The translations under genes were made by a program, and so were the position numbers. A DNA stretch of 64,000 bases from Rhizobiales bacterium 62-17 (GTDB lineage: Bacteria; Pseudomonadota; Alphaproteobacteria; Rhizobiales; Beijerinckiaceae): positions 1,656,479 to 1,720,478 of the forward strand of contig MKVW01000009.1 of the NCBI GenBank assembly GCA_001898965.1, in the 5' to 3' direction. This document shows, one piece after another, positions 1 through 64,000 of this stretch (within the stretch, counting starts at the first letter, position 1; every line of letters begins with the position of its first letter). Under the pieces are notes generated by a model that was not told where the DNA came from, did no database searches, and saw nothing but the letters and a program-made list of their open reading frames with translations.

Positions 1-1286
1 GTGCCTTTCAGAGCTGGAAGAAAACCACCTATGCCGAGCGCGCCGAACTGCTGCGCAAAGCGGCCGACCTGTTGGATGCCGAGGCTGAAACGGTCGTCGA
101 GCTCATGGCACGCGAGTCCGGCATGTTGGTGCCGACCAACAAGGCCGAAATCGGCATGGCCGCCAATATCGTGCGCGACAATGCCGAGGCGGGCGAGACA
201 TTCCTCTCGGCTAAACAGGTCGAAGACAACGAAAGCTGGGTCAGCGTCGAGAAGCGCCCGATCGGCGTGATCGCCGCGATCATTCCCTGGAATGCGCCGA
301 TCATTCTGGCCATGCGCAAAGTATCGCCGGCCCTGGTCTGCGGCAATACGATCGTCGTCAAGCCGGCCCCGACCGCACCGCTTGGCCTCTCCATCCTGCT
401 CAAGAAAATGGCGGCGCTGTTTCCGCCAGGGGTCATCAACGTCGTGCATGGTGGCGGCGATGTCGGTCATGCCCTGACCGTTCATCCGCTGGTCGGCAAG
501 GTCTCCTTCACCGGTGGCGGCGCGGTGGCGCGCATGATTATGAAGGACGCGGCCGACGGCATCAAAGGCGTGCAGTTCGAACTCGGCGGCAATGATCCGG
601 CGATCCTGCTGGACGATGCCGATCTCGACGATGCTTTGCCAAAATTGCTCGGCGGTGCTTTTCGCCGTTCCGGCCAGTTTTGTTTCGCGGTTAAGCGCGT
701 CTATGTGCCGTCGTCGATCTATGAAGAAGTCGTCAAGCGCATCGAGGCTGAGGTCGATAAGTTCAAGGTTGGCCATCCGCTGACCAAGGGCGTCAACTTC
801 GGGCCGATCAACAACAAGGGCCAATTCGATTTCCTGAAAGGCCTGCTCGAGCGCACCCGCAAGGGCGGCTATACGGTCAAAGAACTCGGCAGCGTCGTCG
901 CGTCGGAGACCTGGGAGCAAGGCTATTACATGCGCCCGGTCGTGGTGTCCGACATCGATCTCGAAGCCGAACTCGTCCAGGTCGAACAGTTTGGCCCACT
1001 GCTGCCGGTCGTGCGTTACGACGATCTCGATCAGGTGGTCGACAGCATCAACGATTCAGAACTGGGGCTCGGTTCCAGCATCTGGACGCGTGATTTCGAC
1101 AAGGCGCTGAAACTCGCTCAACGGCTCGAAGTCGGCATGACCTTTATCAACAACTCCGGCACGTCGCGGCTCGGCCAGAAGAACATTCCCTTCGGCGGCG
1201 TGAAGCAGAGCGGCATCGGCCGCGAAAGCTCGCCCATCGGCCTGCGTGAATATGTCGAATATCATGCGATCAATTTCCATAAGTGA
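1..1286 (+). CDS. aldehyde dehydrogenase, 5' end cut off by window edge
   Basis: NAD(P)-dependent aldehyde dehydrogenase that oxidises an aldehyde to the acid in the cytoplasm; substrate unknown. The reading frame is open from position 3, so the gene begins before the window. The ALDH signature is clear: the PWNAP stretch of the cofactor-binding region, the FTGGG turn, the general-base glutamate in FELGGND and the nucleophilic cysteine in SGQFCFA. The C-terminal GGVKQSGIGRE motif is present and the end is normal (TGA at 1284-1286). It is followed after 10 bases by a second ALDH with closely matching sequence across its length, so the two look like a tandem duplication. An SDR and a cupin follow, suggesting a small catabolic operon for an alcohol or aldehyde. 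The family is sure, the substrate is not. Confidence 0.93.
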   Translation, partial: AFQSWKKTTYAERAELLRKAADLLDAEAETVVELMARESGMLVPTNKAEIGMAANIVRDNAEAGETFLSAKQVEDNESWVSVEKRPIGVIAAIIPWNAPIILAMRKVSPALVCGNTIVVKPAPTAPLGLSILLKKMAALFPPGVINVVHGGGDVGHALTVHPLVGKVSFTGGGAVARMIMKDAADGIKGVQFELGGNDPAILLDDADLDDALPKLLGGAFRRSGQFCFAVKRVYVPSSIYEEVVKRIEAEVDKFKVGHPLTKGVNFGPINNKGQFDFLKGLLERTRKGGYTVKELGSVVASETWEQGYYMRPVVVSDIDLEAELVQVEQFGPLLPVVRYDDLDQVVDSINDSELGLGSSIWTRDFDKALKLAQRLEVGMTFINNSGTSRLGQKNIPFGGVKQSGIGRESSPIGLREYVEYHAINFHK

Positions 1287-1296
1287 GGCATCCGTC

Positions 1297-2772
1297 ATGA
1301 CCAAACGCGTTACACCGGCCACGTTGACGGTGGACAATTTCATCGACGGAGCCTGGGTCGGATCGGACGAGCGTTTCGACGTCCGCGATCCCGGCCGGCG
1401 CGCGGACGTTATCGCGCGTGTCGCCGTCGCCGATGAGGCGCAGGTCGATCGCGCCGTCGAATCCGCCCATAAGGCATTAAAACCTTGGGGCGCCATTTCG
1501 ATCGACGATCGCGCCGCCGCCGTTCTGCGTGCGGCCGACCTCATCGAGGCGGAGGCGGAGAAGGGCATCGAAGGCTTGGCCGGTGTCGTGGTGCGCGAGA
1601 CTGGTATGCTGCCCGTCGAAATCATCATGGAGCTGCGTGGCGCGGCCTATGCGGCCCGCGACAATGTCGAAGCCGCCAAAGTGGCGCTCGAACCGGTCAT
1701 CGTCGAAGACAAGGCGAGCATCGTGCGCATCGAACATCGCCCGATCGGCGTCGTCGCCGCCATCGTGCCGTGGAATGCGCCCATTGTCCTCCTCATCCGC
1801 AAGTTCGCCCCGGCACTGGTGGCCGGCGACACGCTGGTGATCAAGACGCCGCCAACGGCCCCTGTCGGTGTCGCCATTCTGATGGAAAAACTGGCCGGTC
1901 TGTTCCCGCGCGGCGTCATCAATGTGGTGCACGGCGGCGCTGAGACGGGTGCCGCGCTCTCGGCGCATCCGAAAGTCCGCCTGATTTCCTTCACCGGCGG
2001 CGGCGCGGCGGCCAAGCAGATCATGAAGACCGCGGCCGATACGCTGAAGAACGTACAGTTCGAACTCGGCGGTAATGATGCGGCGATCGTGCTCGACGAT
2101 GTCGACATGAACAAGGCGATCCCGACTTTGATCGCCGGTGCTTTTCATCGGTCGGGGCAGTTTTGCTTCGCCATCAAGCGGCTCTATGTGCCTGAAAGCA
2201 TCTACGACGCCTTTTTCGACAAGCTGGTGGCTGAGATCGATGCCTTCCGTGTCGGCCATCCCATGGATCCCCGTACCACCTTTGGTCCGATCAACAATCC
2301 GGGGCAGCTCGCCTATCTCAAAAGCCTCGTCGAGAAGACCCACGCCGCTGGCGGCGAATTGATCGAATTGGGCCACAAGGTCGATCCGGAAAGCTGGGAC
2401 GAAGGCAATTACATGCTGCCCGTTCTGGTCAGGAAGCCGGCCGGCGATTTCGATATCGTCACCTGCGAACAGTTCGGCCCGGTCCTGCCGGTGATGAGCT
2501 ACAAGAGCGAGGACGAAGTCGTCGCTCTGGCCAACGGCACCGAATATGGTCTCGGCTCCAGCATCTGGACCAGCGATTTCGAGCGCGGCGTCGCGCTGGC
2601 ACGTCGCCTTGAAGCCGGCATGACTTATATCAACAAGAACGCGCAATCGCGTCTCGGTCGTCGCCACATGCCGTTCGGCGGCATCAAGCAGAGCGGGATC
2701 GGCACCGAGAATTCCGAACTCGGTTTGGCCGAGTTCACCGAAATTCACGCGATGAACTTCCATAAGGTGTGA
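1297..2772 (+). CDS. aldehyde dehydrogenase, paralogue of the preceding gene
   Basis: A 491-residue NAD(P)-dependent aldehyde dehydrogenase, of usual family length. It carries PWNAP, FTGGG, the base glutamate in FELGGND, the catalytic cysteine in SGQFCFA and the C-terminal GGIKQSGIG motif. I chose ATG 1297 because the open frame upstream (from 1246) runs back into the preceding gene and because a GAGG lies just before this start. It is parallel to the upstream ALDH over almost the whole alignment, including the GPINN stretch, so it arose by duplication. Keeping both copies suggests two related aldehydes or different cofactor preferences. This is inference. The TGA overlaps the possible GTG start of the SDR gene, so the two are probably translationally coupled. 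Confidence 0.95.
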   Translation: MTKRVTPATLTVDNFIDGAWVGSDERFDVRDPGRRADVIARVAVADEAQVDRAVESAHKALKPWGAISIDDRAAAVLRAADLIEAEAEKGIEGLAGVVVRETGMLPVEIIMELRGAAYAARDNVEAAKVALEPVIVEDKASIVRIEHRPIGVVAAIVPWNAPIVLLIRKFAPALVAGDTLVIKTPPTAPVGVAILMEKLAGLFPRGVINVVHGGAETGAALSAHPKVRLISFTGGGAAAKQIMKTAADTLKNVQFELGGNDAAIVLDDVDMNKAIPTLIAGAFHRSGQFCFAIKRLYVPESIYDAFFDKLVAEIDAFRVGHPMDPRTTFGPINNPGQLAYLKSLVEKTHAAGGELIELGHKVDPESWDEGNYMLPVLVRKPAGDFDIVTCEQFGPVLPVMSYKSEDEVVALANGTEYGLGSSIWTSDFERGVALARRLEAGMTYINKNAQSRLGRRHMPFGGIKQSGIGTENSELGLAEFTEIHAMNFHKV

Positions 2773-2774
2773 CC

Positions 2775-3554
2775 ATGGCGCTTCCCGCATTTCCCCTTAA
2801 CGAAACGCCTGGCCTGTTACGCGGCAAAACCGCTTTAGTGACCGGTGGCGCCTCAGGCATTGGCCGCGCCACTGCGGCGCTGTTTCAGGCGAGCGGCGCC
2901 AAGGTCATCGTCGCCGACATCGGCGCGAAGGAGAGTGATCGGGCCGTGGACGGCGAATTCGGCCCGCTGTGGCATGCGGATGTCGCCGATGAGAACAGCG
3001 TGGCGCGACTGGCGACGCGCATCGGGGCAGGGCGGAGCACGCTCGATATTCTGGTCAATTGCGCTGGCGTGCCGCAATCCTATACGCCGATCGAGACCAT
3101 GACCGTTGAGGCATGGGATCGCATCATGAATGTCAACGCGCGCTCGCTGTTCCTGATGGCGAAACATTTTCTGCCGCTGCTGCGTGCCAGCGGTCATGCA
3201 TCGATCGTCAACATATGCTCAGTCATCGCCGTCCGGCCGAAGCCTGGTCTAGCCGCTTATGGTGCCTCGAAGGCGGCCGCTGTCGCGACCACTCAATCCC
3301 TGGCGCTGGAACTGGCGAAGGATGGCATCCGCGTCAACGGCATCAATCCTGGCGCCACCGAGACGCCGATGCTGAGCGGCTTTACGGGCGGCAAGGACGT
3401 GCAGGAGGTGGTCGGTTCTTTCGCCAGCCAGATTCCGATGGGGGAGATCATTCGTCCCGACGACATCGCGGGTGCGGCGCTTTACCTCGCCTCCGATCTC
3501 GCGCGTCTGGTGACGGGTGCGACGCTCAACGTCGATGGTGGTCGCACCGTGTAA
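2775..3554 (+). CDS. SDR family NAD(P)-dependent oxidoreductase
   Basis: A 259-residue classical short-chain dehydrogenase/reductase, likely acting on an alcohol or carbonyl in the same pathway as the two aldehyde dehydrogenases just upstream. Seen: the nucleotide-binding TGGASGIG motif near residue 24, a D after the second strand (VADIG) that favours NAD, NCAG, the catalytic serine in NICSVIA, the YxxxK motif in YGASK, and the usual C-terminal VDGG. ATG 2775 is preferred; a GTG at 2769 overlapping the preceding stop would add two residues. The gene is in an operon with the ALDH pair. Substrate cannot be read from sequence. Confidence 0.93.
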   Translation: MALPAFPLNETPGLLRGKTALVTGGASGIGRATAALFQASGAKVIVADIGAKESDRAVDGEFGPLWHADVADENSVARLATRIGAGRSTLDILVNCAGVPQSYTPIETMTVEAWDRIMNVNARSLFLMAKHFLPLLRASGHASIVNICSVIAVRPKPGLAAYGASKAAAVATTQSLALELAKDGIRVNGINPGATETPMLSGFTGGKDVQEVVGSFASQIPMGEIIRPDDIAGAALYLASDLARLVTGATLNVDGGRTV

Positions 3555-3647
3555 TTCTTCGGACGTGATTGCCGATGGCCGGCATGGTTGCGCGGCGCGG
3601 CGAGACGACTTACCAAAGGGCCTTCGATCATTGGAGAGGAAGCCCGC

Positions 3648-4124
3648 ATGTCGATCACAGTCCGCCGCGTCGTCACAGGCCATACGAAGGACGGCAAAGC
3701 CACCGTCATGATTGACGAGACGGTGACAAGCTCAGCGGAAAGTCGGCCGGGCGCCAATCCGACGGTGATCTGGACCTCCGAGGGCTTTCCGGTCAGCAAC
3801 GATGGCAATGTTGACGAATCCAAGCGTAAGACCTCGACGGCCCATCCCAATGGCACGGTGTTTCGCGTCATCAGCTTTGCGCCTGGCGTCCACCCGCGCA
3901 ACCACCGCACCGATTCCCTCGACTACGCGGTGGTCATGTCCGGCGAAATCGTCATGGACCTTGACGGCGAAGAAGTGCTTCTGCGCGCCGGTGATGTTCT
4001 GGTGCAGCGCGGCACCATTCACAATTGGTTCAATCGCGGCACCGAACCCTGCGTGATCGCCTTCGTCCTCATCGCCGCCAATCCCGTGACTGTCGATGGC
4101 AAGGCTTTGACCGCCCAGGGGTGA
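3648..4124 (+). CDS. cupin domain protein
   Basis: A 158-residue single-domain cupin. The two cupin motifs are visible: a PGVHPRNHRTDSLDY-like first motif with metal-ligand histidines, and a second one ending AGDVLVQRGTIHNW. Small cupins of this kind bind a metal and act as isomerases, dioxygenase-like enzymes or sensors; the sequence does not say which. ATG 3648 follows a strong GGAGAGGA at 3633-3640. An upstream in-frame start at 3588 lacks such a site. It is probably the last gene of the ALDH-ALDH-SDR operon, 93 bases after the SDR gene, and may process the same substrate. Confidence 0.85.
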   Translation: MSITVRRVVTGHTKDGKATVMIDETVTSSAESRPGANPTVIWTSEGFPVSNDGNVDESKRKTSTAHPNGTVFRVISFAPGVHPRNHRTDSLDYAVVMSGEIVMDLDGEEVLLRAGDVLVQRGTIHNWFNRGTEPCVIAFVLIAANPVTVDGKALTAQG

Positions 4125-4143
4125 ATGGACTTAGGCGAAGCCC

Positions 4144-4177
4144 TCATACCGGACACGCTGAGCATGATCCGGTATGA
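4144..4177. terminator. inverted repeat between convergent genes, possible terminator or REP-like unit
   Basis: A perfect 10-base inverted repeat (TCATACCGGA at 4144-4153 and its complement at 4168-4177) with a 14-base loop lies between the convergent cupin and Clp genes. No T-run follows on either strand, so a bidirectional hairpin terminator is possible but not certain. Its shape also fits a short dispersed extragenic palindrome. I saw no second copy in the window. Confidence 0.45.
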
Positions 4178-4228
4178 AGGGGCATGCGAGCGACGGGCAT
4201 CCCCCCTTTGCTCGCGGTTCCAGCAGCG

Positions 4229-7024
4229 CTATTGCGCCGCCTGCTGATTTGACTTGCCCTCGTCGCTGGCTGCCTTAGGCGCTTTTGAGCGTTTGGCCGG
4301 CGACGCCGGTTTGGCGGTGGCGTCGCCGTTTTTGAGGACGGGAGCCGCCTGTTCGATGGTGAAGGCCACCTTGTCGGTTTTTGCATCAAAGGTGCAGACG
4401 ACGCGATTGCCTTCCTTGATGTCGCCCTTCAACATGGATTTGGCCAATTCGGTCTCGAGCTGCTGCCGGATCTGCCGGCGCAGTTCGCGCGCGCCGAACT
4501 CGGGCTGATAGCCTTCCTTGGCGAAGTGATCGACCAGGCTCTCGTCGAACACCAGTTCGATCTCCTGTCCTTGCGCGATCTTCTGCACCCGCTGCAATTG
4601 CAGCCGGACGATCTGCTTGATCTGTTCCTGATCGAGCGATTGGAAGATGATGATCTCGTCGATCCGGTTGATGAATTCTGGCCGGAAATGCGAACGCAGA
4701 ACGCTCATCACGTCGTCGCGCACCGATCCTGTTGACGTCGGATGGAAGCCGACTTGTCCACGGCGCCCCATCACCACATCCGAGGCCAGATTGCTGGTGG
4801 CGATGATCAGCGTGTTGGAAAAATCGACAACCCGGCCTTTACCATCGGTCAGACGGCCATCGTCGAAGACCTGTAAAAGAACGTTGTAAACGTCCGCATG
4901 CGCCTTCTCGATCTCATCGAGCAGGATGACGCAATAGGGCCGGCGGCGCACGCGCTCGGTGAGCTGCCCGCCTTCGTCATAGCCGACATAACCCGGAGGC
5001 GCGCCGATCAGGCGGGCCACCGCATGGCGCTCCATATATTCGCTCATGTCGATGCGCACGACGGCATCTTCGTCGCCGAAGACGACCTCGGCCAGAGCCT
5101 TGGCCAGCTCGGTCTTCCCGACGCCGGTGGGCCCTAAGAAAAGGAACGTGGCGATCGGGCGATGGCCTTGCTGCAAACCGGCACGCGACAGACGCACCGC
5201 GTCGCTGACGGCGCGGATCGCTTCCTCCTGTCCAATCACGCGCTGATGCAGCCGCTCCTCCATGCGCAGCAGTTTGGCCTTCTCTTCTTCCGTCAGCTCC
5301 GTCACGGGAATGCCGGTCAGTTTCGAGACGATCTCGGCCACCTGTTCGGGGGAGACGCCCGCTGTGCTGGAACCGACTTTCCGCGTCCAGGCATCCGTTG
5401 CCTCAGTCAGCGTTTTTTCCTTGGCGGCGAGTTGGGCGTCGAAGTCCTTGACGCGATCGAATTGCTTGCGCGAAGCGGCATAATCATGCTCGCGCTTCAA
5501 TTGCGCGATCTCGGCTTCCAGTTCGTGGATGTCGGCTGGCCGCGACGTCGTCGACAAACGCACACGCGCCGCCGCCTGATCGATCAGGTCGATGGCTTTG
5601 TCCGGTAGGAAGCGTCCGGTGATATAGCGGTCGGAGAGTTCCGCTGCCGCGACAAAAGCTTCATCCTGGATCGTCACCTTGTGATGCGCTTCCAGGCGGT
5701 CGCGCAGGCCACGCAGGATGGCGATGGTCTGTTCCACCGTCGGCTCGGCGACAAGAACAGGCTGGAAGCGTCGTTCCAGCGCCGCATCCTTCTCGATATA
5801 CTTTTGATATTCGCTGAGCGTCGTCGCACCGATTAGATTCATTTCGCCGCGCGCCATCGCCGGCTTAAACACATTGGCGATGTCGAGCCCGCCTTCGCCG
5901 CCGCCTTGCCCGGCCCCGACGATGGTATGAACTTCGTCGATGAACAGCAGCAGTTCGTCGCGCTTTCCGGCGATCTCGTCCATCACCTGTTTGACGCGCT
6001 CTTCGAATTCGCCGCGATATTTCGAGCCCGCGACGAGCGAATTCACATTGAGTTCGACGAGGCGTTTGTCGCGCAGGACCTCGGGAATGTCGCCATTGAC
6101 GATGCGCTGCGCCAAACCTTCGACAATGGCGGTTTTGCCGACGCCGGGCTCACCGATCAGAACGGGATTGTTCTTTTTGCGCCGCGCCAGGATTTCGATC
6201 GTCGTCTCGACTTCTTTAGAACGGCCGATCACCGGATCGAGCTTGCCTTCGCGCGCCATTTTCGTCAGGTCGCGACTGTATTTGTCGAGTTGCGGCGTGT
6301 TGGTGGGGGTGTCGACATGGCCTTTCTCGGCACCTTTGCCGACCACTTTCACCGTCTGCTGCCGCAGAGCTTGAGGCGTCAGGCCATAGCGCTGCAACAG
6401 GTTGCCGGCAAAACTGTCGGGAATTTCAGCCAGGCCCAGCAAGATATGCTCTGGCCCCACATAGGAATGCCCCAGTTCGCGCGAAGCGATGAAGGCGCGG
6501 TCGAGCGCGCTTTTGACGCGCGGCGAAACGCCGATACCACCTTCGCGCGGTTGCGCCGGAGCCTCGCTCTTGGGTGCATGGGTTTCGATTTGATGGCGCA
6601 GTTCGTCGACCGAGATCTTGAATTGCTTGAGCAGCGTCTGCACCACGTCGCTTTCCGGCAGTTCGTAGAGCAGATCTTCCGTATCGACGAGTTGCCGGCC
6701 CGATTGTACGGCACGCTCGGCGGCGCGCTGTAATATCTCTTTGGCCTGGTCGCTGAAATGATCCTGGAGATTGACCGCATCCGTGCCCGGAGTGCCTCGC
6801 CGTCCACCCATGCGCGGTGTGTTGGCGCCTCCCCCTTGCATGAAGTCGTCGAGCAGGCCGCCCTGAAACAGGGATTCGAGCGGCGACAAAGTTCGCTGAT
6901 GGCGCATCAGTTGCGCATAGTGATAGTCACAAATATCGAGTTCGCGTTCTTGATTGTTCTGGAGGACCGCGACCCGAATGGCGGCGGGGCGAACCCCGCA
7001 TATATCACACATGCGCTGCGCCAT
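4229..7024 (-). CDS. Clp/Hsp100 AAA+ ATPase with N-terminal zinc finger (ClpG/ClpK-like or ClpC/E-like)
   Basis: A 931-residue Hsp100 unfoldase/disaggregase. Order of parts: a Cys4-type finger at about 6-35 (C6, C9, C32, H35), a glycine-rich linker, two Clp_N-like repeats (about 89-152 and 166-230), AAA-1 with Walker A GEPGVGKT at 291 and FIDEVH Walker B, a short ClpC-length middle domain (about 500-550), AAA-2 with Walker A GPTGVGKT at 631 and LLDEIEKAH, and a lysine/alanine-rich C-terminal tail. ClpG/ClpK disaggregases are known to have such an extra N1 domain and C-terminal extension. However a VGF tripeptide at 758-760 sits where ClpA and ClpC bind ClpP. ATG 7024 follows GGGAGG; an upstream frame to 7072 is non-coding. 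A CTTGAC box at 7115-7120 (complement) could be a heat-shock -35, weakly supported. Confidence 0.93.
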
Positions 7025-7161
7025 ACTCGCCTCCCTTTCGACTCCAACTATCGCCTGACGACGACTGAACAACGAAAAGTCTGGCCCAGATGTTCCCCGA
7101 AGGCGCGCGTCATTGTCAAGGCGAATGCCCTTTTTGCGATCATGCGCGTGCTTGGGTCAAA

Positions 7162-7953
7162 TCAGAAGAATTCGTCCAAGAGCCGATAGAAACTCAATAA
7201 ATCAGCGTCTGCCTGCGCGCCGTAACGGCGCAGGAAGGGAGCAATCCAATTCTCTCCGAGATTATAATGAATGCTCCAGCTCGTCAGTGCCAAATCTTGA
7301 TGGCGATCCGCCACGCCCAGGCGAGCACAATCGATGAAGCCAGTGAAGCGATTAGCAGTGGCCATGAGATTGGGCAGGCAGGCATCGCCGTGGGTCACCA
7401 CCAGGTCTTCGCGGGCTGGACGGCGGCGCACAAGCTCCTCAAAAACTTTCGAAACGGGCCAGCCCAAACGCTCGTCATCGAAATCGCTCTCGTCGACCAC
7501 GCCTGCTGTCATCCGTGCTTCGGCCGCCGCGATACGGCGCTCAAGCCGCTGATCGAAGGGGCAGGCGGACGCATCGAGACGATGCAGATCGCGCAACGCG
7601 TCGGCAGCGATTGTGACAATCTGTTCCGCGGTCAAATGCGGCGAGGAGGCGAGGTCCTGGCCGGGCAGGGCCTGCATCAGCAGCCAATTGCGGGCACCAT
7701 CACGGCTCTCGTTCAAGACGTCTGGGCACGCTATGTCGCAGGCCCTTAGCCAGCGTAAACGCCGCGCCTCATCCGGCAATTCGCCGAACGCATCGGCTGG
7801 CTCCGTTTTGACGAAAAGTGTCGGCTTCCCGCTGGCCTCAAGCCGATAGATCGCCGCCGTCGAGCGGCCGATGGTCTGTTGTGTCCAGCGATAGCCGGCA
7901 AGATCGCTCTGCCAGCTTGGCGGCATATCGAGCGGGGCAAGGGTGTCGGCCAT
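7162..7953 (-). CDS. APH(3')-type aminoglycoside phosphotransferase
   Basis: A 263-residue kinase of the APH(3') family, which phosphorylates the 3'-hydroxyl of kanamycin-type aminoglycosides using ATP. The catalytic loop VTHGDACLPN places Asp190 and Asn195, and Asp208 follows in FIDCARLGVADRHQD; these match the positions of catalytic Asp190, Asn195 and Asp208 in the well-studied APH(3')-IIIa. The C-terminal DEFF ending is also family-typical. The length is normal and there is no sign of an integron or transposon around it, so it looks like a resident chromosomal gene. Whether it confers resistance, or phosphorylates another sugar-bearing compound, cannot be read. It points toward the Clp gene but is separated from it by about 140 bases. 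Confidence 0.9.
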   Translation of the reverse strand: MADTLAPLDMPPSWQSDLAGYRWTQQTIGRSTAAIYRLEASGKPTLFVKTEPADAFGELPDEARRLRWLRACDIACPDVLNESRDGARNWLLMQALPGQDLASSPHLTAEQIVTIAADALRDLHRLDASACPFDQRLERRIAAAEARMTAGVVDESDFDDERLGWPVSKVFEELVRRRPAREDLVVTHGDACLPNLMATANRFTGFIDCARLGVADRHQDLALTSWSIHYNLGENWIAPFLRRYGAQADADLLSFYRLLDEFF

Positions 7954-8280
7954 GGTCCTGCATCACATCCATGAAACGGCGGCCGTAAAACGATACCAAC
8001 GTATAGGTTCGCTACACCCTGGTGCCATTGACGGTCCTTGTCCTGGCGTTCACAAGGACTATGTCATTACGGCGTTAAGGCCTCGATTTATCGAGGCAAT
8101 CGACTGGAAAGGCAAATGGACAACGACCCGAGTAGTCGTCCGGCCGCGCCTTCAGGCTCAGGTCGGACTCAAAAACCCATTTCGACTGCTGCTGGCGCCG
8201 CCCGCCGGTTGAGCCTCGGCCAGGCTTAGTCCTGTCCCGCTCGCATCCGGGCCCGTGAGAAGCGGTCAAGGAGGTGAGCC
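7954..8280 (+). promoter_or_regulatory. gene-free leader region with three consecutive hairpins
   Basis: No gene is supported in these 327 bases. On the plus strand three inverted repeats follow each other: GTCCTTGT at 8034-8041 with its complement at 8052-8059 (8-bp stem, 10-base loop); GCCTCGAT at 8080-8087 with ATCGAGGC at 8090-8097; and ACGAC at 8123-8127 with GTCGT at 8135-8139. The region ends in AAGGAGGTGA at 8268-8277, a near-perfect ribosome-binding site for the next gene. The arrangement fits a structured 5' leader RNA controlling the ABC/MgtC operon. I could not match it to a riboswitch class from memory. The divergent APH promoter must also lie here. Confidence 0.45.
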
Positions 8281-8484
8281 ATGAACAACATCATTTTCTT
8301 CCCCCGCAAGGTTGCGGCCCCCGCGCGCGGCTGCGTCATCAAAGAGACGGTGCGGCCGGTGCTCGTCGCCGTCTGGCATCGCAACCCGGTCAACGGTCGG
8401 CTGGAATGCCATTGGGTCGCCGATCATGCGCCAGGCCACGGCGAAGGCCTGCGGTCCGGCACGTCGGATCGACGCGCGGCTTAA
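8281..8484 (+). CDS. 67-residue protein of unknown function
   Basis: I do not recognise this protein. The start is strongly supported by AAGGAGGTGA six bases before ATG 8281. It is small and basic, with a hydrophobic patch (PVLVAVWHRNP) followed by LECHWV with a cysteine and a histidine; there is no signal peptide or clear membrane helix. A perfect 13-bp hairpin begins 10 bases after its stop and the fused ABC permease gene starts 79 bases after it. Its position between a structured leader and a hairpin suggests it could be either a regulatory leader ORF or a small partner of the transporter. Both are inference. Confidence 0.7.
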   Translation: MNNIIFFPRKVAAPARGCVIKETVRPVLVAVWHRNPVNGRLECHWVADHAPGHGEGLRSGTSDRRAA

Positions 8485-8494
8485 ATTCATTCTG

Positions 8495-8524
8495 AAGCCT
8501 GGCCGCGCCTGCGCGGCCAGGCTT
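8495..8524 (+). terminator. strong hairpin after the 67-residue gene, possible attenuator
   Basis: Perfect 13-bp stem (8495-8507 pairing with 8512-8524) with a CCTG loop. No immediate T-run follows, only a T-rich stretch about 10 bases on (around 8531-8546). It lies between the small gene and the ABC permease gene in the same direction, so partial termination or attenuation into the transporter operon is plausible. Confidence 0.55.
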
Positions 8525-8562
8525 CGCTCTGCCTCTTTATGTTTTTGGTCTGAGGTCGATCC

Positions 8563-10323
8563 ATGGCTCTGCTGTCCGACGATCGTCGCCGTCCAAGCGC
8601 TGTCATTGCGCTGGCGCGTGCCCGTATCCTGCCCAATGGTTATGATCTCATTGCCTTCGCGCTGATCCTGGCGCTGGCCGTGCTGGCCGCGCACGGCATG
8701 CAGGCGATGCGTGCGCCGCTGGCCGTTCTCGACGCACAGCCGGTGACGCTCGATCCCTGGCTGCTGCCTGAATATGCCTTGCGGTCGACCTTGCGCATGT
8801 TCGCGGCAATCATCGCCTCGCTGCTCTTTACTTTCATTGTCGCGACGCTCGCCGCCAAGAGCCGCCGCGCCGAAATGGTGATCATTCCAGCTCTCGACAT
8901 CCTGCAATCGGTGCCGGTGCTGGGCTTTCTCACCTTCACGGTGACCTTCTTCATGGGGCTCTTCCAGGGCAACCAGCTTGGCGCGGAATGCGCGGCGATC
9001 TTCGCCATTTTCACCAGCCAGGCGTGGAACATGGCGTTCTCCTTCTATCAATCGCTGCGCACCGTGCCGCGCGATCTCGATGAAGTGAGCCGATCCTTCG
9101 GTCTGTCGGCCTGGCAGCGGTTCTGGCGGCTCGAAGCGCCTTTCGCGACGCCGGGGCTCATCTGGAACACGATGATGTCCATGTCCGGCGGCTGGTTCTT
9201 CGTCGTCGCTTCGGAAGCGATCACCGTCGGCGATACCACCGTGCGTCTGCCGGGGCTTGGCTCCTGGTTGTCTCTGGCCATCGAGAAGCAGGATTTCGCG
9301 GCGGTGGGCTGGGCGGTTCTCGCCATGGGCATTGTCATTGCTCTTTATGATCAACTGCTGTTCCGCCCCATCGTCGCCTGGGCCGATAAATTTCGCTTCG
9401 AGCAGACCGCGAGCCAGGAGAAGCCGGAGTCTTGGGTCTATTCATTGCTCACACGCGCCCATGCCCTGCGCCGCCTGTTGAAGCCGGTCGCTTACCTGTG
9501 GGGCCGGCTGATGTTGCTGCGCCTGTCGAAAAAGCCGCTGCTCGCCTTGAGCAAACGGCGCGACAACAAGGCGGCGAGCACCTTCATCGATTATCTCTGG
9601 CTGGCATTCATCGCCGCCGTCGGGGCCTGGGGCGTGTGGAGCGTCATCGGCTATCTCGGGCAGACGCTGGCTTGGGCCGATGTTGGCGAAGCCGTCGCCG
9701 GCGGCTTTGCGACCCTGCTCCGCGTGGTGGTGCTGATCGCCATCGCGAGCCTGATCTGGGTGCCGCTTGGCGTGTGGATCGGCCTGCGCCCGGCGCTGGC
9801 CGAGCGGGTGCAGCCGCTGGCGCAGTTCCTGGCGGCTTTCCCGGCCAATGTGCTGTTTCCCTTCGCCGTCGTCGCCATTGTTGCTACCGGCGCCAGCCCG
9901 AATGTTTGGCTGTCGCCGCTGATGATCCTGGGCACGCAATGGTACATCCTCTTCAATGTCATTGCCGGCGCCAGCGCCTTTCCGACGGATCTGCGCGAGG
10001 CCGCATCGGTCTATCGGCTGCGCTCGTGGACTTGGTGGCGCCGCGCCATTCTGCCGGGGATTTTTCCCTATTACATCACCGGCGCACTCACCGCCTCGGG
10101 CGGTTCGTGGAATGCCAGCATCGTCGCCGAAGTCGCGAGCTGGGGCGATACCAAGCTCGAAGCCTTTGGCCTTGGCTCCTATATCGCCAAGGCGACGGAA
10201 GGCGGCGACTTTCCCCGTGTTGTACTCGGCATCGCCGTGATGTCGCTGTTCGTCACCCTGTTTAACCGCACGCTATGGCGGCCGCTCTATGTCTTCGCCG
10301 AGCGTCGCCTGCGCCTCGATTAA
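8563..10323 (+). CDS. fused double permease of a NitT/TauT-like ABC transporter
   Basis: A 586-residue inner-membrane protein made of two permease domains in one chain. Each half has its own EAA-type loop that contacts the ATPase: DEVSRSFGLSAWQRFWRLEA in the first and REAASVYRLRSWTWWRRA in the second. Single permeases of this class are about 250-270 residues, so this is a genuine fusion rather than a read-through. The next gene supplies the ATPase. No periplasmic binding protein is encoded nearby, which is unusual for an importer. Downstream MgtC suggests a role linked to magnesium or acid stress, or the transporter may take up an unrelated anion. Substrate unknown. Confidence 0.9.
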   Translation: MALLSDDRRRPSAVIALARARILPNGYDLIAFALILALAVLAAHGMQAMRAPLAVLDAQPVTLDPWLLPEYALRSTLRMFAAIIASLLFTFIVATLAAKSRRAEMVIIPALDILQSVPVLGFLTFTVTFFMGLFQGNQLGAECAAIFAIFTSQAWNMAFSFYQSLRTVPRDLDEVSRSFGLSAWQRFWRLEAPFATPGLIWNTMMSMSGGWFFVVASEAITVGDTTVRLPGLGSWLSLAIEKQDFAAVGWAVLAMGIVIALYDQLLFRPIVAWADKFRFEQTASQEKPESWVYSLLTRAHALRRLLKPVAYLWGRLMLLRLSKKPLLALSKRRDNKAASTFIDYLWLAFIAAVGAWGVWSVIGYLGQTLAWADVGEAVAGGFATLLRVVVLIAIASLIWVPLGVWIGLRPALAERVQPLAQFLAAFPANVLFPFAVVAIVATGASPNVWLSPLMILGTQWYILFNVIAGASAFPTDLREAASVYRLRSWTWWRRAILPGIFPYYITGALTASGGSWNASIVAEVASWGDTKLEAFGLGSYIAKATEGGDFPRVVLGIAVMSLFVTLFNRTLWRPLYVFAERRLRLD

Positions 10324-10345
10324 TCGTCTTGCTGGAGAACCGAAC

Positions 10346-11668
10346 ATGAGCACCGTCATCACCCGCAAGGCCGATACGGCCACGCCGCTTGTCTCCGTCG
10401 CGCGGGTCTCGCAGATCTACGACAAGGGCGCGGCCGGTTCTCTGACCGTTCTGGAAAATGTCGATCTCGATCTTCGTCCGGGCGAAATCGTCGGACTGCT
10501 TGGCCGCTCGGGCTCGGGCAAATCCACCTTGCTGCGCGCCATCGCCGGTCTCGTGCGCCCCAGCAAAGGCACGATTTCTTTCGCTGGCTCGCCGCTCGTC
10601 GGTCCCACCGCGGGCATTGCCGTGGTGTTTCAAAGCTTCGCTCTGTTTCCTTGGCTCACCGTTCTGCAGAACGTCGAACTTGGACTTGAGGCTCAAGGGG
10701 TTTTGCCGGCGGAGCGGCGTAAGAGCGCTTTGGCCGCCATCGATCTGATCGGTCTCGATGGTTTCGAAAGTGCTTATCCGAAGGAATTGTCCGGTGGCAT
10801 GCGCCAGCGTGTTGGCCTTGCCCGAGCTCTCGTCGTTCATCCCCGCGTGCTGCTGATGGACGAACCGTTCTCGGCGCTCGATGTCTTGACCGCCGAGACC
10901 CTGCGTACCGATCTCATCGATCTGTGGACCGAGGGGCGCATGCCGATCGAGTCCATTCTCATGGTCACGCACAACATCGAGGAAGCGGTGCTGATGTGCG
11001 ATCGCATTCTGATCTTCGGCTCCAATCCGGGCCGGATTATCGCGGAAATTAGGGTCGACATGCCACAGCCGCGCAATCGCCTCGATCCGGCGTTCCGCAC
11101 TTTGGTGGAAGATATTTATGCGCGCATGACGGCAAGAACCGGCGCGCCGACGCGCGATGGTCATTTCCCTGGCACGGGCATCGGCATCTCACTGCCGGAT
11201 ATTTCCACCAACCTGCTCGCCGGTCTGATCGAAGCGGTGGCGGCCGAACCCTATCGCGGCAAGGCCGACCTGCCGCCGCTCGCCGCCGAACTACATCTGG
11301 AAATCGACGATCTCTTCCCGGTGGCGGAAACCCTGCAGCTTCTGCGCTTCGCCGAGCTTGAAGGTGGCGACATCAAGTTGACGGCGCCGGGCCTGCGCTT
11401 CGCCGGCGGCGACGTCGATGAACGCAAGCGGCTCTTCGCTCAGCATCTGGCGATCTATGTGCCGCTCGCCGCGCATATCCGGCGGGTGCTCGACGAGCGG
11501 CCCAGTCATCAGGCGCCGGCGCGTCGCTTCCGCGACGAGCTGGAGGACCACATGTCCGAAGACTATGCCGACACCACCCTAAAGGCGGTGATCACCTGGG
11601 CGCGTTACGCCGAATACTTCGCCTATGACGAAAACGCCGATCTCTTCACGCTCGAGAATCCGAGCTGA
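10346..11668 (+). CDS. ABC transporter ATP-binding protein with C-terminal AAA-associated domain
   Basis: A 440-residue ATPase that should power the fused permease just upstream. Residues about 1-260 form a standard nitrate/sulfonate-class ABC domain: Walker A GRSGSGKST, signature LSGGMRQRVGLARAL, Walker B VLLMDEPFSALD and the switch histidine in MVTHNIEE. The last 170 residues or so form an extra domain resembling the family known as AAA-associated C-terminal; its function is not established, and it may sense a ligand. ATG 10346 follows GGAGAAC; the open frame upstream of it belongs to the permease end. The pairing of this extended ATPase with a fused double permease is a repeatedly seen but poorly characterised transporter type. 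Confidence 0.9.
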   Translation: MSTVITRKADTATPLVSVARVSQIYDKGAAGSLTVLENVDLDLRPGEIVGLLGRSGSGKSTLLRAIAGLVRPSKGTISFAGSPLVGPTAGIAVVFQSFALFPWLTVLQNVELGLEAQGVLPAERRKSALAAIDLIGLDGFESAYPKELSGGMRQRVGLARALVVHPRVLLMDEPFSALDVLTAETLRTDLIDLWTEGRMPIESILMVTHNIEEAVLMCDRILIFGSNPGRIIAEIRVDMPQPRNRLDPAFRTLVEDIYARMTARTGAPTRDGHFPGTGIGISLPDISTNLLAGLIEAVAAEPYRGKADLPPLAAELHLEIDDLFPVAETLQLLRFAELEGGDIKLTAPGLRFAGGDVDERKRLFAQHLAIYVPLAAHIRRVLDERPSHQAPARRFRDELEDHMSEDYADTTLKAVITWARYAEYFAYDENADLFTLENPS

Positions 11669-11713
11669 GCGGTCGCCACCTGCTCGGCGGCGCAGGCCGC
11701 AAGAGAGGCTGCC

Positions 11714-12040
11714 ATGTTGAAAGATAAAGAAATCCCTTGTCGTGATCCTGTCATGTCCGTGCCTTTGCGTGGGGCGAAGGACGAACGTCCGGATCGAAAA
11801 GCTACAACACGGCTTTTGACCGAGCTGTCTCCGCAGGAGGCGCGAGCGTCATGGCTTGCGATGCGGACGTTCGTGCGAACCGGGGATCAATTGCTGCGCG
11901 TGACGGCGAAACTGTTTTTTCTCGGCGTTCTCTCCAAACCGCAGGCCTATCGGTTGATGCGCATTGCGGGACGTTTCACCGAAGCGGGCCTCGCCATTTC
12001 GCCGCGCCGCCGGCAGAACCGCTCTCATTCTGGACGTTAA
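11714..12040 (+). CDS. 108-residue hypothetical protein
   Basis: Not recognised. A basic protein with charged N- and C-terminal ends and a helical, mildly hydrophobic middle (LRVTAKLFFLGVLSKPQAYRLM). No signal peptide, no metal motif. A GAGAGG precedes ATG 11714 and the stop lies two bases before the mgtC start, so it probably belongs to the ABC/MgtC operon. It could be a small regulator or membrane-associated helper of either product. The coding call rests on its fit between two real genes and the ribosome-binding site. Confidence 0.55.
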   Translation: MLKDKEIPCRDPVMSVPLRGAKDERPDRKATTRLLTELSPQEARASWLAMRTFVRTGDQLLRVTAKLFFLGVLSKPQAYRLMRIAGRFTEAGLAISPRRRQNRSHSGR

Positions 12041-12042
12041 AG

Positions 12043-12771
12043 ATGTTGATGGGACTTGAACAAGCAACTCTCAATCTCGCTGTCGCCTTTGCCTTGGGCG
12101 CGCTGATCGGCTTTGAGCGCCAATGGCGCCAGCGCCTGGCGGGTTTGCGTACCAATACCTTGGTCTCGCTGGGCGCCGCGACCTTTGTCATGTTTGCCAG
12201 TTTGATTCCGGGCGAGGGGAGCCCGACGCGCGTCGCCGCGCAGGTGGTGTCGGGAATCGGCTTTCTGGGCGCGGGCGTCATCTTCAAGGAAGGGCTCAAT
12301 GTTCGCGGGCTCAACACGGCCGCGACCCTGTGGTGTTCCGCCGCCGTCGGCCTCGTGGCGGGGGCCGGATATCCCTTGCATGCCCTGCTGGCCACGGCCT
12401 TCGTCATCATGGTCAATCTGGCATTACGGCCGCTCATCTGGTTTCTCTCCCGTCATACGATGGAAATGACGGAACTGTCGGTACGCTACACCATCACGAC
12501 GATCTGCCGGAATGATGGGGAAGCGCATACCCGCGCGCTCATGCTGCAAGGCCTAAACTCCGCCAAGCTGCATCTGCACCAACTGCACAGCAGCAATATC
12601 GAGGATTCCGACCGGGTCGAAGTCACCGCGATCGTCACCGCCGACCATCGCGAAGACGCCGCGCTCGAACATATCGTCGGCCGATTGAGCCTGGAGCCTT
12701 GTGTCACAGCGGCCCGCTGGCGTGCCGAGGCTGTCGACATCGATCTGGCCAGCGCCGAAGCGGTCGGCTGA
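12043..12771 (+). CDS. mgtC: MgtC/SapB family membrane protein
   Basis: A 242-residue inner-membrane protein. The N-terminal part has the family pattern: ALGALIGFERQWRQRLAGLRT, then GIGFLGAGVIFKEG, RGLNTAATLW and further helices up to about residue 140. A soluble C-terminal ACT-like domain follows. MgtC proteins help bacteria grow in low magnesium and in acidic or host environments, in part by modulating the F-type ATPase. Start: ATG 12043, immediately after the preceding stop; ATG 12049 is an alternative. Being in one operon with an ABC transporter suggests joint control by cation stress; this is inferred from position. Confidence 0.9.
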   Translation: MLMGLEQATLNLAVAFALGALIGFERQWRQRLAGLRTNTLVSLGAATFVMFASLIPGEGSPTRVAAQVVSGIGFLGAGVIFKEGLNVRGLNTAATLWCSAAVGLVAGAGYPLHALLATAFVIMVNLALRPLIWFLSRHTMEMTELSVRYTITTICRNDGEAHTRALMLQGLNSAKLHLHQLHSSNIEDSDRVEVTAIVTADHREDAALEHIVGRLSLEPCVTAARWRAEAVDIDLASAEAVG

Positions 12772-12853
12772 GACGATCGATGAGCCGGCCCGGTTTTCAT
12801 CTCGCCCGAATGGGCTCTACCATCGGACTGCCGAAAAGCATAAGAAGGTAGAT

Positions 12854-13927
12854 ATGAGGCGCTGGCTGGCCCGATATTCCATCGACATGCCCCTGCTGTG
12901 GCTGGGGATCGCACTCTCGTCGCTGCTCATCTTCGTTGCCGACACACTGACGAATTTCGAGATCGCCTTTGCGGTGCTCTATGTCGCGGTCATTCTGTTG
13001 TCGGCCCGCGCTGGCCGGCCGCGAGCCGTCATTGCCGTTGGTATTTCCTGCGGGCTTCTGACCGTCTTGAGCTACGCGCTGACCCGCTATGGCAACCCGG
13101 ATTCCGGCCTGACGAATGGCGCCTTGAGCCTGCTCGCCATCGTCACGACCACCTATTTCGCTTACAGGAGCGAAACGGCGGAGGCATCGACCCGCGAGAC
13201 GCAAGCGGATCTCGCCCGCATGGCGCGCATCACCTCGATTGGTGAACTGGCAACCTCGATCGCCCATGAAGTGAGCCAGCCTCTGACCGCCATCGTCGCC
13301 AATGCCAATGCGGCCATGCGCTGGCTGGCTGCCGATCCACCACGTCAGGACGAGGCCAAGCAAGCTCTTAATCGCGTGGTGGCGGATGCGGCGCGCGCCG
13401 GCGAAGTGATCGGCCGTGTGCGCCAGCTGGTCGCCCGCGTTCCGCCCTCCAAGGTCGAAGTCGACATGATCGACGTGATCGAGGAAACCTTGGCGCTGAC
13501 CCGCGGCGAAATGGTTCGCCACGGCATCGTTCTGCGCACCGATCTGGCCGATCATCTCCCGGCTATCGTTGGCGATCGCGTGCAGCTCCAGCAGGTCGTC
13601 CTGAACTTCGTAGTCAATGCCATGGAGGCGACGCAGAAAAGTGAAGAGAAGGAAGTTCTGGTCAGCGCGGCGGCGGATGAGCGCAAGATCACGGTGAGCG
13701 TGCGCGATACTGGCATCGGCGTGCCCTCCGATGTGGCGGACCAAGTCTTCGAGGCATTCTACACCACCAAATCGACGGGCATCGGCATGGGGCTTGCCAT
13801 CAGCCGGTCGATCATCGAGGCTCATGGCGGCACCATTTACGTCGCGCCGAACTATCCCCATGGTGCCGCGTTTGGTTTTACCTTGCCGATCGCGTCGCGG
13901 GCAGAGGATCGATCGCGTGTTGAATGA
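12854..13927 (+). CDS. membrane sensor histidine kinase
   Basis: A 357-residue kinase. About four hydrophobic helices fill residues 14-105 with little periplasmic loop, then a short linker, a HisKA domain with phospho-accepting His138 in SIAHEVSQPL, and an HATPase domain (NFVVNAMEA N-box, DTGIGVP G1, GIGMGLAISRSI G2). The SIAHEVSQPLTAI form is typical of the FixL-like class. ATG 12854 follows AAGAAGGT. The stop overlaps the response regulator start, so the two are cotranscribed as a two-component pair. With no extracytoplasmic domain, the sensor probably detects a membrane or cytoplasmic signal. The target genes may include the ABC/MgtC operon just upstream, which is a guess. Confidence 0.9.
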   Translation: MRRWLARYSIDMPLLWLGIALSSLLIFVADTLTNFEIAFAVLYVAVILLSARAGRPRAVIAVGISCGLLTVLSYALTRYGNPDSGLTNGALSLLAIVTTTYFAYRSETAEASTRETQADLARMARITSIGELATSIAHEVSQPLTAIVANANAAMRWLAADPPRQDEAKQALNRVVADAARAGEVIGRVRQLVARVPPSKVEVDMIDVIEETLALTRGEMVRHGIVLRTDLADHLPAIVGDRVQLQQVVLNFVVNAMEATQKSEEKEVLVSAAADERKITVSVRDTGIGVPSDVADQVFEAFYTTKSTGIGMGLAISRSIIEAHGGTIYVAPNYPHGAAFGFTLPIASRAEDRSRVE

Positions 13928-14531
13928 AACCGTCTATATCGTCGACGACGACCCGTCCGTGCGCGAGGGGCTCGATAGCCTCCTGCGTTCAGCCGGTTAT
14001 GAGACCCATTGTTTCGCTTCGCCGCGCGAATTTCAGCTTCATCGCCGCGCCGATACGCCAAGCTGTCTCGTGCTCGACGTACGCATGCCGGGCGCCAGCG
14101 GGCTCGATTTCCAGGTCGAGCTTGCCCATGCCGATGATGCCATACCGATCATCTTCCTGACCGGTCATGGCGATGTGCCGATGTCGGTGCGGGCGATGCG
14201 GGCGGGTGCCATCGAATTTCTGCTCAAACCTTTCCGCGAACAGGATCTGCTCGACGCGATTCGCTTAGCGATCGAGCGTGACCGGACGCGTCGTGAAAGC
14301 GCGACCGTCGATAGTGAGCTCAACCAGCGCCTCAACACTTTGACGGCGCGGGAACGCGAAGTGATGGCGCTCGTATCGACGGGGCTCCTCAACAAACAGA
14401 TCGCCGGAGAACTCGGCCTGAGCGAGGTGACCGTCAAGGTCCATCGCGGCCAGGTGATGCGCAAGATGCAGGCGGCCACTCTTGCTGACTTGATTCGGAT
14501 GTCGGATCGTCTCGGGTTGTCCGTGAAGTAA
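13917..14531 (+). CDS. FixJ/NarL-type response regulator
   Basis: A 204-residue two-domain regulator. The receiver domain has the acidic pocket VDDD, phospho-acceptor Asp54 in LVLDVRMPG, the threonine in FLTGHGD and lysine in LLKPF. A LuxR/FixJ helix-turn-helix follows at about 140-195 (LTAREREVMALVSTG, SEVTVKVHRG). GTG 13917 is the earliest start consistent with the family; TTG 13920 is also possible. It overlaps the kinase gene by 11 bases, which strongly supports a cognate pair. The FixJ-like receiver and FixL-like kinase core suit each other, but the kinase lacks a PAS/haem domain, so oxygen sensing is not supported. Confidence 0.92.
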   Translation: MLNETVYIVDDDPSVREGLDSLLRSAGYETHCFASPREFQLHRRADTPSCLVLDVRMPGASGLDFQVELAHADDAIPIIFLTGHGDVPMSVRAMRAGAIEFLLKPFREQDLLDAIRLAIERDRTRRESATVDSELNQRLNTLTAREREVMALVSTGLLNKQIAGELGLSEVTVKVHRGQVMRKMQAATLADLIRMSDRLGLSVK

Positions 14532-14534
14532 CCG

Positions 14535-15452
14535 TCATCGCTTCTTGGCTGCGATGGTACCGATCATCTCGCGCATCCATCGATGCGCGGGGTCGTGCGT
14601 GCGACGCTTGTGCCAGATCAGGCGATAATGAACGACCGGTGTCGGCTCCGAGATTTCGAGAATGGCGGCTGCGCCCATGTCTTCGAATTTGCGGGCCGCA
14701 AGGCGCCCCATCACGCCGATACAATCGCTGTCCTGCAACATCGACGGCACGATCAGGAATTGCGGCACGCTGACCATCGGCGACCATTTATGTCCGATGG
14801 CTTCTTGTTCCTCGAAAAAGGGTCGCATGATGGTGGTCGCGATCGAGACCTCGATCAAGGGATAGGCCGTCAGGCGCGAAAAAGCCTGTGCGCGCTTGCG
14901 GCGCAAGGGATGCGTCTTGGAGGCGACGAAGATCAATTCGTCATCGAACAAATGTTCGGATTCGTAGAGTCCTTCGTCGGCGCTATAAACGACGACGGCG
15001 GCATCGATCATGTCATTGCGGAACCAGTCATAGAGACGTGAGCGGTCCAGCGCGATGAATTCCGCCGCGGCAGACGGCGCTTTATGGCGCAGGTCCTGGA
15101 CGATGTCGGAACCGAGCGTGAAGCTGGCGATATCGGTCATTGCCAGACGAAAGCGGCCGTCGAAAGCCTCCGGCCTAAAACTGTCCTGCGCTTCAAGCGC
15201 CTGCGCCACTGCGCGCAGCGCATCCTTGATCGGTTGGCGCAACGCACTGGCGCGCTCGGTCAAAAACATTTCGCCGCGGCTGCGAATGAGCAATTGATCG
15301 TTGAAGCTGGCTCGCAATCTCGCCAATGCGGCGCTGGTCGCTGGCTGGCTGAGCGACAGGCGCGCGGCGGCGCGCGTCACGCTTCTCTCGTCGAGCAGGA
15401 TGTCGAAAGCGATCAGCAGATTGAGATCGAGCCGCTTTAGAATATCCATCAT
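14535..15452 (-). CDS. LysR-type transcriptional regulator of the MetE-like/sulfonate operon
   Basis: A 305-residue LysR regulator: N-terminal winged helix (FDILLDERSVTRAAARLSLS, residues about 13-35) and a C-terminal effector domain. It sits back to back with the MetE-like gene across 87 bases, the usual place for a LysR regulator that controls its neighbour in response to a pathway compound. The start has two adjacent ATG codons (15452 and 15449). It converges with the response regulator gene, leaving only three bases between stops. The N-terminal pattern is closer to the NodD/NahR-like branch than to CysB, by eye only. Confidence 0.9.
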   Translation of the reverse strand: MMDILKRLDLNLLIAFDILLDERSVTRAAARLSLSQPATSAALARLRASFNDQLLIRSRGEMFLTERASALRQPIKDALRAVAQALEAQDSFRPEAFDGRFRLAMTDIASFTLGSDIVQDLRHKAPSAAAEFIALDRSRLYDWFRNDMIDAAVVVYSADEGLYESEHLFDDELIFVASKTHPLRRKRAQAFSRLTAYPLIEVSIATTIMRPFFEEQEAIGHKWSPMVSVPQFLIVPSMLQDSDCIGVMGRLAARKFEDMGAAAILEISEPTPVVHYRLIWHKRRTHDPAHRWMREMIGTIAAKKR

Positions 15453-15477
15453 ATCGATAATTAAACATTCAAAATAT

Positions 15478-15491
15478 CAGTTTGACAACTG
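15478..15491. promoter_or_regulatory. possible LysR operator/promoter in the divergent spacer
   Basis: CAGTT and AACTG arms flank a four-base centre in the spacer between the LysR gene and the MetE-like gene. It contains TTGACA, which also fits a -35 box for the plus-strand operon. LysR proteins commonly bind short imperfect dyads in such spacers. Short, so only suggestive. Confidence 0.35.
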
Positions 15492-15539
15492 TTCGGAGCC
15501 GCCGGACGCTTGCGCCGTCTTCAAGTGGAAGGTGCCGTC

Positions 15540-16712
15540 ATGGTTCAAGATCGCAGAAAGCCACCGTTCAGGGCCGATCATGTCGGCAGCCTCAAGCGCC
15601 CCGCGCATTTGCAACAACAGCGCGAAAGACTTCTTGGCGCCCATACGCCCAACAGCAATCTTGGTCGCCATGACAATGCCGAGCTGAAGGCAATCGAGGA
15701 TCAAGCCATCATCGAGGTGATCCGTCTGCAGGAAGACTGCGGCCTTCTTTCCACCACCGATGGCGAGTTTCGTCGCCGCAGTTGGTGGACGGATTTCATG
15801 CTCGGCTTCGAGGGGATCGCGCAAAGCGCGCAGAAGTCCAAGCTTGAATTCCGCGACAGCCAGGGCCAGGTGCGCTCCAATTCGAGTATCGAACTGACCG
15901 GGCCCATCCGCTGGTCCGGCGATATTTTCTCCGACCAGTTTCGCTTCGTCGCCGAGCACACGCGCGTGACGCCCAAACTCACTGTACCCGCGCCGACCAA
16001 CCTGCTGTATTTTCTCGGCGGCGAGATCGCCAAGTCCGTGCCGGCCTATCGCGATCCATCCCTATTCTGGAGCGATCTGGCGCAAGCCTATCGGCAAGAG
16101 ATTGCCGCGCTCCACGCCAGCGGCTGCCGCTATCTGCAGCTCGACGACATCACCCTGGCTTTCCTCTGCGACGACGAGCGCCGACAAGAGGTGGCGTCCT
16201 GGGGATATGATCCAGATCGTCTCCTGGCGGATTACATCCGCTCCGTGAATATTGCCGTGGCCGATCGTCCCGCCGATATGGTGGTGACGATGCACATCTG
16301 CCGTGGCAATTTTAGCGGCGCTTTCGGTGCGCAGGGCGGCTACGAGGCGATCGCCGATAAACTGTTCCATGAAACGGCTGTGGACGGCTTCTTTCTTGAA
16401 TATGACTCGCCACGTGCCGGCTCTTTCGAACCGCTTCGCCATCTGCCGCGCGACAAGTCCGTTGTGCTCGGGCTGATCACCTCCAAGACCAATGTGCTGG
16501 AGGAGCCCGACGCGGTGCGGCGCCGTATCGATGATGCCGCGCGCTATGCCGATCTCGATCAACTTTGTCTGAGCCCGCAATGCGGCTTTGCCAGCAACTA
16601 TCTTGGCAATCCCGTGACAATCGACGACCAGCGGCGCAAGCTCGAACTGGTGGTCCGGATTGCGGAATCCGTCTGGGGCAAGATCGGTGCGGATGCGGGA
16701 GGCGTGTCATGA
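15540..16712 (+). CDS. MetE C-terminal-like, zinc-dependent methyl/alkyl transferase
   Basis: A 390-residue protein matching only the catalytic half of cobalamin-independent methionine synthase. The zinc ligands expected in that fold are all visible: His252 and Cys254 in HIC, Glu287 in FFLEYD and Cys348 in SPQCG. The N-terminal MetE domain is missing, as in the stand-alone members of this family. These include archaeal-type methionine synthases and epoxyalkane:coenzyme M transferase. Here it begins an operon of sulfonate-type uptake and TauD-like genes, so a thiol or sulfonate-bearing thiol substrate is attractive, but that is inference. ATG 15540 follows GGAAGG. Its TGA overlaps the next ATG. 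Confidence 0.85.
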   Translation: MVQDRRKPPFRADHVGSLKRPAHLQQQRERLLGAHTPNSNLGRHDNAELKAIEDQAIIEVIRLQEDCGLLSTTDGEFRRRSWWTDFMLGFEGIAQSAQKSKLEFRDSQGQVRSNSSIELTGPIRWSGDIFSDQFRFVAEHTRVTPKLTVPAPTNLLYFLGGEIAKSVPAYRDPSLFWSDLAQAYRQEIAALHASGCRYLQLDDITLAFLCDDERRQEVASWGYDPDRLLADYIRSVNIAVADRPADMVVTMHICRGNFSGAFGAQGGYEAIADKLFHETAVDGFFLEYDSPRAGSFEPLRHLPRDKSVVLGLITSKTNVLEEPDAVRRRIDDAARYADLDQLCLSPQCGFASNYLGNPVTIDDQRRKLELVVRIAESVWGKIGADAGGVS

Positions 16713-17698
16713 AACACTCAGCCTGGCTCACGGCCGGCGTCAGCCTTCTGGCTCTGCTGGCGCCACCGTTGTCGGCTTCCGCCGCCGACAAAGTGTCTCT
16801 TCGCTTCGGCTTTGTCGCGACGGGTATCGATTCGCCATGGACCTATGGGATCGAGAAAGGCTTCTTCCGCGATAATGGCATCGAACTGGAGCTGCGCGAG
16901 GGCAAGGGCTCGGCCATCACGGCGCAGACCGTGGCCGCCGGAACCGACGATTTCGGCGTCGATATCGATGGCGGCACCTTTCTCAACCTCGCCGCCAAAG
17001 GATTGCCGGCGACTGCCGTTCTCGCCAATGCCGCCAAAAGCCCGCTGGTGATCTTTTCCGCTGCCGATAAGCCACTCAAGACGCCGGCCGATCTGATTGG
17101 TGCCAAGATTTCGATTACGGCTGGCGACGGCCCGTCGGCGCTTCTGCCGGCCTTGCTGAAGCGCAATCATATCGATGCCGGCAAGGTGACGCAGATCAAC
17201 ATGCAGCCCGGGCCAAAGCTGACGAGCCTTTTGACCGGGCGAGTCGAAGGCGTGGCGACCAACTATGCCTTGAAGGCGACGCTCGAATCGAAGGGCCTGA
17301 AGGTTCATTCGCTGATGTATGCGGATTTCGGCGTCGTGACGCCGGGCATGTATATGATCGTCTCGAACACGCTTCTGAACGGCAAGCCGGATCTGGTGCA
17401 GCGCTTCGTCGGCGCCGCGCAGAAATCGCTCCAGGCGGCAGCGGAAAATCCGCAGGCGGCGGCGGAGTCCTTCAGCCGCATGTATCCGAGCTATGACCGG
17501 CAGGGCGCCGCTGGCGAAACGCAACTCCTGCTGCAACTTCTTTATTCGGAGAGCACCAAGGGCAAGTCGGTGGGTACGGTCTCCCTGGCCGATGCCACGG
17601 CAGGTGCTGACGTGCTGATGGCTTCCGGGCTGATGGAGCCCGGTGCCGACGTCGCGAAATTCGTCACCAACCGCTTCATCGAAGCGCAGAGCAAATAG
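16709..17698 (+). CDS. ABC transporter substrate-binding protein, SsuA/TauA/NMT1 type
   Basis: A 329-residue periplasmic binding protein with a clean Sec signal peptide (basic start, hydrophobic core, cleavage near ASAADKV at about residue 25). The mature part has the family features: LRFGFVATGIDSPWTYGIEKGFF and GSAITAQTVAAG. Relatives bind taurine, alkanesulfonates, nitrate or thiamin precursors. It overlaps the MetE-like gene by four bases and its ATPase and permease are two genes downstream, so the transporter is complete. The TauD-like dioxygenase between them favours a sulfonate. Confidence 0.9.
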   Translation: MKHSAWLTAGVSLLALLAPPLSASAADKVSLRFGFVATGIDSPWTYGIEKGFFRDNGIELELREGKGSAITAQTVAAGTDDFGVDIDGGTFLNLAAKGLPATAVLANAAKSPLVIFSAADKPLKTPADLIGAKISITAGDGPSALLPALLKRNHIDAGKVTQINMQPGPKLTSLLTGRVEGVATNYALKATLESKGLKVHSLMYADFGVVTPGMYMIVSNTLLNGKPDLVQRFVGAAQKSLQAAAENPQAAAESFSRMYPSYDRQGAAGETQLLLQLLYSESTKGKSVGTVSLADATAGADVLMASGLMEPGADVAKFVTNRFIEAQSK

Positions 17699-17713
17699 CG
17701 ATCCAGGTGCGCC

Positions 17714-18538
17714 ATGGCTAATCTCGATATCGAACATCTGACCCCGGCGATCGGGTCTGTGATCCACGGCATCGATCTGGCGGATAAAACCGCGATCGAT
17801 CGATATGGCGAAGAACTGCGCCGGGTCTTTGTGGAGCGTCAGGTGATTTTCTTTCGCGACCAGAAGCTCGATCCCGATGCGCAGGTGGCATTTTCGCGCC
17901 TGTTCGGTGATGTCAGGCCGGTTTCATCGACGTTTCCCTCCCATCCCGACAATCCGCATCTCGAAATCCTGCAAAGCAAAGGCACGCGAACGGGCACGGA
18001 CGTGTGGCATGCCGATCTGACCTGGCAGAAAAACCCGCCCATCGGCGCCTGCCTTTATGCCGTCAATGTCCCGCCTGCTGGCGGCGACACGATGTGGTCG
18101 AGCATGACTGCTGCCTATGACGCGCTCGACGAAAAGTTCCGCGCCTATATCGACGACATGACGGCCATCCACGATTGGGAGGGGCCAGAGCTCATCGCCG
18201 GTGTACGCGCGTCGCCCGATGCGCAGCAGCGTTACGAGGACATGCGCAAGCGCTTCCCGCCCATCGAACAGCCAGTCGTCAAGGTCCACCCGGAAAGCGG
18301 CCGGCGGCTGATCTATGTCAATACGCTCTACACGACCCGGATCGTCGGCGTGACCCGCGCCGAGAGCAGCGCCCTGACAAACTTCCTGTCCGGCTTGTCA
18401 TCGGTGCCGGAATGGCAGGTGCGTTTCCGCTGGCAACCGGGCTCCGTCGCGGTGTGGGACAATCGCGCGGTTCAGCACTATGCTGTCAATGATTATCATC
18501 CATATCCGCGCCTGATGCATCGGGTGACGGTCTATTAA
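17714..18538 (+). CDS. TauD/TfdA family 2-oxoglutarate-dependent dioxygenase
   Basis: A 274-residue Fe(II)/2-oxoglutarate dioxygenase. The iron triad appears as His99 and Asp101 in WHADLT and His255, the same numbers as in E. coli TauD. Arg266 and Arg270, which in TauD bind 2-oxoglutarate and the taurine sulfonate, are both present. A histidine that contacts taurine near position 70 in TauD is not evident (V70 here), so the substrate is probably another sulfonate or a TfdA-like ether or acid. Such enzymes hydroxylate next to the sulfonate and release sulfite. Ribosome-binding sequence is weak (CAGGTG). It lies inside a sulfonate-type ABC operon. Confidence 0.9.
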   Translation: MANLDIEHLTPAIGSVIHGIDLADKTAIDRYGEELRRVFVERQVIFFRDQKLDPDAQVAFSRLFGDVRPVSSTFPSHPDNPHLEILQSKGTRTGTDVWHADLTWQKNPPIGACLYAVNVPPAGGDTMWSSMTAAYDALDEKFRAYIDDMTAIHDWEGPELIAGVRASPDAQQRYEDMRKRFPPIEQPVVKVHPESGRRLIYVNTLYTTRIVGVTRAESSALTNFLSGLSSVPEWQVRFRWQPGSVAVWDNRAVQHYAVNDYHPYPRLMHRVTVY

Positions 18539-18575
18539 GTTCCGAGCAGACAGAACGAGCTAACGGAGGACCAAC

Positions 18576-19397
18576 GTGTCTGTAGCTCTGGTTGTTTCCG
18601 ACGCAACGTCCGGCCACGATCGGCGCGATACGTTGATCTCTTTGAAGGACGCCGGCAAGACCTATGACACCCGCAGCGGTCCGGTGGTGGCCGTCGAGGC
18701 CGTCAGTCTGGACCTGGCGCGTGGCGAAACCCTGGCGCTCCTGGGGCCGAGCGGTTGCGGCAAGAGCACGCTTTTGATGATGATCGCCGGTCTGCTCGAG
18801 CCGAGCTGCGGCCACATCGTCATCAACGGTGCGCCGTTGAGCGGACCGATCCCAGAACTGGGATTTGTTTTCCAGCGCGATTTGCTTCTCGATTGGCGCA
18901 CCGTGCTCGACAATGTCCTTCTGCCTTTTGCCCTGATCGGACAGGATCCGAAACGGCATGAGCAGCGTGCGCGGCTACTTCTCGAGCGGGTCGGTCTCGC
19001 CGGCTTTGAGAACAAGCGGCCCTATGAATTGTCCGGCGGCATGCGTCAGCGGGTGGCGATCTGCCGGGCCTTGATCGGCGATCCGGATATCTTCCTGCTC
19101 GATGAACCGTTCGCCGCGCTCGACGCCTTCACGCGCGAGCAAATGCAGCTCGACATGCAGCGCCTCTCCCTCGATAAGCCGCGCACGACCATTCTCGTGA
19201 CCCATGAGATCAGCGAAGCCGTCTTCATGGCCGATAAAGTCGCGGTGATGACGGCGCGTCCGAGCCGCATTCATCAGATCATCGATATCGATCTGCCGCG
19301 TCCCCGCAACATGAAGACGCGCGAAACCGAGGCGTTCGCACGCTATATCACCAAGATACATGGCCTTTTTGCCAGCCTGGGGGTGATCCGTGGCTGA
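18576..19397 (+). CDS. ABC transporter ATP-binding protein, TauB/SsuB type
   Basis: A 273-residue ATPase with Walker A GPSGCGKST, signature LSGGMRQRVAICRAL, Walker B IFLLDEPFAALD and switch histidine in LVTHEISE. It starts at GTG 18576 six bases after GGAGGA (18565-18570), and its end overlaps the permease gene by eight bases. It completes the transporter begun by the SsuA-like binding protein. The family is that of nitrate, sulfonate and bicarbonate importers. Confidence 0.93.
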   Translation: MSVALVVSDATSGHDRRDTLISLKDAGKTYDTRSGPVVAVEAVSLDLARGETLALLGPSGCGKSTLLMMIAGLLEPSCGHIVINGAPLSGPIPELGFVFQRDLLLDWRTVLDNVLLPFALIGQDPKRHEQRARLLLERVGLAGFENKRPYELSGGMRQRVAICRALIGDPDIFLLDEPFAALDAFTREQMQLDMQRLSLDKPRTTILVTHEISEAVFMADKVAVMTARPSRIHQIIDIDLPRPRNMKTRETEAFARYITKIHGLFASLGVIRG

Positions 19398-20202
19398 TGC
19401 TGGCATCACGCTTTCGCACCGCGCTGAGCGTTCGTTTGGCGGCGCTGCGCGCCTCAAAGGACTGTTCTGGCCGCTCGCTTCCGCGGCCTTGGCGCTCGGT
19501 GTCTGGGCGCTGGTCGTTATCCTGGCGAAACCGGCGCCTTACATTCTCCCGGCGCCCTGGGATGTTTTGGCCCGCATCTGGACCGACCGCTCTTTGCTCG
19601 CCAGCCATGGCCTCGTGACAATGGCAGAAATTCTGGCCGGGCTTCTCATCAGTATCGTCATCGCGATTCCGCTTGGCATCGCCATTGTCGCCGTTCCCAC
19701 GGCCGAGAAACTGCTCTATCCGATCGTCGTCGCCTTCAATGCGATCCCGAAAGTCGCATTGGCACCGCTCTTCGTCGTCTGGTTCGGCTATGGTTTTCTG
19801 CCGCGCGTTCTGATCACCAGTTCGATCGCTTTCTTTCCTATCCTGGTTTCGACCATATCCGGCCTTGTCGGGATCGAACCCGATCTGTTGCGCCTGGCGC
19901 GCGTGCTGCGCGCGCGCAAATTTCAAGTGTTCCTGCGCATGCGTCTGCCGCACGCGCTGCCATCGATCTTTGCCGGCATCAAGGTCGGCACCAGCCTTGC
20001 GGTCATCGGCGGCATCATCGGCGAATTCGTCGCCTCCGACAGCGGCTGGGGTTATCTTTTGGTGCAGGCGAGCGGCACGCTCGACACGACGATCATGTTC
20101 GCCGTCGTGATCATTCTCGCCGTAGTGGCCAGTTGTTTATTCTCCGCCGTCGCTTGGGTCGAGCGGATGATGGTGTCCTGGCACGCATCCCAGCGCAGTT
20201 AG
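19390..20202 (+). CDS. ABC transporter permease, TauC/SsuC type
   Basis: A 270-residue inner-membrane permease with about six helices and an EAA-type cytoplasmic loop (DLLRLARVLRARKFQVFLRM). It starts at GTG 19390 inside the ATPase gene, a coupling typical of subunits made in equal amounts. Last gene of the five-gene MetE-like operon; it ends a few bases before the convergent DUF427 gene. No terminator hairpin was seen in the five-base gap. Confidence 0.92.
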   Translation: MADAGITLSHRAERSFGGAARLKGLFWPLASAALALGVWALVVILAKPAPYILPAPWDVLARIWTDRSLLASHGLVTMAEILAGLLISIVIAIPLGIAIVAVPTAEKLLYPIVVAFNAIPKVALAPLFVVWFGYGFLPRVLITSSIAFFPILVSTISGLVGIEPDLLRLARVLRARKFQVFLRMRLPHALPSIFAGIKVGTSLAVIGGIIGEFVASDSGWGYLLVQASGTLDTTIMFAVVIILAVVASCLFSAVAWVERMMVSWHASQRS

Positions 20203-20207
20203 AATAT

Positions 20208-20567
20208 TCAGCTCTCGACGATGGAATCGACCTTGCTTGGATAAAAGGCCAGGTGATCCTTGATCTTGTCGACAGCCGGATAGGGCGCTTCATAGCTCCA
20301 CACCGCATTGGCGCCCGCCGGGCCGCTTTCGCTGATGCTGAAATAGGAGCAGTCGCCCTTGTAAGGGCAATAAGTGGTGTGATCGGTGCGCCGCAGGGCG
20401 TTCATGTCGACATCGCTGCGCGGAATGTAGTGAACGGGCGGAATGCTGGCTTCCACCAAGGTGAGGGTGCGCGTGCTGTCGGCAACTACTTTCCCGCCGA
20501 CCGTGATGACGATCCGCTTCGGGTTGGCGGTGATGGTAATGGGATGATCAGGTCCAGGTACTTTCAT
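20208..20567 (-). CDS. DUF427 domain protein
   Basis: A 119-residue DUF427 protein, recognised by its TTYCPYKGDCSYFSI-like core and the acidic tail. The family has a beta-tent fold and an unproven function, possibly nucleotide or small-molecule related. I start at ATG 20567, five to six bases after GGGAG, rather than at the longer frame from 20585. It is the next minus-strand gene after the egt transporter genes and ends 22 bases from the fused permease stop, so it could be the end of that operon, although nothing else ties it to ergothioneine. Confidence 0.88.
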   Translation of the reverse strand: MKVPGPDHPITITANPKRIVITVGGKVVADSTRTLTLVEASIPPVHYIPRSDVDMNALRRTDHTTYCPYKGDCSYFSISESGPAGANAVWSYEAPYPAVDKIKDHLAFYPSKVDSIVES

Positions 20568-20589
20568 GATGGGCTCCCGTTTCATCGAT

Positions 20590-22143
20590 TCAGGGCGATA
20601 GTCCGATGCTTTTTGCCAGTCCCGCTGCCGCTTGGGCCGGGCTCATTTTACCGACTTCCTTGTCGACCTCGTAATTGGCGGCGCGCATCTTCTCGACAGA
20701 TAGGGCGCCGATCAGCGGTTGCAAGGCGCGTCGCAACACCGGATCGTCGGCCCGCTTCGGGGCCATCAGCACGACGGCGTCATAGTTCGGCACGGCGTGA
20801 TGCGGATCCTCCAGAACCGTCAGATCGTCGGCGGCGATCCGCCCATCGCTGGAATAGGCCGAGATCACATCAACGGTCCCGTCCGCTAGCGCGCGATACA
20901 TGAAGGTCGGATTATAAGAAAATTGCTGCCTGAATTGCAGCCCGTAACTTTGCTTGAGAGCCGCCCATTCCGGCCGGTCGAGAAATTCGATGTCCGATCC
21001 CAACGACAACTCGCCGGCGCGGCGCGCCAGATCGTCGATACGGCTTATGCCCAATTCGCTGGCGCGTTGCTGGCGCATCGCCAGCACATAGGCATTTTCG
21101 AAGCCGAGCCGGCCAAGAAGCGTGACGCCATATTCGGCTTTCGTCCAGCGCGTCAGCTCGCTGAGCATCTGGTCGCGTGGCGGCATGTCGCTGCGGCCCA
21201 TCGCATTGGTCCACAGCGTTCCCGTATAATCGACATAGGCATCGAGTTCGCTGTTGGCGAGCGCCCGAAAGGCGACGGCCGAACCCAGGCCTTCCTTGAT
21301 CGTTACGGTGGCGCCGGCCTGACGCAAGCGGGCGGCGATCAATTCGGCGAGAATGAACTGCTCGCTAAAATTCTTGGCGCCGATCACATAAGCGCTGGTC
21401 TGGCTGCGGGCCAAAGGAACGAGAGAGATACCGATCAGCGCTACCAGCCCCGCGATACCCGCGAACAGGCGGCGCTTGTCGCGCAACGCGGTCGCTTTCT
21501 CCACCAAAGCCAGCAACAGATCGACCAGAATGGCGAGGATCGCGGCGGCCGCGCAGCCAAACAGAACGAACACCCAGTTCTCGGTCTGCAAGCCGGAGAA
21601 GATATAATTGCCGAGGCTCGTCTGGCCGACCGGCGTCGCCAATGTCGCAGCGCCGATCGTCCACACGGCAGCCATGCGTACGCCAGCCATGATCACGGGG
21701 GCTGCGAGCGGCAGATCGACTTGCAACAATTGCTGGCGCCGCGTCATGCCGACGCCTTGCGCGGCTTCCGTAATCGTCGGATCGATGCCGGTGAGGCCGG
21801 TCACGGTATTCCGCAGGATCGGCAGAATGGCATAAAGCGTCAGCGCGGCGACCGAAGGCAGGAAGCCGAGGGCAGGAACGGAGAAGCCGAAACTATCCTG
21901 CGTCAACTCCGAAACGGCGAGCAGCACCGGATAGAACAGGGCCAGCATGGCAAGGCCCGGAATGGTCTGGATCACGCTGGCGACGGCCAGAAGCCCGCCG
22001 CGCAGACGCGGAAAGCGCAAAGCGGCGGCCGCAAGCGGAATGCTGATCAGCCCGCCCAGCACCAGCGCGGCGAGGGACAATAGAATATGTTGCGATAGAT
22101 ATTGCGGCAAAAGGGCGAAAGCTTCCGCGATACGGCTGTTCAT
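20590..22143 (-). CDS. fused permease/substrate-binding protein of an OpuC-like importer, candidate EgtU
   Basis: A 517-residue chain: about 1-210 is an OpuCB-like permease (RNTVTGLTGIDPTITEAAQG loop with the EAA pattern), and from about 230 to the end a betaine-type binding domain begins (IGAKNFSEQFILAELI, then LDAYVDYTGTLW). Fused proteins of this shape are known as osmoprotectant transporters and, in Streptococcus pneumoniae and Helicobacter pylori, as EgtU, the ergothioneine importer. It is directly downstream of egtB-egtD and an ATPase on the same strand, so ergothioneine or a trimethylated precursor (hercynine) is the simplest substrate; glycine betaine or choline is the alternative. 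ATG 22143 overlaps the ATPase stop by four bases. Confidence 0.85.
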   Translation of the reverse strand: MNSRIAEAFALLPQYLSQHILLSLAALVLGGLISIPLAAAALRFPRLRGGLLAVASVIQTIPGLAMLALFYPVLLAVSELTQDSFGFSVPALGFLPSVAALTLYAILPILRNTVTGLTGIDPTITEAAQGVGMTRRQQLLQVDLPLAAPVIMAGVRMAAVWTIGAATLATPVGQTSLGNYIFSGLQTENWVFVLFGCAAAAILAILVDLLLALVEKATALRDKRRLFAGIAGLVALIGISLVPLARSQTSAYVIGAKNFSEQFILAELIAARLRQAGATVTIKEGLGSAVAFRALANSELDAYVDYTGTLWTNAMGRSDMPPRDQMLSELTRWTKAEYGVTLLGRLGFENAYVLAMRQQRASELGISRIDDLARRAGELSLGSDIEFLDRPEWAALKQSYGLQFRQQFSYNPTFMYRALADGTVDVISAYSSDGRIAADDLTVLEDPHHAVPNYDAVVLMAPKRADDPVLRRALQPLIGALSVEKMRAANYEVDKEVGKMSPAQAAAGLAKSIGLSP

Positions 22144-22946
22144 CGCGCCGCACCCGTGTCGCCGATCATGGCCTGAATGCGCTCCGCCTGTCGCCGCGGT
22201 AAATTCAACAGGTCGAAGACCATTGGATTGCTGGTGTCGTTCAAGAGGGTGCCCGGCGTGCCGTCGCAAACGATCTGGCCGCCATGCATGACGATGATGC
22301 GGTCGCTCAGCAAAGCCGCTTCCTGCATGTCATGGGTGACCATGACGGTGGTGAGGCCGAGCTTGTCGTGGAGATCGCGATAGCCTTGCGCAAGTGTGTC
22401 GCGGGTCAGGGGATCGAGCGCGCCGAAGGGCTCGTCCATCAAAACGATATCCGGCTCGGCGGCGAGCGCGCGGGCAATGCCCACCCGTTGCTTCTGCCCG
22501 CCCGACAGCATGTTGACCGAACGATCGAGATAATCGGTCGGCAGATCGACCAGCTCCATCATCTCGACGAGACGGGTAGCGATACGCGGCTCAGGCCAGC
22601 GCAGCAGGCGCGGCGTGACCGCGATGTTTTCGGCCACGCTCATATGGGGGAACAAGCCGACATTCTGAATGACATAGCCGATGTTGCGGCGCAGACTGAT
22701 CGCATTGTCCTTTGACAGGATATCGCCGTCGATGGTGACGGAGCCGCGATCCGGCGTGTTGAGGCCGTTGATCGTCTTGAGCAGAGAGGTCTTTCCCGAG
22801 CCGGAGGCACCGACCAGGGAGACGAAGGTTCCGGCGTCGATGTTCAACGACACATCATTGACGGCGAGCGATTGCCCGCCGTCGAAAGAAATGCTGATGC
22901 CGGTCAGCTCGATCAGAGGCTTGGACGTGCCGTCCGCTTGCTGCAT
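22140..22946 (-). CDS. OpuCA/ProV-like ABC ATP-binding protein, candidate EgtV
   Basis: A 268-residue quaternary-amine-class ATPase with Walker A GASGSGKTS, signature MLSGGQKQRVGIARAL, Walker B IVLMDEPFGALDP and switch histidine MVTHDMQE. It has no C-terminal CBS pair, unlike OpuCA/ProV, so no built-in osmotic gate. It starts 38 bases after egtD and overlaps the fused permease. This supports one operon from egtB through the transporter. The call as ergothioneine importer rests on the operon, not on residues of the ATPase. Confidence 0.9.
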   Translation of the reverse strand: MQQADGTSKPLIELTGISISFDGGQSLAVNDVSLNIDAGTFVSLVGASGSGKTSLLKTINGLNTPDRGSVTIDGDILSKDNAISLRRNIGYVIQNVGLFPHMSVAENIAVTPRLLRWPEPRIATRLVEMMELVDLPTDYLDRSVNMLSGGQKQRVGIARALAAEPDIVLMDEPFGALDPLTRDTLAQGYRDLHDKLGLTTVMVTHDMQEAALLSDRIIVMHGGQIVCDGTPGTLLNDTSNPMVFDLLNLPRRQAERIQAMIGDTGAAR

Positions 22947-22983
22947 TCAATTTCCGCTTTGTCTGGCCTTGTGCGGCTGCAGA

Positions 22984-23961
22984 CTAACGCGGATTGAAGC
23001 GCAGGTCATGCACGCTGAAGAGCGTGTTCGCGTCTGTCCAACGCTCCAGCGTCTCAAAGCCGGCCTTTCCAGCCAGTTCGGTGAATCCGTCGAGCGAATA
23101 TTTGTGTGAATTCTCCGTATGAATTCGTTCGCCGGCGGCGAAATCGAATGTTCGGTCGAGCACTTTCACCGTCTGCTGGCGGCGGCTTTCAAGATGCATC
23201 TCGATGCGAGACTGAGTGGCATTCCAAATGGCGCGATGTTTGAAGGCATCGAGGTCGAACGTGCCGGAGAGTTCGCGATTGATGCGCTCAAGGACATTGA
23301 GATTGAAGTCGGCGGTGACGCCGACTGCATCGTCATAGGCTGGAATGAGGATGGCCGGGTCCTTGATGAGATCGACGCCGACGATCAGTCGCGATTGCGG
23401 ACCGAGCCGTTCGCCCATGGTGTGTAGCAGGCCTTGCGCGGCATCGCGCGTCAGATTGCCGATGGTGGAGCCGGGAAAGAAACCGAGACGCGGTTTTTGG
23501 CGCAATGACGCTGGCAGGTCGATCTCGGCAAGGAAGTCACCGACGACGGGGAAGATGCGCAGCCCTGGTATTTTCGCAGAGAGGCGGATGCGTGCATCTT
23601 CAAGAGCCGCTTCGGACACGTCGATCGGCACATAGGCGGCAAGCTTGTTCAGGGCCGAGAGCAGAATCTCGGTCTTGCGGCTGGAGCCCGAGCCATATTC
23701 GACCAGCACGGAGCCCGGCTCCGTCCGCGCGACGATCGCCGGCGCGCAGTCTTGCAGAATGCGCGTCTCGGTGCGGGTCGGATAATATTCGGGCAGTTCG
23801 GTGATCTGTTCGAACAGATCGCTGCCTTTGGCGTCATAGAACCAGCGGCATGACAGGCTCTTGCTCGCTTGCGAGAGGCCATGAATGACATCGGCGGCGA
23901 ATTCCATCTTGTCCGGGGAGGTCGCGATGGCGGGGCGGTGTTTGAGAGAGGAGGTCATCAT
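22984..23961 (-). CDS. egtD: L-histidine N(alpha)-methyltransferase
   Basis: A 325-residue SAM-dependent enzyme that trimethylates histidine to hercynine, the first step of ergothioneine synthesis. Features: RYYDAKGSDLFEQI-like N-terminal (here WFYDAKGSDLFEQITELPEYY), the SAM motif VEYGSGSS, and the later FFPGSTIGN. These are diagnostic for EgtD. Length matches the family (about 320). Its start (tandem ATG at 23961/23958) overlaps the egtB stop, so the two proteins are made together. A longer frame running back to 24291 is a shadow over egtB. Confidence 0.96.
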   Translation of the reverse strand: MMTSSLKHRPAIATSPDKMEFAADVIHGLSQASKSLSCRWFYDAKGSDLFEQITELPEYYPTRTETRILQDCAPAIVARTEPGSVLVEYGSGSSRKTEILLSALNKLAAYVPIDVSEAALEDARIRLSAKIPGLRIFPVVGDFLAEIDLPASLRQKPRLGFFPGSTIGNLTRDAAQGLLHTMGERLGPQSRLIVGVDLIKDPAILIPAYDDAVGVTADFNLNVLERINRELSGTFDLDAFKHRAIWNATQSRIEMHLESRRQQTVKVLDRTFDFAAGERIHTENSHKYSLDGFTELAGKAGFETLERWTDANTLFSVHDLRFNPR

Positions 23962-25238
23962 GCATCTTCCACGAGGCGCAGGCCCATGAACTGCCAGCGC
24001 TGCCAGGGGTAAAAGAAATTGCGATAGGTGGAGCGCGAATGGTCGCGCGGGGTCGCGCAGGACGCGCCGCGCAGCACCATTTGGCTCACCATGAACTTGC
24101 CATTGTATTCGCCGATGGCGCCGGCCGGCGGCACATAGCCGGGATATTGCAGATAGGCGCTCTGCGTCCATTCCCAGCAATCGCCGAACATTTGCCGCAG
24201 ACCCTGCTGTGGCCGCGCCGGCATGGGGCGCAGAAGGTCGCTGCCGAGATCGTTGCAGTCGCGAGCCGCGTGTGCTGAGGCGACTTCCCATTCGAATTCG
24301 GTTGGCAGCCGCTTGCCGGCGAAGCGGGCATAGGCGTCCGCTTCATAGTAAGAGACGTGGCAGACCGGAGCTTCGCGATCGATCGGTTGCAGGCCGCCCA
24401 ATCCCATCTGCAGCCATTGGCCATCCTGCTCCACATAATAAAGCGGTGCACGCCAGCCTTCGCGCTGTGCCATGGCCCAGCCGTCAGCCAACCAGAGATT
24501 GGCCGTGCGATAGCCGTCCCCCTGCATGAAATCCAACCATTCGCCATTCGTCACCAGGCGGTCGGCCATTTTGAACGGATGGATCAAGGCGCGATGGCGC
24601 GGCAATTCATTGTCGAAGGAAAAGGATCCGCCGGCATGGCCGACCTCCGCGATGCCCCCCTCAAAAGCTATCCATTGCGTGGTAGGAGACGCATCGGCCT
24701 TCTTCGGATCGGCGAGCGTGCGATACGCGGGACGCAGGGGGCTCTGCGCGAACAGCGCCAGAATATCGGTCAGCAACAATTCCTGATGTTGTTGCTCGTG
24801 ATTGAGACCGATCTCCAGAAGAGTGGCGATCGGCTTCTCCTGCGCCTTGCCGCTGGCATGGAGCCGCGTCAAGCCCTCATCCACATAGGCGCGATAGTCC
24901 ATCACTTCGTCGTGCGTGGGGCGTGTCAGTATGCCTCGCCGCCCGCGCGGATGTCGTTCGCCTTCAGCCTCGTAATAGGAATTGAAGCAATAGGGAAAAC
25001 GCTCATCAAATAGCCGATAGCCGTCGAGATGCGGCTTCAGCACGAAGGTTTCGAAGAACCAGGTGGTGTGGGCGAGATGCCATTTCGTCGGGCTCGCATC
25101 ATCCATGGCCTGGACGCATTGATCTTCCGCCGAGAGCGGATCGGCAAGGGCCACGGATTGCTGTCGTGTCGCGAAGATCCGGGCGTCCAGTCCAGTCGGC
25201 GGCGAAAGGGCAGCATCGGGCGGGCGATGAAAGTTCAT
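23958..25238 (-). CDS. egtB: hercynine oxygenase (ergothioneine biosynthesis)
   Basis: A 426-residue iron enzyme joining hercynine to a thiol donor (gamma-glutamylcysteine or cysteine) with oxygen. The N-terminal DinB-like part carries WHLAHTTWFFE (histidines 54 and 57) and the H-x3-H-x-E iron motif HEQQHQE (147-153); the C-terminal formylglycine-generating-like domain runs from about 200. No egtA or egtC is nearby, which suggests either direct use of cysteine or distant genes. EgtE is also absent in this window. The start follows GGAGGAAA. It is the first gene of the egtB-egtD-transporter operon. Confidence 0.95.
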   Translation of the reverse strand: MNFHRPPDAALSPPTGLDARIFATRQQSVALADPLSAEDQCVQAMDDASPTKWHLAHTTWFFETFVLKPHLDGYRLFDERFPYCFNSYYEAEGERHPRGRRGILTRPTHDEVMDYRAYVDEGLTRLHASGKAQEKPIATLLEIGLNHEQQHQELLLTDILALFAQSPLRPAYRTLADPKKADASPTTQWIAFEGGIAEVGHAGGSFSFDNELPRHRALIHPFKMADRLVTNGEWLDFMQGDGYRTANLWLADGWAMAQREGWRAPLYYVEQDGQWLQMGLGGLQPIDREAPVCHVSYYEADAYARFAGKRLPTEFEWEVASAHAARDCNDLGSDLLRPMPARPQQGLRQMFGDCWEWTQSAYLQYPGYVPPAGAIGEYNGKFMVSQMVLRGASCATPRDHSRSTYRNFFYPWQRWQFMGLRLVEDA

Positions 25239-25540
25239 GAGTTCGTTTCCTCCGACTTCAGTCGCTCATCGTTCGGTCCAGTGTGTTTAACGGAGACCAG
25301 GACGATTAGTTGCCTGAAAATGCACTAAATGACGGCACTGAGCCCGATAATCGGGCCAGTTTCGGTCTGCGGTCAGATAGGGGCCGGGCAGCGCCAGCAC
25401 AATGTTTGTCGGCCAGCGCTCCTGACAGGAAATGTCAGGAGACTGGCACGAGCGGACTTAAGCAGAAAATGGGGCGGGATGCCAAATTTCGCACACGAGC
25501 CCGCCGCATTGGCGAAGCCTCGATGATTTCACTGCATGGC
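25239..25540. promoter_or_regulatory. gene-free spacer upstream of egtB with a 9-bp inverted repeat
   Basis: No coding region is supported here. The main structure is a perfect inverted repeat, CTCCTGACA at 25419-25427 with TGTCAGGAG at 25433-25441 and a five-base centre, about 180 bases before the egtB start. It could be an operator or a hairpin of an upstream leader. The spacer should hold the egtB promoter; I could not settle -35 and -10 boxes. Confidence 0.45.
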
Positions 25541-25576
25541 TCAAAGAAAAACGCCGCGATCATGGATCGCGGCGTT
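25541..25576 (-). terminator. intrinsic terminator after the TRAP binding-protein gene
   Basis: A perfect 12-bp stem (25550-25561 with 25565-25576) and ATG loop. Read on the minus strand it follows the dctP stop by about 20 bases and is succeeded by a run TTTTTCTTT (25541-25549 complement). This is a textbook factor-independent terminator for the FAH-VOC-dctP operon. Confidence 0.85.
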
Positions 25577-25596
25577 GAAACTCTGCCGATAGGAGA

Positions 25597-26598
25597 TCAG
25601 CGATATTTTTTCGCCGCCGCCAGAAAGGCTTCATAGTCTTCCTTGGTCTTCGGTGAAGCGCCGACGATCTTGGGAATGACAGACGTCACCTGATCGAGAT
25701 AGCGCTTCGTTTCTTCCGGCGAGAAGGTGATCAGCTCTCCGCCACCTTTCTTCCAGGCCGCTTCGAGCTCGGTCTGGAATTTTGGTGCCATGCTGGTGAA
25801 CAAGGTTTCGTGCTTACGCGCTTCGTCACGCACGATGGCTTCCAGCTCCGGCCCCAGCGATTTCAAGAAGCGCCGATTGGTGAGGCCCGACACGATGGTG
25901 AACGAGCCCGGCAGGTAGGTGGCATATTTCGTGATGTCGAAATATTTGAAGGCGGCGATAACAGCCATATTGGCCATGGCGCCGTCGATAGCCTTGTTCT
26001 GCAAATTGGGCAGAACCTCGCCCAGCGGCAGCGAGAGGGGCGAGGCACCGAGCTTCAGGAAAGGCTCGTTATACATGGGCGAGCCGCCGGTGGTGCGCAG
26101 CTTCAGGCCCTTGAAGTCATCGATCGTCCGGATCGGCTTGTGCGTGGCGAGAACGATCTGGCCGCTGAGAAACGTGACCAGCGGTTCGACCCCCTGGGCC
26201 TCGCCGAAGCTCGCGAGCCTCTTGCGAATCTCGGGGTCGGCAAGAACCTTCTGGCCGTGTTCGGTGCTGTCGAAAAGGCCATTGGCATCGAGCGTCTGGA
26301 AACGCGGTTCAAGGCCGATATAGAAGCCGATGGCCGGGAAGGTCATCTCAATCGTTCCCATGGCGACGCCTTCGACGGTCGCCGGGATCTGGCCGAGCTG
26401 ATTCGCCGGATAGATTTCGACCTTGATTTTGCCCTTCGAGCGTTCTTCGACGCCGGCTTTGAAGGCCTTCATCCATTCATGCGTGACGTCATTGATAGTC
26501 GGCGACGACAGTTTCATCGTGAACTGTTGGGCCTGCGCGGTCTGCGTTATTGCGCAGATCGCCAGCCCTCCCAGAAGCCCCCTCAACCATGTTTTCAT
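25597..26598 (-). CDS. TRAP transporter solute-binding protein, DctP family (no DctQ/DctM nearby)
   Basis: A 333-residue periplasmic protein with a Sec signal peptide (cleavage near AQAQQF, about residue 23). DctP hallmarks: WMKAFKAGVEERSKGKIKVE, LRTTGGSPMYNEPFLKLGASP and the conserved arginine in GLKLRTTGG that salt-bridges a carboxylate ligand. So the ligand is probably an organic acid. ATG 26598 follows GGAGGGG. The membrane subunits DctQ and DctM are missing from the whole window, so it must work with a distant pair or serve as a sensor protein. It is the third gene of the FAH-VOC-dctP operon and likely binds the aromatic or keto-acid substrate. Confidence 0.92.
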   Translation of the reverse strand: MKTWLRGLLGGLAICAITQTAQAQQFTMKLSSPTINDVTHEWMKAFKAGVEERSKGKIKVEIYPANQLGQIPATVEGVAMGTIEMTFPAIGFYIGLEPRFQTLDANGLFDSTEHGQKVLADPEIRKRLASFGEAQGVEPLVTFLSGQIVLATHKPIRTIDDFKGLKLRTTGGSPMYNEPFLKLGASPLSLPLGEVLPNLQNKAIDGAMANMAVIAAFKYFDITKYATYLPGSFTIVSGLTNRRFLKSLGPELEAIVRDEARKHETLFTSMAPKFQTELEAAWKKGGGELITFSPEETKRYLDQVTSVIPKIVGASPKTKEDYEAFLAAAKKYR

Positions 26599-26626
26599 GC
26601 GTTCCCCTCCCATAACGGCTACTCGA

Positions 26627-27580
26627 TCAAGCCTCGTAATTGTGGATGAAATCCTCCGGCAGATTGGGCCCCCAGACGTAGAGCGAATCTTCCGGCGGAT
26701 GGTCGCCGGCCTGCCAGTCATGGTCGACCGGCACGAAGTCGATGTCGGCGGAATATTCGCTGTAGCTGCCCCAGGGATCGCGGATGTAGTGGAAATAATT
26801 GGAGCCGAGCACGTGGCGGCCTAGGCCCCAGCCACGATCGTAGCCCTTTTCCAGCATCAGCATGGCGCCGAGGCCCACATCCATGATCGAACCGACATCC
26901 CAGCTAAAATGGTGATGTCCTGGCGCGTTCGATTTGGCGAAGGCGACGAGATGGTGGTCGCTGCCGTGAATGCCATGCATGAAGGCGATGCCCTCGCCGG
27001 AGCGGTCGGACAGGCGCAGCCCCAGCACGCGACTGTAGAAGTCGATGGCGCGTGACACATCCGGCGTGAACAGCAAGGTGTGCGACAGGCGGCGCGGATG
27101 CACGCGGCCCGCGTCGCGGCGATAAGGGGCGCCGCGCTGGCCGCCCGGCACGGAAACCGCGGTGAATTCCGACTTGGCGCTGGGGGAGGATTTCTCCGCG
27201 ATCTTCGCTTCCAGCAGATTGCCGTCGGGGTCGCGGAACCAGATGCCGTTCGACTCCTGATCCTTCGGCGGATCGATGCGCGCCACGCCCTGGTCTTGCA
27301 GCCGTTTGGCGAACGGGGCGAAATCCTCCTCGAACAGACCGAAGGAGAAATAGCCGAATTTCTTGCGCGGCCCTTCGCCGATGCTCACCCATTTGTGCGG
27401 CGAGCCATGAGTATAGAGACCGAGATTATTGCCCTCTTCGCGCACATCGAGGCCAAAGCCGCTGTAAAAATCCTGCGCGTCTTTCAAATCGGGAACGACC
27501 ATGTGACAGCGGTCGAGCGAATGAATACCGAGCTCTCCTGGTCGGCGCGACGGTTGGATGAAACCATGGTTGGCAGTCAT
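26627..27580 (-). CDS. VOC-family extradiol (meta-cleavage) dioxygenase
   Basis: A 317-residue two-module VOC protein of the size of catechol 2,3-dioxygenases. Each half has the VOC pattern: HMVVPDLKDAQDFYSGFGL and SHTLLFTPDVSRAIDFYSRV. The second half keeps plausible iron ligands (His in RLSHTLLF, His in GHHHFSWD and Glu in SYSEYSAD), as expected for type I extradiol enzymes. It is 46 bases downstream of a fumarylacetoacetate-hydrolase-family gene, which would act on the ring-cleavage product, and 29 upstream of the TRAP binding protein. Substrate: a catechol-like or hydroxylated aromatic acid. GGAGG precedes the ATG. Confidence 0.88.
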   Translation of the reverse strand: MTANHGFIQPSRRPGELGIHSLDRCHMVVPDLKDAQDFYSGFGLDVREEGNNLGLYTHGSPHKWVSIGEGPRKKFGYFSFGLFEEDFAPFAKRLQDQGVARIDPPKDQESNGIWFRDPDGNLLEAKIAEKSSPSAKSEFTAVSVPGGQRGAPYRRDAGRVHPRRLSHTLLFTPDVSRAIDFYSRVLGLRLSDRSGEGIAFMHGIHGSDHHLVAFAKSNAPGHHHFSWDVGSIMDVGLGAMLMLEKGYDRGWGLGRHVLGSNYFHYIRDPWGSYSEYSADIDFVPVDHDWQAGDHPPEDSLYVWGPNLPEDFIHNYEA

Positions 27581-27625
27581 TTCACGTCCTCCTCATTCGT
27601 GTGTTCGTTCTGCCCCTCAGTCCCC

Positions 27626-28486
27626 TCAGACCTCGTCGACGACCGGGTTGCTGAGAATACCGATCTTATCAATTTCGATTTCGACGACGTCGCCAGCCTT
27701 CATATAAAGCGGCGGCTTGCGCGCCATGCCAACGCCAGAAGGTGTGCCGGTGACGATCAGGTCGCCGGCTTCCAGCGTCATCGCTTCGCTGATCGTCGCA
27801 ATCAAAGTCGCGACATCAAACACCATTTCGTCGATCATGGCACTCTGTACCACGGTGCGGTTGAGCCGCGTCTGGAGGCGCAGGCCTTTGCATCCGGGCG
27901 GCAGTTCGTCGGCGGTGACGAACCAGGGGCCGAACGCGCCGGTGCCATCGAAATTCTTGCCCACGGTCCATTGCGGCGTCTTCATCTGATAGTCGCGGAT
28001 CGAACCGTCATTGAAGATCGAATAGCCGATGACATGATCCAGCGCCGCGGCTTTGGCGATGTGCCGGCCGCCCTTGCCGATGACGGCGACGAGCTCACCT
28101 TCATAGTCGAGCTGGGTCGAAACCTTCGGTCGCACCATCGCTTCGTTGTGGCCGATGAAGCCCGTGGCGAAACGCGAAAAGAGCGTTGGATAGTCGGGTT
28201 GTTTGAAACCGCTTTCAGCCGAGTGGTCGGCATAGTTGAGGCCGACGCAAATGATCTTGCCGGAGCGGCGCAGTGGCGGCTTGATCGCCACCTTGCCCAG
28301 ATCGACGGGCGCACCGCCGAGCAGGGCCTCATGCGCGGCGCGCACAGCGCTCGGGCCTTTGGCGATCAGGTCGTCGAGAGGGCCGGGATAAAGCGGGTCG
28401 CTGGCTTTGCGCCCAATCCAGGCGCCATCCGCGCGGAGCGTTGCTAGTCCTTCGGTGGTGCCGTCTTGATAGGCCGTAAAGCGCAT
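27626..28486 (-). CDS. fumarylacetoacetate hydrolase (FAH) family protein
   Basis: A 286-residue FAH-superfamily hydrolase/decarboxylase. The metal site is visible: the DYEGELVAVIGK stretch with the E-x-E pair region, FNDGSIRDYQ, and TGTPSGVGMARKPP. These enzymes hydrolyse C-C bonds in the cleaved-ring products of meta pathways or tautomerise or decarboxylate them. It is first in the operon, divergent from a GntR/FCD regulator. A second FAH gene lies at 56921-57706 beside a gentisate-type dioxygenase; the two are only moderately alike and probably serve different rings. Confidence 0.92.
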   Translation of the reverse strand: MRFTAYQDGTTEGLATLRADGAWIGRKASDPLYPGPLDDLIAKGPSAVRAAHEALLGGAPVDLGKVAIKPPLRRSGKIICVGLNYADHSAESGFKQPDYPTLFSRFATGFIGHNEAMVRPKVSTQLDYEGELVAVIGKGGRHIAKAAALDHVIGYSIFNDGSIRDYQMKTPQWTVGKNFDGTGAFGPWFVTADELPPGCKGLRLQTRLNRTVVQSAMIDEMVFDVATLIATISEAMTLEAGDLIVTGTPSGVGMARKPPLYMKAGDVVEIEIDKIGILSNPVVDEV

Positions 28487-28534
28487 GGCTATCCCTTTCT
28501 TTTTCTGCGAGTCCTATCCCACGGGCGTGCGGAC

Positions 28535-28562
28535 TTGTCAAAAATAATATATTATCCATTAT
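28535..28562 (+). promoter_or_regulatory. candidate GntR promoter with a 12-bp AT palindrome
   Basis: TTGTCA (28535-28540) and CATTAT (28557-28562) are spaced as a -35/-10 pair for the GntR gene. Between them lies the perfect palindrome ATAATATATTAT at 28544-28555. A GntR/FCD dimer could bind here and control both divergent promoters. Confidence 0.45.
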
Positions 28563-28623
28563 CTCATCTATTTTGATTGGGAAGAGAGTTCGGCTACGAA
28601 CAAGGCCTTGCCAGGAGAAGCGC

Positions 28624-29328
28624 TTGAGCGGACCGACCGGAAACGAGACCAATCTGACCAAGGGGGCCTATGCTACCTTGCGGGCCGATCTTTTGGCCTG
28701 TCGTCTGCGGCCCAATGAAAAGCTCAACATCGCGGCGCTTTCGGCGCAGCTCGGCGTCAGCCTCGGAGCCGTGCGCGAGGCTCTGTCCCGGCTCACCTCG
28801 GATGGCCTGGTGACGGCGGAGACCAATCGTGGTTTTCGCGTTGCCGGCGTGTCGGAGGCGGATTTGCTCGATCTCACCAGCACGCGGATCGAATTGGAGA
28901 CCGCGTGTCTGCGCCGTGCCATTCGTGCCGGCGGCGTCGATTGGGAGGCGCAGGTCGTTTCCGCCCATCATCGGCTTTCACGCACGCCTGAGCGGACGGC
29001 GGATGATCTCGAACGGGTCAGCGAGGATTGGGCGGCCGCGCATAAGGATTTCCACGCCGCGTTGATCGCCGCTTGCGAAAGCCCATGGCGGATGCGCTTG
29101 CGCGACTTCCTCTTCGATCAGACCGAACGCTATCGTCGCCTGTCGGTTCTCGCGCCGCGCCAGGAGCGCGATCTTCCAGCGGAGCACCGTGCTTTGATGG
29201 AAGCCACGCTCGATCGCGCCGAGGAAACCGCCGTGGCGCTGCTCACGGCGCATTTGGACGCGACCGCCAGCCGTGTGCGTGCGCTGGTCGAGGAAGACAG
29301 CAAGGGCAAACTGCCTTTGGCCGGCTGA
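28624..29328 (+). CDS. GntR family regulator, FCD subfamily
   Basis: A 234-residue repressor-type protein: N-terminal winged helix (AYATLRADLLACRLRPNEKLN, then SLGAVREALSRL) and an FCD ligand domain with the metal-binding arginine/histidine pattern. FCD regulators usually sense organic-acid intermediates. It sits divergent from the FAH-VOC-dctP operon and is its obvious regulator. I start at TTG 28624, six bases after AGGAGA (28613-28618); a longer frame starting at another TTG (28573) has no such site. Confidence 0.85.
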   Translation: MSGPTGNETNLTKGAYATLRADLLACRLRPNEKLNIAALSAQLGVSLGAVREALSRLTSDGLVTAETNRGFRVAGVSEADLLDLTSTRIELETACLRRAIRAGGVDWEAQVVSAHHRLSRTPERTADDLERVSEDWAAAHKDFHAALIAACESPWRMRLRDFLFDQTERYRRLSVLAPRQERDLPAEHRALMEATLDRAEETAVALLTAHLDATASRVRALVEEDSKGKLPLAG

Positions 29329-29347
29329 ACAGGCGGCCAGGTATTTT

Positions 29348-29770
29348 TCAATATCCCCCAAGCCCGACGACGGCGCGCTTTTGAATCATGGGCGACGGCA
29401 TCATCGGAAAGAGGGCCCCGAGCTGATAGGGGAAAGTACCGCTCAGATCGTAGTTCAAAATCACGTGAAAGGCTGGCGACGGTGCCAGGCTGACCTGGGT
29501 CGTCATGGTCATGCGCTGCGAGCTGAGTAGCCCATAATTCGGCATCGCTCGGTTCACATAGCCGGAGGCCAGTGACTGGCGCTCGGCATTGGAGAGGCCG
29601 GCGACGGAGGCACGGGCTGCTTCGGAGGCGATCTGCCGCAGTTCGTGGTGGACACCGAAGATATAGCCCAGACAAACAATGCCCAGGAGGATCATGAAGA
29701 AAATCGGCGCGACGAGGGCAAATTCGACGGCCGTGACTCCCGATTGGTTCGACCAGAGATCTTTGCGCAT
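29348..29770 (-). CDS. TadE-like pilus assembly protein
   Basis: A 140-residue membrane-anchored minor pseudopilin of the TadE/TadG type: NQSGVTAVEFALVAPIFFMILLG has the family motif with the invariant glutamate, followed by one transmembrane helix and a soluble beta-rich tail. TadE proteins are made into Flp-type pili. No tadA, tadB, cpaC or flp gene is near, so this copy stands alone. ATG 29770 is chosen because it sits directly before the TadE motif and has AGAGAA upstream; the open frame to 29845 is less likely. Confidence 0.8.
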   Translation of the reverse strand: MRKDLWSNQSGVTAVEFALVAPIFFMILLGIVCLGYIFGVHHELRQIASEAARASVAGLSNAERQSLASGYVNRAMPNYGLLSSQRMTMTTQVSLAPSPAFHVILNYDLSGTFPYQLGALFPMMPSPMIQKRAVVGLGGY

Positions 29771-29984
29771 GGCGATTCTCTGCAAAAGGGCGCGGAACAC
29801 CGATGGACTCGATAGTATCCCATTGAGCCACGGCGTGACTAACAAGTCGCTAATCGAATCCGGAAGAGCGACGCTGCGGTTAAGTCTGGGTGTGGCCGAC
29901 CCGCCGGAAGAGGTTAACGCCCGTCAACCAACTGCGCGCGCTTTCGGCCAGCCTGGGAAGGCGCTGTCGTGGCGGTGGGTCCGG

Positions 29985-30209
29985 CTAGACTTTGGCTCTG
30001 GATCGGCTCGGACAAGGCCGCGCGACTTTGTCGGGCAGGTAGTTGCGTGTCGCGCCGCAGTGGCTGCACATCATTTTGATGCGCCACGGCCGGCCCATGA
30101 TGATCATGTGACTGGGATCGGCGGGAAGATTATTTTTCCATCCGCACGAATCGCAGGCAATGAAAGCGTTCATCCAAGTCGCGTGTAGAGAATGCGTTGC
30201 CAGTCGCAT
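29985..30209 (-). CDS. 74-residue putative zinc-ribbon protein
   Basis: Not matched to a named family. Two cysteine pairs, CDSCGW near the start and MCSHCGATR after a short arm, make a rubredoxin-like or zinc-ribbon knuckle. GGAGG lies eight bases before ATG 30209, which supports translation. No partner gene is evident. Could be a small regulator or a truncated piece of a larger ribbon protein. Confidence 0.5.
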   Translation of the reverse strand: MRLATHSLHATWMNAFIACDSCGWKNNLPADPSHMIIMGRPWRIKMMCSHCGATRNYLPDKVARPCPSRSRAKV

Positions 30210-30406
30210 CTTGAAAGCCTCCGGGCTTCCGATCTGACGGGTAACTGTATGACGCCGACTGTTATTTTTACGTGAAGGAAACGTGGATGCAAGTTAGCAT
30301 AAGGGTGAATGCAGTGCGTCATCACCTTCTTGTGTTGACCAACACGCGCTTACGAACGGCTCTGTAGAAATACCTTATGTATGGAAGACTGATAACGCGA
30401 CGCTGA

Positions 30407-30937
30407 TCAGCTTTTCACCGCGTCCTTCAGCTTGGCCAGGCCGGCTTCGAAATCTTTGCCGACCATCTTGTCCATGTTCATGAAGCTGCCGATGAGCTTG
30501 GTCATGAAGGATGCAGGTCCACGCATGGCCCAGGTGACGTTTGTGCCGCCGGCAACTGGCTGCAGCGTGAGCTCGGCCACGTTATGTGCTTCGAACGGCT
30601 GCTCGAAATCCAGTTTGATTGTGATGAGCGATGGCGGTTGCGTGTCGAGAATCTCCATGCGGCCCTTGCCGACGTTCTTGTTGCCTTCCCAGGCATAAGT
30701 GGCGCCCTTGCCATTGGACGCACCGCCGATCGTCCGCTTCATGTTCGGATCGCGGTGCTCATAAGGCGACCAGTCGGGCCACCTATTGAAGTCATTGATG
30801 AAGGCAAACAGCTTTTCCGCCGGAGCAGCGATGGTCAGCGAACGCTGCACCGAGAATGTATCTGGCCGGGTCCAGGCGTAGACGAGGATAGCGACGAACA
30901 CCACCAGGATGAGCAGAATGATTGCTGAAAGGCTCAT
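30407..30937 (-). CDS. SRPBCC-family (polyketide cyclase-like) membrane-anchored protein
   Basis: A 176-residue protein with one N-terminal transmembrane helix (MSLSAIILLILVVFVAILV) and an SRPBCC fold after it: SLTIAAPAEKLFAFINDFNRWPDWSPY, then the YAWEGNKNVGKG and later strands. SRPBCC domains bind hydrophobic ligands; a role is not known here. ATG 30937 follows AGGAGACGACC; the longer frame to 30988 lacks a good site. It is an isolated gene. Confidence 0.82.
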   Translation of the reverse strand: MSLSAIILLILVVFVAILVYAWTRPDTFSVQRSLTIAAPAEKLFAFINDFNRWPDWSPYEHRDPNMKRTIGGASNGKGATYAWEGNKNVGKGRMEILDTQPPSLITIKLDFEQPFEAHNVAELTLQPVAGGTNVTWAMRGPASFMTKLIGSFMNMDKMVGKDFEAGLAKLKDAVKS

Positions 30938-31069
30938 GGTCGTCTCCTGATTGCGCAGGATCTGTGCGAGAAGCGGAGCCTTGAGCAATGGCGCCTTGGG
31001 CTCCTCTCGATCGATTGTGCTACAGTTTAAGCTCTGCGGCGCAGGATCATAATGGATTTTCCATTGGTG

Positions 31070-31882
31070 TTAGCTCAGGCAAGCCTTGGGGCAGAGCGGA
31101 GCTCGGTCCAATAGTCGAGACAGCGCTTCGCCGTCGCCAGGCTTGCAGATCAGCCCGAGATAATATCGGTCGCGTGAGCCGAAGTCGGAAAGACCGCAGG
31201 ACGATGCCATGACCGTTTCGGCCTGAGACCATAAGGTCTGGATGACTTGCCGTGGCTGCGGCTTTTGCAGACCTTCCCAAGTCCTGGGCTGGCTCTTTCG
31301 CGCCGTCTCCACATAGGTCATCACGAAAGCCATCATGGCAGCCAGACCGTCGCGATGATCCACCTGACGATCGTTCCTGTGCAGGCTGTTCAGCGCGACG
31401 GCCGAATCCAGATCATGGCTGAAGGCATTCAGTTCATCGAGGAGGTAGAGAAAATCTTTCGCCGATGATACGCCGGTGGGGCGCAGATAATCATGGACGA
31501 AGATATCGCGTGTGGTGAACGCGCTGGCGATTTCGCTGGGCGCGAAGAATGCCGAGACCTCGTGCGGACGTTTGATGTCGCCGCCCTTGACCAAAGGAAA
31601 GGCGTCGCGTTCTTCGGTTAGGTTGTGCACGGATTCGTGCACGGCGGTCGATAGTCCAAGCTGGATATCGTCACAGCTCAGCCAACCCAGAAACAGTTTC
31701 TTGTCTTGCATCGCTTCGTAGATGGCAAAGCCGCGTGGCGAGAGACGCTGCAAGTCACGGATCGCTTTAGGGTGACAGTCTTGCTCGGCTGCGTGGCTCT
31801 CTAGCCTGATCGAAGAACTGCCGACGAAGACTGCCAGAAGGAGGGCCGAGATCATCGATGTCACTAGAACGATCTTGCGCAT
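31070..31882 (-). CDS. secreted or anchored protein with an HExxH motif
   Basis: A 270-residue protein with a signal-like N-terminus (MRKIVLVTSMISALLLAVFVG) and no close family I can name. At residues 82-86 it has HESVH, the zinc-peptidase HExxH pattern, followed by NLTEERDAF, so it may be a metallopeptidase or a peptidase-like scaffold. Cysteines at 36, 70 and near the C-terminus could form disulfides. GGAGG precedes the ATG by eight bases. It is divergent from the duplicated basic protein at 32190. Confidence 0.65.
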   Translation of the reverse strand: MRKIVLVTSMISALLLAVFVGSSSIRLESHAAEQDCHPKAIRDLQRLSPRGFAIYEAMQDKKLFLGWLSCDDIQLGLSTAVHESVHNLTEERDAFPLVKGGDIKRPHEVSAFFAPSEIASAFTTRDIFVHDYLRPTGVSSAKDFLYLLDELNAFSHDLDSAVALNSLHRNDRQVDHRDGLAAMMAFVMTYVETARKSQPRTWEGLQKPQPRQVIQTLWSQAETVMASSCGLSDFGSRDRYYLGLICKPGDGEALSRLLDRAPLCPKACLS

Positions 31883-32189
31883 GCATTCGGCCTCCGCCGT
31901 TGATTGATGCGCATATCCTCAAACCGATCAACTCAAAGGCGATCCATTCACGCTCTTCGGAGGATCGCAAGACCAGCAAGGTTAAAGCCGACATTGTGAG
32001 TAAAGAGCGCATAAATCTGAACGGACCAAAGCAATCTAAAATAGGGGAACTTTCGATTAAGCCCCAAAGATCGCACGTTTTTTGCTCGACTCGCCGATTT
32101 GCGAGGCATTTGCTGGCGGAAGCTTCGCTATTAGCGGCGGAGCCTTCTCGTAATGGACTTGCTTCCCTTAACAACCGGGAGAGTTGACC
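31883..32189. other. gene-free AT-richer divergent spacer
   Basis: These 307 bases separate two divergent genes for exported proteins. Base composition is visibly richer in A and T than the flanks, as expected of a double promoter region. I found no strong palindrome and no convincing coding region. Confidence 0.4.
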
Positions 32190-32900
32190 ATGATGAGTTC
32201 CCTGAAAAAAATGTCGGCTATCGCAGCCTTCGCGGGCGCCGCGATGCTGATGACATTTCCGATCTCGGCCGAAGCGCGTTGCACTAGCGTGAACTGCAAG
32301 AGCGGAGCACGCGTGCATACGAGCTACAGCTATCGAACCGTACAACAGCCGCGAAGCGTGACGCGCTATCGCGATGTCAACCGCATTCGCCATGTCAACC
32401 GGGTTACCCGTGTCGTCAATGTCACGCGTGTTCAGCCGGTGAACCGTGTCAATGTCGTAACCCGCGTTCACAATCGCACCGCGGTGATCAACCAAAATCA
32501 ATATGCCTCGCGGACGCAAAGGCTCGGCGCCCGGCATATCACCACCGGCAAGACGGTCCGTATCGCTCATGCGGCGGCACGTCCGAGTTCACGCACGGTC
32601 TATCGCTACAACACCGTGCAACGCGTCCACAATGTGACGCGGTATCGTGACGTCAACCGCACCCGCTACGTGCGTAACATCAACCGCCATGTCACCATCA
32701 CAAGGGTGCAGCCGGTGATCCGCACCAATGTGGTGACGCGCATTCACGAGCGCACTGTGGTCGTGCCGCGGACGCAATATGTTACGCGGACGCAGGTTCT
32801 GCCCGCTCGGACGGTCCGGACGGGCAAGACGATCCAGATCAATCATCGCGCCACGCGCCAGACCTATCATGGCCGCCGGATGCACACCGCCGCCAATTAA
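32190..32900 (+). CDS. secreted basic protein with two tandem 92-residue repeats
   Basis: I do not recognise this 236-residue protein. It has a signal peptide (cleavage about residue 28 near AEAR) followed by two repeats of period 92: VTRYRDVNR at 57 and 149, the TRVQPV block at 79 and 171, NVVTR at 88 and 180, TGKT at 119 and 211. Each is very rich in R, V, T, N, Y and H, with a few aspartates and glutamates, giving a strongly basic surface. It could bind nucleic acid, LPS or another polyanion in the envelope. The start at ATG 32190 follows GGGAGAG. Confidence 0.7.
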   Translation: MMSSLKKMSAIAAFAGAAMLMTFPISAEARCTSVNCKSGARVHTSYSYRTVQQPRSVTRYRDVNRIRHVNRVTRVVNVTRVQPVNRVNVVTRVHNRTAVINQNQYASRTQRLGARHITTGKTVRIAHAAARPSSRTVYRYNTVQRVHNVTRYRDVNRTRYVRNINRHVTITRVQPVIRTNVVTRIHERTVVVPRTQYVTRTQVLPARTVRTGKTIQINHRATRQTYHGRRMHTAAN

Positions 32901-32912
32901 ATGAAAGACGGG

Positions 32913-32945
32913 CCGCCGGTCTTGGCTTGAGGCCCGGACCGGCGG
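32913..32945 (+). terminator. hairpin after the duplicated protein gene
   Basis: A 9-bp inverted repeat (CCGCCGGTC at 32913-32921 and GACCGGCGG at 32937-32945) with a 15-base loop, starting 12 bases after the stop. No clear T-run, so only a possible terminator. Confidence 0.35.
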
Positions 32946-33113
32946 TTCTGCCGGTGACCCCAATTCCTTCTGCCATCCCCCTGTGTTAAAATGCTAAGAT
33001 CACGTTGATCTGATGGACGCTCCGTGGACGGCCCTCCAGTTTGGCGTTAAATGAAGGCAAAGGCCTCGGATAACAGGGGCCCGTTTGTGGACGGAAACAT
33101 CAGGGTCACTGTC

Positions 33114-34139
33114 ATGCACATTATCGATTCCCATTTTCATTGGTGGCCGCGCTCTGTTTTCGAAAAGCTGTGCAAGCGCACAGGTTTTCCCTCAGCTCAT
33201 GTGAACGAACGCGGCGGCTACACCGTCCGTCGTCATGCCGATGAGGCACATCCGCTGCCGAGCTGGAAGGAATGGCACGACCTCGACGATCAGCTCGCCC
33301 ATATGGATGGGCTTGGGCATCAGGTCGACGTCGTCTGCTCCATCGGTCCCATGTCGGTCTTTTTCTCGCAGCTTCCGGCCGAGGAAGGCCGCGACCTCGC
33401 CATGCACTGGAACGAGGAAATGGCCGGCGCGCAGCGCCGCTACCCCGGCCGTGTCTGGGCCAGCGCCGCCATTCCACTCGTCGATACCAAGATCGCGCTC
33501 GATGTTCTAGAACATGCGGTCGGCAAGCTCGGCCTGATGGGCGTCAATATTCCCGGCAGTATCGGCAGCGATGCGCGTATCGATGCGGAGCGGCTTGAAC
33601 CCTTCTATGCCCGGGTGGCCGAACTCGGCCTGCCGATGTTCCTGCATCCGACCGACGCCATCTTCGCCGATATGCTCGATGGGTATAATGGCGCTCTGCA
33701 TCTGAGCCTCGGCCGGGTGATCGAGGTCAGCGTGGCGGCCTCACGCCTTGTCCTGTCCGGCCTGATGGAGCGTCATCCCGGCCTCAAGGTGGTGATGTCG
33801 CACACCGGCGGCGCGCTGCCCTATCAGTCAGGTCGTATGGACAAGAACACCAAGGCCGCCAAGCTGCCGCGGCCGGCGAGCGAATATCTGCACCGCATGT
33901 ACACGGATACGGTGTCGCCCCATTCGGCAGGCATGAAATTCGCGATCGAATATTATGGCATCGACAATGTCATGTACGGTACGGACTATCCCTGCTGGGA
34001 TCCGGCCACCTGTCTGGCATTGCTGGAAGAGCTTAATCTGTCGGCGGAAGACAAGCAGAAGCTGTTCTATGACAACGCCCGCCGCATTCTGGGTCTCAAG
34101 GATCCGGTGGCGGACAAGAAGCTGGCCGCCGCCGAATAA
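33114..34139 (+). CDS. amidohydrolase of the aminocarboxymuconate-semialdehyde decarboxylase (ACMSD) class
   Basis: A 341-residue TIM-barrel amidohydrolase. The family metal motif HxH appears as DSHFHWWP near the N-terminus, followed by a metal histidine in LHPTDA, one in SHTGGALP, and the terminal aspartate in YGTDYPCWD. ACMSD-class members decarboxylate or hydrolyse cleaved-ring products, so a role in aromatic or heterocyclic breakdown is likely. ATG 33114 is preceded by AGGG at modest spacing; a frame starting at ATG 33051 is less well supported. A strong terminator follows. It is head-to-head in function, though convergent in direction, with the flavin monooxygenase and alpha/beta hydrolase genes. 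Confidence 0.85.
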   Translation: MHIIDSHFHWWPRSVFEKLCKRTGFPSAHVNERGGYTVRRHADEAHPLPSWKEWHDLDDQLAHMDGLGHQVDVVCSIGPMSVFFSQLPAEEGRDLAMHWNEEMAGAQRRYPGRVWASAAIPLVDTKIALDVLEHAVGKLGLMGVNIPGSIGSDARIDAERLEPFYARVAELGLPMFLHPTDAIFADMLDGYNGALHLSLGRVIEVSVAASRLVLSGLMERHPGLKVVMSHTGGALPYQSGRMDKNTKAAKLPRPASEYLHRMYTDTVSPHSAGMKFAIEYYGIDNVMYGTDYPCWDPATCLALLEELNLSAEDKQKLFYDNARRILGLKDPVADKKLAAAE

Positions 34140-34164
34140 GTTCAAACCAGTTTGTTTCGAGAGG

Positions 34165-34193
34165 CCGCGCCGTCATTGACGGCGCGGTTTTTT
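34165..34193 (+). terminator. intrinsic terminator
   Basis: A 10-bp GC-rich stem (34165-34174 with 34178-34187), ATT loop and six Ts right after. It closes the amidohydrolase transcript and lies just before the stop of the convergent flavin monooxygenase, so it may stop both. Confidence 0.92.
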
Positions 34194-34194
34194 G

Positions 34195-35481
34195 TCAGGC
34201 GCCGCGCGCCACGCCCAGTGGCGTCATCGGCCGCTCGTCCAGGGTGACGGGCGCTTCCGAAGAGGCCGGTCGCTCGATCAAGTAATCCTTGGGCGGTTCG
34301 GGCGGCACGTCACCGAATTGGCCTGAGATCGTCGTGTCGGGAAATTCCGCCTGCAAGCGCGGATAGACCTCGCGAGCGAAGTTGCGGATGCCTTCCACCG
34401 TATCTTCGTGATCAAGGAAGCCGGCCTGGCCCATGATCAGCAGATGTCCGTAGCCGCCGACATATTGGTAGTGGCGCTTGATCTGCTGATAGACCTGCTC
34501 GGGCGTGCCGGCCATCAGAAAGCCCGCCTTGATAGCCGCTTCGACGCTGGCACTCTTGGCGAATTCACTCAAAGGGTGGGTGGCGCCGCGCAGCATCGCC
34601 ACGTTGGCCGCCACCGGCACATAGCCGGGCGGATTGACGAATTGCGGCGCGACCTTGTTGGCGGTGACATACCACAGCAGTTTCTCGGCACCGCGATAAG
34701 CTTCCTCTTCCGTCTTGCCGACATAGACGATGGCGCAATAGGCGAGACGATCGATGGGCACGTCCTGGCCACGGCCGGCGGCGCGCCAGCCGGCGCGATA
34801 GGCTTCGTAGATCTTGCGGGTTTCGCCAAAGCCGGTGAGGAAGGTCGCCTGCACATAGCCTTTCTCGCCCACTTGCCGCGCACCGCTCGCACTGGTCGTG
34901 CTGATCCACATCGGCGGATGCGGCGTCTGATAGACGCGCGGCCAGATGTTGATGTTGCGATGATGGAAGAAGCGACCCTCATGGCTGACGGGACCGTCAT
35001 GATTGGTCCACGCCTTGACGACCAGGTTGATTGCCTCCCAAAAGCGCTCGTTCATGCGCACCGGATTGCTGTTGGCCGGCGAGATTTCGTAAGGCACGCC
35101 GCGCACGAAGCCGACTTCAAGCCGGCCTTTCGACAGGATATCGATCATCGCCATTTCTTCGGCGATACGCACCGGCTGGCGCCGGTTGGCCGCCGGATTG
35201 CCGAGGATCAGCAGGCGCGCTTTGGACGTCAGCCGCGCCAAGGCGGCGAGCATCAACGGCGCGGCCGGATCGACGCAGGTGGCGGTCTGATGATGCTCGT
35301 TGAGCATGAGGTTCAGACCTTCCTCCTCGGCGATTTGCCACTCCATGAGGTAGCGGTCGTAGAGCGCGGCGCCTTTGTGCGGATCGTAATGCTTGTTGGG
35401 CAGGGTGACGCGGATCGACGGATAGCTGTCGGCCGGCGGCAGATAGGGATAAGCGGTTTCGGTGAAATGCCAGGCTTGCAT
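34195..35481 (-). CDS. LLM-class flavin-dependent monooxygenase, module A
   Basis: A 428-residue bacterial-luciferase-like oxygenase that uses reduced flavin from a separate reductase. Family elements: the LNEHHQT motif (NEHH), RIAEEMAMID and LEVGFVRG. The C-terminus extends about 60 residues past the usual barrel. It is 43 bases downstream of an alpha/beta hydrolase gene, exactly as in the pair at 59654-61599, where the LLM protein has NEHHSNA. The two likely oxidise a substrate and hydrolyse the product, but the chemistry is unknown. GGGAG precedes ATG 35481. Confidence 0.88.
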   Translation of the reverse strand: MQAWHFTETAYPYLPPADSYPSIRVTLPNKHYDPHKGAALYDRYLMEWQIAEEEGLNLMLNEHHQTATCVDPAAPLMLAALARLTSKARLLILGNPAANRRQPVRIAEEMAMIDILSKGRLEVGFVRGVPYEISPANSNPVRMNERFWEAINLVVKAWTNHDGPVSHEGRFFHHRNINIWPRVYQTPHPPMWISTTSASGARQVGEKGYVQATFLTGFGETRKIYEAYRAGWRAAGRGQDVPIDRLAYCAIVYVGKTEEEAYRGAEKLLWYVTANKVAPQFVNPPGYVPVAANVAMLRGATHPLSEFAKSASVEAAIKAGFLMAGTPEQVYQQIKRHYQYVGGYGHLLIMGQAGFLDHEDTVEGIRNFAREVYPRLQAEFPDTTISGQFGDVPPEPPKDYLIERPASSEAPVTLDERPMTPLGVARGA

Positions 35482-35524
35482 GGTGAGCTCCCGAGATCAG
35501 AGGGCCGGCGTGGCCGGGCAAATG

Positions 35525-36295
35525 TCAGGACAGAAATTCGAGAACGGTTTTGGCGAACACCGCCGGCTGTTCCACGTGTGGCACATGCCCGGCTTCGGGG
35601 ATGGTGACGACTTTCGCGCCCTTGATCAGCCCGGCGTAGCCATCCACGTAGTCGGCACTGACGAGACCGTCGCTGGCGCCACGGACGAACAGGGTGGGGC
35701 TGGTGACGCGATAGAGCCGGTGCAGCAGTTTGGGATTGTGCATATAGGGCTCCCAAACATAGAGCGCCGTACTTTCTTTGTTGCGCATCATGATGGTGAG
35801 TTGTTCGTCCGAAAGCGCCGCCGGATCGAAGGGGAAGCGCGCGGGTTCATGATAGATGAGCTTTGGCACTTCGCTGGGCGGCATCACATAGATGTCGGGG
35901 ATATCGAGCTTGTCCGCCGGCCCGATCTTGATGCCGACAGGCCCGACCAGCACGGCCTTGCTGAACCGTTCCGGTGCCTTGGTCAGCATTTCGGCGGCGA
36001 TCCAACCGCCCATCGAACAGCCGATGATATCGACGGTGTCGAAGCCGCAGCGATCCATCAGATCGAGATAGAGATGGGCGACGTCGTCGACATTGTCGAT
36101 CCAGTCGGGCAGGGCCGAGCGGCCGAAACCCGGATGGGACGGGCAGAGCAGGCGCCGGCTTTCGGCGATCAGCGGCACATGCGGCTCGGCGGGATTGAAG
36201 CCGCTGGCTCCGTGCAAAAACAAAATGGGTTTTCCGGAACCTTGCTCGTGAACCTCGACCTCGACAGTTCCGAGCGTCATGACGGAGCGCTGCAC
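35525..36295 (-). CDS. alpha/beta hydrolase, module A
   Basis: A 256-residue hydrolase. Nucleophile elbow GCSMGG (serine), acid in GASDGL and histidine in AGHVPH complete the triad. The cap-and-lid region has HPGFGRS and LPDWIDNV, also found in the module B hydrolase at 59654 (HPGFGRS, MPEWLDNV), so the two are paralogues. C-C or ester hydrolysis of a cleaved-ring product is a common role for this group. Start GTG 36295 is five bases after GGGAGG; the later ATG 36280 is too far from it. Confidence 0.88.
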   Translation of the reverse strand: MQRSVMTLGTVEVEVHEQGSGKPILFLHGASGFNPAEPHVPLIAESRRLLCPSHPGFGRSALPDWIDNVDDVAHLYLDLMDRCGFDTVDIIGCSMGGWIAAEMLTKAPERFSKAVLVGPVGIKIGPADKLDIPDIYVMPPSEVPKLIYHEPARFPFDPAALSDEQLTIMMRNKESTALYVWEPYMHNPKLLHRLYRVTSPTLFVRGASDGLVSADYVDGYAGLIKGAKVVTIPEAGHVPHVEQPAVFAKTVLEFLS

Positions 36296-36427
36296 ATAAT
36301 CCTCCCACTATCCGTCCGCCTTAAACCTTCTCAGAGATCGTGGCGGGTCGCTGCCTGAGGCGCGAACGGGCGCAGGATTGACGTGGTTTCAGGCGTTTCC
36401 AATCGAAATCTGCCGCCTGGATTCGAT

Positions 36428-36443
36428 TTACACATATGTGTAA
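36428..36443. promoter_or_regulatory. 16-bp perfect palindrome, likely IclR operator
   Basis: TTACACATATGTGTAA lies in the spacer between the divergent alpha/beta hydrolase and IclR genes, about 25 bases before the IclR GTG. IclR proteins bind inverted repeats of about this length in such spacers, and this would allow control of both promoters. Confidence 0.6.
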
Positions 36444-36467
36444 TTTGCTGGAAACGGGAGGAACAGG

Positions 36468-37247
36468 GTGGGAGAACGCCTGGTCAAATCGGCGTCGCGT
36501 GCCTTTGCGGTGATCGAGCTCTTCGCGCGTGTGCGGGCGCCGTTGCGCCTCAAGGACGTGGCGGCGGGGCTCGGCCATCCCGTCTCCAGCGCCGCCGCTC
36601 TGCTGAAAACCATGACCCAACAGGGCTATCTCGCCTTCGATCCGAAATCGCGCGCCTATATGCCGACCGCCCGCCTGCCGCGCCTGGTCAATTGGATCTC
36701 CTATGATGATTTCGAGGAAGGCGTCGTCGCCGAAGCGATGCAGCAGCTTCGGGCGCAATCGCAGGAAGGCGTGGTGTTGGGCACGCCTGTCGGCATCCAT
36801 CTGGAATATGTCCGCTCCCTGCGCGGCGTCAGCGAAGGGGTGCAGTTCTCCATTCCCACCGGCACACGGCGCGTGCTGATCCAGACCGGCATGGGCTGGC
36901 AGTTTCTCAGCCTGCGCCCGCAGGCTGAAGCGCTCGATGTCTACCGGCAGACCATGGCCGCCGGCGCGCTGGGTCGCGCCCTGTTTCCTGTCGAGAGTTT
37001 TCTGCAGCAGCTCGAAAGCCATCGCCATCTGGAAATCACCCTTTCCCGGGCGCGGGACCTGGTGGCACCCACGGCGCATTGGGACGGGGCCATGGCTTCG
37101 ATCCTCATCGAGACGCCCCCCGGCCATCGGCCGCTCGCGTTGGGCATTCCCGGTCCCACAGATCGGCTGGAGCGTCATCTGCCGGAAATATCGGCGCATC
37201 TGCGGGCAGCGGCGGAGCATATTCGCGTTGCTATCCGGGCAAGCTAA
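36468..37247 (+). CDS. IclR-type transcriptional regulator
   Basis: A 259-residue regulator with an N-terminal winged helix (KSASRAFAVIELFARVRAPLRLKDVA region, residues 6-32) and a C-terminal IclR/GAF-like effector domain. GTG 36468 is six bases after GGGAGGA (36456-36462). It sits divergent from the module A operon (hydrolase and LLM), and the palindrome in between makes it the likely regulator. The effector could be the aromatic substrate. It is followed by the D-2-hydroxyacid dehydrogenase in the same direction, which may belong to the same pathway. Confidence 0.88.
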   Translation: MGERLVKSASRAFAVIELFARVRAPLRLKDVAAGLGHPVSSAAALLKTMTQQGYLAFDPKSRAYMPTARLPRLVNWISYDDFEEGVVAEAMQQLRAQSQEGVVLGTPVGIHLEYVRSLRGVSEGVQFSIPTGTRRVLIQTGMGWQFLSLRPQAEALDVYRQTMAAGALGRALFPVESFLQQLESHRHLEITLSRARDLVAPTAHWDGAMASILIETPPGHRPLALGIPGPTDRLERHLPEISAHLRAAAEHIRVAIRAS

Positions 37248-37319
37248 AGCGATCCCCGTTGCGTCCGACAGGCAGACTGATACGGTGACGCCCGCAAAAA
37301 AATGGAGAGGTTGCGCCTA

Positions 37320-38273
37320 ATGACCCGCGTTGCAGTCACCACGCCCTATTTCGATTTCTATCCGCATCTCGTCGAGGAGATGAAACAGAAATATCCGGAC
37401 GTGAAATTCCGTTCCGATCGCAAGGTGCTCAGCGAAAGCGCGTTGATCGAATATCTGCAGGGCTATGATGCGGCGATCATCGGTCTTGACCGCTTCACCG
37501 ACAAAGTCTGCGCCGCCTTGCCGGACCTGAAGGTGATCTCGCTGATGTCGGCCGGAGCCGATCATATCGATCCGGTGATCCTGAAGAAGCACGGCAAGAG
37601 GATGTGGTGGGCGCCGGGCATCAACCGCATCTCCGTGTCGGAACTCGCCGTGAGCTACATGGTGTTGACGCTGCGGCGCATCCATTACTTCTCGTCGATC
37701 CTGCGGCGCGGCGAATGGAAGGGGCCGATCGGCTTCGGCGCCGATTTGCGCGGCCACACCGTCGGCGTGCACGGCTGCGGCTTCATCGGCAAGGAAGTGG
37801 TGAAACTGCTGCAGCCCTATGGCGTGAAAATCCTGGCGTCGGACCGGGTCGACATCTCCGATTTCTGCAAGGAGTGGAATGTCGAGAATGTCAGCGCAGA
37901 GGAACTCTGGGCGCGCTCCGACGTGGTGACGATCCATCTGTCGCGCAATGCGCAAACCATCGGCATGTATTCGGCCGCCGTGCTCGACAAGATGAAGAAG
38001 GGCGCCGTGCTCATCAATTGCGCACGCGGCGGCATGGTCGACGAAGTGGCCTTGAAGGAACGGCTGGAAAACGGCCAGATTTCCGGCGCCGCCTTCGACG
38101 TTTTCGCCATCGAACCGGCCAACGGCAACCCGTTGCTGGATGTGCCGAATTTCTTCGCTTCCCCGCATATTGGCGCCACCACCCGGGATTCCTGGGAAGC
38201 CATGCTGCGATCCGGCATCAGGGGGCTTGAGGAAGCCCGGATTTGGGAGCCGGGAACCTATCCGTTCGATTAA
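37320..38273 (+). CDS. D-isomer-specific 2-hydroxyacid dehydrogenase
   Basis: A 317-residue NAD(P)-dependent oxidoreductase. It has the Rossmann GxGxxG in HGCGFIGKE, the catalytic arginine in NCARGG, glutamate in the following helix (FAIEPAN) and histidine in SPHIGATT. Reduces a 2-keto acid to the D-2-hydroxyacid or the reverse. ATG 37320 follows GGAGAGG at good spacing; ATG 37302 would be a longer alternative. A strong hairpin terminator lies 68 bases after the stop. Substrate unknown. Confidence 0.9.
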   Translation: MTRVAVTTPYFDFYPHLVEEMKQKYPDVKFRSDRKVLSESALIEYLQGYDAAIIGLDRFTDKVCAALPDLKVISLMSAGADHIDPVILKKHGKRMWWAPGINRISVSELAVSYMVLTLRRIHYFSSILRRGEWKGPIGFGADLRGHTVGVHGCGFIGKEVVKLLQPYGVKILASDRVDISDFCKEWNVENVSAEELWARSDVVTIHLSRNAQTIGMYSAAVLDKMKKGAVLINCARGGMVDEVALKERLENGQISGAAFDVFAIEPANGNPLLDVPNFFASPHIGATTRDSWEAMLRSGIRGLEEARIWEPGTYPFD

Positions 38274-38341
38274 GGAACGGCCGGCCGTCTACGACTTTTA
38301 GACAACTGGCTTGTTGCCCGTTTCAAGGCGTTAATTCGCTG

Positions 38342-38382
38342 AGACGCCCGGTGCAGGAGGGTGCACCGGGCGTCTTTTCTTT
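38342..38382 (+). terminator. intrinsic terminator
   Basis: Long perfect stem of 14 bp (38342-38355 with 38362-38375), six-base loop and a T-rich tail (TTTTCTTT). Closes the IclR/dehydrogenase unit. Confidence 0.9.
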
Positions 38383-38459
38383 AGGGTGAACAAAGCAGCC
38401 TGAAGAGAGCGGATCGTGTATAGTTGCGACACGCCGGGTTTGCTCGTGGAGGGGACAGA

Positions 38460-40451
38460 GTGACCGCGTCGACCGCCGGTGCGCGATCCGCACCTGAGGC
38501 TGATACGTTTCCAAAACTTCTGCGCCGCAATGCGCGGCTGCGCGGCGCCCGGCCGGCCATGCGGTTCAAGGATCGCGGCATCTGGCAGACGTGGGATTGG
38601 GCCGCCGTTTACGACAATGTGTTGCGGCTGGCCCAGGGCTTGAAAGGGCTCGGCGTCAATCGTGGCGATAAAATCGCCATTGTCGGCGCCAATCGGCCGC
38701 GTCTCTACTGGGCGATCTGCGCGGCTCAGACCCTGGGCGCCGTGCCGGTGCCGGTCTATGCCGATGCGGTGGCGACCGAGCTGGCGCATGTCATCGACAA
38801 TGCCGACGTCGTCGTCGCTGTCGTGCAGGACCAGGAACAAGTCGACAAGCTGATCGAGCAGCGCGCGCGCCTGCCGAAACTGCGCCACGTTATCTACGAC
38901 GAAGAGCGTGGCCTGCGTGACTATGATCATGGCCGGTTGCATGCACTGGCTGGGCTGCTGGAGGCGGCACAGCAGGCGTTCGATCGGGATGCGACAGTCC
39001 GCGCCGCGATCGAGAATGAGGTGGACGCCGGTGCGGGTGCCGATATTTCCATCATGCTCTATACGTCGGGCACGACGGGCCGTTCCAAGGGTGTGATGTT
39101 GACGGGCAAAGGCTCGATCGACGCGGCCAGCGACACGGCGACTTTCGACAACCTGACCGATCGCGATGAAACCCTGGCCTATCTGCCGCTTGCTTGGGTC
39201 GGCGATCACTATCTCAATTACGCCCAGTCTTTTGTCGCCGGTTTCTGCATGGCCTGCCCGGAGAACGGTGAAACGGCGCAGCAGGATTCGCGCGAGATCG
39301 GGCCGACTTTCTACTTCGCACCGCCGCGCGTCTTTGAATCGCTTTTGACGCGCGTGATGATCCGCATGGAGGATGCCAGCGCGCTCAAACGGGGACTGTT
39401 CCACCATTTCATCGGCGTCGCACGTCAGTGGGGCGAGAAAATTCTCAACGGTGAGAAGGTGCCGTTGTGGGCTCGTTTGCATTACGGGCTTGGCGAAATC
39501 CTGATCTACGGACCGTTGAAGAACGTGCTCGGCTTCTCGCGCATCCGCGTCGCCTATACGGCGGGCGAAGCCATCGGCTCGGATCTGTTTTCGTTCTATC
39601 GTTCGCTGGGCCTCAATCTGAAACAGCTTTATGGCCAGACGGAAGCTTTCCTTTACGTGACCTGCCAGAAGGACGGCGACATCCGCGCTGACAGCGTCGG
39701 ACCGCCGGCGCCCAATGTCGACATTCGCATCGCCGAGAATGGCGAGGTACAGTTCCGTTCGCCGGGCATGTTCGTGGCTTATTACAAGGAAGCCGCCAAG
39801 ACGGCTGAGGCGATGACGGACGACGGCTATGTCAAAACCGGGGATGCCGGCATTTTCGACCCCGACGGCCATCTGCGCATCATCGATCGGGCGGCCGATG
39901 TCGGGAAGCTTGTCGATGGCGCGCTGTTCGCGCCGAAATATATCGAGAACAAGCTGAAGTTCTTCCCCAACATCAAGGAAGCGGTGGCTTTCGGCGACGG
40001 TCGCGATCACGTCTCTGTCATGCTCAATATCGATCTGACGGCGGTCGGCAACTGGGCCGAGCGGAACAACATTTCCTATGGCTCCTATCAGGAGCTCGCC
40101 GGCCATAAACAGGTCTATGACATCATCGCCGGTCACGTCGCCAGCGTGAATGAAGCTTTGGCGAAAGAGCCGATCATGGCAGGCGCGCAAATCCGGCGCT
40201 TCCTGATCCTGCACAAGGAACTGGATGCCGACGACGGCGAGCTGACGCGGACGCAGAAGGTGCGGCGTGGCTTCATCGCCGAGCGCTATGCGCCCCTGGT
40301 GACGGCGCTCTACGATGGCTCGCAGGAAGCGGATATTTCCACCGAAGTGACTTTTGAGGATGGGCGCAAGGGCATGATCTCGGCACGCGTCGCCATTCGA
40401 GATGCTGCCGTCGCGCCGGTTTCGCCTCCAACCGAACGACGGGCCGCATGA
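38460..40451 (+). CDS. long-chain/aryl acyl-CoA synthetase (AMP-binding)
   Basis: A 663-residue adenylate-forming ligase with the P-loop YTSGTTGRSKG, the AGEAIG region, YGQTEAF and GDAGIF motif. It activates a carboxylic acid to its CoA thioester with ATP. Length suits fatty-acyl CoA ligases, but the context (Liv transporter, PaaK-like ligase) also fits aromatic acids. GTG 38460 is six bases after GGAGGGG. It overlaps the LivG-like gene by four bases and begins the operon. Its position at the head of a branched-chain/aromatic acid import cluster is widespread in Hyphomicrobiales. Confidence 0.93.
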   Translation: MTASTAGARSAPEADTFPKLLRRNARLRGARPAMRFKDRGIWQTWDWAAVYDNVLRLAQGLKGLGVNRGDKIAIVGANRPRLYWAICAAQTLGAVPVPVYADAVATELAHVIDNADVVVAVVQDQEQVDKLIEQRARLPKLRHVIYDEERGLRDYDHGRLHALAGLLEAAQQAFDRDATVRAAIENEVDAGAGADISIMLYTSGTTGRSKGVMLTGKGSIDAASDTATFDNLTDRDETLAYLPLAWVGDHYLNYAQSFVAGFCMACPENGETAQQDSREIGPTFYFAPPRVFESLLTRVMIRMEDASALKRGLFHHFIGVARQWGEKILNGEKVPLWARLHYGLGEILIYGPLKNVLGFSRIRVAYTAGEAIGSDLFSFYRSLGLNLKQLYGQTEAFLYVTCQKDGDIRADSVGPPAPNVDIRIAENGEVQFRSPGMFVAYYKEAAKTAEAMTDDGYVKTGDAGIFDPDGHLRIIDRAADVGKLVDGALFAPKYIENKLKFFPNIKEAVAFGDGRDHVSVMLNIDLTAVGNWAERNNISYGSYQELAGHKQVYDIIAGHVASVNEALAKEPIMAGAQIRRFLILHKELDADDGELTRTQKVRRGFIAERYAPLVTALYDGSQEADISTEVTFEDGRKGMISARVAIRDAAVAPVSPPTERRAA

Positions 40452-41266
40452 ACGAAACGATGGTGCAGTCTCAACCGGTTGTCGCGTCGGCCTCGGCGCC
40501 GGAAAAATTGCTGACCGTCGAGAATGTGACGCTCTCCTTTGGAGGTGTGCGGGCGCTCAGCGACGTATCGTTTGACATCCGCAAGAGCGAAATCCGCGCC
40601 ATCATCGGCCCCAATGGCGCGGGCAAGACGTCGATGCTCAATTGCATCAACGGCTTCTATCATCCGCAGGCTGGCCGCATCACCTTCAAGGGCAAGATGC
40701 GCCAGCGCATGCGCCCCTATGATGCCGCTTTGCAGGGCATTGCCCGTACATTCCAGAACGTCGCTCTGTTCAAGGGTATGACGACGCTCGATAACATCCT
40801 CACCGGCCGCACCTTGAAGATGCACCGCAGTTTTTTCTGGCATCTCTTCCGTCATGGGCCGGCGATGAATGAGGAGATTGAACACCGCAAATATTGCGAA
40901 GAGATCATCGACTTTCTCGAGATCGAACATATCCGCAAGACGCCGGTCGGGCGCCTGCCTTACGGTTTGCAGAAGCGGGTCGAACTCGGCCGGGCGCTGG
41001 CCATGCAGCCCGATCTTCTCCTGCTCGATGAGCCGATGGCCGGCATGAATCTCGAAGAGAAGGAAGATATGTGCCGCTTCATTCTCGACGTGAACCGCCA
41101 GTTCGGCACGACCATCGCTTTGATCGAGCATGACATGGGCGTGGTCATGGACATCTCCGACCGCGTCGTCGTGCTCGAATATGGCCACAAGATCGCCGAC
41201 GGGTCGCCGGACGAGGTCAAGGCGGATCAACGCGTGATCGATGCTTACCTTGGTGTATCGCACTGA
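40448..41266 (+). CDS. livG: LivG-like branched-chain ABC ATP-binding protein
   Basis: A 272-residue ATPase of the HAAT class. Walker A GPNGAGKTS, signature region LPYGLQKRVELGRAL, Walker B LLLLDEPMAGMN and the switch histidine in LIEHDMG. It overlaps both neighbours (ATGA). With LivF, LivH, LivM and LivK it makes a complete importer for branched-chain or aromatic amphipathic carboxylates. Confidence 0.93.
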   Translation: MNETMVQSQPVVASASAPEKLLTVENVTLSFGGVRALSDVSFDIRKSEIRAIIGPNGAGKTSMLNCINGFYHPQAGRITFKGKMRQRMRPYDAALQGIARTFQNVALFKGMTTLDNILTGRTLKMHRSFFWHLFRHGPAMNEEIEHRKYCEEIIDFLEIEHIRKTPVGRLPYGLQKRVELGRALAMQPDLLLLDEPMAGMNLEEKEDMCRFILDVNRQFGTTIALIEHDMGVVMDISDRVVVLEYGHKIADGSPDEVKADQRVIDAYLGVSH

Positions 41267-42222
41267 TGGACATTCTCTACAGCATCTTCGTCGATCCGTT
41301 CATGCAGATGGGCAGCGCGCCAGATCTGCTCGTCCAGACGCTATGGGAAGGATTCGTCGGTGGCATTCTCTATGCGCTGATCGCGCTCGGCTTCGTGCTG
41401 ATCTTCAAGGCCTCGGGCGTCTTCAATTTCGCTCAAGGGATCATGGTGGTTTTCGCCGCGCTGACCCTCGTCGGCCTCTACGAGAAAGGCGTGCCGGCCT
41501 TTCTGGCCCTGGCGATCACCATCGGCGTCATGTTCGTTCTGGCTTATGCCATCGAACGCGTGGTGTTGCGGCCGCTGGTCAACCAGCCCGACATCATTCT
41601 CTTCATGGCTACCTTCGGGCTGACTTATCTTTTGATCGGCCTCGGTGAGGCGATTTTCGGTGGCAACCCCAAGGTTATGATCGCCGAGCAGCTCTATCTG
41701 CCGAAGGGCGCGATCGATCTGAAGATTCTGGGCGGCGTCGTCACCCTACAGAAGATCGACATCGCCGCCGCGATCATCGCCCTCGTCATGATCGGGGCTC
41801 TGTCGCTCTTTTTCCAATATACCCGTATCGGCCGCGCGTTGCGCGCTGTCGCCGACAGCCATAAGGCGGCACTGTCCGTCGGCATCTCCTTGAACCAAAT
41901 CTGGGTCATCGTCTGGTTCATCGCCGGCGTCGTGGCTTTGATCACCGGTATCATGTGGGGCGCGCGCTCAGACGTGTCCTTTGCCTTGCAGGTCGTGGCC
42001 CTCAAAGCGCTGCCCGTGTTGATCCTTGGCGGCTTCACGTCGGTCCCTGGTGCCATCGTCGGTGGTCTGATCATCGGCATCGGCGAGAAAATTGGCGAAT
42101 TCTATTGGGGGCCTTTGGTCGGCGGCGCCACGGAGAGCTGGCTCGCCTACTGTATCGCCCTCGTCTTTCTCATGTTCCGGCCGCAAGGCCTGTTTGGTGA
42201 GCGTATTATCGAACGCATTTGA
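41266..42222 (+). CDS. livH: LivH-like branched-chain ABC permease
   Basis: A 318-residue permease with about eight helices and the family pattern GFVLIFKASGVFNFAQG and GIMWGARSDVSF near the end. One of two unlike permeases in the HAAT class. It starts on the base where LivG ends, so the three genes of this run are tightly coupled. Confidence 0.93.
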   Translation: MDILYSIFVDPFMQMGSAPDLLVQTLWEGFVGGILYALIALGFVLIFKASGVFNFAQGIMVVFAALTLVGLYEKGVPAFLALAITIGVMFVLAYAIERVVLRPLVNQPDIILFMATFGLTYLLIGLGEAIFGGNPKVMIAEQLYLPKGAIDLKILGGVVTLQKIDIAAAIIALVMIGALSLFFQYTRIGRALRAVADSHKAALSVGISLNQIWVIVWFIAGVVALITGIMWGARSDVSFALQVVALKALPVLILGGFTSVPGAIVGGLIIGIGEKIGEFYWGPLVGGATESWLAYCIALVFLMFRPQGLFGERIIERI

Positions 42223-42230
42223 GGTGTCTG

Positions 42231-43310
42231 GTGTTCTATCGGGAAGCAGGACAGTTCAAGACCAGTTATGCCGCCGATATGGCGATCTTTCCGATCCTGC
42301 AGGATCGGATCGGCCTCGCCGTCATTCTCGCCATCGCCTTCATCGCCATTCCGCTCTTCGGCAGCAATTTCCTCATTCAGACGGTGATGATCCCGTTCCT
42401 AGTGTTCGCGCTCGCCGCCATTGGGCTGAACATTCTCACCGGTTATACCGGCCTCATTTCTCTCGGTTCCGGCGCCTTCATGGGGGTAGGAGCTTATGCC
42501 TGCTATAAATTGACGACCATTTTCCCGGGCGTGAACATCATTGTCTGGATTCTCGCGTCCGGTTTCTTCGCCGCCGCAATCGGTGTCGTCTTCGGCCTGC
42601 CATCCTTGCGCATCAAGGGCTTTTATCTGACGGTGGCAACCCTGGCCGCGCAGTTTTTCCTGCAATGGAGCTTCGTGCGCATCCCCTGGCTCTACAACTA
42701 CAACGCCTCGGGCGCCATTGAAGTGCCGCAGCGTCTGCTGGCCGGCATCCCGGTAACGGGTGCCAATGCCACACCGGTGACGCGCTATCTGGTGCTGCTG
42801 TCCATCGTCATTCTCCTCACCTGGATTGCCTCCAATCTCGTTCACGGCCGGATCGGCCGCAGTTGGATGGCGGTGCGCGACATGGACATTGCCGCCGAAC
42901 TGATGGGCATCCGCCTACTGCCGGCGAAACTTCTGTCCTTCGCCGTGTCGTCCTTCTACTGCGGTGTGGCCGGCGCCTGCATGATGTTTCTCTGGTATGG
43001 CGGTGGCGAAGCCAATGATGCCTTCAACATCAACCAGAGCTTTACCATCCTGTTCATGGTGATCATCGGCGGCTTGGGCAGCATCATCGGCTCTTATTTT
43101 GGCGCGGCCTTCATCTCGATCCTGCCGACGGCGCTGAAATTCGGATTGCCCGCCATGGGCATCGCCTTGAGCGGGCCGGTCGCCGAACATCTCAACTATA
43201 TTATTCTGGGCGTTTTGATCCTTTTCTTCTTGATCGTCGAGCCACACGGACTGGCGCGGCTGTGGCAGGTCGGAAAACAGAAACTGCGCGTCTGGCCGTT
43301 TCCATATTGA
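42231..43310 (+). CDS. livM: LivM-like branched-chain ABC permease
   Basis: A 359-residue second permease, with GYTGLISLGSGAFMGVGAY and GLPSLRIKGFYLTVATL typical of LivM. GTG 42231 gives the start FYREAGQFKTSY found in close family members; an upstream TTG (42219) would lie before the LivH stop. It is preceded by GAGGTG. Confidence 0.9.
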   Translation: MFYREAGQFKTSYAADMAIFPILQDRIGLAVILAIAFIAIPLFGSNFLIQTVMIPFLVFALAAIGLNILTGYTGLISLGSGAFMGVGAYACYKLTTIFPGVNIIVWILASGFFAAAIGVVFGLPSLRIKGFYLTVATLAAQFFLQWSFVRIPWLYNYNASGAIEVPQRLLAGIPVTGANATPVTRYLVLLSIVILLTWIASNLVHGRIGRSWMAVRDMDIAAELMGIRLLPAKLLSFAVSSFYCGVAGACMMFLWYGGGEANDAFNINQSFTILFMVIIGGLGSIIGSYFGAAFISILPTALKFGLPAMGIALSGPVAEHLNYIILGVLILFFLIVEPHGLARLWQVGKQKLRVWPFPY

Positions 43311-43352
43311 CGGCGCGGCTAGGCGCAAAGGGTGTAGCGAGGAGGGAATGCA

Positions 43353-44684
43353 ATGAAAAAATCAGCATTGGCATTGGGTCTCGTGGTTGGCGCCCTGGTG
43401 GGCACGCCGGCACTTCACGAGGCATCGGCGCAAGAATCGGTCTATGTGCCGCTATTCACCTACCGCACCGGCCCCTTTGCCGGCTCCGGCATTCCGATCG
43501 CCGACGGCATGCGTGACTATCTCGAAATGCTGAACCAGCGCGACGGCGGCATCGGCGGCGTGAAGATCGTCATCGAGGAGTGCGAAACCGGTTATGACAC
43601 CAAGAAAGGTGTCGAATGCTACGAGGCGGTGAAGGACAAGAAGCCGGTACTGACGAACCCGTATTCGACGGGCATCACCCTGCAGCTCATTCCGCGTGCG
43701 TCAGTCGACAAAATTCCCATGCTGTCCATGGCCTATGGCCTCTCCGCTTCCGCCGACGGCACGGTCTTCCCGTGGATATTCAACCCGCCGGCGACCTATT
43801 GGGACGGTGCTTCCGTCATGGTCACCTATATGGCGCAGCAGCTCGGCGGCTTCGACAAGCTGAAAGGCAAGAAGCTCGGTCTCATTCATCTCGACGCGCC
43901 GTTCGGCAAAGAGCCGATCCCGCTGCTGGAAAACCTCGCCAAGGAATATGGCTTTGAGCTGAAGCTCTATCCGATTGCCGCTGCCGATATGCAGAACCAA
44001 AGCGGCACGTGGTTGGCGATCCGTCGCGACAGGCCCGATTTCATCTACAACCAAGGCTTCGGCGCCATGAACCCGACGGCGGTAAAAGAGGCGATCCGCA
44101 ATAACTATCCGGTCGGCAAGATGGTCGGCGTGTGGTGGGCCGGCGGCGACGACGACGCCCGCGGCGGTGGTGCCGAGGCCAAGGGTTACAAGGCTCTGAG
44201 CTTCAATCAGACCGGCGTCGACTATCCGGTCATGCAGGACATCATCAAACATGTCTTCGACAAAAAACTGTCGAAGGTGGAAAACCGCAATCGGATCGGC
44301 GAAGCCCTTTATAACCGAGGCGTTTACAACTCCATGTTGATTGCTGAGGCGATCCGCACCGCCCAGCGGATCACCGGCAAGAAAGTGGTCGACGGCGCCG
44401 ATGTGCGGCGCGGCTTGGAAGGCCTCGACATCACTGAAGCGCGCTTGAAGGAACTTGGCATGGAGGGCTTTGCGGCGCCCGTGCGGGTCACCTGCGCCGA
44501 TCACAACGGCCACAACAAAGCTTTTGTGGCTGAATGGGACGGCGGCAAATATGTGAAGGCGTCGGACTGGATCGAGCCCATCAAGAACAAGGTGCGTCCG
44601 CTGATCGAGGCCGCCGCGAAGGAATATGCCTCGAGCAACACCGGCTGGCCGAAGCGCAGCGAAGCCTGCGACAAACCGAGCTGA
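43353..44684 (+). CDS. LivK-like substrate-binding protein
   Basis: A 443-residue periplasmic protein with a Sec signal (cleavage near ASAQES at about residue 27). The mature part has the LivK features: YRTGPFAGSGIPIADGMRD, GGVKIVIEECE, with the paired cysteines of EECETGYDTKKGVECYE likely forming a disulfide. Ligands of close relatives include branched amino acids, phenylacetate or benzoate. GGAGGG precedes ATG 43353. A hairpin separates it from the LivF gene, which probably raises its level over the membrane subunits. Confidence 0.92.
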   Translation: MKKSALALGLVVGALVGTPALHEASAQESVYVPLFTYRTGPFAGSGIPIADGMRDYLEMLNQRDGGIGGVKIVIEECETGYDTKKGVECYEAVKDKKPVLTNPYSTGITLQLIPRASVDKIPMLSMAYGLSASADGTVFPWIFNPPATYWDGASVMVTYMAQQLGGFDKLKGKKLGLIHLDAPFGKEPIPLLENLAKEYGFELKLYPIAAADMQNQSGTWLAIRRDRPDFIYNQGFGAMNPTAVKEAIRNNYPVGKMVGVWWAGGDDDARGGGAEAKGYKALSFNQTGVDYPVMQDIIKHVFDKKLSKVENRNRIGEALYNRGVYNSMLIAEAIRTAQRITGKKVVDGADVRRGLEGLDITEARLKELGMEGFAAPVRVTCADHNGHNKAFVAEWDGGKYVKASDWIEPIKNKVRPLIEAAAKEYASSNTGWPKRSEACDKPS

Positions 44685-44694
44685 TCAGCGGCAC

Positions 44695-44726
44695 GCCCTC
44701 CCGGCCTGGCCGGGAGGGCTTCTCTT
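44695..44726 (+). terminator. hairpin between livK and livF, likely partial terminator
   Basis: A perfect 10-bp stem (44695-44704 with 44710-44719), five-base loop and a short TTCTCTT tail. It sits 10 bases after the binding-protein stop, a common place for a stabilising or attenuating hairpin that keeps the binding protein in excess. Confidence 0.65.
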
Positions 44727-44742
44727 CCATACAGGTGAAGCC

Positions 44743-45564
44743 GTGACAGACGATACGCAGACCGATGCTATCCTGGCCGTGAACAACATCGAGGTCATCT
44801 ACGATCACGTGATCCTCGTGTTGAAAGGCGTCTCTCTGGTTGTTCCGCGTGGCGGCATTGTCGCTTTGCTGGGCGCCAATGGCGCAGGCAAGACGACGAC
44901 GCTGAAGGCCATCTCCAATTTGCTGCGCGCCGAGCGCGGCGAAGTGACGAAAGGCTCGATCGAGTTCGAAGGTACGCGCGTCGATCGCCTGTCGGCGAAC
45001 GAGCTGGTGCGCCGGGGCTGCATCCAGGTGATGGAAGGCCGCCATTGCTTCGGTCATCTCTCCATCGAGGAAAACCTGCTGACAGGCGCCTTCACCCGCC
45101 GCGACGGGCGTGCCGCGATCGCCCGCGATCTCGAAGCCATTTACGAATATTTTCCGCGTCTCAAGCAACGCCGCAGTTCCATGGCCGGCTATACGTCGGG
45201 TGGAGAACAGCAGATGTGCGCGATCGGCCGTGCGATGATGTCGCGGCCGAAAATGATCCTGCTCGACGAGCCGTCCATGGGTCTCGCGCCGCAGAGCGTC
45301 GAAGAGATTTTTGAGATTGTAAAAAGTCTCAATGCGAAAGAAGGCGTGTCGTTTCTCTTGGCGGAACAGAACACCAGCATCGCGCTGCGTTACGGGAGCT
45401 GGGGCTACATCCTTGAAAATGGCCGGGTTGTTCTTGACGGCGATGCGCAACAATTGCGTGACAATGAGGACGTAAAAGAATTCTACCTCGGAATCTCAGG
45501 CGCCGAGCGCAAGAGCTTCCGGGATGTGAAGCATTACAAACGTCGCAAACGTTGGCTTGCATGA
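44743..45564 (+). CDS. livF: LivF-like branched-chain ABC ATP-binding protein
   Basis: A 273-residue ATPase with Walker A GANGAGKTT, signature TSGGEQQMCAIGRAM and Walker B MILLDEPSMGLAP. Start GTG 44743 follows CAGGTGAAG. The C-terminus extends about 25 residues past the standard fold, ending KRRKRWLA. Last gene of the transporter, followed by a hairpin. Confidence 0.92.
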   Translation: MTDDTQTDAILAVNNIEVIYDHVILVLKGVSLVVPRGGIVALLGANGAGKTTTLKAISNLLRAERGEVTKGSIEFEGTRVDRLSANELVRRGCIQVMEGRHCFGHLSIEENLLTGAFTRRDGRAAIARDLEAIYEYFPRLKQRRSSMAGYTSGGEQQMCAIGRAMMSRPKMILLDEPSMGLAPQSVEEIFEIVKSLNAKEGVSFLLAEQNTSIALRYGSWGYILENGRVVLDGDAQQLRDNEDVKEFYLGISGAERKSFRDVKHYKRRKRWLA

Positions 45565-45579
45565 TACAGCACGCGGTGG

Positions 45580-45598
45580 AAGACTTGCTAGTCTTTTT
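45580..45598 (+). terminator. short terminator after livF
   Basis: Six-bp stem (45580-45585 with 45590-45595), four-base loop and a T-run to 45598. Short but well shaped; separates the transporter from the PaaK-like gene. Confidence 0.5.
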
Positions 45599-45642
45599 AC
45601 TTTGGTCTTAATGGCCGCGTATTGAGTTGATGGGTTGGGATA

Positions 45643-46881
45643 ATGAGTTTTGATCGTTTCGAAATAAGAGCGCCCGATGTGCGCGAACGGGCGTTGATGC
45701 GCGATCTCCGCGCCATCATGACCCACGCTCGGGCGCGTGCGCCCGGCTTGCGAGCGCAGCTCAAAGGTGTCGTGATCGAAAGGATCAAGACACCCGCCGA
45801 CCTCGCCACCATTCCGGTGATGCGCAAATCCAATCTCATCGAACTTCAAGGCGATGATCCGCCGTTCGGTGGATTGGCGGTGACGAAGGCGGCAGGGTTC
45901 GAACGGCTGTTCGCCTCACCTGGACCCATCTTCGAGCCGCAAGGCAATGGCAAGGATTGGTGGGGCGGGGCGCGGGCGCTCTTTGCAGCCGGCGCCAAGA
46001 AGGGCGATATCGTCCTCAATTGCTTTTCCTATCATCTGACGCCTGGTGGGCACATGATGGAAAGCGCGGCGCGCGCGCTGGGCTGCGCTGTCATTCCGGC
46101 GGGGCCGGGCAATACGGAAGCCGTGGTCGCCGCCATCGCGCATTATCGGCCCCGGGTTTATTGCGGCACGCCGGACTATCTGAAAATTCTGCTCGACAAA
46201 GGTGGCGAGCTGAAACGCGACATGTCGTCGATCCAGCGCGGTCTGGTGTCCGGTGCCGCCCTGCCGCCGTCCCTGCGCGAGGAGCTGGTCAAGCGCGGCA
46301 TCAATGTGCGCCAGTGCTATGCCACGGCCGATCTGGGCGTCGTGGCCTTCGAGACCAGCGCCGGTAAGGGGCGCATTGTGGAAGGCATGATGGTCAACGA
46401 GAACGTCATCGTCGAAATCGTCAAGCCAGGCACCGGTGAGCCGGTGGCCGAAGGCGAGGTTGGCGAAGTGGTGGTGACGCGCCTGTGCGGCGACTATCCG
46501 CTGCTGCGCTTCGCCACGGGCGATCTCTCGGCGGTGCTGCCGGGCAAATCGCCTTGCGGGCGCACCAATACGCGCATTCGCGGCTGGCTCGGCCGTGCCG
46601 ACCAGACCACGAAGGTCAAGGGCATGTTCGTTCACCCCGCGCAGATCGCCGAGATCGGCCGGCGCTTTCCGCAGCTCGGCCGTCTGCGCCTGGTGGTTCA
46701 GCGCAACAACGAGCAGGACAGCATGCAATTGCATGCGGAAGCCGATGGCGAAGAGGCGGCCGACGGCATTGCCTCGGCGCTGGCGGAGGTGACCAAGCTG
46801 CGCGGCACGGTCAAACTGGTGAAACGTGGCCAGTTGCCCAATGACGGCAAAGTCATCGCCGACGAACGGCCGGCGCCCTGA
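45643..46881 (+). CDS. phenylacetate-CoA ligase family protein
   Basis: A 412-residue AMP-binding ligase related to PaaK. Seen: FSYHLTPGG, GTPDYLKIL, the YATADLGVVAFET region and the C-terminal lysine in PNDGKVIADERP. It probably activates an aryl or short-chain acid with CoA. It follows the Liv transporter, a pairing that suits import and activation of phenylacetate- or benzoate-like acids. No paa or box ring-opening genes are in the window, so the true substrate may be aliphatic. The valine-type genes begin 16 bases later. Confidence 0.88.
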   Translation: MSFDRFEIRAPDVRERALMRDLRAIMTHARARAPGLRAQLKGVVIERIKTPADLATIPVMRKSNLIELQGDDPPFGGLAVTKAAGFERLFASPGPIFEPQGNGKDWWGGARALFAAGAKKGDIVLNCFSYHLTPGGHMMESAARALGCAVIPAGPGNTEAVVAAIAHYRPRVYCGTPDYLKILLDKGGELKRDMSSIQRGLVSGAALPPSLREELVKRGINVRQCYATADLGVVAFETSAGKGRIVEGMMVNENVIVEIVKPGTGEPVAEGEVGEVVVTRLCGDYPLLRFATGDLSAVLPGKSPCGRTNTRIRGWLGRADQTTKVKGMFVHPAQIAEIGRRFPQLGRLRLVVQRNNEQDSMQLHAEADGEEAADGIASALAEVTKLRGTVKLVKRGQLPNDGKVIADERPAP

Positions 46882-46896
46882 TCGAAAGGCACCGCC

Positions 46897-48078
46897 ATGG
46901 ACGATACCGCACAGACTGGCGAAGCGCCGACGGCGCAATTCGCGCTCGATGAGCAGCAGACGGCCATTCGCGATATGGCGCTGGCCTTCGCGCGCGACGA
47001 GATCGGCCCGCATGCGGCGCGGTGGGACGAGGAAAAGCATTTCCCTGTCGAAGTCTTTCGCGCCGCCGCCGGTCTCGGCATGGCCTCCATCTATGTGCGC
47101 GCCGATCATGGCGGCAGCGGTCTGTCGCGGCTCGATGCGGCTTTGATCTTCGAGGCTTTGGCCACGGGGTGTCCGTCGAGCGCCGCCTATCTGTCGATCC
47201 ACAATATGGTCGCCGGCATGATCGACCGGTTCGGCAACGACGCGCAGCGCAAGCAGTGGCTGCCGCCGTTGATCGATGCCAGTTTGCTCTCCAGCTATTG
47301 CCTGACGGAGCCGTCCTGCGGGTCGGATGCGGCAGCCTTGCGCAGCAGTGCCCGCAAGGACGGCGGCGATTATATTCTTAACGGCGTCAAGCAGTTCATC
47401 TCAGGTGCCGGCGCGACCGATCTTTATCTCGTCATGGCGCGCACCGGCGCGTCTGGCCCGAGCGGCATCTCCTGCTTCATCATCGAAAAAGGCACGAAGG
47501 GGCTGTCCTTCGGTGCCAATGAAAAGAAAATGGGCTGGCACACGCAGCCGACCCGTCAAGTGATCATGGAGGATGTGCGGGTGCCGGCCACCCAGTTGCT
47601 GGGCCAGGAAGGGATGGGCTTTCGCATCGCCATGACGGGCCTGGACGGTGGCCGTCTTAACATTGGCGCCTGTTCCCTCGGCGGTGCCCAGAGCGCGCTC
47701 GACAAGGCCTGTGCCTATGTCAAGGAGCGCCAGGCCTTCGGCAAGCGCCTGGAAGAGTTTCAGGCGCTGCAGTTTCGCCTTGCCGATATGGAAATCCATC
47801 TCGAGGCGGCGCGCACCTTGCTGTGGCGGGCGGCGGCTGCGCTTGATGCGCACGATCCGCAGGCGACGCGGCTTTGCGCCAGCGCCAAGAAATTCGCCAC
47901 CGATACCGGGTTCAATGTCGCCAACGATGCGCTGCAATTGCATGGCGGCTATGGCTATCTCGCCGATTACGGCATCGAGAAAATCGTGCGAGATCTGCGC
48001 GTGCATCAAATTCTGGAAGGAACGAACGAGATCATGCGGCTGATCGTATCGCGCGCGCTGCTCGGGCGTGGGCAATGA
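46897..48078 (+). CDS. acyl-CoA dehydrogenase, isobutyryl-CoA type
   Basis: A 393-residue FAD enzyme of the ACAD family. Motifs: YCLTEPSCGSDA, GYGYLADYGIEK, and the catalytic glutamate near HQILEGTNEIMR. The pattern is closest to isobutyryl-CoA dehydrogenase (ACAD8), which makes methacrylyl-CoA from valine. It is followed by a 3-hydroxyisobutyryl-CoA hydrolase and 3-hydroxyisobutyrate dehydrogenase, completing most of the valine route. No RBS of note; ATG 46897 follows AAAGGCA. Confidence 0.9.
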   Translation: MDDTAQTGEAPTAQFALDEQQTAIRDMALAFARDEIGPHAARWDEEKHFPVEVFRAAAGLGMASIYVRADHGGSGLSRLDAALIFEALATGCPSSAAYLSIHNMVAGMIDRFGNDAQRKQWLPPLIDASLLSSYCLTEPSCGSDAAALRSSARKDGGDYILNGVKQFISGAGATDLYLVMARTGASGPSGISCFIIEKGTKGLSFGANEKKMGWHTQPTRQVIMEDVRVPATQLLGQEGMGFRIAMTGLDGGRLNIGACSLGGAQSALDKACAYVKERQAFGKRLEEFQALQFRLADMEIHLEAARTLLWRAAAALDAHDPQATRLCASAKKFATDTGFNVANDALQLHGGYGYLADYGIEKIVRDLRVHQILEGTNEIMRLIVSRALLGRGQ

Positions 48079-49121
48079 ACGATATCGTGGTGGCGCAGCA
48101 GGGGCATATCGGCCGCCTGACTCTCAATCGGCCGAAGGCGCTCAATGCGCTCAACCGCGACATGGTACGGGAAATGAGCAAGGCGCTTGACGCTTGGCGG
48201 GATGATCCGGCTGTTGTCGCCGTTCTGGTTGACGGCGCCGGTGAGCGCGGCCTGTGCGCCGGCGGCGACATCCGCTCGATCTATGACGAGGCCAAAGCCG
48301 GCCGCTATGTGGCTGACGACTTCTGGCGTGAGGAATATATCGTCAACGCCGCCATCAGCACCTATCCGAAACCTTATGTCGCTGTGATGGACGGCATCGT
48401 CATGGGCGGCGGAGTCGGTATTTCCGCCCATGGCTCTCATCGCATCGTCACCGAGCGCACGCGGCTCGCCATGCCAGAAGTGGCGATCGGTTTTTCGCCA
48501 GACGTCGGCGGCAGCTATCTGCTGGCCCGTTCGCCGGGCGAGCTTGGCACCTGGGCCGGCCTCACCGCCATACCGATGTCGGGCGCCGATGCGATCGTCT
48601 GTGGCATGGCCGATTATTATTGTCTCAGCGCCGCACTGCCGGGTCTGATCGATGCCCTGACGCAAACGAAGACGGCGACCGATGTCGAAGCCACCATTCG
48701 TGCCGCGGTGGTCGAGCCGCCGGAGAGTCCGTTGGCGGTTCATCGTGCCGCCATCGATGCCTGCTTTTCCAAAAATACCGTCGAGGAAATCCTCGCGGCG
48801 CTTGACAAAGCGAACGACGCTTTTCTGACGGAGGCCGCCGTCCGCATGCGCCGCCATTCGCCGACCTCGCTGAAAGTGACCTTGCGCGCCCTGCGCGAAG
48901 CCCGCGCTGCCAACGATCTCAAGGCGAGCCTGCGGATGGAGTTTCGCGTCGCCACCGCCTGCATCCGCCGACACGATATGATCGAGGGCATTCGCGCGGT
49001 TGTCGTCGACAAGGATCAAAAGCCGCAGTGGCGCCCCGACACGCTTGATGGCGTCAGCGGGGCCGATGTCGCGGCCTTTTTTGCGCCGCCGGCGGCGGGC
49101 GATCTCGTTTTCAATGCTTAA
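48075..49121 (+). CDS. 3-hydroxyisobutyryl-CoA hydrolase (crotonase family)
   Basis: A 348-residue crotonase-fold thioesterase. It has the oxyanion pair GERGLCAGGDI and MGGGVGISAHG, and the downstream catalytic MPEVAIGFSPDVGG, typical of HIBYL-CoA hydrolases. It frees 3-hydroxyisobutyrate in valine breakdown. Its start overlaps the acyl-CoA dehydrogenase stop. Confidence 0.92.
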   Translation: MNDIVVAQQGHIGRLTLNRPKALNALNRDMVREMSKALDAWRDDPAVVAVLVDGAGERGLCAGGDIRSIYDEAKAGRYVADDFWREEYIVNAAISTYPKPYVAVMDGIVMGGGVGISAHGSHRIVTERTRLAMPEVAIGFSPDVGGSYLLARSPGELGTWAGLTAIPMSGADAIVCGMADYYCLSAALPGLIDALTQTKTATDVEATIRAAVVEPPESPLAVHRAAIDACFSKNTVEEILAALDKANDAFLTEAAVRMRRHSPTSLKVTLRALREARAANDLKASLRMEFRVATACIRRHDMIEGIRAVVVDKDQKPQWRPDTLDGVSGADVAAFFAPPAAGDLVFNA

Positions 49122-49137
49122 AGACCCGGAGGGGCGA

Positions 49138-50034
49138 ATGGCGACGATCGGTTTCATCGGTTTGGGAAATATGGGCGCGCCCATGCTCGCCAATCTGGTC
49201 AAGGCGGGCCATGAGGTGTCGGCTTTCGACCTTTCGGAACAGGCGCAGAAGGCGGGTGCGGTCGCGGGTGGTCGGATCGTCAAAAGCGCCGGCGATGTCG
49301 CCGATGGTGCGGACGTCGTCCTCACCATGCTGCCGGCCGGCAAGCACGTCCTCTCCGTCTACAACGATCCGCAAGGCCCGCTGGCTAAGACCAAAGCCGG
49401 CACGCTCTTCGTCGATTGCTCGACGATCGACGTGGCGAGTTCGCGCGCGGCGCATGCCATCGCGCAGAAGGCCGGCATGCTGTCGCTCGATGCGCCTGTA
49501 TCGGGCGGTGTCGGCGGCGCGACGGCCGGTACCCTGACCTTCATGGTTGGCGGATCGGACAAGGCGTTCGCGGTCGGCGAACCTGTGCTCGTGCATATGG
49601 GCAAGAAGATCGTTCACTGCGGTGGCGATGGCGCCGGGCAGGCGGCGAAAATCTGTAACAATATGGTGCTCGGCATATCGATGATCGCTGTCGGCGAGGC
49701 CTTCGTACTCGCCGAAAAACTCGGTCTTTCTCACCAGGCATTGTTCGATGTGGTGTCGACGGCGTCGGGCCAGTGCTGGTCGATGAACACTTATTGCCCC
49801 GTGCCGGGCCCCGTGCCGACCAGCCCGGCCAATAACGACTATAAGCCCGGCTTTGCCGCCGAACTGATGCTCAAGGATCTGTCCTTGGCGATGGAAGCGG
49901 CGCGCAGCACCCATGCCGATTGTGCCCTTGGCGCGCATGCCAAGGACATTTACGACACATTCAAATCCGAAGGTCACGCCGACCAGGATTTTTCGGCTAT
50001 CATCAACGCCATTCGTGCCCGTTCCGGAGAGTGA
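49138..50034 (+). CDS. mmsB: 3-hydroxyisobutyrate dehydrogenase
   Basis: A 298-residue beta-hydroxyacid dehydrogenase: N-terminal GLGNMGAPM Rossmann motif, [16 protein letters not shown] in the substrate loop and the catalytic lysine in [12 protein letters not shown]. It oxidises 3-hydroxyisobutyrate to methylmalonate semialdehyde. ATG 49138 follows GGAGGGG. The usual partner mmsA is not in the window unless it is elsewhere; the ALDHs at 1-2772 are not evidently MmsA. Confidence 0.93.
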
Positions 50035-50036
50035 AT

Positions 50037-50822
50037 ATGTCCGCCTCGAAAGCCTATGAAACCATTTTGGTCGAGCGCCGCGATCGCGTCGGCCTGATCA
50101 CGCTCAACCGGCCCGATGCGCTGAATGCCTTGAACCGCCAGATCATGCTCGATGTCACCGATGCCGTCAGCATTTTCGAGGCGGACGATGGCATCGGCGC
50201 CATGGTCATCACCGGATCGGCCAAGGCCTTCGCTGCCGGCGCCGACATCAAGGAAATGCAGGTGCTCGACTATATGGATGTCTTCAAGACCGATAAATTC
50301 GGTCCGTGGGACATTCTGGTGCGCGCGCGCAAGCCTGTCATCGCGGCGGTGGCCGGTTTCGCGCTCGGCGGTGGCTGCGAACTGGCGATGATGTGCGATT
50401 TCATTCTTGCCGCCGACACGGCGAAATTCGGTCAGCCGGAAATCAAGCTCGGCGTCGTTCCTGGCATGGGCGGCACGCAGCGCTTCACCCGCGCCGTCGG
50501 CAAAGCCAAAGCGATGGACATGTGCCTCACCGGCCGCATGATGGATGCGGCCGAAGCCGAGCGTTCCGGCCTCGTGGCGCGGATCATCCCGGCCGACAAA
50601 TTGCTCGATGAAGCCATTGCCACGGCGCAGACCATCGCTTCCATGTCCATGCCGGTGGCGATGATGGTCAAGGAATGCGTCAACGCCGCGCAGGAGATGG
50701 CTCTGTCTGATGGCCTGCGCTTCGAGAAGCGCGTCTTCCACTCGACCTTCTCTTTGGCCGATCAGAAGGAAGGCATGACCGCCTTCGTCGAGAAGCGGAA
50801 GCCGAACTTCAAGAACGCCTGA
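50037..50822 (+). CDS. enoyl-CoA hydratase
   Basis: A 261-residue crotonase. Motifs: [11 protein letters not shown] (oxyanion and first glutamate), [15 protein letters not shown] and [20 protein letters not shown] with the catalytic glutamate pair. It hydrates enoyl-CoA, here probably methacrylyl-CoA to 3-hydroxyisobutyryl-CoA. ATG 50037 is two bases after the mmsB stop. Last gene of the valine-type module, convergent with the PdxA-like gene. Confidence 0.93.
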
Positions 50823-50826
50823 GTGC

Positions 50827-51795
50827 TCACGCGACGCCGCTGATGAGGCCGATGGCCCGCAGCACGCCTTCGGGATCGGCGACGCCCTTGCCGGCGATGT
50901 CGAAGGCGCTGCCGTGGCCCGTGCTGGAGAAAAGTGCCTTGCCGCCGATCGAGAGAGCAGAGGCATGGCGTCCGGCGACGAGTTTCACCGGTACATGGCC
51001 CTGGTCGTGGTACATGGCGACGAAACAGTCGATATCCTTGCGCCCCAGCATCAAATCGGCGCCAACCGGGCCTTCCACTTGAAGGCCATCGGCCTGGAGC
51101 CGCGCGACAGCCGGCTTGGTGATGCGCTCGTCATCATCGCCGAACAATCCATCTTCGCCCGCATGGGGATTGATGCCGAAGACGCCGATGCGTGGTTTGG
51201 CGATGCCGAGCTGACGCAAGGCTGCGTCGGCGGTGCTGGCTGCTGCCACGACGAGATCGGGTGTCAAGCGGCCTAAGGATTTCGATAACTGCTCGTGCAA
51301 GGTGACGTGAACGATGCGCAAGCCGCCGCCGATCAGCATCAGAAACACCTCATCCTCGGTGAGGCCGGAGAGTTCGGCGATCAGGCCGGGATAGCCGGAA
51401 AAAGCGATGCCGGCGGCATTGATGGCGGTTTCGTTGTGCGGGCAGCCGATGATGCCGCGCGCTTGTCCGGCGCTGACGGCAGCCATCGCGGCGCGGAGAT
51501 AGGCAACGGTCGCACGGCCAGCCTCGGGATCGACGCGGCCAGGTGCAAAATGCTTTTGCGGCAGGGCATCGACGGCGAGCAGGCGAATGCCGGCCCTGTC
51601 CGACGATATATCCAGGATCGGCAGCGTCGGCGCGACGAGCTTGCCGTAATGTTCCACCACGTAACGATCGCCGACCAGCACGACCGGGGTGCTTTTGGTT
51701 TCAAGCGCATGGGCGGCGGCCTTGACGGCGATTTCGGGGCCGATGCCGTTTGGGTCGCCAAGGGTGACGGCGATGGGCAACATGGTCGCGCTCAC
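50827..51795 (-). CDS. PdxA-family dehydrogenase, likely TphB-like cis-diol dehydrogenase
   Basis: A 322-residue PdxA-type NAD-dependent enzyme: TLGDPNGIGPE at the start, metal histidines in GCPHNET and YHDQGHVPVK, and DGLFGDDD. The family includes PdxA (vitamin B6) and TphB, which oxidises the cis-diol of terephthalate. Its neighbours are both subunits of a ring-hydroxylating dioxygenase on the same strand, so a TphB-like role is the better call; PdxA itself is usually near ksgA. The GTG start at 51795 overlaps the beta-subunit stop, an ATG at 51783 is the alternative. Confidence 0.82.
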   Translation of the reverse strand: MSATMLPIAVTLGDPNGIGPEIAVKAAAHALETKSTPVVLVGDRYVVEHYGKLVAPTLPILDISSDRAGIRLLAVDALPQKHFAPGRVDPEAGRATVAYLRAAMAAVSAGQARGIIGCPHNETAINAAGIAFSGYPGLIAELSGLTEDEVFLMLIGGGLRIVHVTLHEQLSKSLGRLTPDLVVAAASTADAALRQLGIAKPRIGVFGINPHAGEDGLFGDDDERITKPAVARLQADGLQVEGPVGADLMLGRKDIDCFVAMYHDQGHVPVKLVAGRHASALSIGGKALFSSTGHGSAFDIAGKGVADPEGVLRAIGLISGVA

Positions 51796-52271
51796 AGCGG
51801 GATCGCCAGCAAAGTGTCGAAGCGGGAGCTGTCGCAGACGACGATGCGTTCGACGATCTTCGGCGCCTCGCCCTTGAGGTTCCAGATATCGAGATAGCGG
51901 CCGGTCGCATAAAGATCGGTCGTGCCATCTTGCATGATGCGCGCCACCATGAATGGCGTTTCCGTGCGCAGGCCGGCAGACGTTTGGCCAAGAAGCGCCG
52001 GCATGCCCAGCAGATGGCGATAGGCTTGCCGTTCGTAGATGTTGGCTTCGCGCAGCGCCGAAATCCGGTCCGTCAGCATGCCGCGTGAATTGGCGAAGAC
52101 CACGGAGGCTTCATAGCCATCGCGATGGCTGGCCGCCGAGGTGATGCGATAGAGGCAGGCTTCCTCGAAGAAGGCCGGCCAGTCCTCCAGCCTGTCGTCG
52201 TCGATACAGCGCGCATAGTCCGATTGCGCGCGTGCGATAGCGAAGAAATAATCGTTGTCGATGTTGGACAT
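51792..52271 (-). CDS. ring-hydroxylating dioxygenase beta subunit
   Basis: A 159-residue beta subunit of the NTF2-like fold, seen in YFFAIARAQSDYARCIDDDRLEDWPAFF, with the conserved WP in the first helix, and GRYLDIW. It forms the structural trimer of Rieske dioxygenases. The ATG at 52271 has only a weak ribosome-binding site. A longer reading frame to 52445 overlaps the alpha gene and is not used. It is 14 bases downstream of the alpha subunit gene. Confidence 0.88.
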   Translation of the reverse strand: MSNIDNDYFFAIARAQSDYARCIDDDRLEDWPAFFEEACLYRITSAASHRDGYEASVVFANSRGMLTDRISALREANIYERQAYRHLLGMPALLGQTSAGLRTETPFMVARIMQDGTTDLYATGRYLDIWNLKGEAPKIVERIVVCDSSRFDTLLAIPL

Positions 52272-52285
52272 GGGCTTTGTAAAAC

Positions 52286-53551
52286 TCAAATTCCAGTATG
52301 GGCGCGCCAGGCTTTCCAGAAGCCGCGAATCGAGGCTTCGGTAACACGGCTCTCGCTGCTCTCGGCGGTCGAGCCGCCCATCTGCAGGATGGCTTGTTCG
52401 TGCGAGGCCGCCCGCACGCCACGCTGCACGAAGCCGCCGACGCATCCGTCCTCCATCGAGATGAAGCCGGCGGGTCCGATCAGATTGGCCTGTTTCAGCC
52501 GCGTCAGCCGCTGTTCCGGCGTATCGGTCTCGAAGCCGAGCAGGGTCCAGTGCAGATCCGTGCGATCGGGCCCGCGCGGCACCACCTGACGGATGGCGAT
52601 GCTGTTCTGGATCTGCTGCAGGACGAAAGTCGGGAAGACGGACAGAATCTGCAGGGTCACATCGTCGTTGAATTCGTCGAACCCCTGCAACAGAGACGGA
52701 TCGGCGAGACGGTATTTGCTGTCGGAGCGAATTTTCTGCTGCGCATATTCGCCGCCCGCCGTGTTCGTCTTCCGGTCGACGGCGGAATAGCTGATGTGAT
52801 GGCCGCCGGTTTCGTCGACGACGATGGCGCCTTTCTGCGACAGGCGGTTCAGTTCGAATGTGGTGAAGAACAGATGCAGGATGCTGGCGTGGTAGGAGTC
52901 CTTGACGTTCTCCACATAGAGCTTCCAGTTGTTGGGCAGCACCTGCGTGTAACGTCCGAGCACCACGGGCTTGCGGCCGGCGAGCACGCGGCCGATCCTC
53001 GGTTCGATCTCGGGGCCAAGCCAGCTCTTGAAATCGGGCGCATCGGCGCTGAACGAGCCGAAGACGAGACCGTGCAAGGTCGTGATCTTCAGGCGACGCG
53101 GCCCATGCTCGGAGATTTTGAACTCCGGCGGCATGCCGCCTTTGCCCTTCACGCCTTTTTGGAACGCGACGCCGGTGAGCTTGCCGGTGAGATCATAGGT
53201 CCAGGCATGGTAGACGCAGGCGAAATCCTTTTTGCCTTTGCCCTTCGCGTCGAGGCAGATCAGCGCGCCGCGATGGGCGCAGCGGTTTTCGAAGGCATGA
53301 ATCGCGCCCTCGTTGTCGCGCGTCACGACAACCGGAGCATCGCCGACGAAGGTGGTCATGAAATCGCCGCCCGCGGCGATGTCCGCTTCCAGGCAGAGAT
53401 AGTGCCACACGGGCCCTTGGAAAATGGCTTCCTGTTCGCGGGCATAAACGTCGTCGCGCTGGAACACCCAATAGGGAACACGGGTAAACCCTTGTCCCGG
53501 CCAAGTGGGCATTCCCTCCACGCTGCGTTCGAGCTCGGCTTGTTGGCTCAT
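52286..53551 (-). CDS. ring-hydroxylating dioxygenase alpha subunit
   Basis: A 421-residue catalytic subunit. Rieske cluster: Cys91, His93, Cys112, His115 (CAH and CVYH). Mononuclear iron: His221, His226 in YHASILH and Asp368 in SMEDG; Asp218 bridges to the Rieske site. The insert [10 protein letters not shown] resembles the anthranilate/salicylate-5-hydroxylase/ortho-halobenzoate group. It dihydroxylates or hydroxylates an aromatic acid. The ferredoxin and reductase are not encoded here. ATG 53551 follows AAGGAAAAA. Divergent from the gentisate-type dioxygenase, which supports a salicylate to gentisate route, but the PdxA-like gene instead favours a cis-diol intermediate. Confidence 0.93.
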
Positions 53552-53723
53552 TGTTTTTCCTTGCCTTGGCGTTGCCGCCCCACCGCATATAAGCCTTTGC
53601 CATGCGGCCAAGTCAATGTTGGCCGGCGGACTCAAGGTCATGTTGACAAGGTGGAAACCCTGACTTCATGTCTTGGCGGAAGCCGGCCTGTAGAATGACC
53701 GGAAACAATCGGGAGGATGCGTG

Positions 53724-54926
53724 ATGACCCAGCCACAGCCCTCGCGTGCCGTTCCCACCGACGCGCGCGCCGCCATGGAAGCGCTCAACGCCGAGGCCGG
53801 CAAGCTGAATATCTGGTTGCGCACCCAGGCCAATGCGCCGGCGCAGCGACCTTGGTTCAAGGAGACGGGATTGGTTCCCGCCGGCAAGTTGGCGCAGGGT
53901 CGTGTTGCCGCCGCGCAGATGAAAGCCTTGCCGCATCTGTGGAAGTGGCGCGAGATTTCACCTTATCTCGACCGCATCGCCGACGTTGCCCGCACCGCCA
54001 ATATTTCGCCGATCGAATTCGCCGATCGGCAGCAGTTCCTCCTCACCAATCCCGGCCTTGCCGGCCGCTTGCAGGTGACGGCGACGCTGCGCTGTGCCGT
54101 TTCCATCTATAATTCCGGCGACCTGGCACCGGCGCATATGCATTCGCCCAACGCCAGCCGCACCATTCTGTCACGCAAGGGTGGTTATACCACCGTGGAA
54201 GGCGAGCGCTGCGAAGCCGAGCGCGGCGATATCATTCTGACGCCTAACGGCACCTGGCACGATCACGGCAACGATTCGAACGAGCCGGTCACCTGGATCG
54301 ACACGCTCGACTGGCCGGTCCTTGAATTTCTCGATCTCATCTGGCTTGACGAAGACATGCCAGACGCGCCGGCCAATGCACGGGTGCAGAAGCAGAGCCT
54401 GTCGGCAGGCCATTCGCAGCGCCTCTATGGCCAGGGCGGTTTGGTGCCGCGCTTTGCCACCACGGCGCGGGGCATCGGCCATGAAACCAGCCCGCATATT
54501 CAGTATCGCGGCAAGGACATCGTGGCGGCGCTGACAGCGCTACGCGGCGAGGCTGGCGATCCCTATGAAGGCGTTTACCTCGACATCGTCAATCCGGTGA
54601 ATGGCGCCTCCTTGTTTCCGACGGTCGACTATGGCGCGCAATTGCTGCGCGCCGGCGAGGAAACGCGCTTCAAGCGCGAAACGGCCAGCACGGTTTATGT
54701 GGTCATGCAGGGGCGGGGACAGACGGAAATCGCCGGCACCACTTACGACTGGGAAGAAAATGATATCTTCGTCGTGCCGAACTTCTTGTGGCGCCGCCAT
54801 GTGAACACGGGCAGCACGGATGCGGTGCTTTACACCATGTCGGATGCGCCCTTGATCCAGAAGATCGGGCAGTATCGCGCCCAGGGCAAGAACGAGAAGA
54901 ATGAGACGATACAAATCGTCGCGTGA
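53724..54926 (+). CDS. gentisate 1,2-dioxygenase-like double cupin
   Basis: A 400-residue bicupin ring-cleaving enzyme. First-cupin metal histidines 138 and 140 in HMHSPNASR and 179/181 in WHDHGN; the second cupin sits in the last 120 residues. Family members cut gentisate, 1-hydroxy-2-naphthoate or salicylate directly. GGGAGG precedes GTG 53721 and ATG 53724; ATG is preferred. A FAH hydrolase three genes on would open or hydrolyse maleylpyruvate or fumarylpyruvate. Two TTT binding proteins lie between. Confidence 0.9.
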   Translation: MTQPQPSRAVPTDARAAMEALNAEAGKLNIWLRTQANAPAQRPWFKETGLVPAGKLAQGRVAAAQMKALPHLWKWREISPYLDRIADVARTANISPIEFADRQQFLLTNPGLAGRLQVTATLRCAVSIYNSGDLAPAHMHSPNASRTILSRKGGYTTVEGERCEAERGDIILTPNGTWHDHGNDSNEPVTWIDTLDWPVLEFLDLIWLDEDMPDAPANARVQKQSLSAGHSQRLYGQGGLVPRFATTARGIGHETSPHIQYRGKDIVAALTALRGEAGDPYEGVYLDIVNPVNGASLFPTVDYGAQLLRAGEETRFKRETASTVYVVMQGRGQTEIAGTTYDWEENDIFVVPNFLWRRHVNTGSTDAVLYTMSDAPLIQKIGQYRAQGKNEKNETIQIVA

Positions 54927-54937
54927 GGGAGGGAACC

Positions 54938-55924
54938 ATGGATCGTCGCCAGCTCAACATGGCGTTGTTGGCTTCAAGCGCTGCCGCTCTGCTGCCGGCC
55001 TCAGTGCGGGCGCAAGGCGTCGGCGACTGGCCGACCCAGAGCGTGCGCATCATCGTGCCGTTTCCGGCCGGTGGCACGGCTGACGCGCTGCCGCGCCTGC
55101 TCTCCGAAGTGCTGACCAATGTGTGGAAACAGCCGGTCCTGATTGAGAACCGCACGGGCGCGGCCGGCAATGTCGGTGCCGAGGCGGTCGCGTTTGCCGC
55201 GCCCGATGGCTATACGCTGCTCGCCGCGCCGCCACCGCCTATCGCCATCAATCAGAGCCTCTATCCGAAGCTTGCTTATGATGCGAGCAAGTTCAAGCCC
55301 ATCACCATCATTGGCTCCGCCACCAACGTGGTCGATGTCAGCAATAAGCTCGGCGTTTCCACCATTGCCGAACTGATCGCCAAGGCGAAAGCCAATCCAG
55401 GCAAGATCAATTGCGCCAATCAAGGCAATGGCAGCACGTCGCATCTGACGGCGGCTCTGTTCGAGAGCATGGCCGGGGTGAAATTCAATCACATTCCCTA
55501 TCGCGGCACGGCACCGGCGCTGAACGATCTGGTGGCCGGTCATGTCGACGTCTTCTTCGACAATATTTCGCAATCGCTGCCGCAGCATCGCGGCGGCAGT
55601 TTGAAGATCATCGGCGTTTGCTCGCTCGAGCGCACGCCGGAACTGCCTGATGTGCCGACGGTTTCGGAATCCGGCTTGAAAGGGTTTTCCGCCATCGCCT
55701 GGTTCGCCATGATGGCGCCGCCGGGAACACCCGATGCGATCATCGACAAGATCAACAAAGATGCGGTAGCAGTGATCCGCTCGCCTGAAATCCGCAAGAA
55801 ATTCCTCGATCAGGCGGCGCAGCCCATCGGCAGTACGCCGCAAGAGGCAGCGGCTTTCATTGCCAGCGAGGTCAAACTCTGGGCCGGCGTCATCAAACAG
55901 GCCGGCGTCAAACTGGGGGATTGA
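54938..55924 (+). CDS. TTT-family (Bug) substrate-binding protein
   Basis: A 328-residue periplasmic protein with a Tat-like start (DRRQLNMALLAS) and the TTT signature IIVPFPAGGTADALPRLL followed by NRTGAAGN. Bug proteins feed TctAB tripartite transporters or act as sensors; no tctAB is here. GGGAGGG precedes ATG 54938. Paired with another TTT gene and next to aromatic-degradation genes, it probably binds an aromatic carboxylate. Orphan status is unusual but common for this family. Confidence 0.9.
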   Translation: MDRRQLNMALLASSAAALLPASVRAQGVGDWPTQSVRIIVPFPAGGTADALPRLLSEVLTNVWKQPVLIENRTGAAGNVGAEAVAFAAPDGYTLLAAPPPPIAINQSLYPKLAYDASKFKPITIIGSATNVVDVSNKLGVSTIAELIAKAKANPGKINCANQGNGSTSHLTAALFESMAGVKFNHIPYRGTAPALNDLVAGHVDVFFDNISQSLPQHRGGSLKIIGVCSLERTPELPDVPTVSESGLKGFSAIAWFAMMAPPGTPDAIIDKINKDAVAVIRSPEIRKKFLDQAAQPIGSTPQEAAAFIASEVKLWAGVIKQAGVKLGD

Positions 55925-56908
55925 GTGACGGTATTGTCTTTGAGCCGGCGGGCTTTTCTGGCCGGAACGTCCGCTGTGGCTCTGGCGCCTGCTATGGCGC
56001 AAGAACGGTTTCCCGATCGTCCGATGACGGTGATCGTGCCTTATCCGGGTGGCGGTTCGGTCGATCTCGTCGCTCGCGCGCTGGGCGAACAGATGACCCA
56101 ATCCCTCGGCCAATCGATCGTCATCGAGAACCGGGGCGGCGGCGGTGGGGCGATTGGCGCTTTGGCCGTGGCCCAGGCCGATCCGGACGGCTATCGCATC
56201 GTGCTCGGGACCCAGCAGACCCACGGCACCAATGACGCACTGATCCCCCATCTAGCTTACAAGACCATTGAGAGTTTCGCACCGATCTGCGGCATCTGCA
56301 CCGTGCCGCACGCGCTCGTCGTTAAACGTGGGCTGAAGGCGCAGACGGCGAAAGAGCTGGTCGATCTCCTGCGTGCTGAGCCGGGCAAGTTGAATTATGG
56401 CTCAACGGGCAACGGCTCGTCTTCCCATCTGGCCGCTGAATTGTTCAAACTGAAAACTGGTACGCAGGCGGCGCATGTGCCCTATCGCGGCGGGGCGCCG
56501 CTGGTGCAGGATCTCGTCAACGGCATCGTTGATTTTGGCTTTGTCGCCGTCGCCAACATTCTCGGCCAGATCGAAGGCGGCCTTGTACGGGCGATCGCCA
56601 TTGCCTCCTCTACGCGCATGCCGCAACTGCCCGACGTGCCGACATTGGCGGAAGCTGGTGTCGCTGATGTGGACGCCGACGCCTGGTTCGCCTATTTCGC
56701 GCCGGCGCGTACGCCGCCCGAGCGGATTACACGGCTGGCAGGCAGCATCGAGAAAGCTCTGTCGGCACCATCGGTGCAGGAGACGTTCAAGCGCAACGCC
56801 GTGATCACCCATTGGCGGCCGCCCGACGCGATGCCGGCTTTCGTCGCCGCCGAAGTGAAGAAATGGGCTGACGTGGTGCGCGCCTCAGGCGCCAAGCCAG
56901 ACCCTTGA
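55925..56908 (+). CDS. TTT-family (Bug) substrate-binding protein, second copy
   Basis: A 327-residue TTT receptor with a Tat-type signal (SRRAFLAGTSAVALAP) and VIVPYPGGGSVDLVARAL, NRGGGGGAIG. It starts at GTG 55925 on the base after the first TTT gene's stop. Two adjacent TTT receptors suggest two ligands or a duplicated one. No membrane subunits are present. Expressed with the gentisate-type dioxygenase. Confidence 0.9.
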   Translation: MTVLSLSRRAFLAGTSAVALAPAMAQERFPDRPMTVIVPYPGGGSVDLVARALGEQMTQSLGQSIVIENRGGGGGAIGALAVAQADPDGYRIVLGTQQTHGTNDALIPHLAYKTIESFAPICGICTVPHALVVKRGLKAQTAKELVDLLRAEPGKLNYGSTGNGSSSHLAAELFKLKTGTQAAHVPYRGGAPLVQDLVNGIVDFGFVAVANILGQIEGGLVRAIAIASSTRMPQLPDVPTLAEAGVADVDADAWFAYFAPARTPPERITRLAGSIEKALSAPSVQETFKRNAVITHWRPPDAMPAFVAAEVKKWADVVRASGAKPDP

Positions 56909-56920
56909 GAGGAGAATGGT

Positions 56921-57706
56921 GTGCGGTGGATCAGAGCGTCGCGCGACGGCAAAATATTCTATGGCATTCTCGAAGGCGATCGGATCGTGGAGGTCGACGG
57001 AACGCCTTTTGGCGATCACCAGCGAACCACGCACCAACATGATCTGTCCGCCGTAAAAATCGAGGTGCCGGTGATCCCGCCCACTTTCTATGCTGTCGGG
57101 TTCAACTACACCGAGCACATTCTGAAAGTTGCAGCGCGCACTGGCCAGTCACCGACTTTGCCGACACAGCCCGATGTCGGCCAAAGAACCAACAATGGTC
57201 TGATCGCCCATGGTGAAGCCGTGGTCATTCCCCATGATGCGACGGATGCCGTGCAGTATGAAGGCGAACTGGTCGTCGTCATCGGCAAGCAGGCCAAGCA
57301 TCTGTCGGAGGCGGAGGCGCTGTCCTGCGTCCTTGGCTACACCATCGGCAATGACGTGAGCGAACGGAGCTGGCAGAAATCGGATCGCACGCTCTGGCGG
57401 GCCAAGGGGCCGGACACCTGGAAGCCGATGGGGCCTTGGATCGAAACCGACGTCGACCTCGACGCGCTTGAAACCATCGTTAAGGTCAACGGCCAGGAAA
57501 CGACGCGCTTTCGCACCAATGCCATGCTGTTTGGCGTCGCACGCTATATCAGCACCATCACCCGCTACATCACCCTTTATCCCGGCGATGTGATCTGGAT
57601 GGGCACCGACGGCACATCACCCAATCTCAAGGCCGGCGACGAGGTGGATATCGAGATCACCGGCATCGGCCATCTCGTCAATCCCTTCGTCGCCGAACGT
57701 GCGTGA
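56921..57706 (+). CDS. FAH family hydrolase, fumarylpyruvate-type
   Basis: A 261-residue FAH hydrolase: FYAVGFNYTEH, YEGELVVVIGK with the metal glutamates, and DVSERSWQKSDRTLW, then MGTDGTSPNLKAGD. The dioxygenase upstream makes this the likely fumarylpyruvate or maleylpyruvate hydrolase, freeing pyruvate. GTG 56921 follows GAGAGGAGA. It abuts the convergent binding-protein gene with no space between stops. Confidence 0.9.
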   Translation: MRWIRASRDGKIFYGILEGDRIVEVDGTPFGDHQRTTHQHDLSAVKIEVPVIPPTFYAVGFNYTEHILKVAARTGQSPTLPTQPDVGQRTNNGLIAHGEAVVIPHDATDAVQYEGELVVVIGKQAKHLSEAEALSCVLGYTIGNDVSERSWQKSDRTLWRAKGPDTWKPMGPWIETDVDLDALETIVKVNGQETTRFRTNAMLFGVARYISTITRYITLYPGDVIWMGTDGTSPNLKAGDEVDIEITGIGHLVNPFVAERA

Positions 57707-58762
57707 TCAATTGGCCTTTTTGTAGGGGCCGATCTCCTTGAGCACGGCGTCGAGGAAGGACGTGTCGATCGGCTTCAGCGGGTCGACGGTGCCTTCGAGC
57801 AGGCCGGCTTCCTTATAAACCTGGAAATCGTTTTTCAGGCTGTCGAGATGGATCGTGCCGTCCGGGTTGCAGAAGGCGAGGGGGAAAGAGCGGTAGAAGG
57901 CCGGATCCTTGATCGTCGTATATTCGTTGAGAATGGCGATGATCGCTTCCCCCTTCGGCCCGGTGAAATTCCCCTTCGCGTCCAGCGCGTCGTTATGGTC
58001 GCGCACGCCGCGCAGGAAAGCCTTGAGGAATTTGTGGGCGACCTCCGGTTTTTCCTTGGCGAATTTACCGCTGTAAAACAGCACGGCGATCTGATGATAG
58101 GGATAGGCCTCGTCGTCGGTGATCACCTTGACCCCATAGCCCTTGGTCACGGCTTCCGTCGTCATCGGCTCGGCCGGCAACGCGAGATCGATGGCGCCAC
58201 TGGACAGCGCCAGAACCTGTTGCGGAAAGCCGAGACTCACAAGCTCAACATCGCTGATTTTCAATCCCGCCCGCTCGACCATTTTATAGAGCGAGGCCAT
58301 CGCTGCCGTGCCCGGCGCGGAATTGGCGACCTTGAGCCCCTTGATATCGGCCAGGGTTTTGAAGCGCCCGGAATCGACCAGCGCCTTGCGCACGATCAGG
58401 GTCTGGCTGGTCCGCCCGGGTGGGGTCGAAACCTTGTCGGCGACGACGCGCAGGTCGATACCGCGCGCCACCGCATTGTAGAAACCGGCGGAGGTCGCGC
58501 CCGCCACCACGTCGAGATCGCCGGTCGCGGCCGGTGTGATCATCCGCGCGGCGGAATCAAACAGCACGAAATTGACATCGAGCCCTTCGACTTTGAAATA
58601 ACCCCTTTTGTCGGCGACATAGAGGCCGATGTCGGTTGCAAGCCGCGTGTAGCCAAGATTGACTTTGTTCTGCGCCAAGGCGGTTTGTACCAGGGCGGTC
58701 TGGGCCACCAGAAGCGTAAGAATGCCAGCCATCAGGCGGCCGGCCGCGCGTGTCCACGACAT
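57707..58762 (-). CDS. orphan NMT1/SsuA-type ABC substrate-binding protein
   Basis: A 351-residue periplasmic protein with a signal peptide (cleavage near ALAQNKV at about residue 31). LGYTRLATDIGLYVADKRGYF and the AGATSAGFYNAVARG block mark the NMT1/THI5-like class. No permease or ATPase gene is in the vicinity. GGGAGGG precedes ATG 58762. It is next to MarR, possibly in the same minus-strand unit, and may serve the transporter of another locus. Confidence 0.88.
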   Translation of the reverse strand: MSWTRAAGRLMAGILTLLVAQTALVQTALAQNKVNLGYTRLATDIGLYVADKRGYFKVEGLDVNFVLFDSAARMITPAATGDLDVVAGATSAGFYNAVARGIDLRVVADKVSTPPGRTSQTLIVRKALVDSGRFKTLADIKGLKVANSAPGTAAMASLYKMVERAGLKISDVELVSLGFPQQVLALSSGAIDLALPAEPMTTEAVTKGYGVKVITDDEAYPYHQIAVLFYSGKFAKEKPEVAHKFLKAFLRGVRDHNDALDAKGNFTGPKGEAIIAILNEYTTIKDPAFYRSFPLAFCNPDGTIHLDSLKNDFQVYKEAGLLEGTVDPLKPIDTSFLDAVLKEIGPYKKAN

Positions 58763-58876
58763 TGAATTCCCTCCCATCGTTTTGTCCGTTGGGAGGCAGC
58801 TTAGAGCATTTTGGGCGCCGAGGGGATGCCGGTCGGTCGCTTTTCTGCCGGAGAGCAAGCAGCCGCGTGCCTCGGG

Positions 58877-59350
58877 TTACTCCGGGTAGTCGATCAGTGG
58901 AGATACGTTGTCGCACATACGTTGCAGCAGTCGTCGCGCCAGATAGACCTCGTCCTCGGAAAAGCCCGCCAGAGTATCTTTCTCCATCACCGCGACTTGC
59001 GGCAAAAGGGACCGTACCGTCTGTTGGCCGGCCCGTGTGATGGAGAGCAGAACGCCCCGCGCATCGGTCTTGGACTTCTTTTTCGCGATAAGGCCGCGTT
59101 GCAGCAGTTCATTGATGAAGCGGGAGGCGGTCGAAGGCTCCATGGAGCTGAGCGTGAAAAGCGCGCTGAAACGCAGCGGCGACTGCGCATAAAGCAAAGC
59201 CAGAATACGCCACATGCCGAGCGATAGATCCTGTTGCTTGAGGACTTCAGTGAGGCGGCCCAGCAATCCATTGGCGGCGCGGCCGAGGAGATAGGGCACG
59301 TTCAGACGGACGTCGAACTCGACGGGGGGCTCCTGCTTTTGGGAGTTCAA
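58877..59350 (-). CDS. MarR family transcriptional regulator
   Basis: A 157-residue MarR protein. The winged helix is seen in SLGMWRILALLYAQSP, MEPSTASRFINELLQRGLI and the wing KTDARGVLLSITRAGQ. A TTG at 59350 is the only plausible start, eight bases after AAAGGA. It is divergent from the module B hydrolase/LLM operon; two TTCCATAT-type sites lie in the spacer. It likely represses that operon until an aromatic effector binds. Confidence 0.85.
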   Translation of the reverse strand: MNSQKQEPPVEFDVRLNVPYLLGRAANGLLGRLTEVLKQQDLSLGMWRILALLYAQSPLRFSALFTLSSMEPSTASRFINELLQRGLIAKKKSKTDARGVLLSITRAGQQTVRSLLPQVAVMEKDTLAGFSEDEVYLARRLLQRMCDNVSPLIDYPE

Positions 59351-59416
59351 CGCAACGTCCTTTCTGATCGCCTAGCCTGGTTGCTATCCCGAGTAAGGAA
59401 TTGAAGGCAAAATTAA

Positions 59417-59430
59417 TTCCATATTGGAAA
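59417..59430. promoter_or_regulatory. imperfect dyad, candidate MarR site 1
   Basis: TTCCATATTGGAAA: TTCC and GGAA arms around a five-base centre. It resembles site 2 at 59501-59514 and lies between the MarR start and it, so it may serve auto-regulation. Confidence 0.5.
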
Positions 59431-59489
59431 TAAATATGAGGAAGGCTCCCAATTATATCCACATTTGAGCCATAAAATTGAAAATCAGC

Positions 59490-59517
59490 TTGACTTATAT
59501 TTTCCATATGGAAATAA
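59490..59517 (+). promoter_or_regulatory. promoter with 14-bp palindrome in its spacer, candidate MarR site 2
   Basis: TTGACT at 59490-59495 fits a -35 box and AAATAA near 59512-59517 a weak -10. Between and overlapping them is the perfect palindrome TTTCCATATGGAAA at 59501-59514. A repressor bound there would block the module B operon. Confidence 0.6.
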
Positions 59518-59653
59518 AAATGCAACTTAAAAAGACGATCGGGGAGAACGTATGCCAGGGCTTTCTTCCCGAGTATCGGATTTCAGAGACGAGAAAGCCG
59601 TTTCGGCCACGTGCGGAACGCGCCGTTCGTTTTGAGCGGATGAGGGGCATGTC

Positions 59654-60433
59654 ATGAGTGAGCCGAAGATCTATTTCGAGACGGTGGAGGGCTGCAAAAC
59701 CAGCATCATGCGGGCTGGTTCCGGCGCCCCGCTGCTGTTTCTCCACGGCGCCAATGGCGCCAGTCGTTGGGCGCCGTTCATGGCCGAACTGGCGAAGTCC
59801 TTCGATGTGATCGTGCCCGAACATCCGGGCTTTGGCCGTTCCGACATGCCCGAATGGCTCGACAATGTTGGCGACATGGCCAATTTCTATCTCAGCTTCA
59901 TGAAGCAGTTCGACCTGAAGGATGTCACGCTCGTCGGCACGTCGATGGGCGGCTGGATTGCTTCGGAGATCGCCGTGCGCGATCAGAGCCGGCTGCGCAA
60001 GCTCGTCCTCGTCGCCTCCGCCGGCCTGCGCCTCAAGGGTGTGCCGCCGGCCGATCTGTTCCTGTGGTCGCAGGAAGAGCTCACCCGCAATCTGTTCCAC
60101 GACAAGGCGCTGGCCGAACGTCTGCTCGCCATGCCGGTGAGTCCTGAGGACAGCGACATCGCCGTGCGCAACCGGGTGACGACCGCGCGGCTCGCCTGGA
60201 ATCCGCGTCTCTACAATCCCGATCTCGAGAAATGGATTCATCGTCTCGATCTGCCGACCCTGGTGTTGTGGGGCCGACAGGACGCTCTTCTCCCCGTCGC
60301 CTATGCCGAACGCTTTCGCGAGGCGATCAAGGGCGCCAAGGTGCAGATCTTTGAAGATTGCGGACACCTGCCGCATTCGGAAAAGTCGCCGGAGTTTGTT
60401 GCCGCAATCCGCCAGTTCGCAGGAGAGGCATGA
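59654..60433 (+). CDS. alpha/beta hydrolase, module B
   Basis: A 259-residue hydrolase: oxyanion HGANGA, nucleophile in GTSMGG, acid in GRQDALL and histidine in CGHLPH. It shares HPGFGRS and MPEWLDNV with the module A hydrolase (35525-36295). It overlaps the downstream LLM gene by four bases. Likely C-C or ester hydrolase in the same pathway type as module A. Confidence 0.9.
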   Translation: MSEPKIYFETVEGCKTSIMRAGSGAPLLFLHGANGASRWAPFMAELAKSFDVIVPEHPGFGRSDMPEWLDNVGDMANFYLSFMKQFDLKDVTLVGTSMGGWIASEIAVRDQSRLRKLVLVASAGLRLKGVPPADLFLWSQEELTRNLFHDKALAERLLAMPVSPEDSDIAVRNRVTTARLAWNPRLYNPDLEKWIHRLDLPTLVLWGRQDALLPVAYAERFREAIKGAKVQIFEDCGHLPHSEKSPEFVAAIRQFAGEA

Positions 60434-61599
60434 TGCAATTCTTTCTCTTCCATCTCATGCCCTATGCCGACCTCGATCTCGCGGCCTCGGACAAATACAA
60501 ATCTGCCTGGGTGACACTGCCCAACAGCTACTATGATCCGCGCAAGGGCCATGAACTCTACAATCGCTATCTTGATGAACTTGAAATGGCCGAACCGCTC
60601 GGCTTCGACGGTATCTGCGTCAACGAGCATCATTCCAACGCCTATGGCCTGATGCCACAGCCGGGCGTTCTCGCCGGTGCTTTGTCGCGGCGCACCAAGA
60701 AGGTGAAGATCGCGCTGCTCGGCCGTGCCCTGCCGCTGGTCAACAATCCGGTGACCATAGCCGAAGAGTTCGCGATCCTCGACAACATCACCGGTGGCCG
60801 TTTTATCGCCGGCTTCGTGCGCGGTATTGGCGCCGAATATTTCTCCTGGAACGTCAATCCGGCGTTTTCGCATGAACGCTTCCACGAAGCGCATGACCTG
60901 ATCATTCAGGCCTGGACCAAGACCGGCCCGTTTGCCTTCGAAGGCAAGCACTACAATTTCAACTATGTGAATCTGTGGCCGCGGCCGTTCCAGAACCCGC
61001 ACCCGCCGGTCTGGATTCCCTCACAGGGTTCGACCGAGACCATCGAATGGGCGGCGCATCCGAGCCGGCGCTACACCTATCTGCAGACCTTCTCGCCCGT
61101 GGCGGCGCTCGCCAAATATATGCAGCAATATCGCGACTCGGCCGAACGTCAGGGTTGGCAGGCGACCTCCGATCATCTCGGCTGGTCGGTGCCCTGCTAT
61201 GTCGCCGAAACCGACGAGATCGCCATGCGCGAAGCCCGGCCGCATGCGGAGGCCTTCTATCAAAAATTCCTGCGCATGCCCCCGGAAATGCTGCTGCCAC
61301 CGGGCTATCTGTCGCTGCAATCCATGCAGGGCGTCCTGCGCGCCAAGGCGCAGATGCAGTCAGGTGAAAAATCCCTGGAAGCGGTGATGGAAAGCGGCAT
61401 GTTCCTGTGCGGAAGTGCCGCCACCGTGCGCGATAAGATCCTGCATTTCCAGAAGGAGATCGGCTTCGGCAAACTGCTCACCATGTTGCAGTTCGCGACG
61501 CTGCCCCATGAGCTGGCCGTCAAGAACATGACGATCTATGCCAATGAGGTGATGGAGCCGATCCGCAAGGCGCAGCCCGCTTTGGCCGCGGCGAAATAA
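60430..61599 (+). CDS. LLM-class flavin-dependent monooxygenase, module B
   Basis: A 389-residue luciferase-like monooxygenase with CVNEHHSNA, TIAEEFAILD and GGRFIAGFVRG. Related to the module A protein at 34195 but about 40 residues shorter and without its C-terminal tail. Starts at tandem ATG codons (60430, 60433) after GGAGAGG. A reductase supplying FMNH2 is not adjacent; the flavodoxin-like reductase at 63076 is a remote candidate. Ends eight bases before the convergent LysR gene. Confidence 0.9.
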   Translation: MMQFFLFHLMPYADLDLAASDKYKSAWVTLPNSYYDPRKGHELYNRYLDELEMAEPLGFDGICVNEHHSNAYGLMPQPGVLAGALSRRTKKVKIALLGRALPLVNNPVTIAEEFAILDNITGGRFIAGFVRGIGAEYFSWNVNPAFSHERFHEAHDLIIQAWTKTGPFAFEGKHYNFNYVNLWPRPFQNPHPPVWIPSQGSTETIEWAAHPSRRYTYLQTFSPVAALAKYMQQYRDSAERQGWQATSDHLGWSVPCYVAETDEIAMREARPHAEAFYQKFLRMPPEMLLPPGYLSLQSMQGVLRAKAQMQSGEKSLEAVMESGMFLCGSAATVRDKILHFQKEIGFGKLLTMLQFATLPHELAVKNMTIYANEVMEPIRKAQPALAAAK

Positions 61600-61606
61600 T
61601 CTGCTC

Positions 61607-62500
61607 TCAAATGGTCGCGAGCTGCACGTTCGCGACCATGAAGTCGATGAAGGCGCGCAGTTTCAGCGGCATGTGCCGCTGGCTCGGGTGCACGATATAG
61701 ATGCCCAGCTCTTGTCGCGCATAGTCGCGCAGGATTTCTTCCACCGCGCCGGACTTGACGAGCGGTGCCATGATGAAGTCCGGACCGATGGCGACGCCTG
61801 CGCTCGCGGCCGCGAACTGGCCAAGCGCATCGCCATTGTTGCAAGCGATCCGTCCGGGCATACGCAAGCTTTCTTCGCCCTGCGGCCCGTGAAAAGTCCA
61901 GACATTGCCGCCGGAGGCATAGGAATAGTGCAGGCATTCGTGGTCCAGCAGATCTGCCGGCACACGGGGCCGGCCATGGCGGGCGAGATAATCGGGTGAA
62001 GCGCAAATCATGCTGCGCGTCACCGCCAGCCGTCGTGCGATCATCGAACTGTCGGCCAAGCGGCCGATGCGAATGGCGACGTCGAAACCTTCCTCCACCA
62101 GATCGACGAAACGGTCGTTGAGCACGAGATCGATGGCAATGCGGGGATGGGCCGTGGCGAAGGCGGCGACCAGCGGCGACACATAGGTGATGCCAAAGGA
62201 GAGGGGCGCTGAGATGCGCAACCGCCCGACCGGCTCGGCCGCCTGGCTCGTCACTTCCCGCTCTGCCTCCTCGAGTGCCGCGAGAATGTCCTTGCCGCGC
62301 TCGAAATAGGTGCTGCCGGCATCGGTCAGGCTGACGGAGCGCGTCGTGCGGTTGAGCAGGCGCAAGCCAAGATGTGCCTCAAGGTCCATGACATGCTTGC
62401 TGGCCATGGCGCGAGACAGCGCAAGCTGCTCGGAAGCCACTGTAAAGCTGCCGCTTTCGGCCACGGCCACGAAACAGCGAAGGCTGGTGAGATAATCCAT
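61607..62500 (-). CDS. LysR-type regulator, AaeR/CrgA-like class
   Basis: A 297-residue LysR protein with MDYLTSLRCFVAVAESGSF at the winged helix and a full effector domain. Divergent from the DoxX/reductase operon, whose spacer holds a T-N11-A dyad. Regulators of this subgroup often react to quinones, aldehydes or aromatic acids and control nearby detoxification genes. ATG 62500. Confidence 0.92.
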   Translation of the reverse strand: MDYLTSLRCFVAVAESGSFTVASEQLALSRAMASKHVMDLEAHLGLRLLNRTTRSVSLTDAGSTYFERGKDILAALEEAEREVTSQAAEPVGRLRISAPLSFGITYVSPLVAAFATAHPRIAIDLVLNDRFVDLVEEGFDVAIRIGRLADSSMIARRLAVTRSMICASPDYLARHGRPRVPADLLDHECLHYSYASGGNVWTFHGPQGEESLRMPGRIACNNGDALGQFAAASAGVAIGPDFIMAPLVKSGAVEEILRDYARQELGIYIVHPSQRHMPLKLRAFIDFMVANVQLATI

Positions 62501-62502
62501 TA

Positions 62503-62517
62503 TTCGATATTATCGAA
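62503..62517. promoter_or_regulatory. LysR-type operator
   Basis: TTCGATA-T-TATCGAA, a perfect 7-bp dyad with one central base that contains a T-N11-A motif. It touches the LysR start, as expected for auto-regulation, and could also act on the divergent DoxX promoter. Confidence 0.65.
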
Positions 62518-62525
62518 CAATATTT

Positions 62526-62547
62526 CAGATAAAAGCCAATTTATCTG
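62526..62547. repeat. second inverted repeat in the LysR/DoxX spacer
   Basis: CAGATAAA and TTTATCTG are perfect arms around AGCCAA. Unrelated in sequence to the neighbouring dyad. May be a second binding site or a hairpin at the start of the DoxX transcript. Confidence 0.5.
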
Positions 62548-62616
62548 CTTTGGGGAGCTAATTAGTTTCCCCTTCATCGGCGGTTCGTTCCGGGCCGCCT
62601 GAAGGGAATTTCGATC

Positions 62617-63051
62617 ATGAACACCGCTCAAAACAATCAGTCCGCCGAACTTGGCGCCTTCGTCCTGCGCGTCAGCCTCGGCGTACTCTTTCTCGCCCAT
62701 GGCCTGATGAAGGTTTTCGTCTTCACCATCCCCGGCACCGTCGGCTTTTTCCAGAGTCTCGGTTACCCCGCCATCTTCGCTTATCTGACCATGCTCGGTG
62801 AGATCGGCGGCGGCTTGTTGTTGATCGCCGGCGTCTACACCCGCTGGATCGCGCTGGCTCTGGTGCCGCTGATGATCGGCGCCACTCTGGTGCATATCTC
62901 CAATGGTTGGGTGTTCTCCAACAATGGTGGCGGCTGGGAATTCCCGGTTCTGTGGACCGTTCTTCTTGGCGTGCAGGCTTTGCTCGGCAACGGCGCTTTC
63001 GCTCTGCGCATTCCCGGCCTCACGGCCGCGCCCAAGGCTCGCATCGCTTAA
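62617..63051 (+). CDS. DoxX family membrane protein
   Basis: A 144-residue inner-membrane protein with four helices: LGVLFLAHGLMKVF, MLGEIGGGLLLIAGVY and so on. DoxX proteins are small quinone-linked or stress-related membrane proteins with no settled reaction. It is cotranscribed with the flavodoxin-like reductase 25 bases on. Controlled by the divergent LysR in all likelihood, a common pattern for quinone or electrophile response. Confidence 0.9.
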   Translation: MNTAQNNQSAELGAFVLRVSLGVLFLAHGLMKVFVFTIPGTVGFFQSLGYPAIFAYLTMLGEIGGGLLLIAGVYTRWIALALVPLMIGATLVHISNGWVFSNNGGGWEFPVLWTVLLGVQALLGNGAFALRIPGLTAAPKARIA

Positions 63052-63075
63052 ATCCGCTGTCGCGAGGGGCGTCCG

Positions 63076-63663
63076 ATGACCACCATCTCCGTCGTCTACC
63101 ATGCGGGCTATGGCCATACGGCTCGTCAAGCCGAAGCTGTCGCCCGTGGCGCCCTCACGGTGCCTGCCGTCACCATCAATCTGATCAAGGTCGAGGACGT
63201 CGGCGCGCATTGGGACAATCTGGCGTCGTCGGAGGCGATCATCTTCGGCGCGCCGACCTATATGGGCAGCGCGTCCGCCGCCTTCAAAAGCTTCATGGAC
63301 GCATCGTCGAAAGTCTTCGCCACCCAGGGGTGGAAAGACAAGCTTGCGGCGGGCTTCACCCATTCGGCAAGCCAGAGTGGCGACAAGCTCGCCACGCTGG
63401 AGCAGATGGCGCTCTTCGCTGCGCAGCACGGCATGGTGTGGGTGAGTCTCGGTTTGTTACCTGGTAACAATTCGTCAACCGGCAGCCTCAACGATCTCAA
63501 TCGTCTTGGCAGCAATCTGGGTGCAATGGCGCAGTCCAATGCCGATCAGAGCGCTGACCAAGGTCTGATTTCTTCCGATCTCAGAACGGCGGAATTTCTC
63601 GGCGGGCGCGTCGCACAGGCCGCGCAGCGGTGGAATGCGGTGTCGGTGCCCGCCGCCGCCTGA
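63076..63663 (+). CDS. flavodoxin-like NAD(P)H:quinone/FMN reductase (WrbA-like)
   Basis: A 195-residue flavoprotein: VVYHAGYGHTARQAEAVA for the FMN phosphate and FGAPTYMGSASAAFKSF in the middle, typical of WrbA and related reductases. It could reduce quinones to hydroquinones or supply FMNH2. Partner of the DoxX gene. A terminator follows. Confidence 0.88.
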   Translation: MTTISVVYHAGYGHTARQAEAVARGALTVPAVTINLIKVEDVGAHWDNLASSEAIIFGAPTYMGSASAAFKSFMDASSKVFATQGWKDKLAAGFTHSASQSGDKLATLEQMALFAAQHGMVWVSLGLLPGNNSSTGSLNDLNRLGSNLGAMAQSNADQSADQGLISSDLRTAEFLGGRVAQAAQRWNAVSVPAAA

Positions 63664-63678
63664 TCACTACAGAAAGCG

Positions 63679-63707
63679 AAGTTGCTATTGCGTAGCCGCA
63701 ACTTTTT
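63679..63707 (+). terminator. probable terminator after the reductase gene
   Basis: AAGTTGC at 63679-63685 pairs with GCAACTT at 63698-63704, with a small inner stem in the loop, then three more Ts. About 16 bases after the stop. Confidence 0.6.
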
Positions 63708-63828
63708 GCATCGCCTGTTCACATCATGAGAGACCAAATCATCGTAATGATCCCACTGCACAAATCGTCTTGTCAGTGCTATCGGGAATAGTTCTAATGA
63801 AAGACAAGCCATTCTCGGAGGGGATACG

Positions 63829-64000
63829 ATGGCAACCTACCAACTTTCCATCAACGGACAGTCGACGACGGTCGACGTGCAGCCAGACACGCCCTTGCTG
63901 TGGGTGGTGCGCGAGCATATTGGGCTGACGGGCACGAAATTTGGCTGTGGCGCGGGACTTTGCGGCGCCTGCACCGTGCATGTCGACGGCGAAGCCGTGC
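63829..64000 (+). CDS. 2Fe-2S subunit of a xanthine-dehydrogenase-type molybdoenzyme, 3' end cut off
   Basis: The first 57 residues of a small iron-sulfur subunit related to isoquinoline 1-oxidoreductase alpha and XDH/CoxS. The plant-type 2Fe-2S loop CGAGLCGAC is at residues 43-51, preceded by TGTKFG. ATG 63829 follows GGAGGGG (63817-63823). The molybdopterin subunit should be just outside the window. Such hydroxylases act on N-heterocycles or aldehydes, in keeping with the catabolic theme. Confidence 0.9.

Follow-up and report, generated by a model that had tools for sequence, protein, structure and literature searches.

A predicted leader-peptide translational attenuator ahead of an ABC transporter/MgtC operon in a Rhizobiales bacterium, with relatives ahead of Mg2+ transport genes

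Does the DNA ahead of an ABC transporter/MgtC operon specify a structured leader RNA and, if so, what kind of element is it? The window analyzed here is a 64,000-nt stretch from Rhizobiales bacterium 62-17. It contains, on the plus strand, a gene cluster in the order 67-aa ORF, permease, ATPase, MgtC, histidine kinase and FixJ-like regulator. A structured leader RNA had been predicted at 8034-8139. Our main reading, which we hold with a probability of about 70%, is that the region exerts two-layer control, with a regulator-driven promoter and a leader-peptide translational attenuator of an Mg2+-linked regulon.

The three inverted repeats on which the original prediction was based are all present in the sequence. 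An inverted-repeat scan retrieved repeat 1 (8034-8041/8052-8059, 8 bp) and repeat 2 (8080-8087/8090-8097, a perfect 8 bp with a 2-nt loop). Repeat 3 is a 5-bp pair (ACGAC/GTCGT, 8123-8127/8135-8139) located by eye. Their density had been taken as a sign of selection for RNA folding. The folding of 8034-8139 mildly beats dinucleotide shuffles (z -2.17; 6 of 200 shuffles are equally good), and 37 of 604 sampled 106-nt stretches from the two strands of the window give equally low scores. Thus, the repeat density is unremarkable. Nor is the region gene-free, as had been assumed: a conserved ORF begins at 8116. In the nearest relative (G022), alignment reading finds 7 of the 8 pairs of repeat 1 and 6 of the 8 pairs of repeat 2 retained, with no compensatory change in either. 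In the nine more distant relatives of the upstream alignment, neither repeat can be seen. Both were dropped as RNA elements, conservation being absent among the aligned relatives; the third, however, overlaps a conserved helix (P1, see below). A structured leader before the operon does exist, but it lies at 8116-8280 and is mostly built from other stems. The ribosome-binding site that had been described as near-perfect is also real (AAGGAGGTG, about 8268-8276). This Shine-Dalgarno (SD) sequence serves, however, the 67-aa ORF at 8281 and not the permease at 8563.

The upstream DNA was aligned for 11 sequences (the window, G022 and nine named loci from Rhizobium, Bosea, Mesorhizobium, Labrys and an unclassified Rhizobiales bacterium). 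With some exceptions, these share a palindrome, a TTGAC followed by about 17 nt and a weak -10, the ORF from 8116 and the 67-aa ORF. TTGA[CT] is kept in most of them. The predicted promoter of the window (8028-8056, plus strand) consists of TTGACG (8028-8033), a 17-nt spacer and a weak -10 element, CACAAG (8051-8056), and transcription may begin near 8063. Repeat 1 falls between the predicted -35 and -10, i.e., into the promoter spacer. If the promoter reading is right and transcripts start near 8063, this repeat is promoter DNA.

The palindrome (CGATACC-AA-CGTATAG, 7991-8006, without strand assignment) has the form CTATACC-NN-GGTATAG in the upstream alignments of relatives. It is the probable operator of a FixJ-type response regulator, and the relatives' version is a candidate operator for this FixJ-like regulator subfamily. 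We analyzed 80 named permease loci, counting as adjacent a regulator with at least 50% identity to that of the window within the locus flanks. Upstream of the permease, a palindrome with at most three mismatches occurs in 13 of the 15 loci with an adjacent regulator vs 0 of the 65 without (Fisher 3e-13; the upstream flank is short at some loci, and the set consists of relatives). Of the two exceptions, L172 has a looser palindrome and L101 has none. The palindrome is not specific genome-wide at two mismatches (4 sites vs 6 reversed-pattern matches in the window's own genome, G000, and 3 vs 18 in G022), so that the operator claim relies on co-occurrence. The pairing of palindrome and adjacent FixJ-like system extends to distant relatives, with divergent gene arrangements among them (L124, L127).

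The ORF that starts at 8116 (37 codons, 8116-8229, plus strand, MDNDPSSRPAAPSGSGRTQKPISTAAGAARRLSLGQA) recurs with identical start, stop and reading frame in G022 and seven relatives (L093-L096, L098, L100, L101). The Bosea loci L097 and L099 gave no such ORF. The leader ORFs of relatives differ by in-frame 3-nt insertions, which argues for translation. The middle of the peptide is weakly conserved as a protein: dN/dS is 0.5 against G022 and 0.5 to 1.2 overall, with low dS in the Rhizobium pairs. A pattern for the N-terminus of the window type matched once each in seven of the eight genomes searched, with 0 control matches. A wider scan revealed shorter related ORFs ahead of the permease, which start with MPSDSSRSNAP... 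in Sphingomonas, Caulobacter, Phenylobacterium and others, and with MDSPSSRS... in Azospirillum. Altogether, 38 leaders ahead of this ABC permease were gathered. They come from 31 of the 80 named loci, 5 of 29 other loci, the window and G022, and were picked by eye on consensus and spacing. L102, which has a TTG start, stayed outside the set though member-like, and the remaining filter matches were judged spurious. Counting L102, a leader is accepted in 32 of the 80 named loci; the other 48, among them Bosea, Xanthomonas and Bradyrhizobium loci, have none by the filter used. In all 38 leaders, 49-68 nt separate the stop codon from the following start codon, and Asp, which was not part of the selection filter, occurs by residue 4.

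In the window and its close relatives, the leader RNA can adopt alternative pairings. Hairpin P1 (8118-8127 with 8132-8141, plus strand) involves leader codons 2-9 and was obtained from RNAalifold and pair counts on nine sequences. In the consensus structure of the nine-sequence alignment, a long hairpin extends from mid-leader to the SD (8179-8225 with 8229-8275, plus strand). Within it, antisequestor leader codons (8208-8214, plus strand) pair with an anti-SD, CGCTCGC (8238-8244, plus strand). Alternatively, the anti-SD can pair with the region around the SD and start codon of the 67-aa ORF (8268-8280, plus strand; pairing within 8270-8280). The covariation score of the consensus structure is 0.230 vs 0.181 in shuffles, and this score was reached by 0 of 500 shuffles, although the structure was derived from the same alignment that scored it, which favors the structure. 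Nine pairs show two-sided changes, and the structure collapses when slid. P2 together with the anti-SD/SD helix shows no excess covariation in this alignment (0.140 vs 0.156; 369 of 500 shuffles reach the score). On this basis, the combination of P2 and P4 was given up as the only conserved structure.

The anti-SD/SD duplex was compared with dinucleotide shuffles in individual leaders. For the window, the signal is weak (p 0.043). The duplex reaches p<0.05 in 18 of the 38 permease leaders and in 70 of 94 distinct leaders of the MPSDS type (see below) that passed a geometric filter; related leaders are not independent, so that pooled p-values are too small. The 94 were drawn from 138 MPSDS matches: a filter on peptide length or start codon removed 41, many of which are real leaders whose spacing is longer, and 3 were left out for being identical. 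An 8-of-8 anti-SD is found in 75 of 108 scored leaders (of 132; 24 were skipped, their SD being off pattern). Short leaders carry an SD-complementary segment about 13 nt past the stop codon and a very stable hairpin, often from mid-peptide to just 5' of the SD. Whole-leader energies are about -50 to -65 kcal/mol in ~130 nt. By computation, mutually exclusive RNA structures able to hide or free the ribosome-binding site are thus present.

The leaders of the short type occur ahead of genes other than the permease. The pattern ATGCCNAGCGAYAGT (MPSDS) was matched 138 times, in 106 of the 397 family genomes searched, vs about 10 reversed-pattern matches. Within 2.6 kb downstream are MgtE (56), CorA (13), DUF1003 (9), this ABC permease (5) or none of these (55). 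Example proteins for MgtE, CorA and DUF1003 were confirmed by Pfam. Many of the 55 unassigned matches keep the leader and SD geometry, and others are chance matches. We inspected 26 chosen loci. Downstream of unassigned leaders there is often either a protein of 50-110 aa, in which one long hydrophobic stretch was recognized by eye, or a protein related to the 67-aa one (L251, L266, L273, L303, also matched by the 67-aa HMM). A small hydrophobic protein sits between the MPSDS leader and corA in L247, L248 and L319. One such small protein (...DRSVALILLVMM.LVFAPVIGMH...) recurs after MPSDS leaders, alone or before corA (L247, L248, L249, L250, L319, L320 and others), and could be an Mg2+-related small membrane protein. 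DUF1003 genes stand behind MPSDS leaders in L225, L226, L233, L235, L252, L262, L326, L331 and L338 (PF06210 in the member tested), which suggests an Mg2+-linked role for this uncharacterized family.

In named genomes of Rhizobium, Labrys, Bosea and Mesorhizobium, the leader precedes 5 of 6 loci from an MgtE clade that is at least 60% alike (the sixth, L349, matched in the C-terminal part only) vs 0 of 8 divergent MgtE. Variants with MPDDS (L347) and MPGDS (L354) were found. No leader was detected before corA at 30 loci in 12 genomes, where the ORF choice was crude. MgtE is absent from the window's own genome and from G022. The MPSDS match in the window's own genome is a frame without leader geometry, and the ABC operon is the sole known case of the leader there. 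Two DNA-level searches gave little. A long DNA motif of the leader had one weak match in 387 genomes of the class, the pattern being too strict, and GGCTCRCC-N22-50-GGTGAGCC recovered, in two genomes, the ABC leaders that were already known, its other matches being chance-like.

The effect of a translating ribosome was calculated by masking the 5' part of the leader as a ribosome would, with the start codon as index 0. This was done for 123 short leaders (peptides of 14-23 aa from the 94 MPSDS leaders and 29 short permease leaders), with the nine long ones kept separate. The SD openness of the short leaders is intermediate without a ribosome (0.39). It is 0.52-0.56 when the P-site is at codon index 1-3 (0.43-0.56 at index 1-5) and 0.28-0.30 from codon index 7 onward. 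Early openness is up to 0.82 in CorA leaders. When codons 9-18 are scrambled, the curve is flat at 0.28-0.30. Openness is higher early than late in 86 of the 123 short leaders, and the reverse holds in 15. The window and its 37-38-codon relatives (nine leaders) show no opening near the first codons, and their SD is mostly closed (means 0.20-0.23). In the window, the SD opens only with a mid-ORF ribosome (0.56-0.70 at codon index 16-17). These model values suggest either that the window leader has a different switch point or that the simple masking model fails for it.

The following mechanism would connect these observations. At the level of transcription, the FixJ-type regulator encoded at the end of the cluster would act on the palindrome at 7991-8006 and drive the promoter near 8063. 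The mRNA would open with the 37-codon leader ORF, and the position of the translating ribosome would select the structure. In the OFF state, the anti-SD just past the leader stop would be base-paired to the next gene's SD. In the ON state, the leader codons would hold the anti-SD in the long hairpin and leave the SD free. For the short MPSDS leaders, a ribosome halted at the Pro/Asp start may give the ON state, and read-through past codon 7-8 the OFF state. Their first codons specify Pro and Asp, a kind of N-terminus by which ribosomes are destabilized under low Mg2+ in MgtL of E. coli and MgtQ of Salmonella. The leader ORF, the alternative pairings, their conservation and the regulon are supported by computation. 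Low cytoplasmic Mg2+ is the most likely signal, given that these leaders stand ahead of mgtE, corA and the ABC/MgtC operon. This link comes from the company that the leaders keep, i.e., from the genes found downstream. We infer that Mg2+ acts as the signal and that ribosome destabilization is a step in its action. The ON/OFF direction in the long-peptide subtype of the window is presumed to be as described.

The ribosome might instead respond to charged tRNA: a shortage of Ser-tRNA or Arg-tRNA would stall it at AGT-AGT-CGN (Ser/Arg codons), and the same pairings would then open the SD. The first nine leader codons are Ser-rich, an AGT codon is present in 38 of 38 permease leaders (AGT was part of the filter), and the SD of the short leaders closes at about the point where the ribosome passes the AGT/CGN codons. 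It is, however, most open already at codon index 1-3, ahead of these codons. In addition, GAC is paired with AGTCG in P1, which would explain why both are invariant, and the downstream genes are Mg2+ transporters rather than genes of Ser or Arg metabolism. We consider such an attenuator unlikely.

The original prediction had left room for an ion riboswitch, i.e., an untranslated RNA that itself binds the ion, with the ORF being incidental. Strong alternative structures and a regulon linked to Mg2+ would fit this. M-box and yybP-ykoY riboswitches are untranslated aptamers before Mg2+ or Mn2+ transport genes, and known metal riboswitches have a large invariant unpaired core. The alignments show no such core, and the leader is a predicted translated ORF with alternative RNA pairings. 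Its start, stop and frame are kept, the insertions among relatives are in frame, and MPSD is kept despite third-base changes at Pro. In Rfam 15, there was no match above the gathering cut-off for the window and eight related loci, in agreement with the earlier statement that no known riboswitch class could be assigned. This makes a riboswitch very unlikely, and we return to the translated leader. It is likewise very unlikely that the two ORFs of 37 and 67 aa simply encode ordinary small operon proteins, with the RNA structure a by-product of GC-rich coding sequence: the region is GC-rich and the 67-aa ORF evolves like a protein, but the 37-codon ORF does not, the anti-SD and covariation statistics exceed those of shuffles, and the same layout recurs ahead of unrelated genes.

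Most likely, the element is a translational attenuator of the leader-peptide type, belonging to a new family of an already known kind. Several Mg2+-related leader ORFs are described. In Salmonella, mgtQ is an 8-aa ORF between mgtC and mgtB, and its Asp2 and Glu5 are thought to destabilize the ribosome, releasing the mgtB SD (PMC8092293). The elements agree in having a short ORF, acidic residues near its start, alternative stems with the SD sequestered in one, and control of translation. They differ in bacterial class, peptide and length (15-38 codons here vs 8 in mgtQ); moreover, the leader described here heads the mRNA instead of lying between genes and recurs before several kinds of genes. 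For mgtL of mgtA, inefficient leader translation at low Mg2+ turns the gene on (PMC11282234, PMC11552253). Its peptide start has Asp/Glu and Pro, similar to the acidic and Pro residues here, but mgtL acts via Rho-dependent termination, whereas the apparent target here is the SD of the next ORF. Translation of corL, a leader ORF of corA, is inversely related to corA expression (PMC11552253), and some members of our family likewise precede corA; corL, however, acts by Rho-dependent termination and has another peptide, and our leaders also stand before mgtE, DUF1003 and the ABC operon. The mgtM/mgtP leader of Salmonella mgtCBR, also a leader ORF before an operon with mgtC, attenuates transcription in response to ATP and proline-charged tRNA (PMC3641672).

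The family thus has features of the MgtQ/MgtL/CorL kind, with a short ORF in the leader of an Mg2+ transport gene (mgtE, corA) and acidic or proline residues near the peptide start. A leader peptide of this family before alphaproteobacterial mgtE or corA was not found reported in open-licence PMC papers. The leader peptides reported for Caulobacter in the consulted portion of PMC4117421 include none of the MPSDS/MD family, and a term search in the main text of PMC10117765 gave neither "mgtE" nor "magnesium".

We consider the odds to lie slightly in favor of a broader proposal, namely that in Alphaproteobacteria an Mg2+-sensing class of leader peptides, comprising the MPSDS type together with the window's longer MD type, gates translation of a whole regulon. 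The proposed regulon comprises mgtE, corA, DUF1003, small putative membrane proteins, proteins of the 67-aa type and the ABC transporter without an apparent binding protein. If this is true, the orphan ABC transporter is an Mg2+-linked transport system. Mg2+ leader ORFs are known from enterobacteria, and the same logic would be used with other peptides in Rhizobiales and in Sphingomonas, Caulobacter and Azospirillum relatives. A candidate Mg2+ regulon provides a context in which hypotheses on the orphan ABC transporter, on DUF1003 and on several tiny-protein families can be tested. It also raises the question of whether acidic N-termini that destabilize the ribosome are a general means of sensing Mg2+ that has evolved repeatedly.

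The genes of the cluster fit into this picture as follows. The 67-aa protein (MNNIIFFP...RPVLVAVWHRNPVNGRLECHW, 8281-8484, plus strand) would be the first gene under the predicted switch. It is found upstream of the permease in relatives, and its dN/dS is 0.31 against G022. The ABC permease (8563-10323, plus strand) is NitT/TauT-like with two BPD_transp_1 stretches (Pfam, NCBIfam), and the ABC ATPase (10289-11668, plus strand) has an AAA_assoc_C domain (Pfam). The MgtC family protein (11851-12771, plus strand; Pfam) probably has its true start further in. A histidine kinase (12701-13927) and the ORF for the FixJ-like response regulator (13731-14531) follow on the plus strand (Pfam, NCBIfam). 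MgtC-family genes are near the permease/ATPase pair, in varying positions, in 9 of the 80 named loci (L103, L112, L114, L115, L120, L122, L129, L154, L161), so that the association is recurrent.

Two further observations concern the surroundings. A divergent gene of the APH family (phosphotransferase; 7162-7953, minus strand) adjoins the operon promoter and has no match in the 80 named permease loci. Between the 67-aa ORF and the permease is a perfect 15-bp inverted repeat (8494-8525) with no adjoining T run. In G022, the same gap holds an equally strong hairpin of different sequence, and other relatives vary.

Follow-up and report, generated by a model that had tools for sequence, protein, structure and literature searches.

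The stretch of DNA analysed here, 64,000 nucleotides of Rhizobiales bacterium 62-17 and referred to below as the window, contains at two places a gene for an alpha/beta hydrolase adjoining one for a luciferase-like monooxygenase (LLM). The pair of copy 1 lies at 34195-36295 and that of copy 2 at 59654-61599. The locus raises the question of whether the two enzymes form a functional module and, if so, what reaction such a module may carry out. The features of both loci are collected in Table 1.

Table 1. Features of the two loci (window positions) and pairs of the whole genome
Feature	Position	Strand	Remarks
Amidohydro_2 (ACMSD superfamily) enzyme	33051..34139	+	PF04909, 117 bits; convergent with LLM copy 1
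LLM class FMN-dependent monooxygenase, copy 1	34195..35481	-	428 aa; Bac_luciferase PF00296, 135 bits
Alpha/beta hydrolase, copy 1	35525..36295	-	256 aa, GTG start; PF00561/PF12697 (Abhydrolase_1/6), 80/73 bits
Perfect 16-bp palindrome TTACACATATGTGTAA	36428..36443		Copy 1 divergent promoter region
IclR-family regulator, copy 1	36468..37247	+	PF09339/PF01614
D-2-hydroxyacid dehydrogenase family protein	37302..38273	+	PF02826, 169 bits; downstream of IclR
AMP-binding ligase and LIV-type ABC transporter genes	38424..45564	+	PF00501, PF13458, PF00005
Copy 2 neighbourhood	50827..58858		PdxA-like dehydrogenase, ring-hydroxylating oxygenase beta and alpha, gentisate-dioxygenase-like cupin; two TctC receptors, FAA hydrolase, NMT1 receptor
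MarR-family regulator, copy 2	58877..59350	-	PF01047, 46 bits; divergent from pair
Perfect 14-bp palindrome TTTCCATATGGAAA	59501..59514		Copy 2 intergenic region
Alpha/beta hydrolase, copy 2	59654..60433	+	259 aa
LLM class monooxygenase, copy 2	60433..61599	+	388 aa; PF00296, 154 bits
Six pairs of the genome	C9:1690676 (copy 1), C9:628363, C9:1716950 (copy 2), C3:745163, C9:1846694, C7:58151

Two homologous pairs and their surroundings

An earlier, sequence-only reading of this DNA had described the same ordered pair with shared sequence blocks at both sites, and our results bear this out. Transcription runs from hydrolase to LLM in both copies, with a gap of 43 bp in copy 1 and with the LLM start codon overlapping the hydrolase stop codon in copy 2. 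In BLASTP comparisons the two hydrolases are 35% identical over 254 columns (E 2e-56) and the two LLMs 34% identical over 370 columns (E 6e-65), both hydrolases contain the HPGFGRS and P-W-DNV blocks, and both LLMs exceed the PF00296 gathering score of 27.9 bits several times over (Table 1). The members of the two pairs belong to the same two subfamilies.

The same reading gave each pair its own regulator and its own palindrome, which also proved correct: an IclR-family gene with TTACACATATGTGTAA accompanies copy 1 and a MarR-family gene with TTTCCATATGGAAA copy 2, each regulator being divergent from its pair. IclR keeps this adjoining, divergent placement at four loci (L100, L101, L102 and L105). 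The copy 1 palindrome recurs unchanged in the nearest species (L100) and was not found in the more distant species compared, which makes it a plausible operator with local conservation only; it is probably the IclR operator, and the copy 2 palindrome, of which an imperfect second copy lies at 59415-59432, is probably the operator of MarR, both assignments being putative.

Downstream of IclR, the 2-hydroxyacid dehydrogenase gene keeps its position in two related species. The LIV-type set beyond it comprises an ATPase, two permeases, a binding protein (43353-44684) and an ATPase, and synteny of the ligase with LivGH is preserved at loci L189 and L192; ligase and transporter are probably responsible for uptake and activation of the copy 1 substrate. 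On the other side of copy 1, an ACMSD-type amidohydrolase had been proposed. The gene does adjoin the pair and does belong to Amidohydro_2, but the ACMSD label applies at superfamily level only, since the NCBIfam ACMSD equivalog gave no match for it and ACMSD, though among its nearest solved relatives (4e-24), is outscored by an uncharacterised amidohydrolase (4e-26). Genomes G022 and G030 share the gene order Liv genes, ligase, 2-hydroxyacid dehydrogenase, IclR, hydrolase, LLM, amidohydrolase, whereas farther relatives keep the pair alone, with or without IclR. The amidohydrolase stays beside copy 1 at L100 and L101 and adjoins the pair at L022, so that its linkage to copy 1 is confined to the closest species and one or two other loci. 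Because the order beyond the pair and IclR is lost farther away, the amidohydrolase is accessory rather than core.

The region upstream of copy 2 (50827-58858) is an aromatic acid cluster that is partly conserved at L076, where two different hydrolase-LLM pairs, one of them copy-2-like, stand back to back and divergent (6976-11218). Elsewhere in the window, an NMT1-type receptor gene lies beside one for a TauD-family dioxygenase (16565-18538), suggesting a separate cluster for uptake and oxidation of alkanesulfonates or related compounds. Rfam gave no match within the window.

Pairing across genomes and co-divergence of the partners

The sequence-only reading was right that the module recurs, and its count of two was too low, since the genome holds six pairs. 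A whole-genome search with copy 1 returned 18 LLM and 18 hydrolase matches, and each of the six best LLMs adjoins a homologous hydrolase, with the hydrolase first in four pairs and the LLM first in two. Pairing was surveyed at 80 loci of GTDB species, picked by LLM alignment alone, together with the own loci, and a same-strand hydrolase adjoins 86 of the 93 LLM places found there, upstream in 79. When the hydrolase cut-off was tightened and further loci were added, pairing was seen at 127 of 144 LLM places (own 6/6, GTDB 78/87, plasmid 8/9, other genus members 35/42), which extends the pairing to many genomes. The intergenic gap is below 60 bp in most pairs, and no fusion of LLM and hydrolase was seen among the surveyed loci. 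Pair-bearing lineages include Alphaproteobacteria, Betaproteobacteria, Actinomycetota, Bacillota, Chloroflexi, Rokuibacteriota and Binatota, and on a haloarchaeal plasmid (Haladaptatus) LLM and hydrolase are found with one gene between them. The subfamily is nevertheless patchy, as only 2 of 150 genomes sampled across the phylum, own genome included, gave a strong LLM match.

Some plasmid copies have arrangements of their own. On plasmid p4 of Pukyongiella litopenaei (L124:249-24381), a complete module of flavin reductase, hydantoinase A/B, hydrolase, LLM, second hydrolase, peptide-type ABC transporter and LysR lies between two Tn3-family transposases and looks like a mobile catabolic transposon. 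A Neorhizobium petrolearium plasmid (L125:9165-14626) carries two tandem pairs, hydrolase-LLM and then LLM-hydrolase, which enclose genes for a GntR regulator and an NAD(P)H-dependent oxidoreductase, and the cluster on an Agrobacterium plasmid includes a gene of the aspartate/glutamate racemase family (L130:16862-17608).

The partners also diverge together. In a mirror-tree of 80 pairs, the patristic distances of hydrolases and LLMs correlate with r=0.84, a value reached by 0 of 2000 Mantel permutations (maximum 0.31). A cross-species correlation of this kind partly reflects shared species history, but the objection does not apply to the six own paralogs, which belong to one genome and for which the true partner assignment is the best of 720. 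Inheritance, duplication and diversification have affected the pair as a whole, and adjacency across genomes together with partner co-divergence identifies LLM and alpha/beta hydrolase as a two-gene functional module. That the copies share their chemistry and differ in their inputs, as had been suggested, is well supported by this co-divergence and by the differing regulators and uptake systems.

Among 34 genomes of the genus, the LLM subfamily is present in 33 (1 to 24 copies) and the hydrolase in all (1 to 17 copies). One genus member, G022, has adjacent counterparts for all six own pairs, and the distance from copy 1 to copy 2 is ~26 kb here, 29 kb in G022 and 28 kb in G030. Our literature search found no earlier description of the LLM and alpha/beta hydrolase pair; the enzyme superfamilies themselves are known, but within the literature searched neither the conserved pair with its co-evolving partners nor its multiplication in one genus has been described.

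Fold and family assignment

The AlphaFold model of the copy 1 LLM has a mean pLDDT of 87.6, with a low-confidence tail at residues 386-428. All of its top Foldseek matches in the PDB are LLMs, and the fold is a TIM barrel. The nearest are RslO1, Atu2307, a homodimeric bacterial luciferase and, ranked behind these three, the type II BVMO 3,6-diketocamphane monooxygenase (4uwm/5aec; for 4uwm_A, E 1.4e-18 and TM 0.63/0.73); the best solved LLM structure is ~21% identical. For the copy 1 hydrolase (pLDDT 97.5), the nearest folds are esterases and the meta-cleavage-product C-C hydrolases CumD, BphD, MhpC, HsaD and CarC. With fold neighbours that are all ~20% identical, structure does not assign the reaction. 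The NCBIfam equivalogs leave the pair proteins far under cut-off throughout, as with PcaD (3-oxoadipate enol-lactonase, TIGR02427), for which the hydrolases score 83 and 93 bits against 256. Both hydrolases have a full Ser-Asp-His triad with the nucleophile motif GCSMG/GTSMG; in copy 1, alignment columns place it at Ser94-Asp209-His237. The annotation of a Rhodococcus homolog had provided a lead to y4wF, which is associated with indole acetic acid genes in rhizobia, and this was set aside because R. tropici y4wF, at ~342 aa, is shorter than the subfamily.

Cofactor and flavin supply

CofD (PF01933) had no match in the own genome, while the control was positive in 10 of 14 genomes. No F420 is therefore expected in this host, which speaks against an F420-dependent oxidoreductase, and the LLM should use FMNH2; its use of FMN is accordingly a prediction from gene content. 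Several unrelated plasmid copies of the pair adjoin flavin reductase genes, namely those of Mycobacterium branderi (together with ribBA), Agrobacterium (together with ribB), Caballeronia, Rhodococcus pNit and Pukyongiella. In Haladaptatus, ribB and riboflavin kinase are linked to the LLM, and ribB or ribBA is also near the pair in Geodermatophilus, Jatrophihabitans and Alkalicoccus. Copies 1 and 2 have no flavin genes next to them; copy 1 in particular lacks an adjoining flavin reductase gene, the seven PF01613 (Flavin_Reduct) genes of the genome being elsewhere.

A third pair of the genome stands in one row with flavin-related genes, in the order RibBA, hydrolase, LLM, second hydrolase and 2Fe-2S/FAD reductase (C9:626482-631565; L016:7483-12566), an arrangement of a type that recurs in ~10 loci and parallels luxAB-luxG-luxH. 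A RibBA dedicated to this pair was considered and rejected, given that it is the only DHBP synthase of the genome. In Hyphomicrobiales, some of the ribBA linkage may for this reason be plain synteny, and the linkage counts only for copies on plasmids and in other phyla.

A proposed reaction and its alternatives

Our preferred reading, to which we give a probability of about one half, is that the pair encodes consecutive enzymes of one catabolic step, a Baeyer-Villiger-like oxygenation by the LLM with FMNH2 and O2, followed by opening of the ester or lactone by the hydrolase. In this scheme, a separate flavin reductase would supply FMNH2 to the LLM, the oxygenase half of a two-component monooxygenase, which would insert one oxygen atom from O2 next to the carbonyl of an organic substrate; this is probably an organic acid or a ketone of cyclic or aromatic type. 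The ester or lactone formed in this way would then be opened through the Ser-Asp-His triad, with each copy of the pair under its own regulator and tied to its own substrate-binding transporter. Homology, adjacency, co-divergence, the triad and a host without CofD are direct observations; the use of FMN, the reaction type, the order of the two reactions, the substrate class and the regulation by IclR and MarR are inferred.

In Caballeronia and Rhodococcus the pair has catechol-type dioxygenase genes as neighbours, as would be expected if cleavage of an aryl ester releases a phenol. The LLM of Caenibius is a type II BVMO that converts progesterone to testosterone acetate, an ester that then needs hydrolysis (PMC12239570), and Baeyer-Villiger reactions have been predicted for the LLM radiation of SAR202 (PMC5395668, PMC6946804). 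Neighbourhoods, fold neighbours and the Caenibius LLM, which among characterised LLMs is the closest in its logic (PMC12239570), point to conversion of a ketone to an ester or lactone with subsequent ester hydrolysis at least as well as to opening of a ring or amide. Against the Baeyer-Villiger reading, RslO1, Atu2307 and the luciferase all rank ahead of the diketocamphane enzymes as neighbours of the LLM, and there is no close characterised homolog among the NCBIfam equivalogs or the solved structures. The lack of a flavin reductase gene beside copy 1 and the loss of the nucleophile in some partner hydrolases also count against the scheme.

The sequence-only reading had suggested that such a pair could open heterocyclic or amide rings. 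In that case the LLM would act as an oxygenase on an N-heterocycle, a lactam or a cyclic amide, and cleavage of the ring-opened amide or formamide would fall to the hydrolase, as with RutA and RutD in uracil breakdown. An LLM with an alpha/beta hydrolase is indeed the RutA and RutD combination in outline, the Pukyongiella pair adjoins hydantoinase A/B genes, and an Amdase/maleate-isomerase-like gene lies ~2 kb from the C7 pair (L019:6353-7129). However, hydantoinase-type genes are near only 4-5 of 127 pairs, and both models miss their cut-offs widely: for RutA (TIGR03612), the copy 2 LLM reaches 19.5 bits against 498 and copy 1 is not listed, and for RutD (TIGR03611), the hydrolases reach 32 and 49 bits against 238.5. 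We do not favour ring or amide opening and regard it as unlikely.

A meta-cleavage-product-type C-C hydrolase acting on a ring-fission product, with the LLM at a separate step such as aldehyde oxidation, would agree with the fold neighbours of the hydrolase and with the FAA hydrolases, VOC-type protein, gentisate-like cupin and ring-hydroxylating oxygenase encoded in the window. The hydrolases, though, stay far below the equivalog cut-offs for BphD (33/59 bits against 462) and HsaD (54/89 against 400), only 2 of 127 pairs have the VOC-type gene nearby, and the tight co-divergence argues for one shared substrate path, all of which leaves this explanation decidedly unlikely.

It is also conceivable that hydrolysis is not the main role of the alpha/beta-hydrolase-fold partner and that it acts as a lyase, a cofactor-free oxygenase or a binding partner for which an Asp-His dyad suffices. 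In the alignment of paired hydrolases, Asp is kept in 80/80 and His in 79/80, while Ser is kept in 69/80 and replaced in the other 11 (Gly 5, Cys 3, Gln 2, Ala 1); mapped on the tree, this amounts to ~9 changes. Gly stands for Ser in two of the six own partner hydrolases, the C3 and C9:1845849 paralogs. The partner hydrolases with this exchange at L017:10306-11091 and L018:8808-9596 keep Asp and His. Loss of the nucleophile was rejected as a hallmark of paired hydrolases, because its frequency of 8/80 (10%; plus 3 Cys) equals the background of 3 with a non-nucleophilic residue among 27 unpaired hydrolases of the same genome. With the nucleophile lost in ~10% of pairs, plain serine hydrolysis cannot be the mechanism in all of them, but that match to the background and the full triad of copies 1 and 2 make a dyad-based partner improbable. 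Finally, coincidence between two very abundant superfamilies, conceivable in a genome with about 18 LLM and many hydrolase genes, is refuted by the top six LLMs each lying beside a homologous hydrolase, by pairing across phyla and by the mirror-tree result.

LLMs are abundant and mostly unassigned, and the presence of a hydrolase that co-evolves with them restricts the possible products to hydrolysable ones. Within one genus, the many copies offer a natural collection from which sequence could be related to substrate and, if the pairs oxidise recalcitrant cyclic compounds, the module would provide ready-made oxygenase-hydrolase cascades for biocatalysis.

Comparison with known systems

The type II BVMOs (diketocamphane monooxygenases, the Caenibius tardaugens LLM and AbmE2) share the class C LLM fold with the present enzymes, and their FMNH2-dependent two-component logic and an ester or lactone product that needs opening are what we propose for the present pair. 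The diketocamphane enzyme is ~18% identical to the LLM. Whereas the present LLM has a dedicated partner hydrolase gene, the published accounts of type II BVMOs that we compared describe none; the diketocamphane enzymes yield unstable lactones, and a lactone hydrolase was not detected there (PMC6352141). In pyrimidine degradation, RutA and RutD likewise bring an LLM together with an alpha/beta hydrolase in a single catabolic pathway, but they belong to separate subfamilies and their equivalog models miss the present proteins. The meta-cleavage-product C-C hydrolases (CumD, BphD, CarC and Cycloclasticus CCSP0084) share fold, triad and aromatic catabolic surroundings with the hydrolase at 18-24% identity; their partner is an extradiol dioxygenase, whereas here it is an LLM. 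In the lux operon, luxAB is accompanied by the flavin reductase gene luxG and the DHBP synthase gene luxH, and in several module copies outside the window LLM genes are similarly clustered with flavin reductase and ribB. Unlike these, copies 1 and 2 have no adjoining flavin genes, and the lux operon for its part is not known to have a hydrolase with such a role.

The SAR202 FMNO radiations (PMC5395668, PMC6946804) resemble the present case in lineage-specific LLM amplification and in the proposed oxidation of recalcitrant organic matter. A hydrolase partner gene is not reported in those two studies, whereas in the Hyphomicrobiales genus the hydrolase-LLM pair is the amplified unit. We tentatively suggest, with less confidence than for the reaction itself, that the pair is a general two-step cassette amplified in this genus and wired to varied regulators and substrate-binding proteins, a non-deep-ocean counterpart of the SAR202 radiation with the hydrolase as an obligate partner not previously described. 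If the pair does oxidise recalcitrant cyclic compounds, the genus would be a counterpart to marine SAR202.
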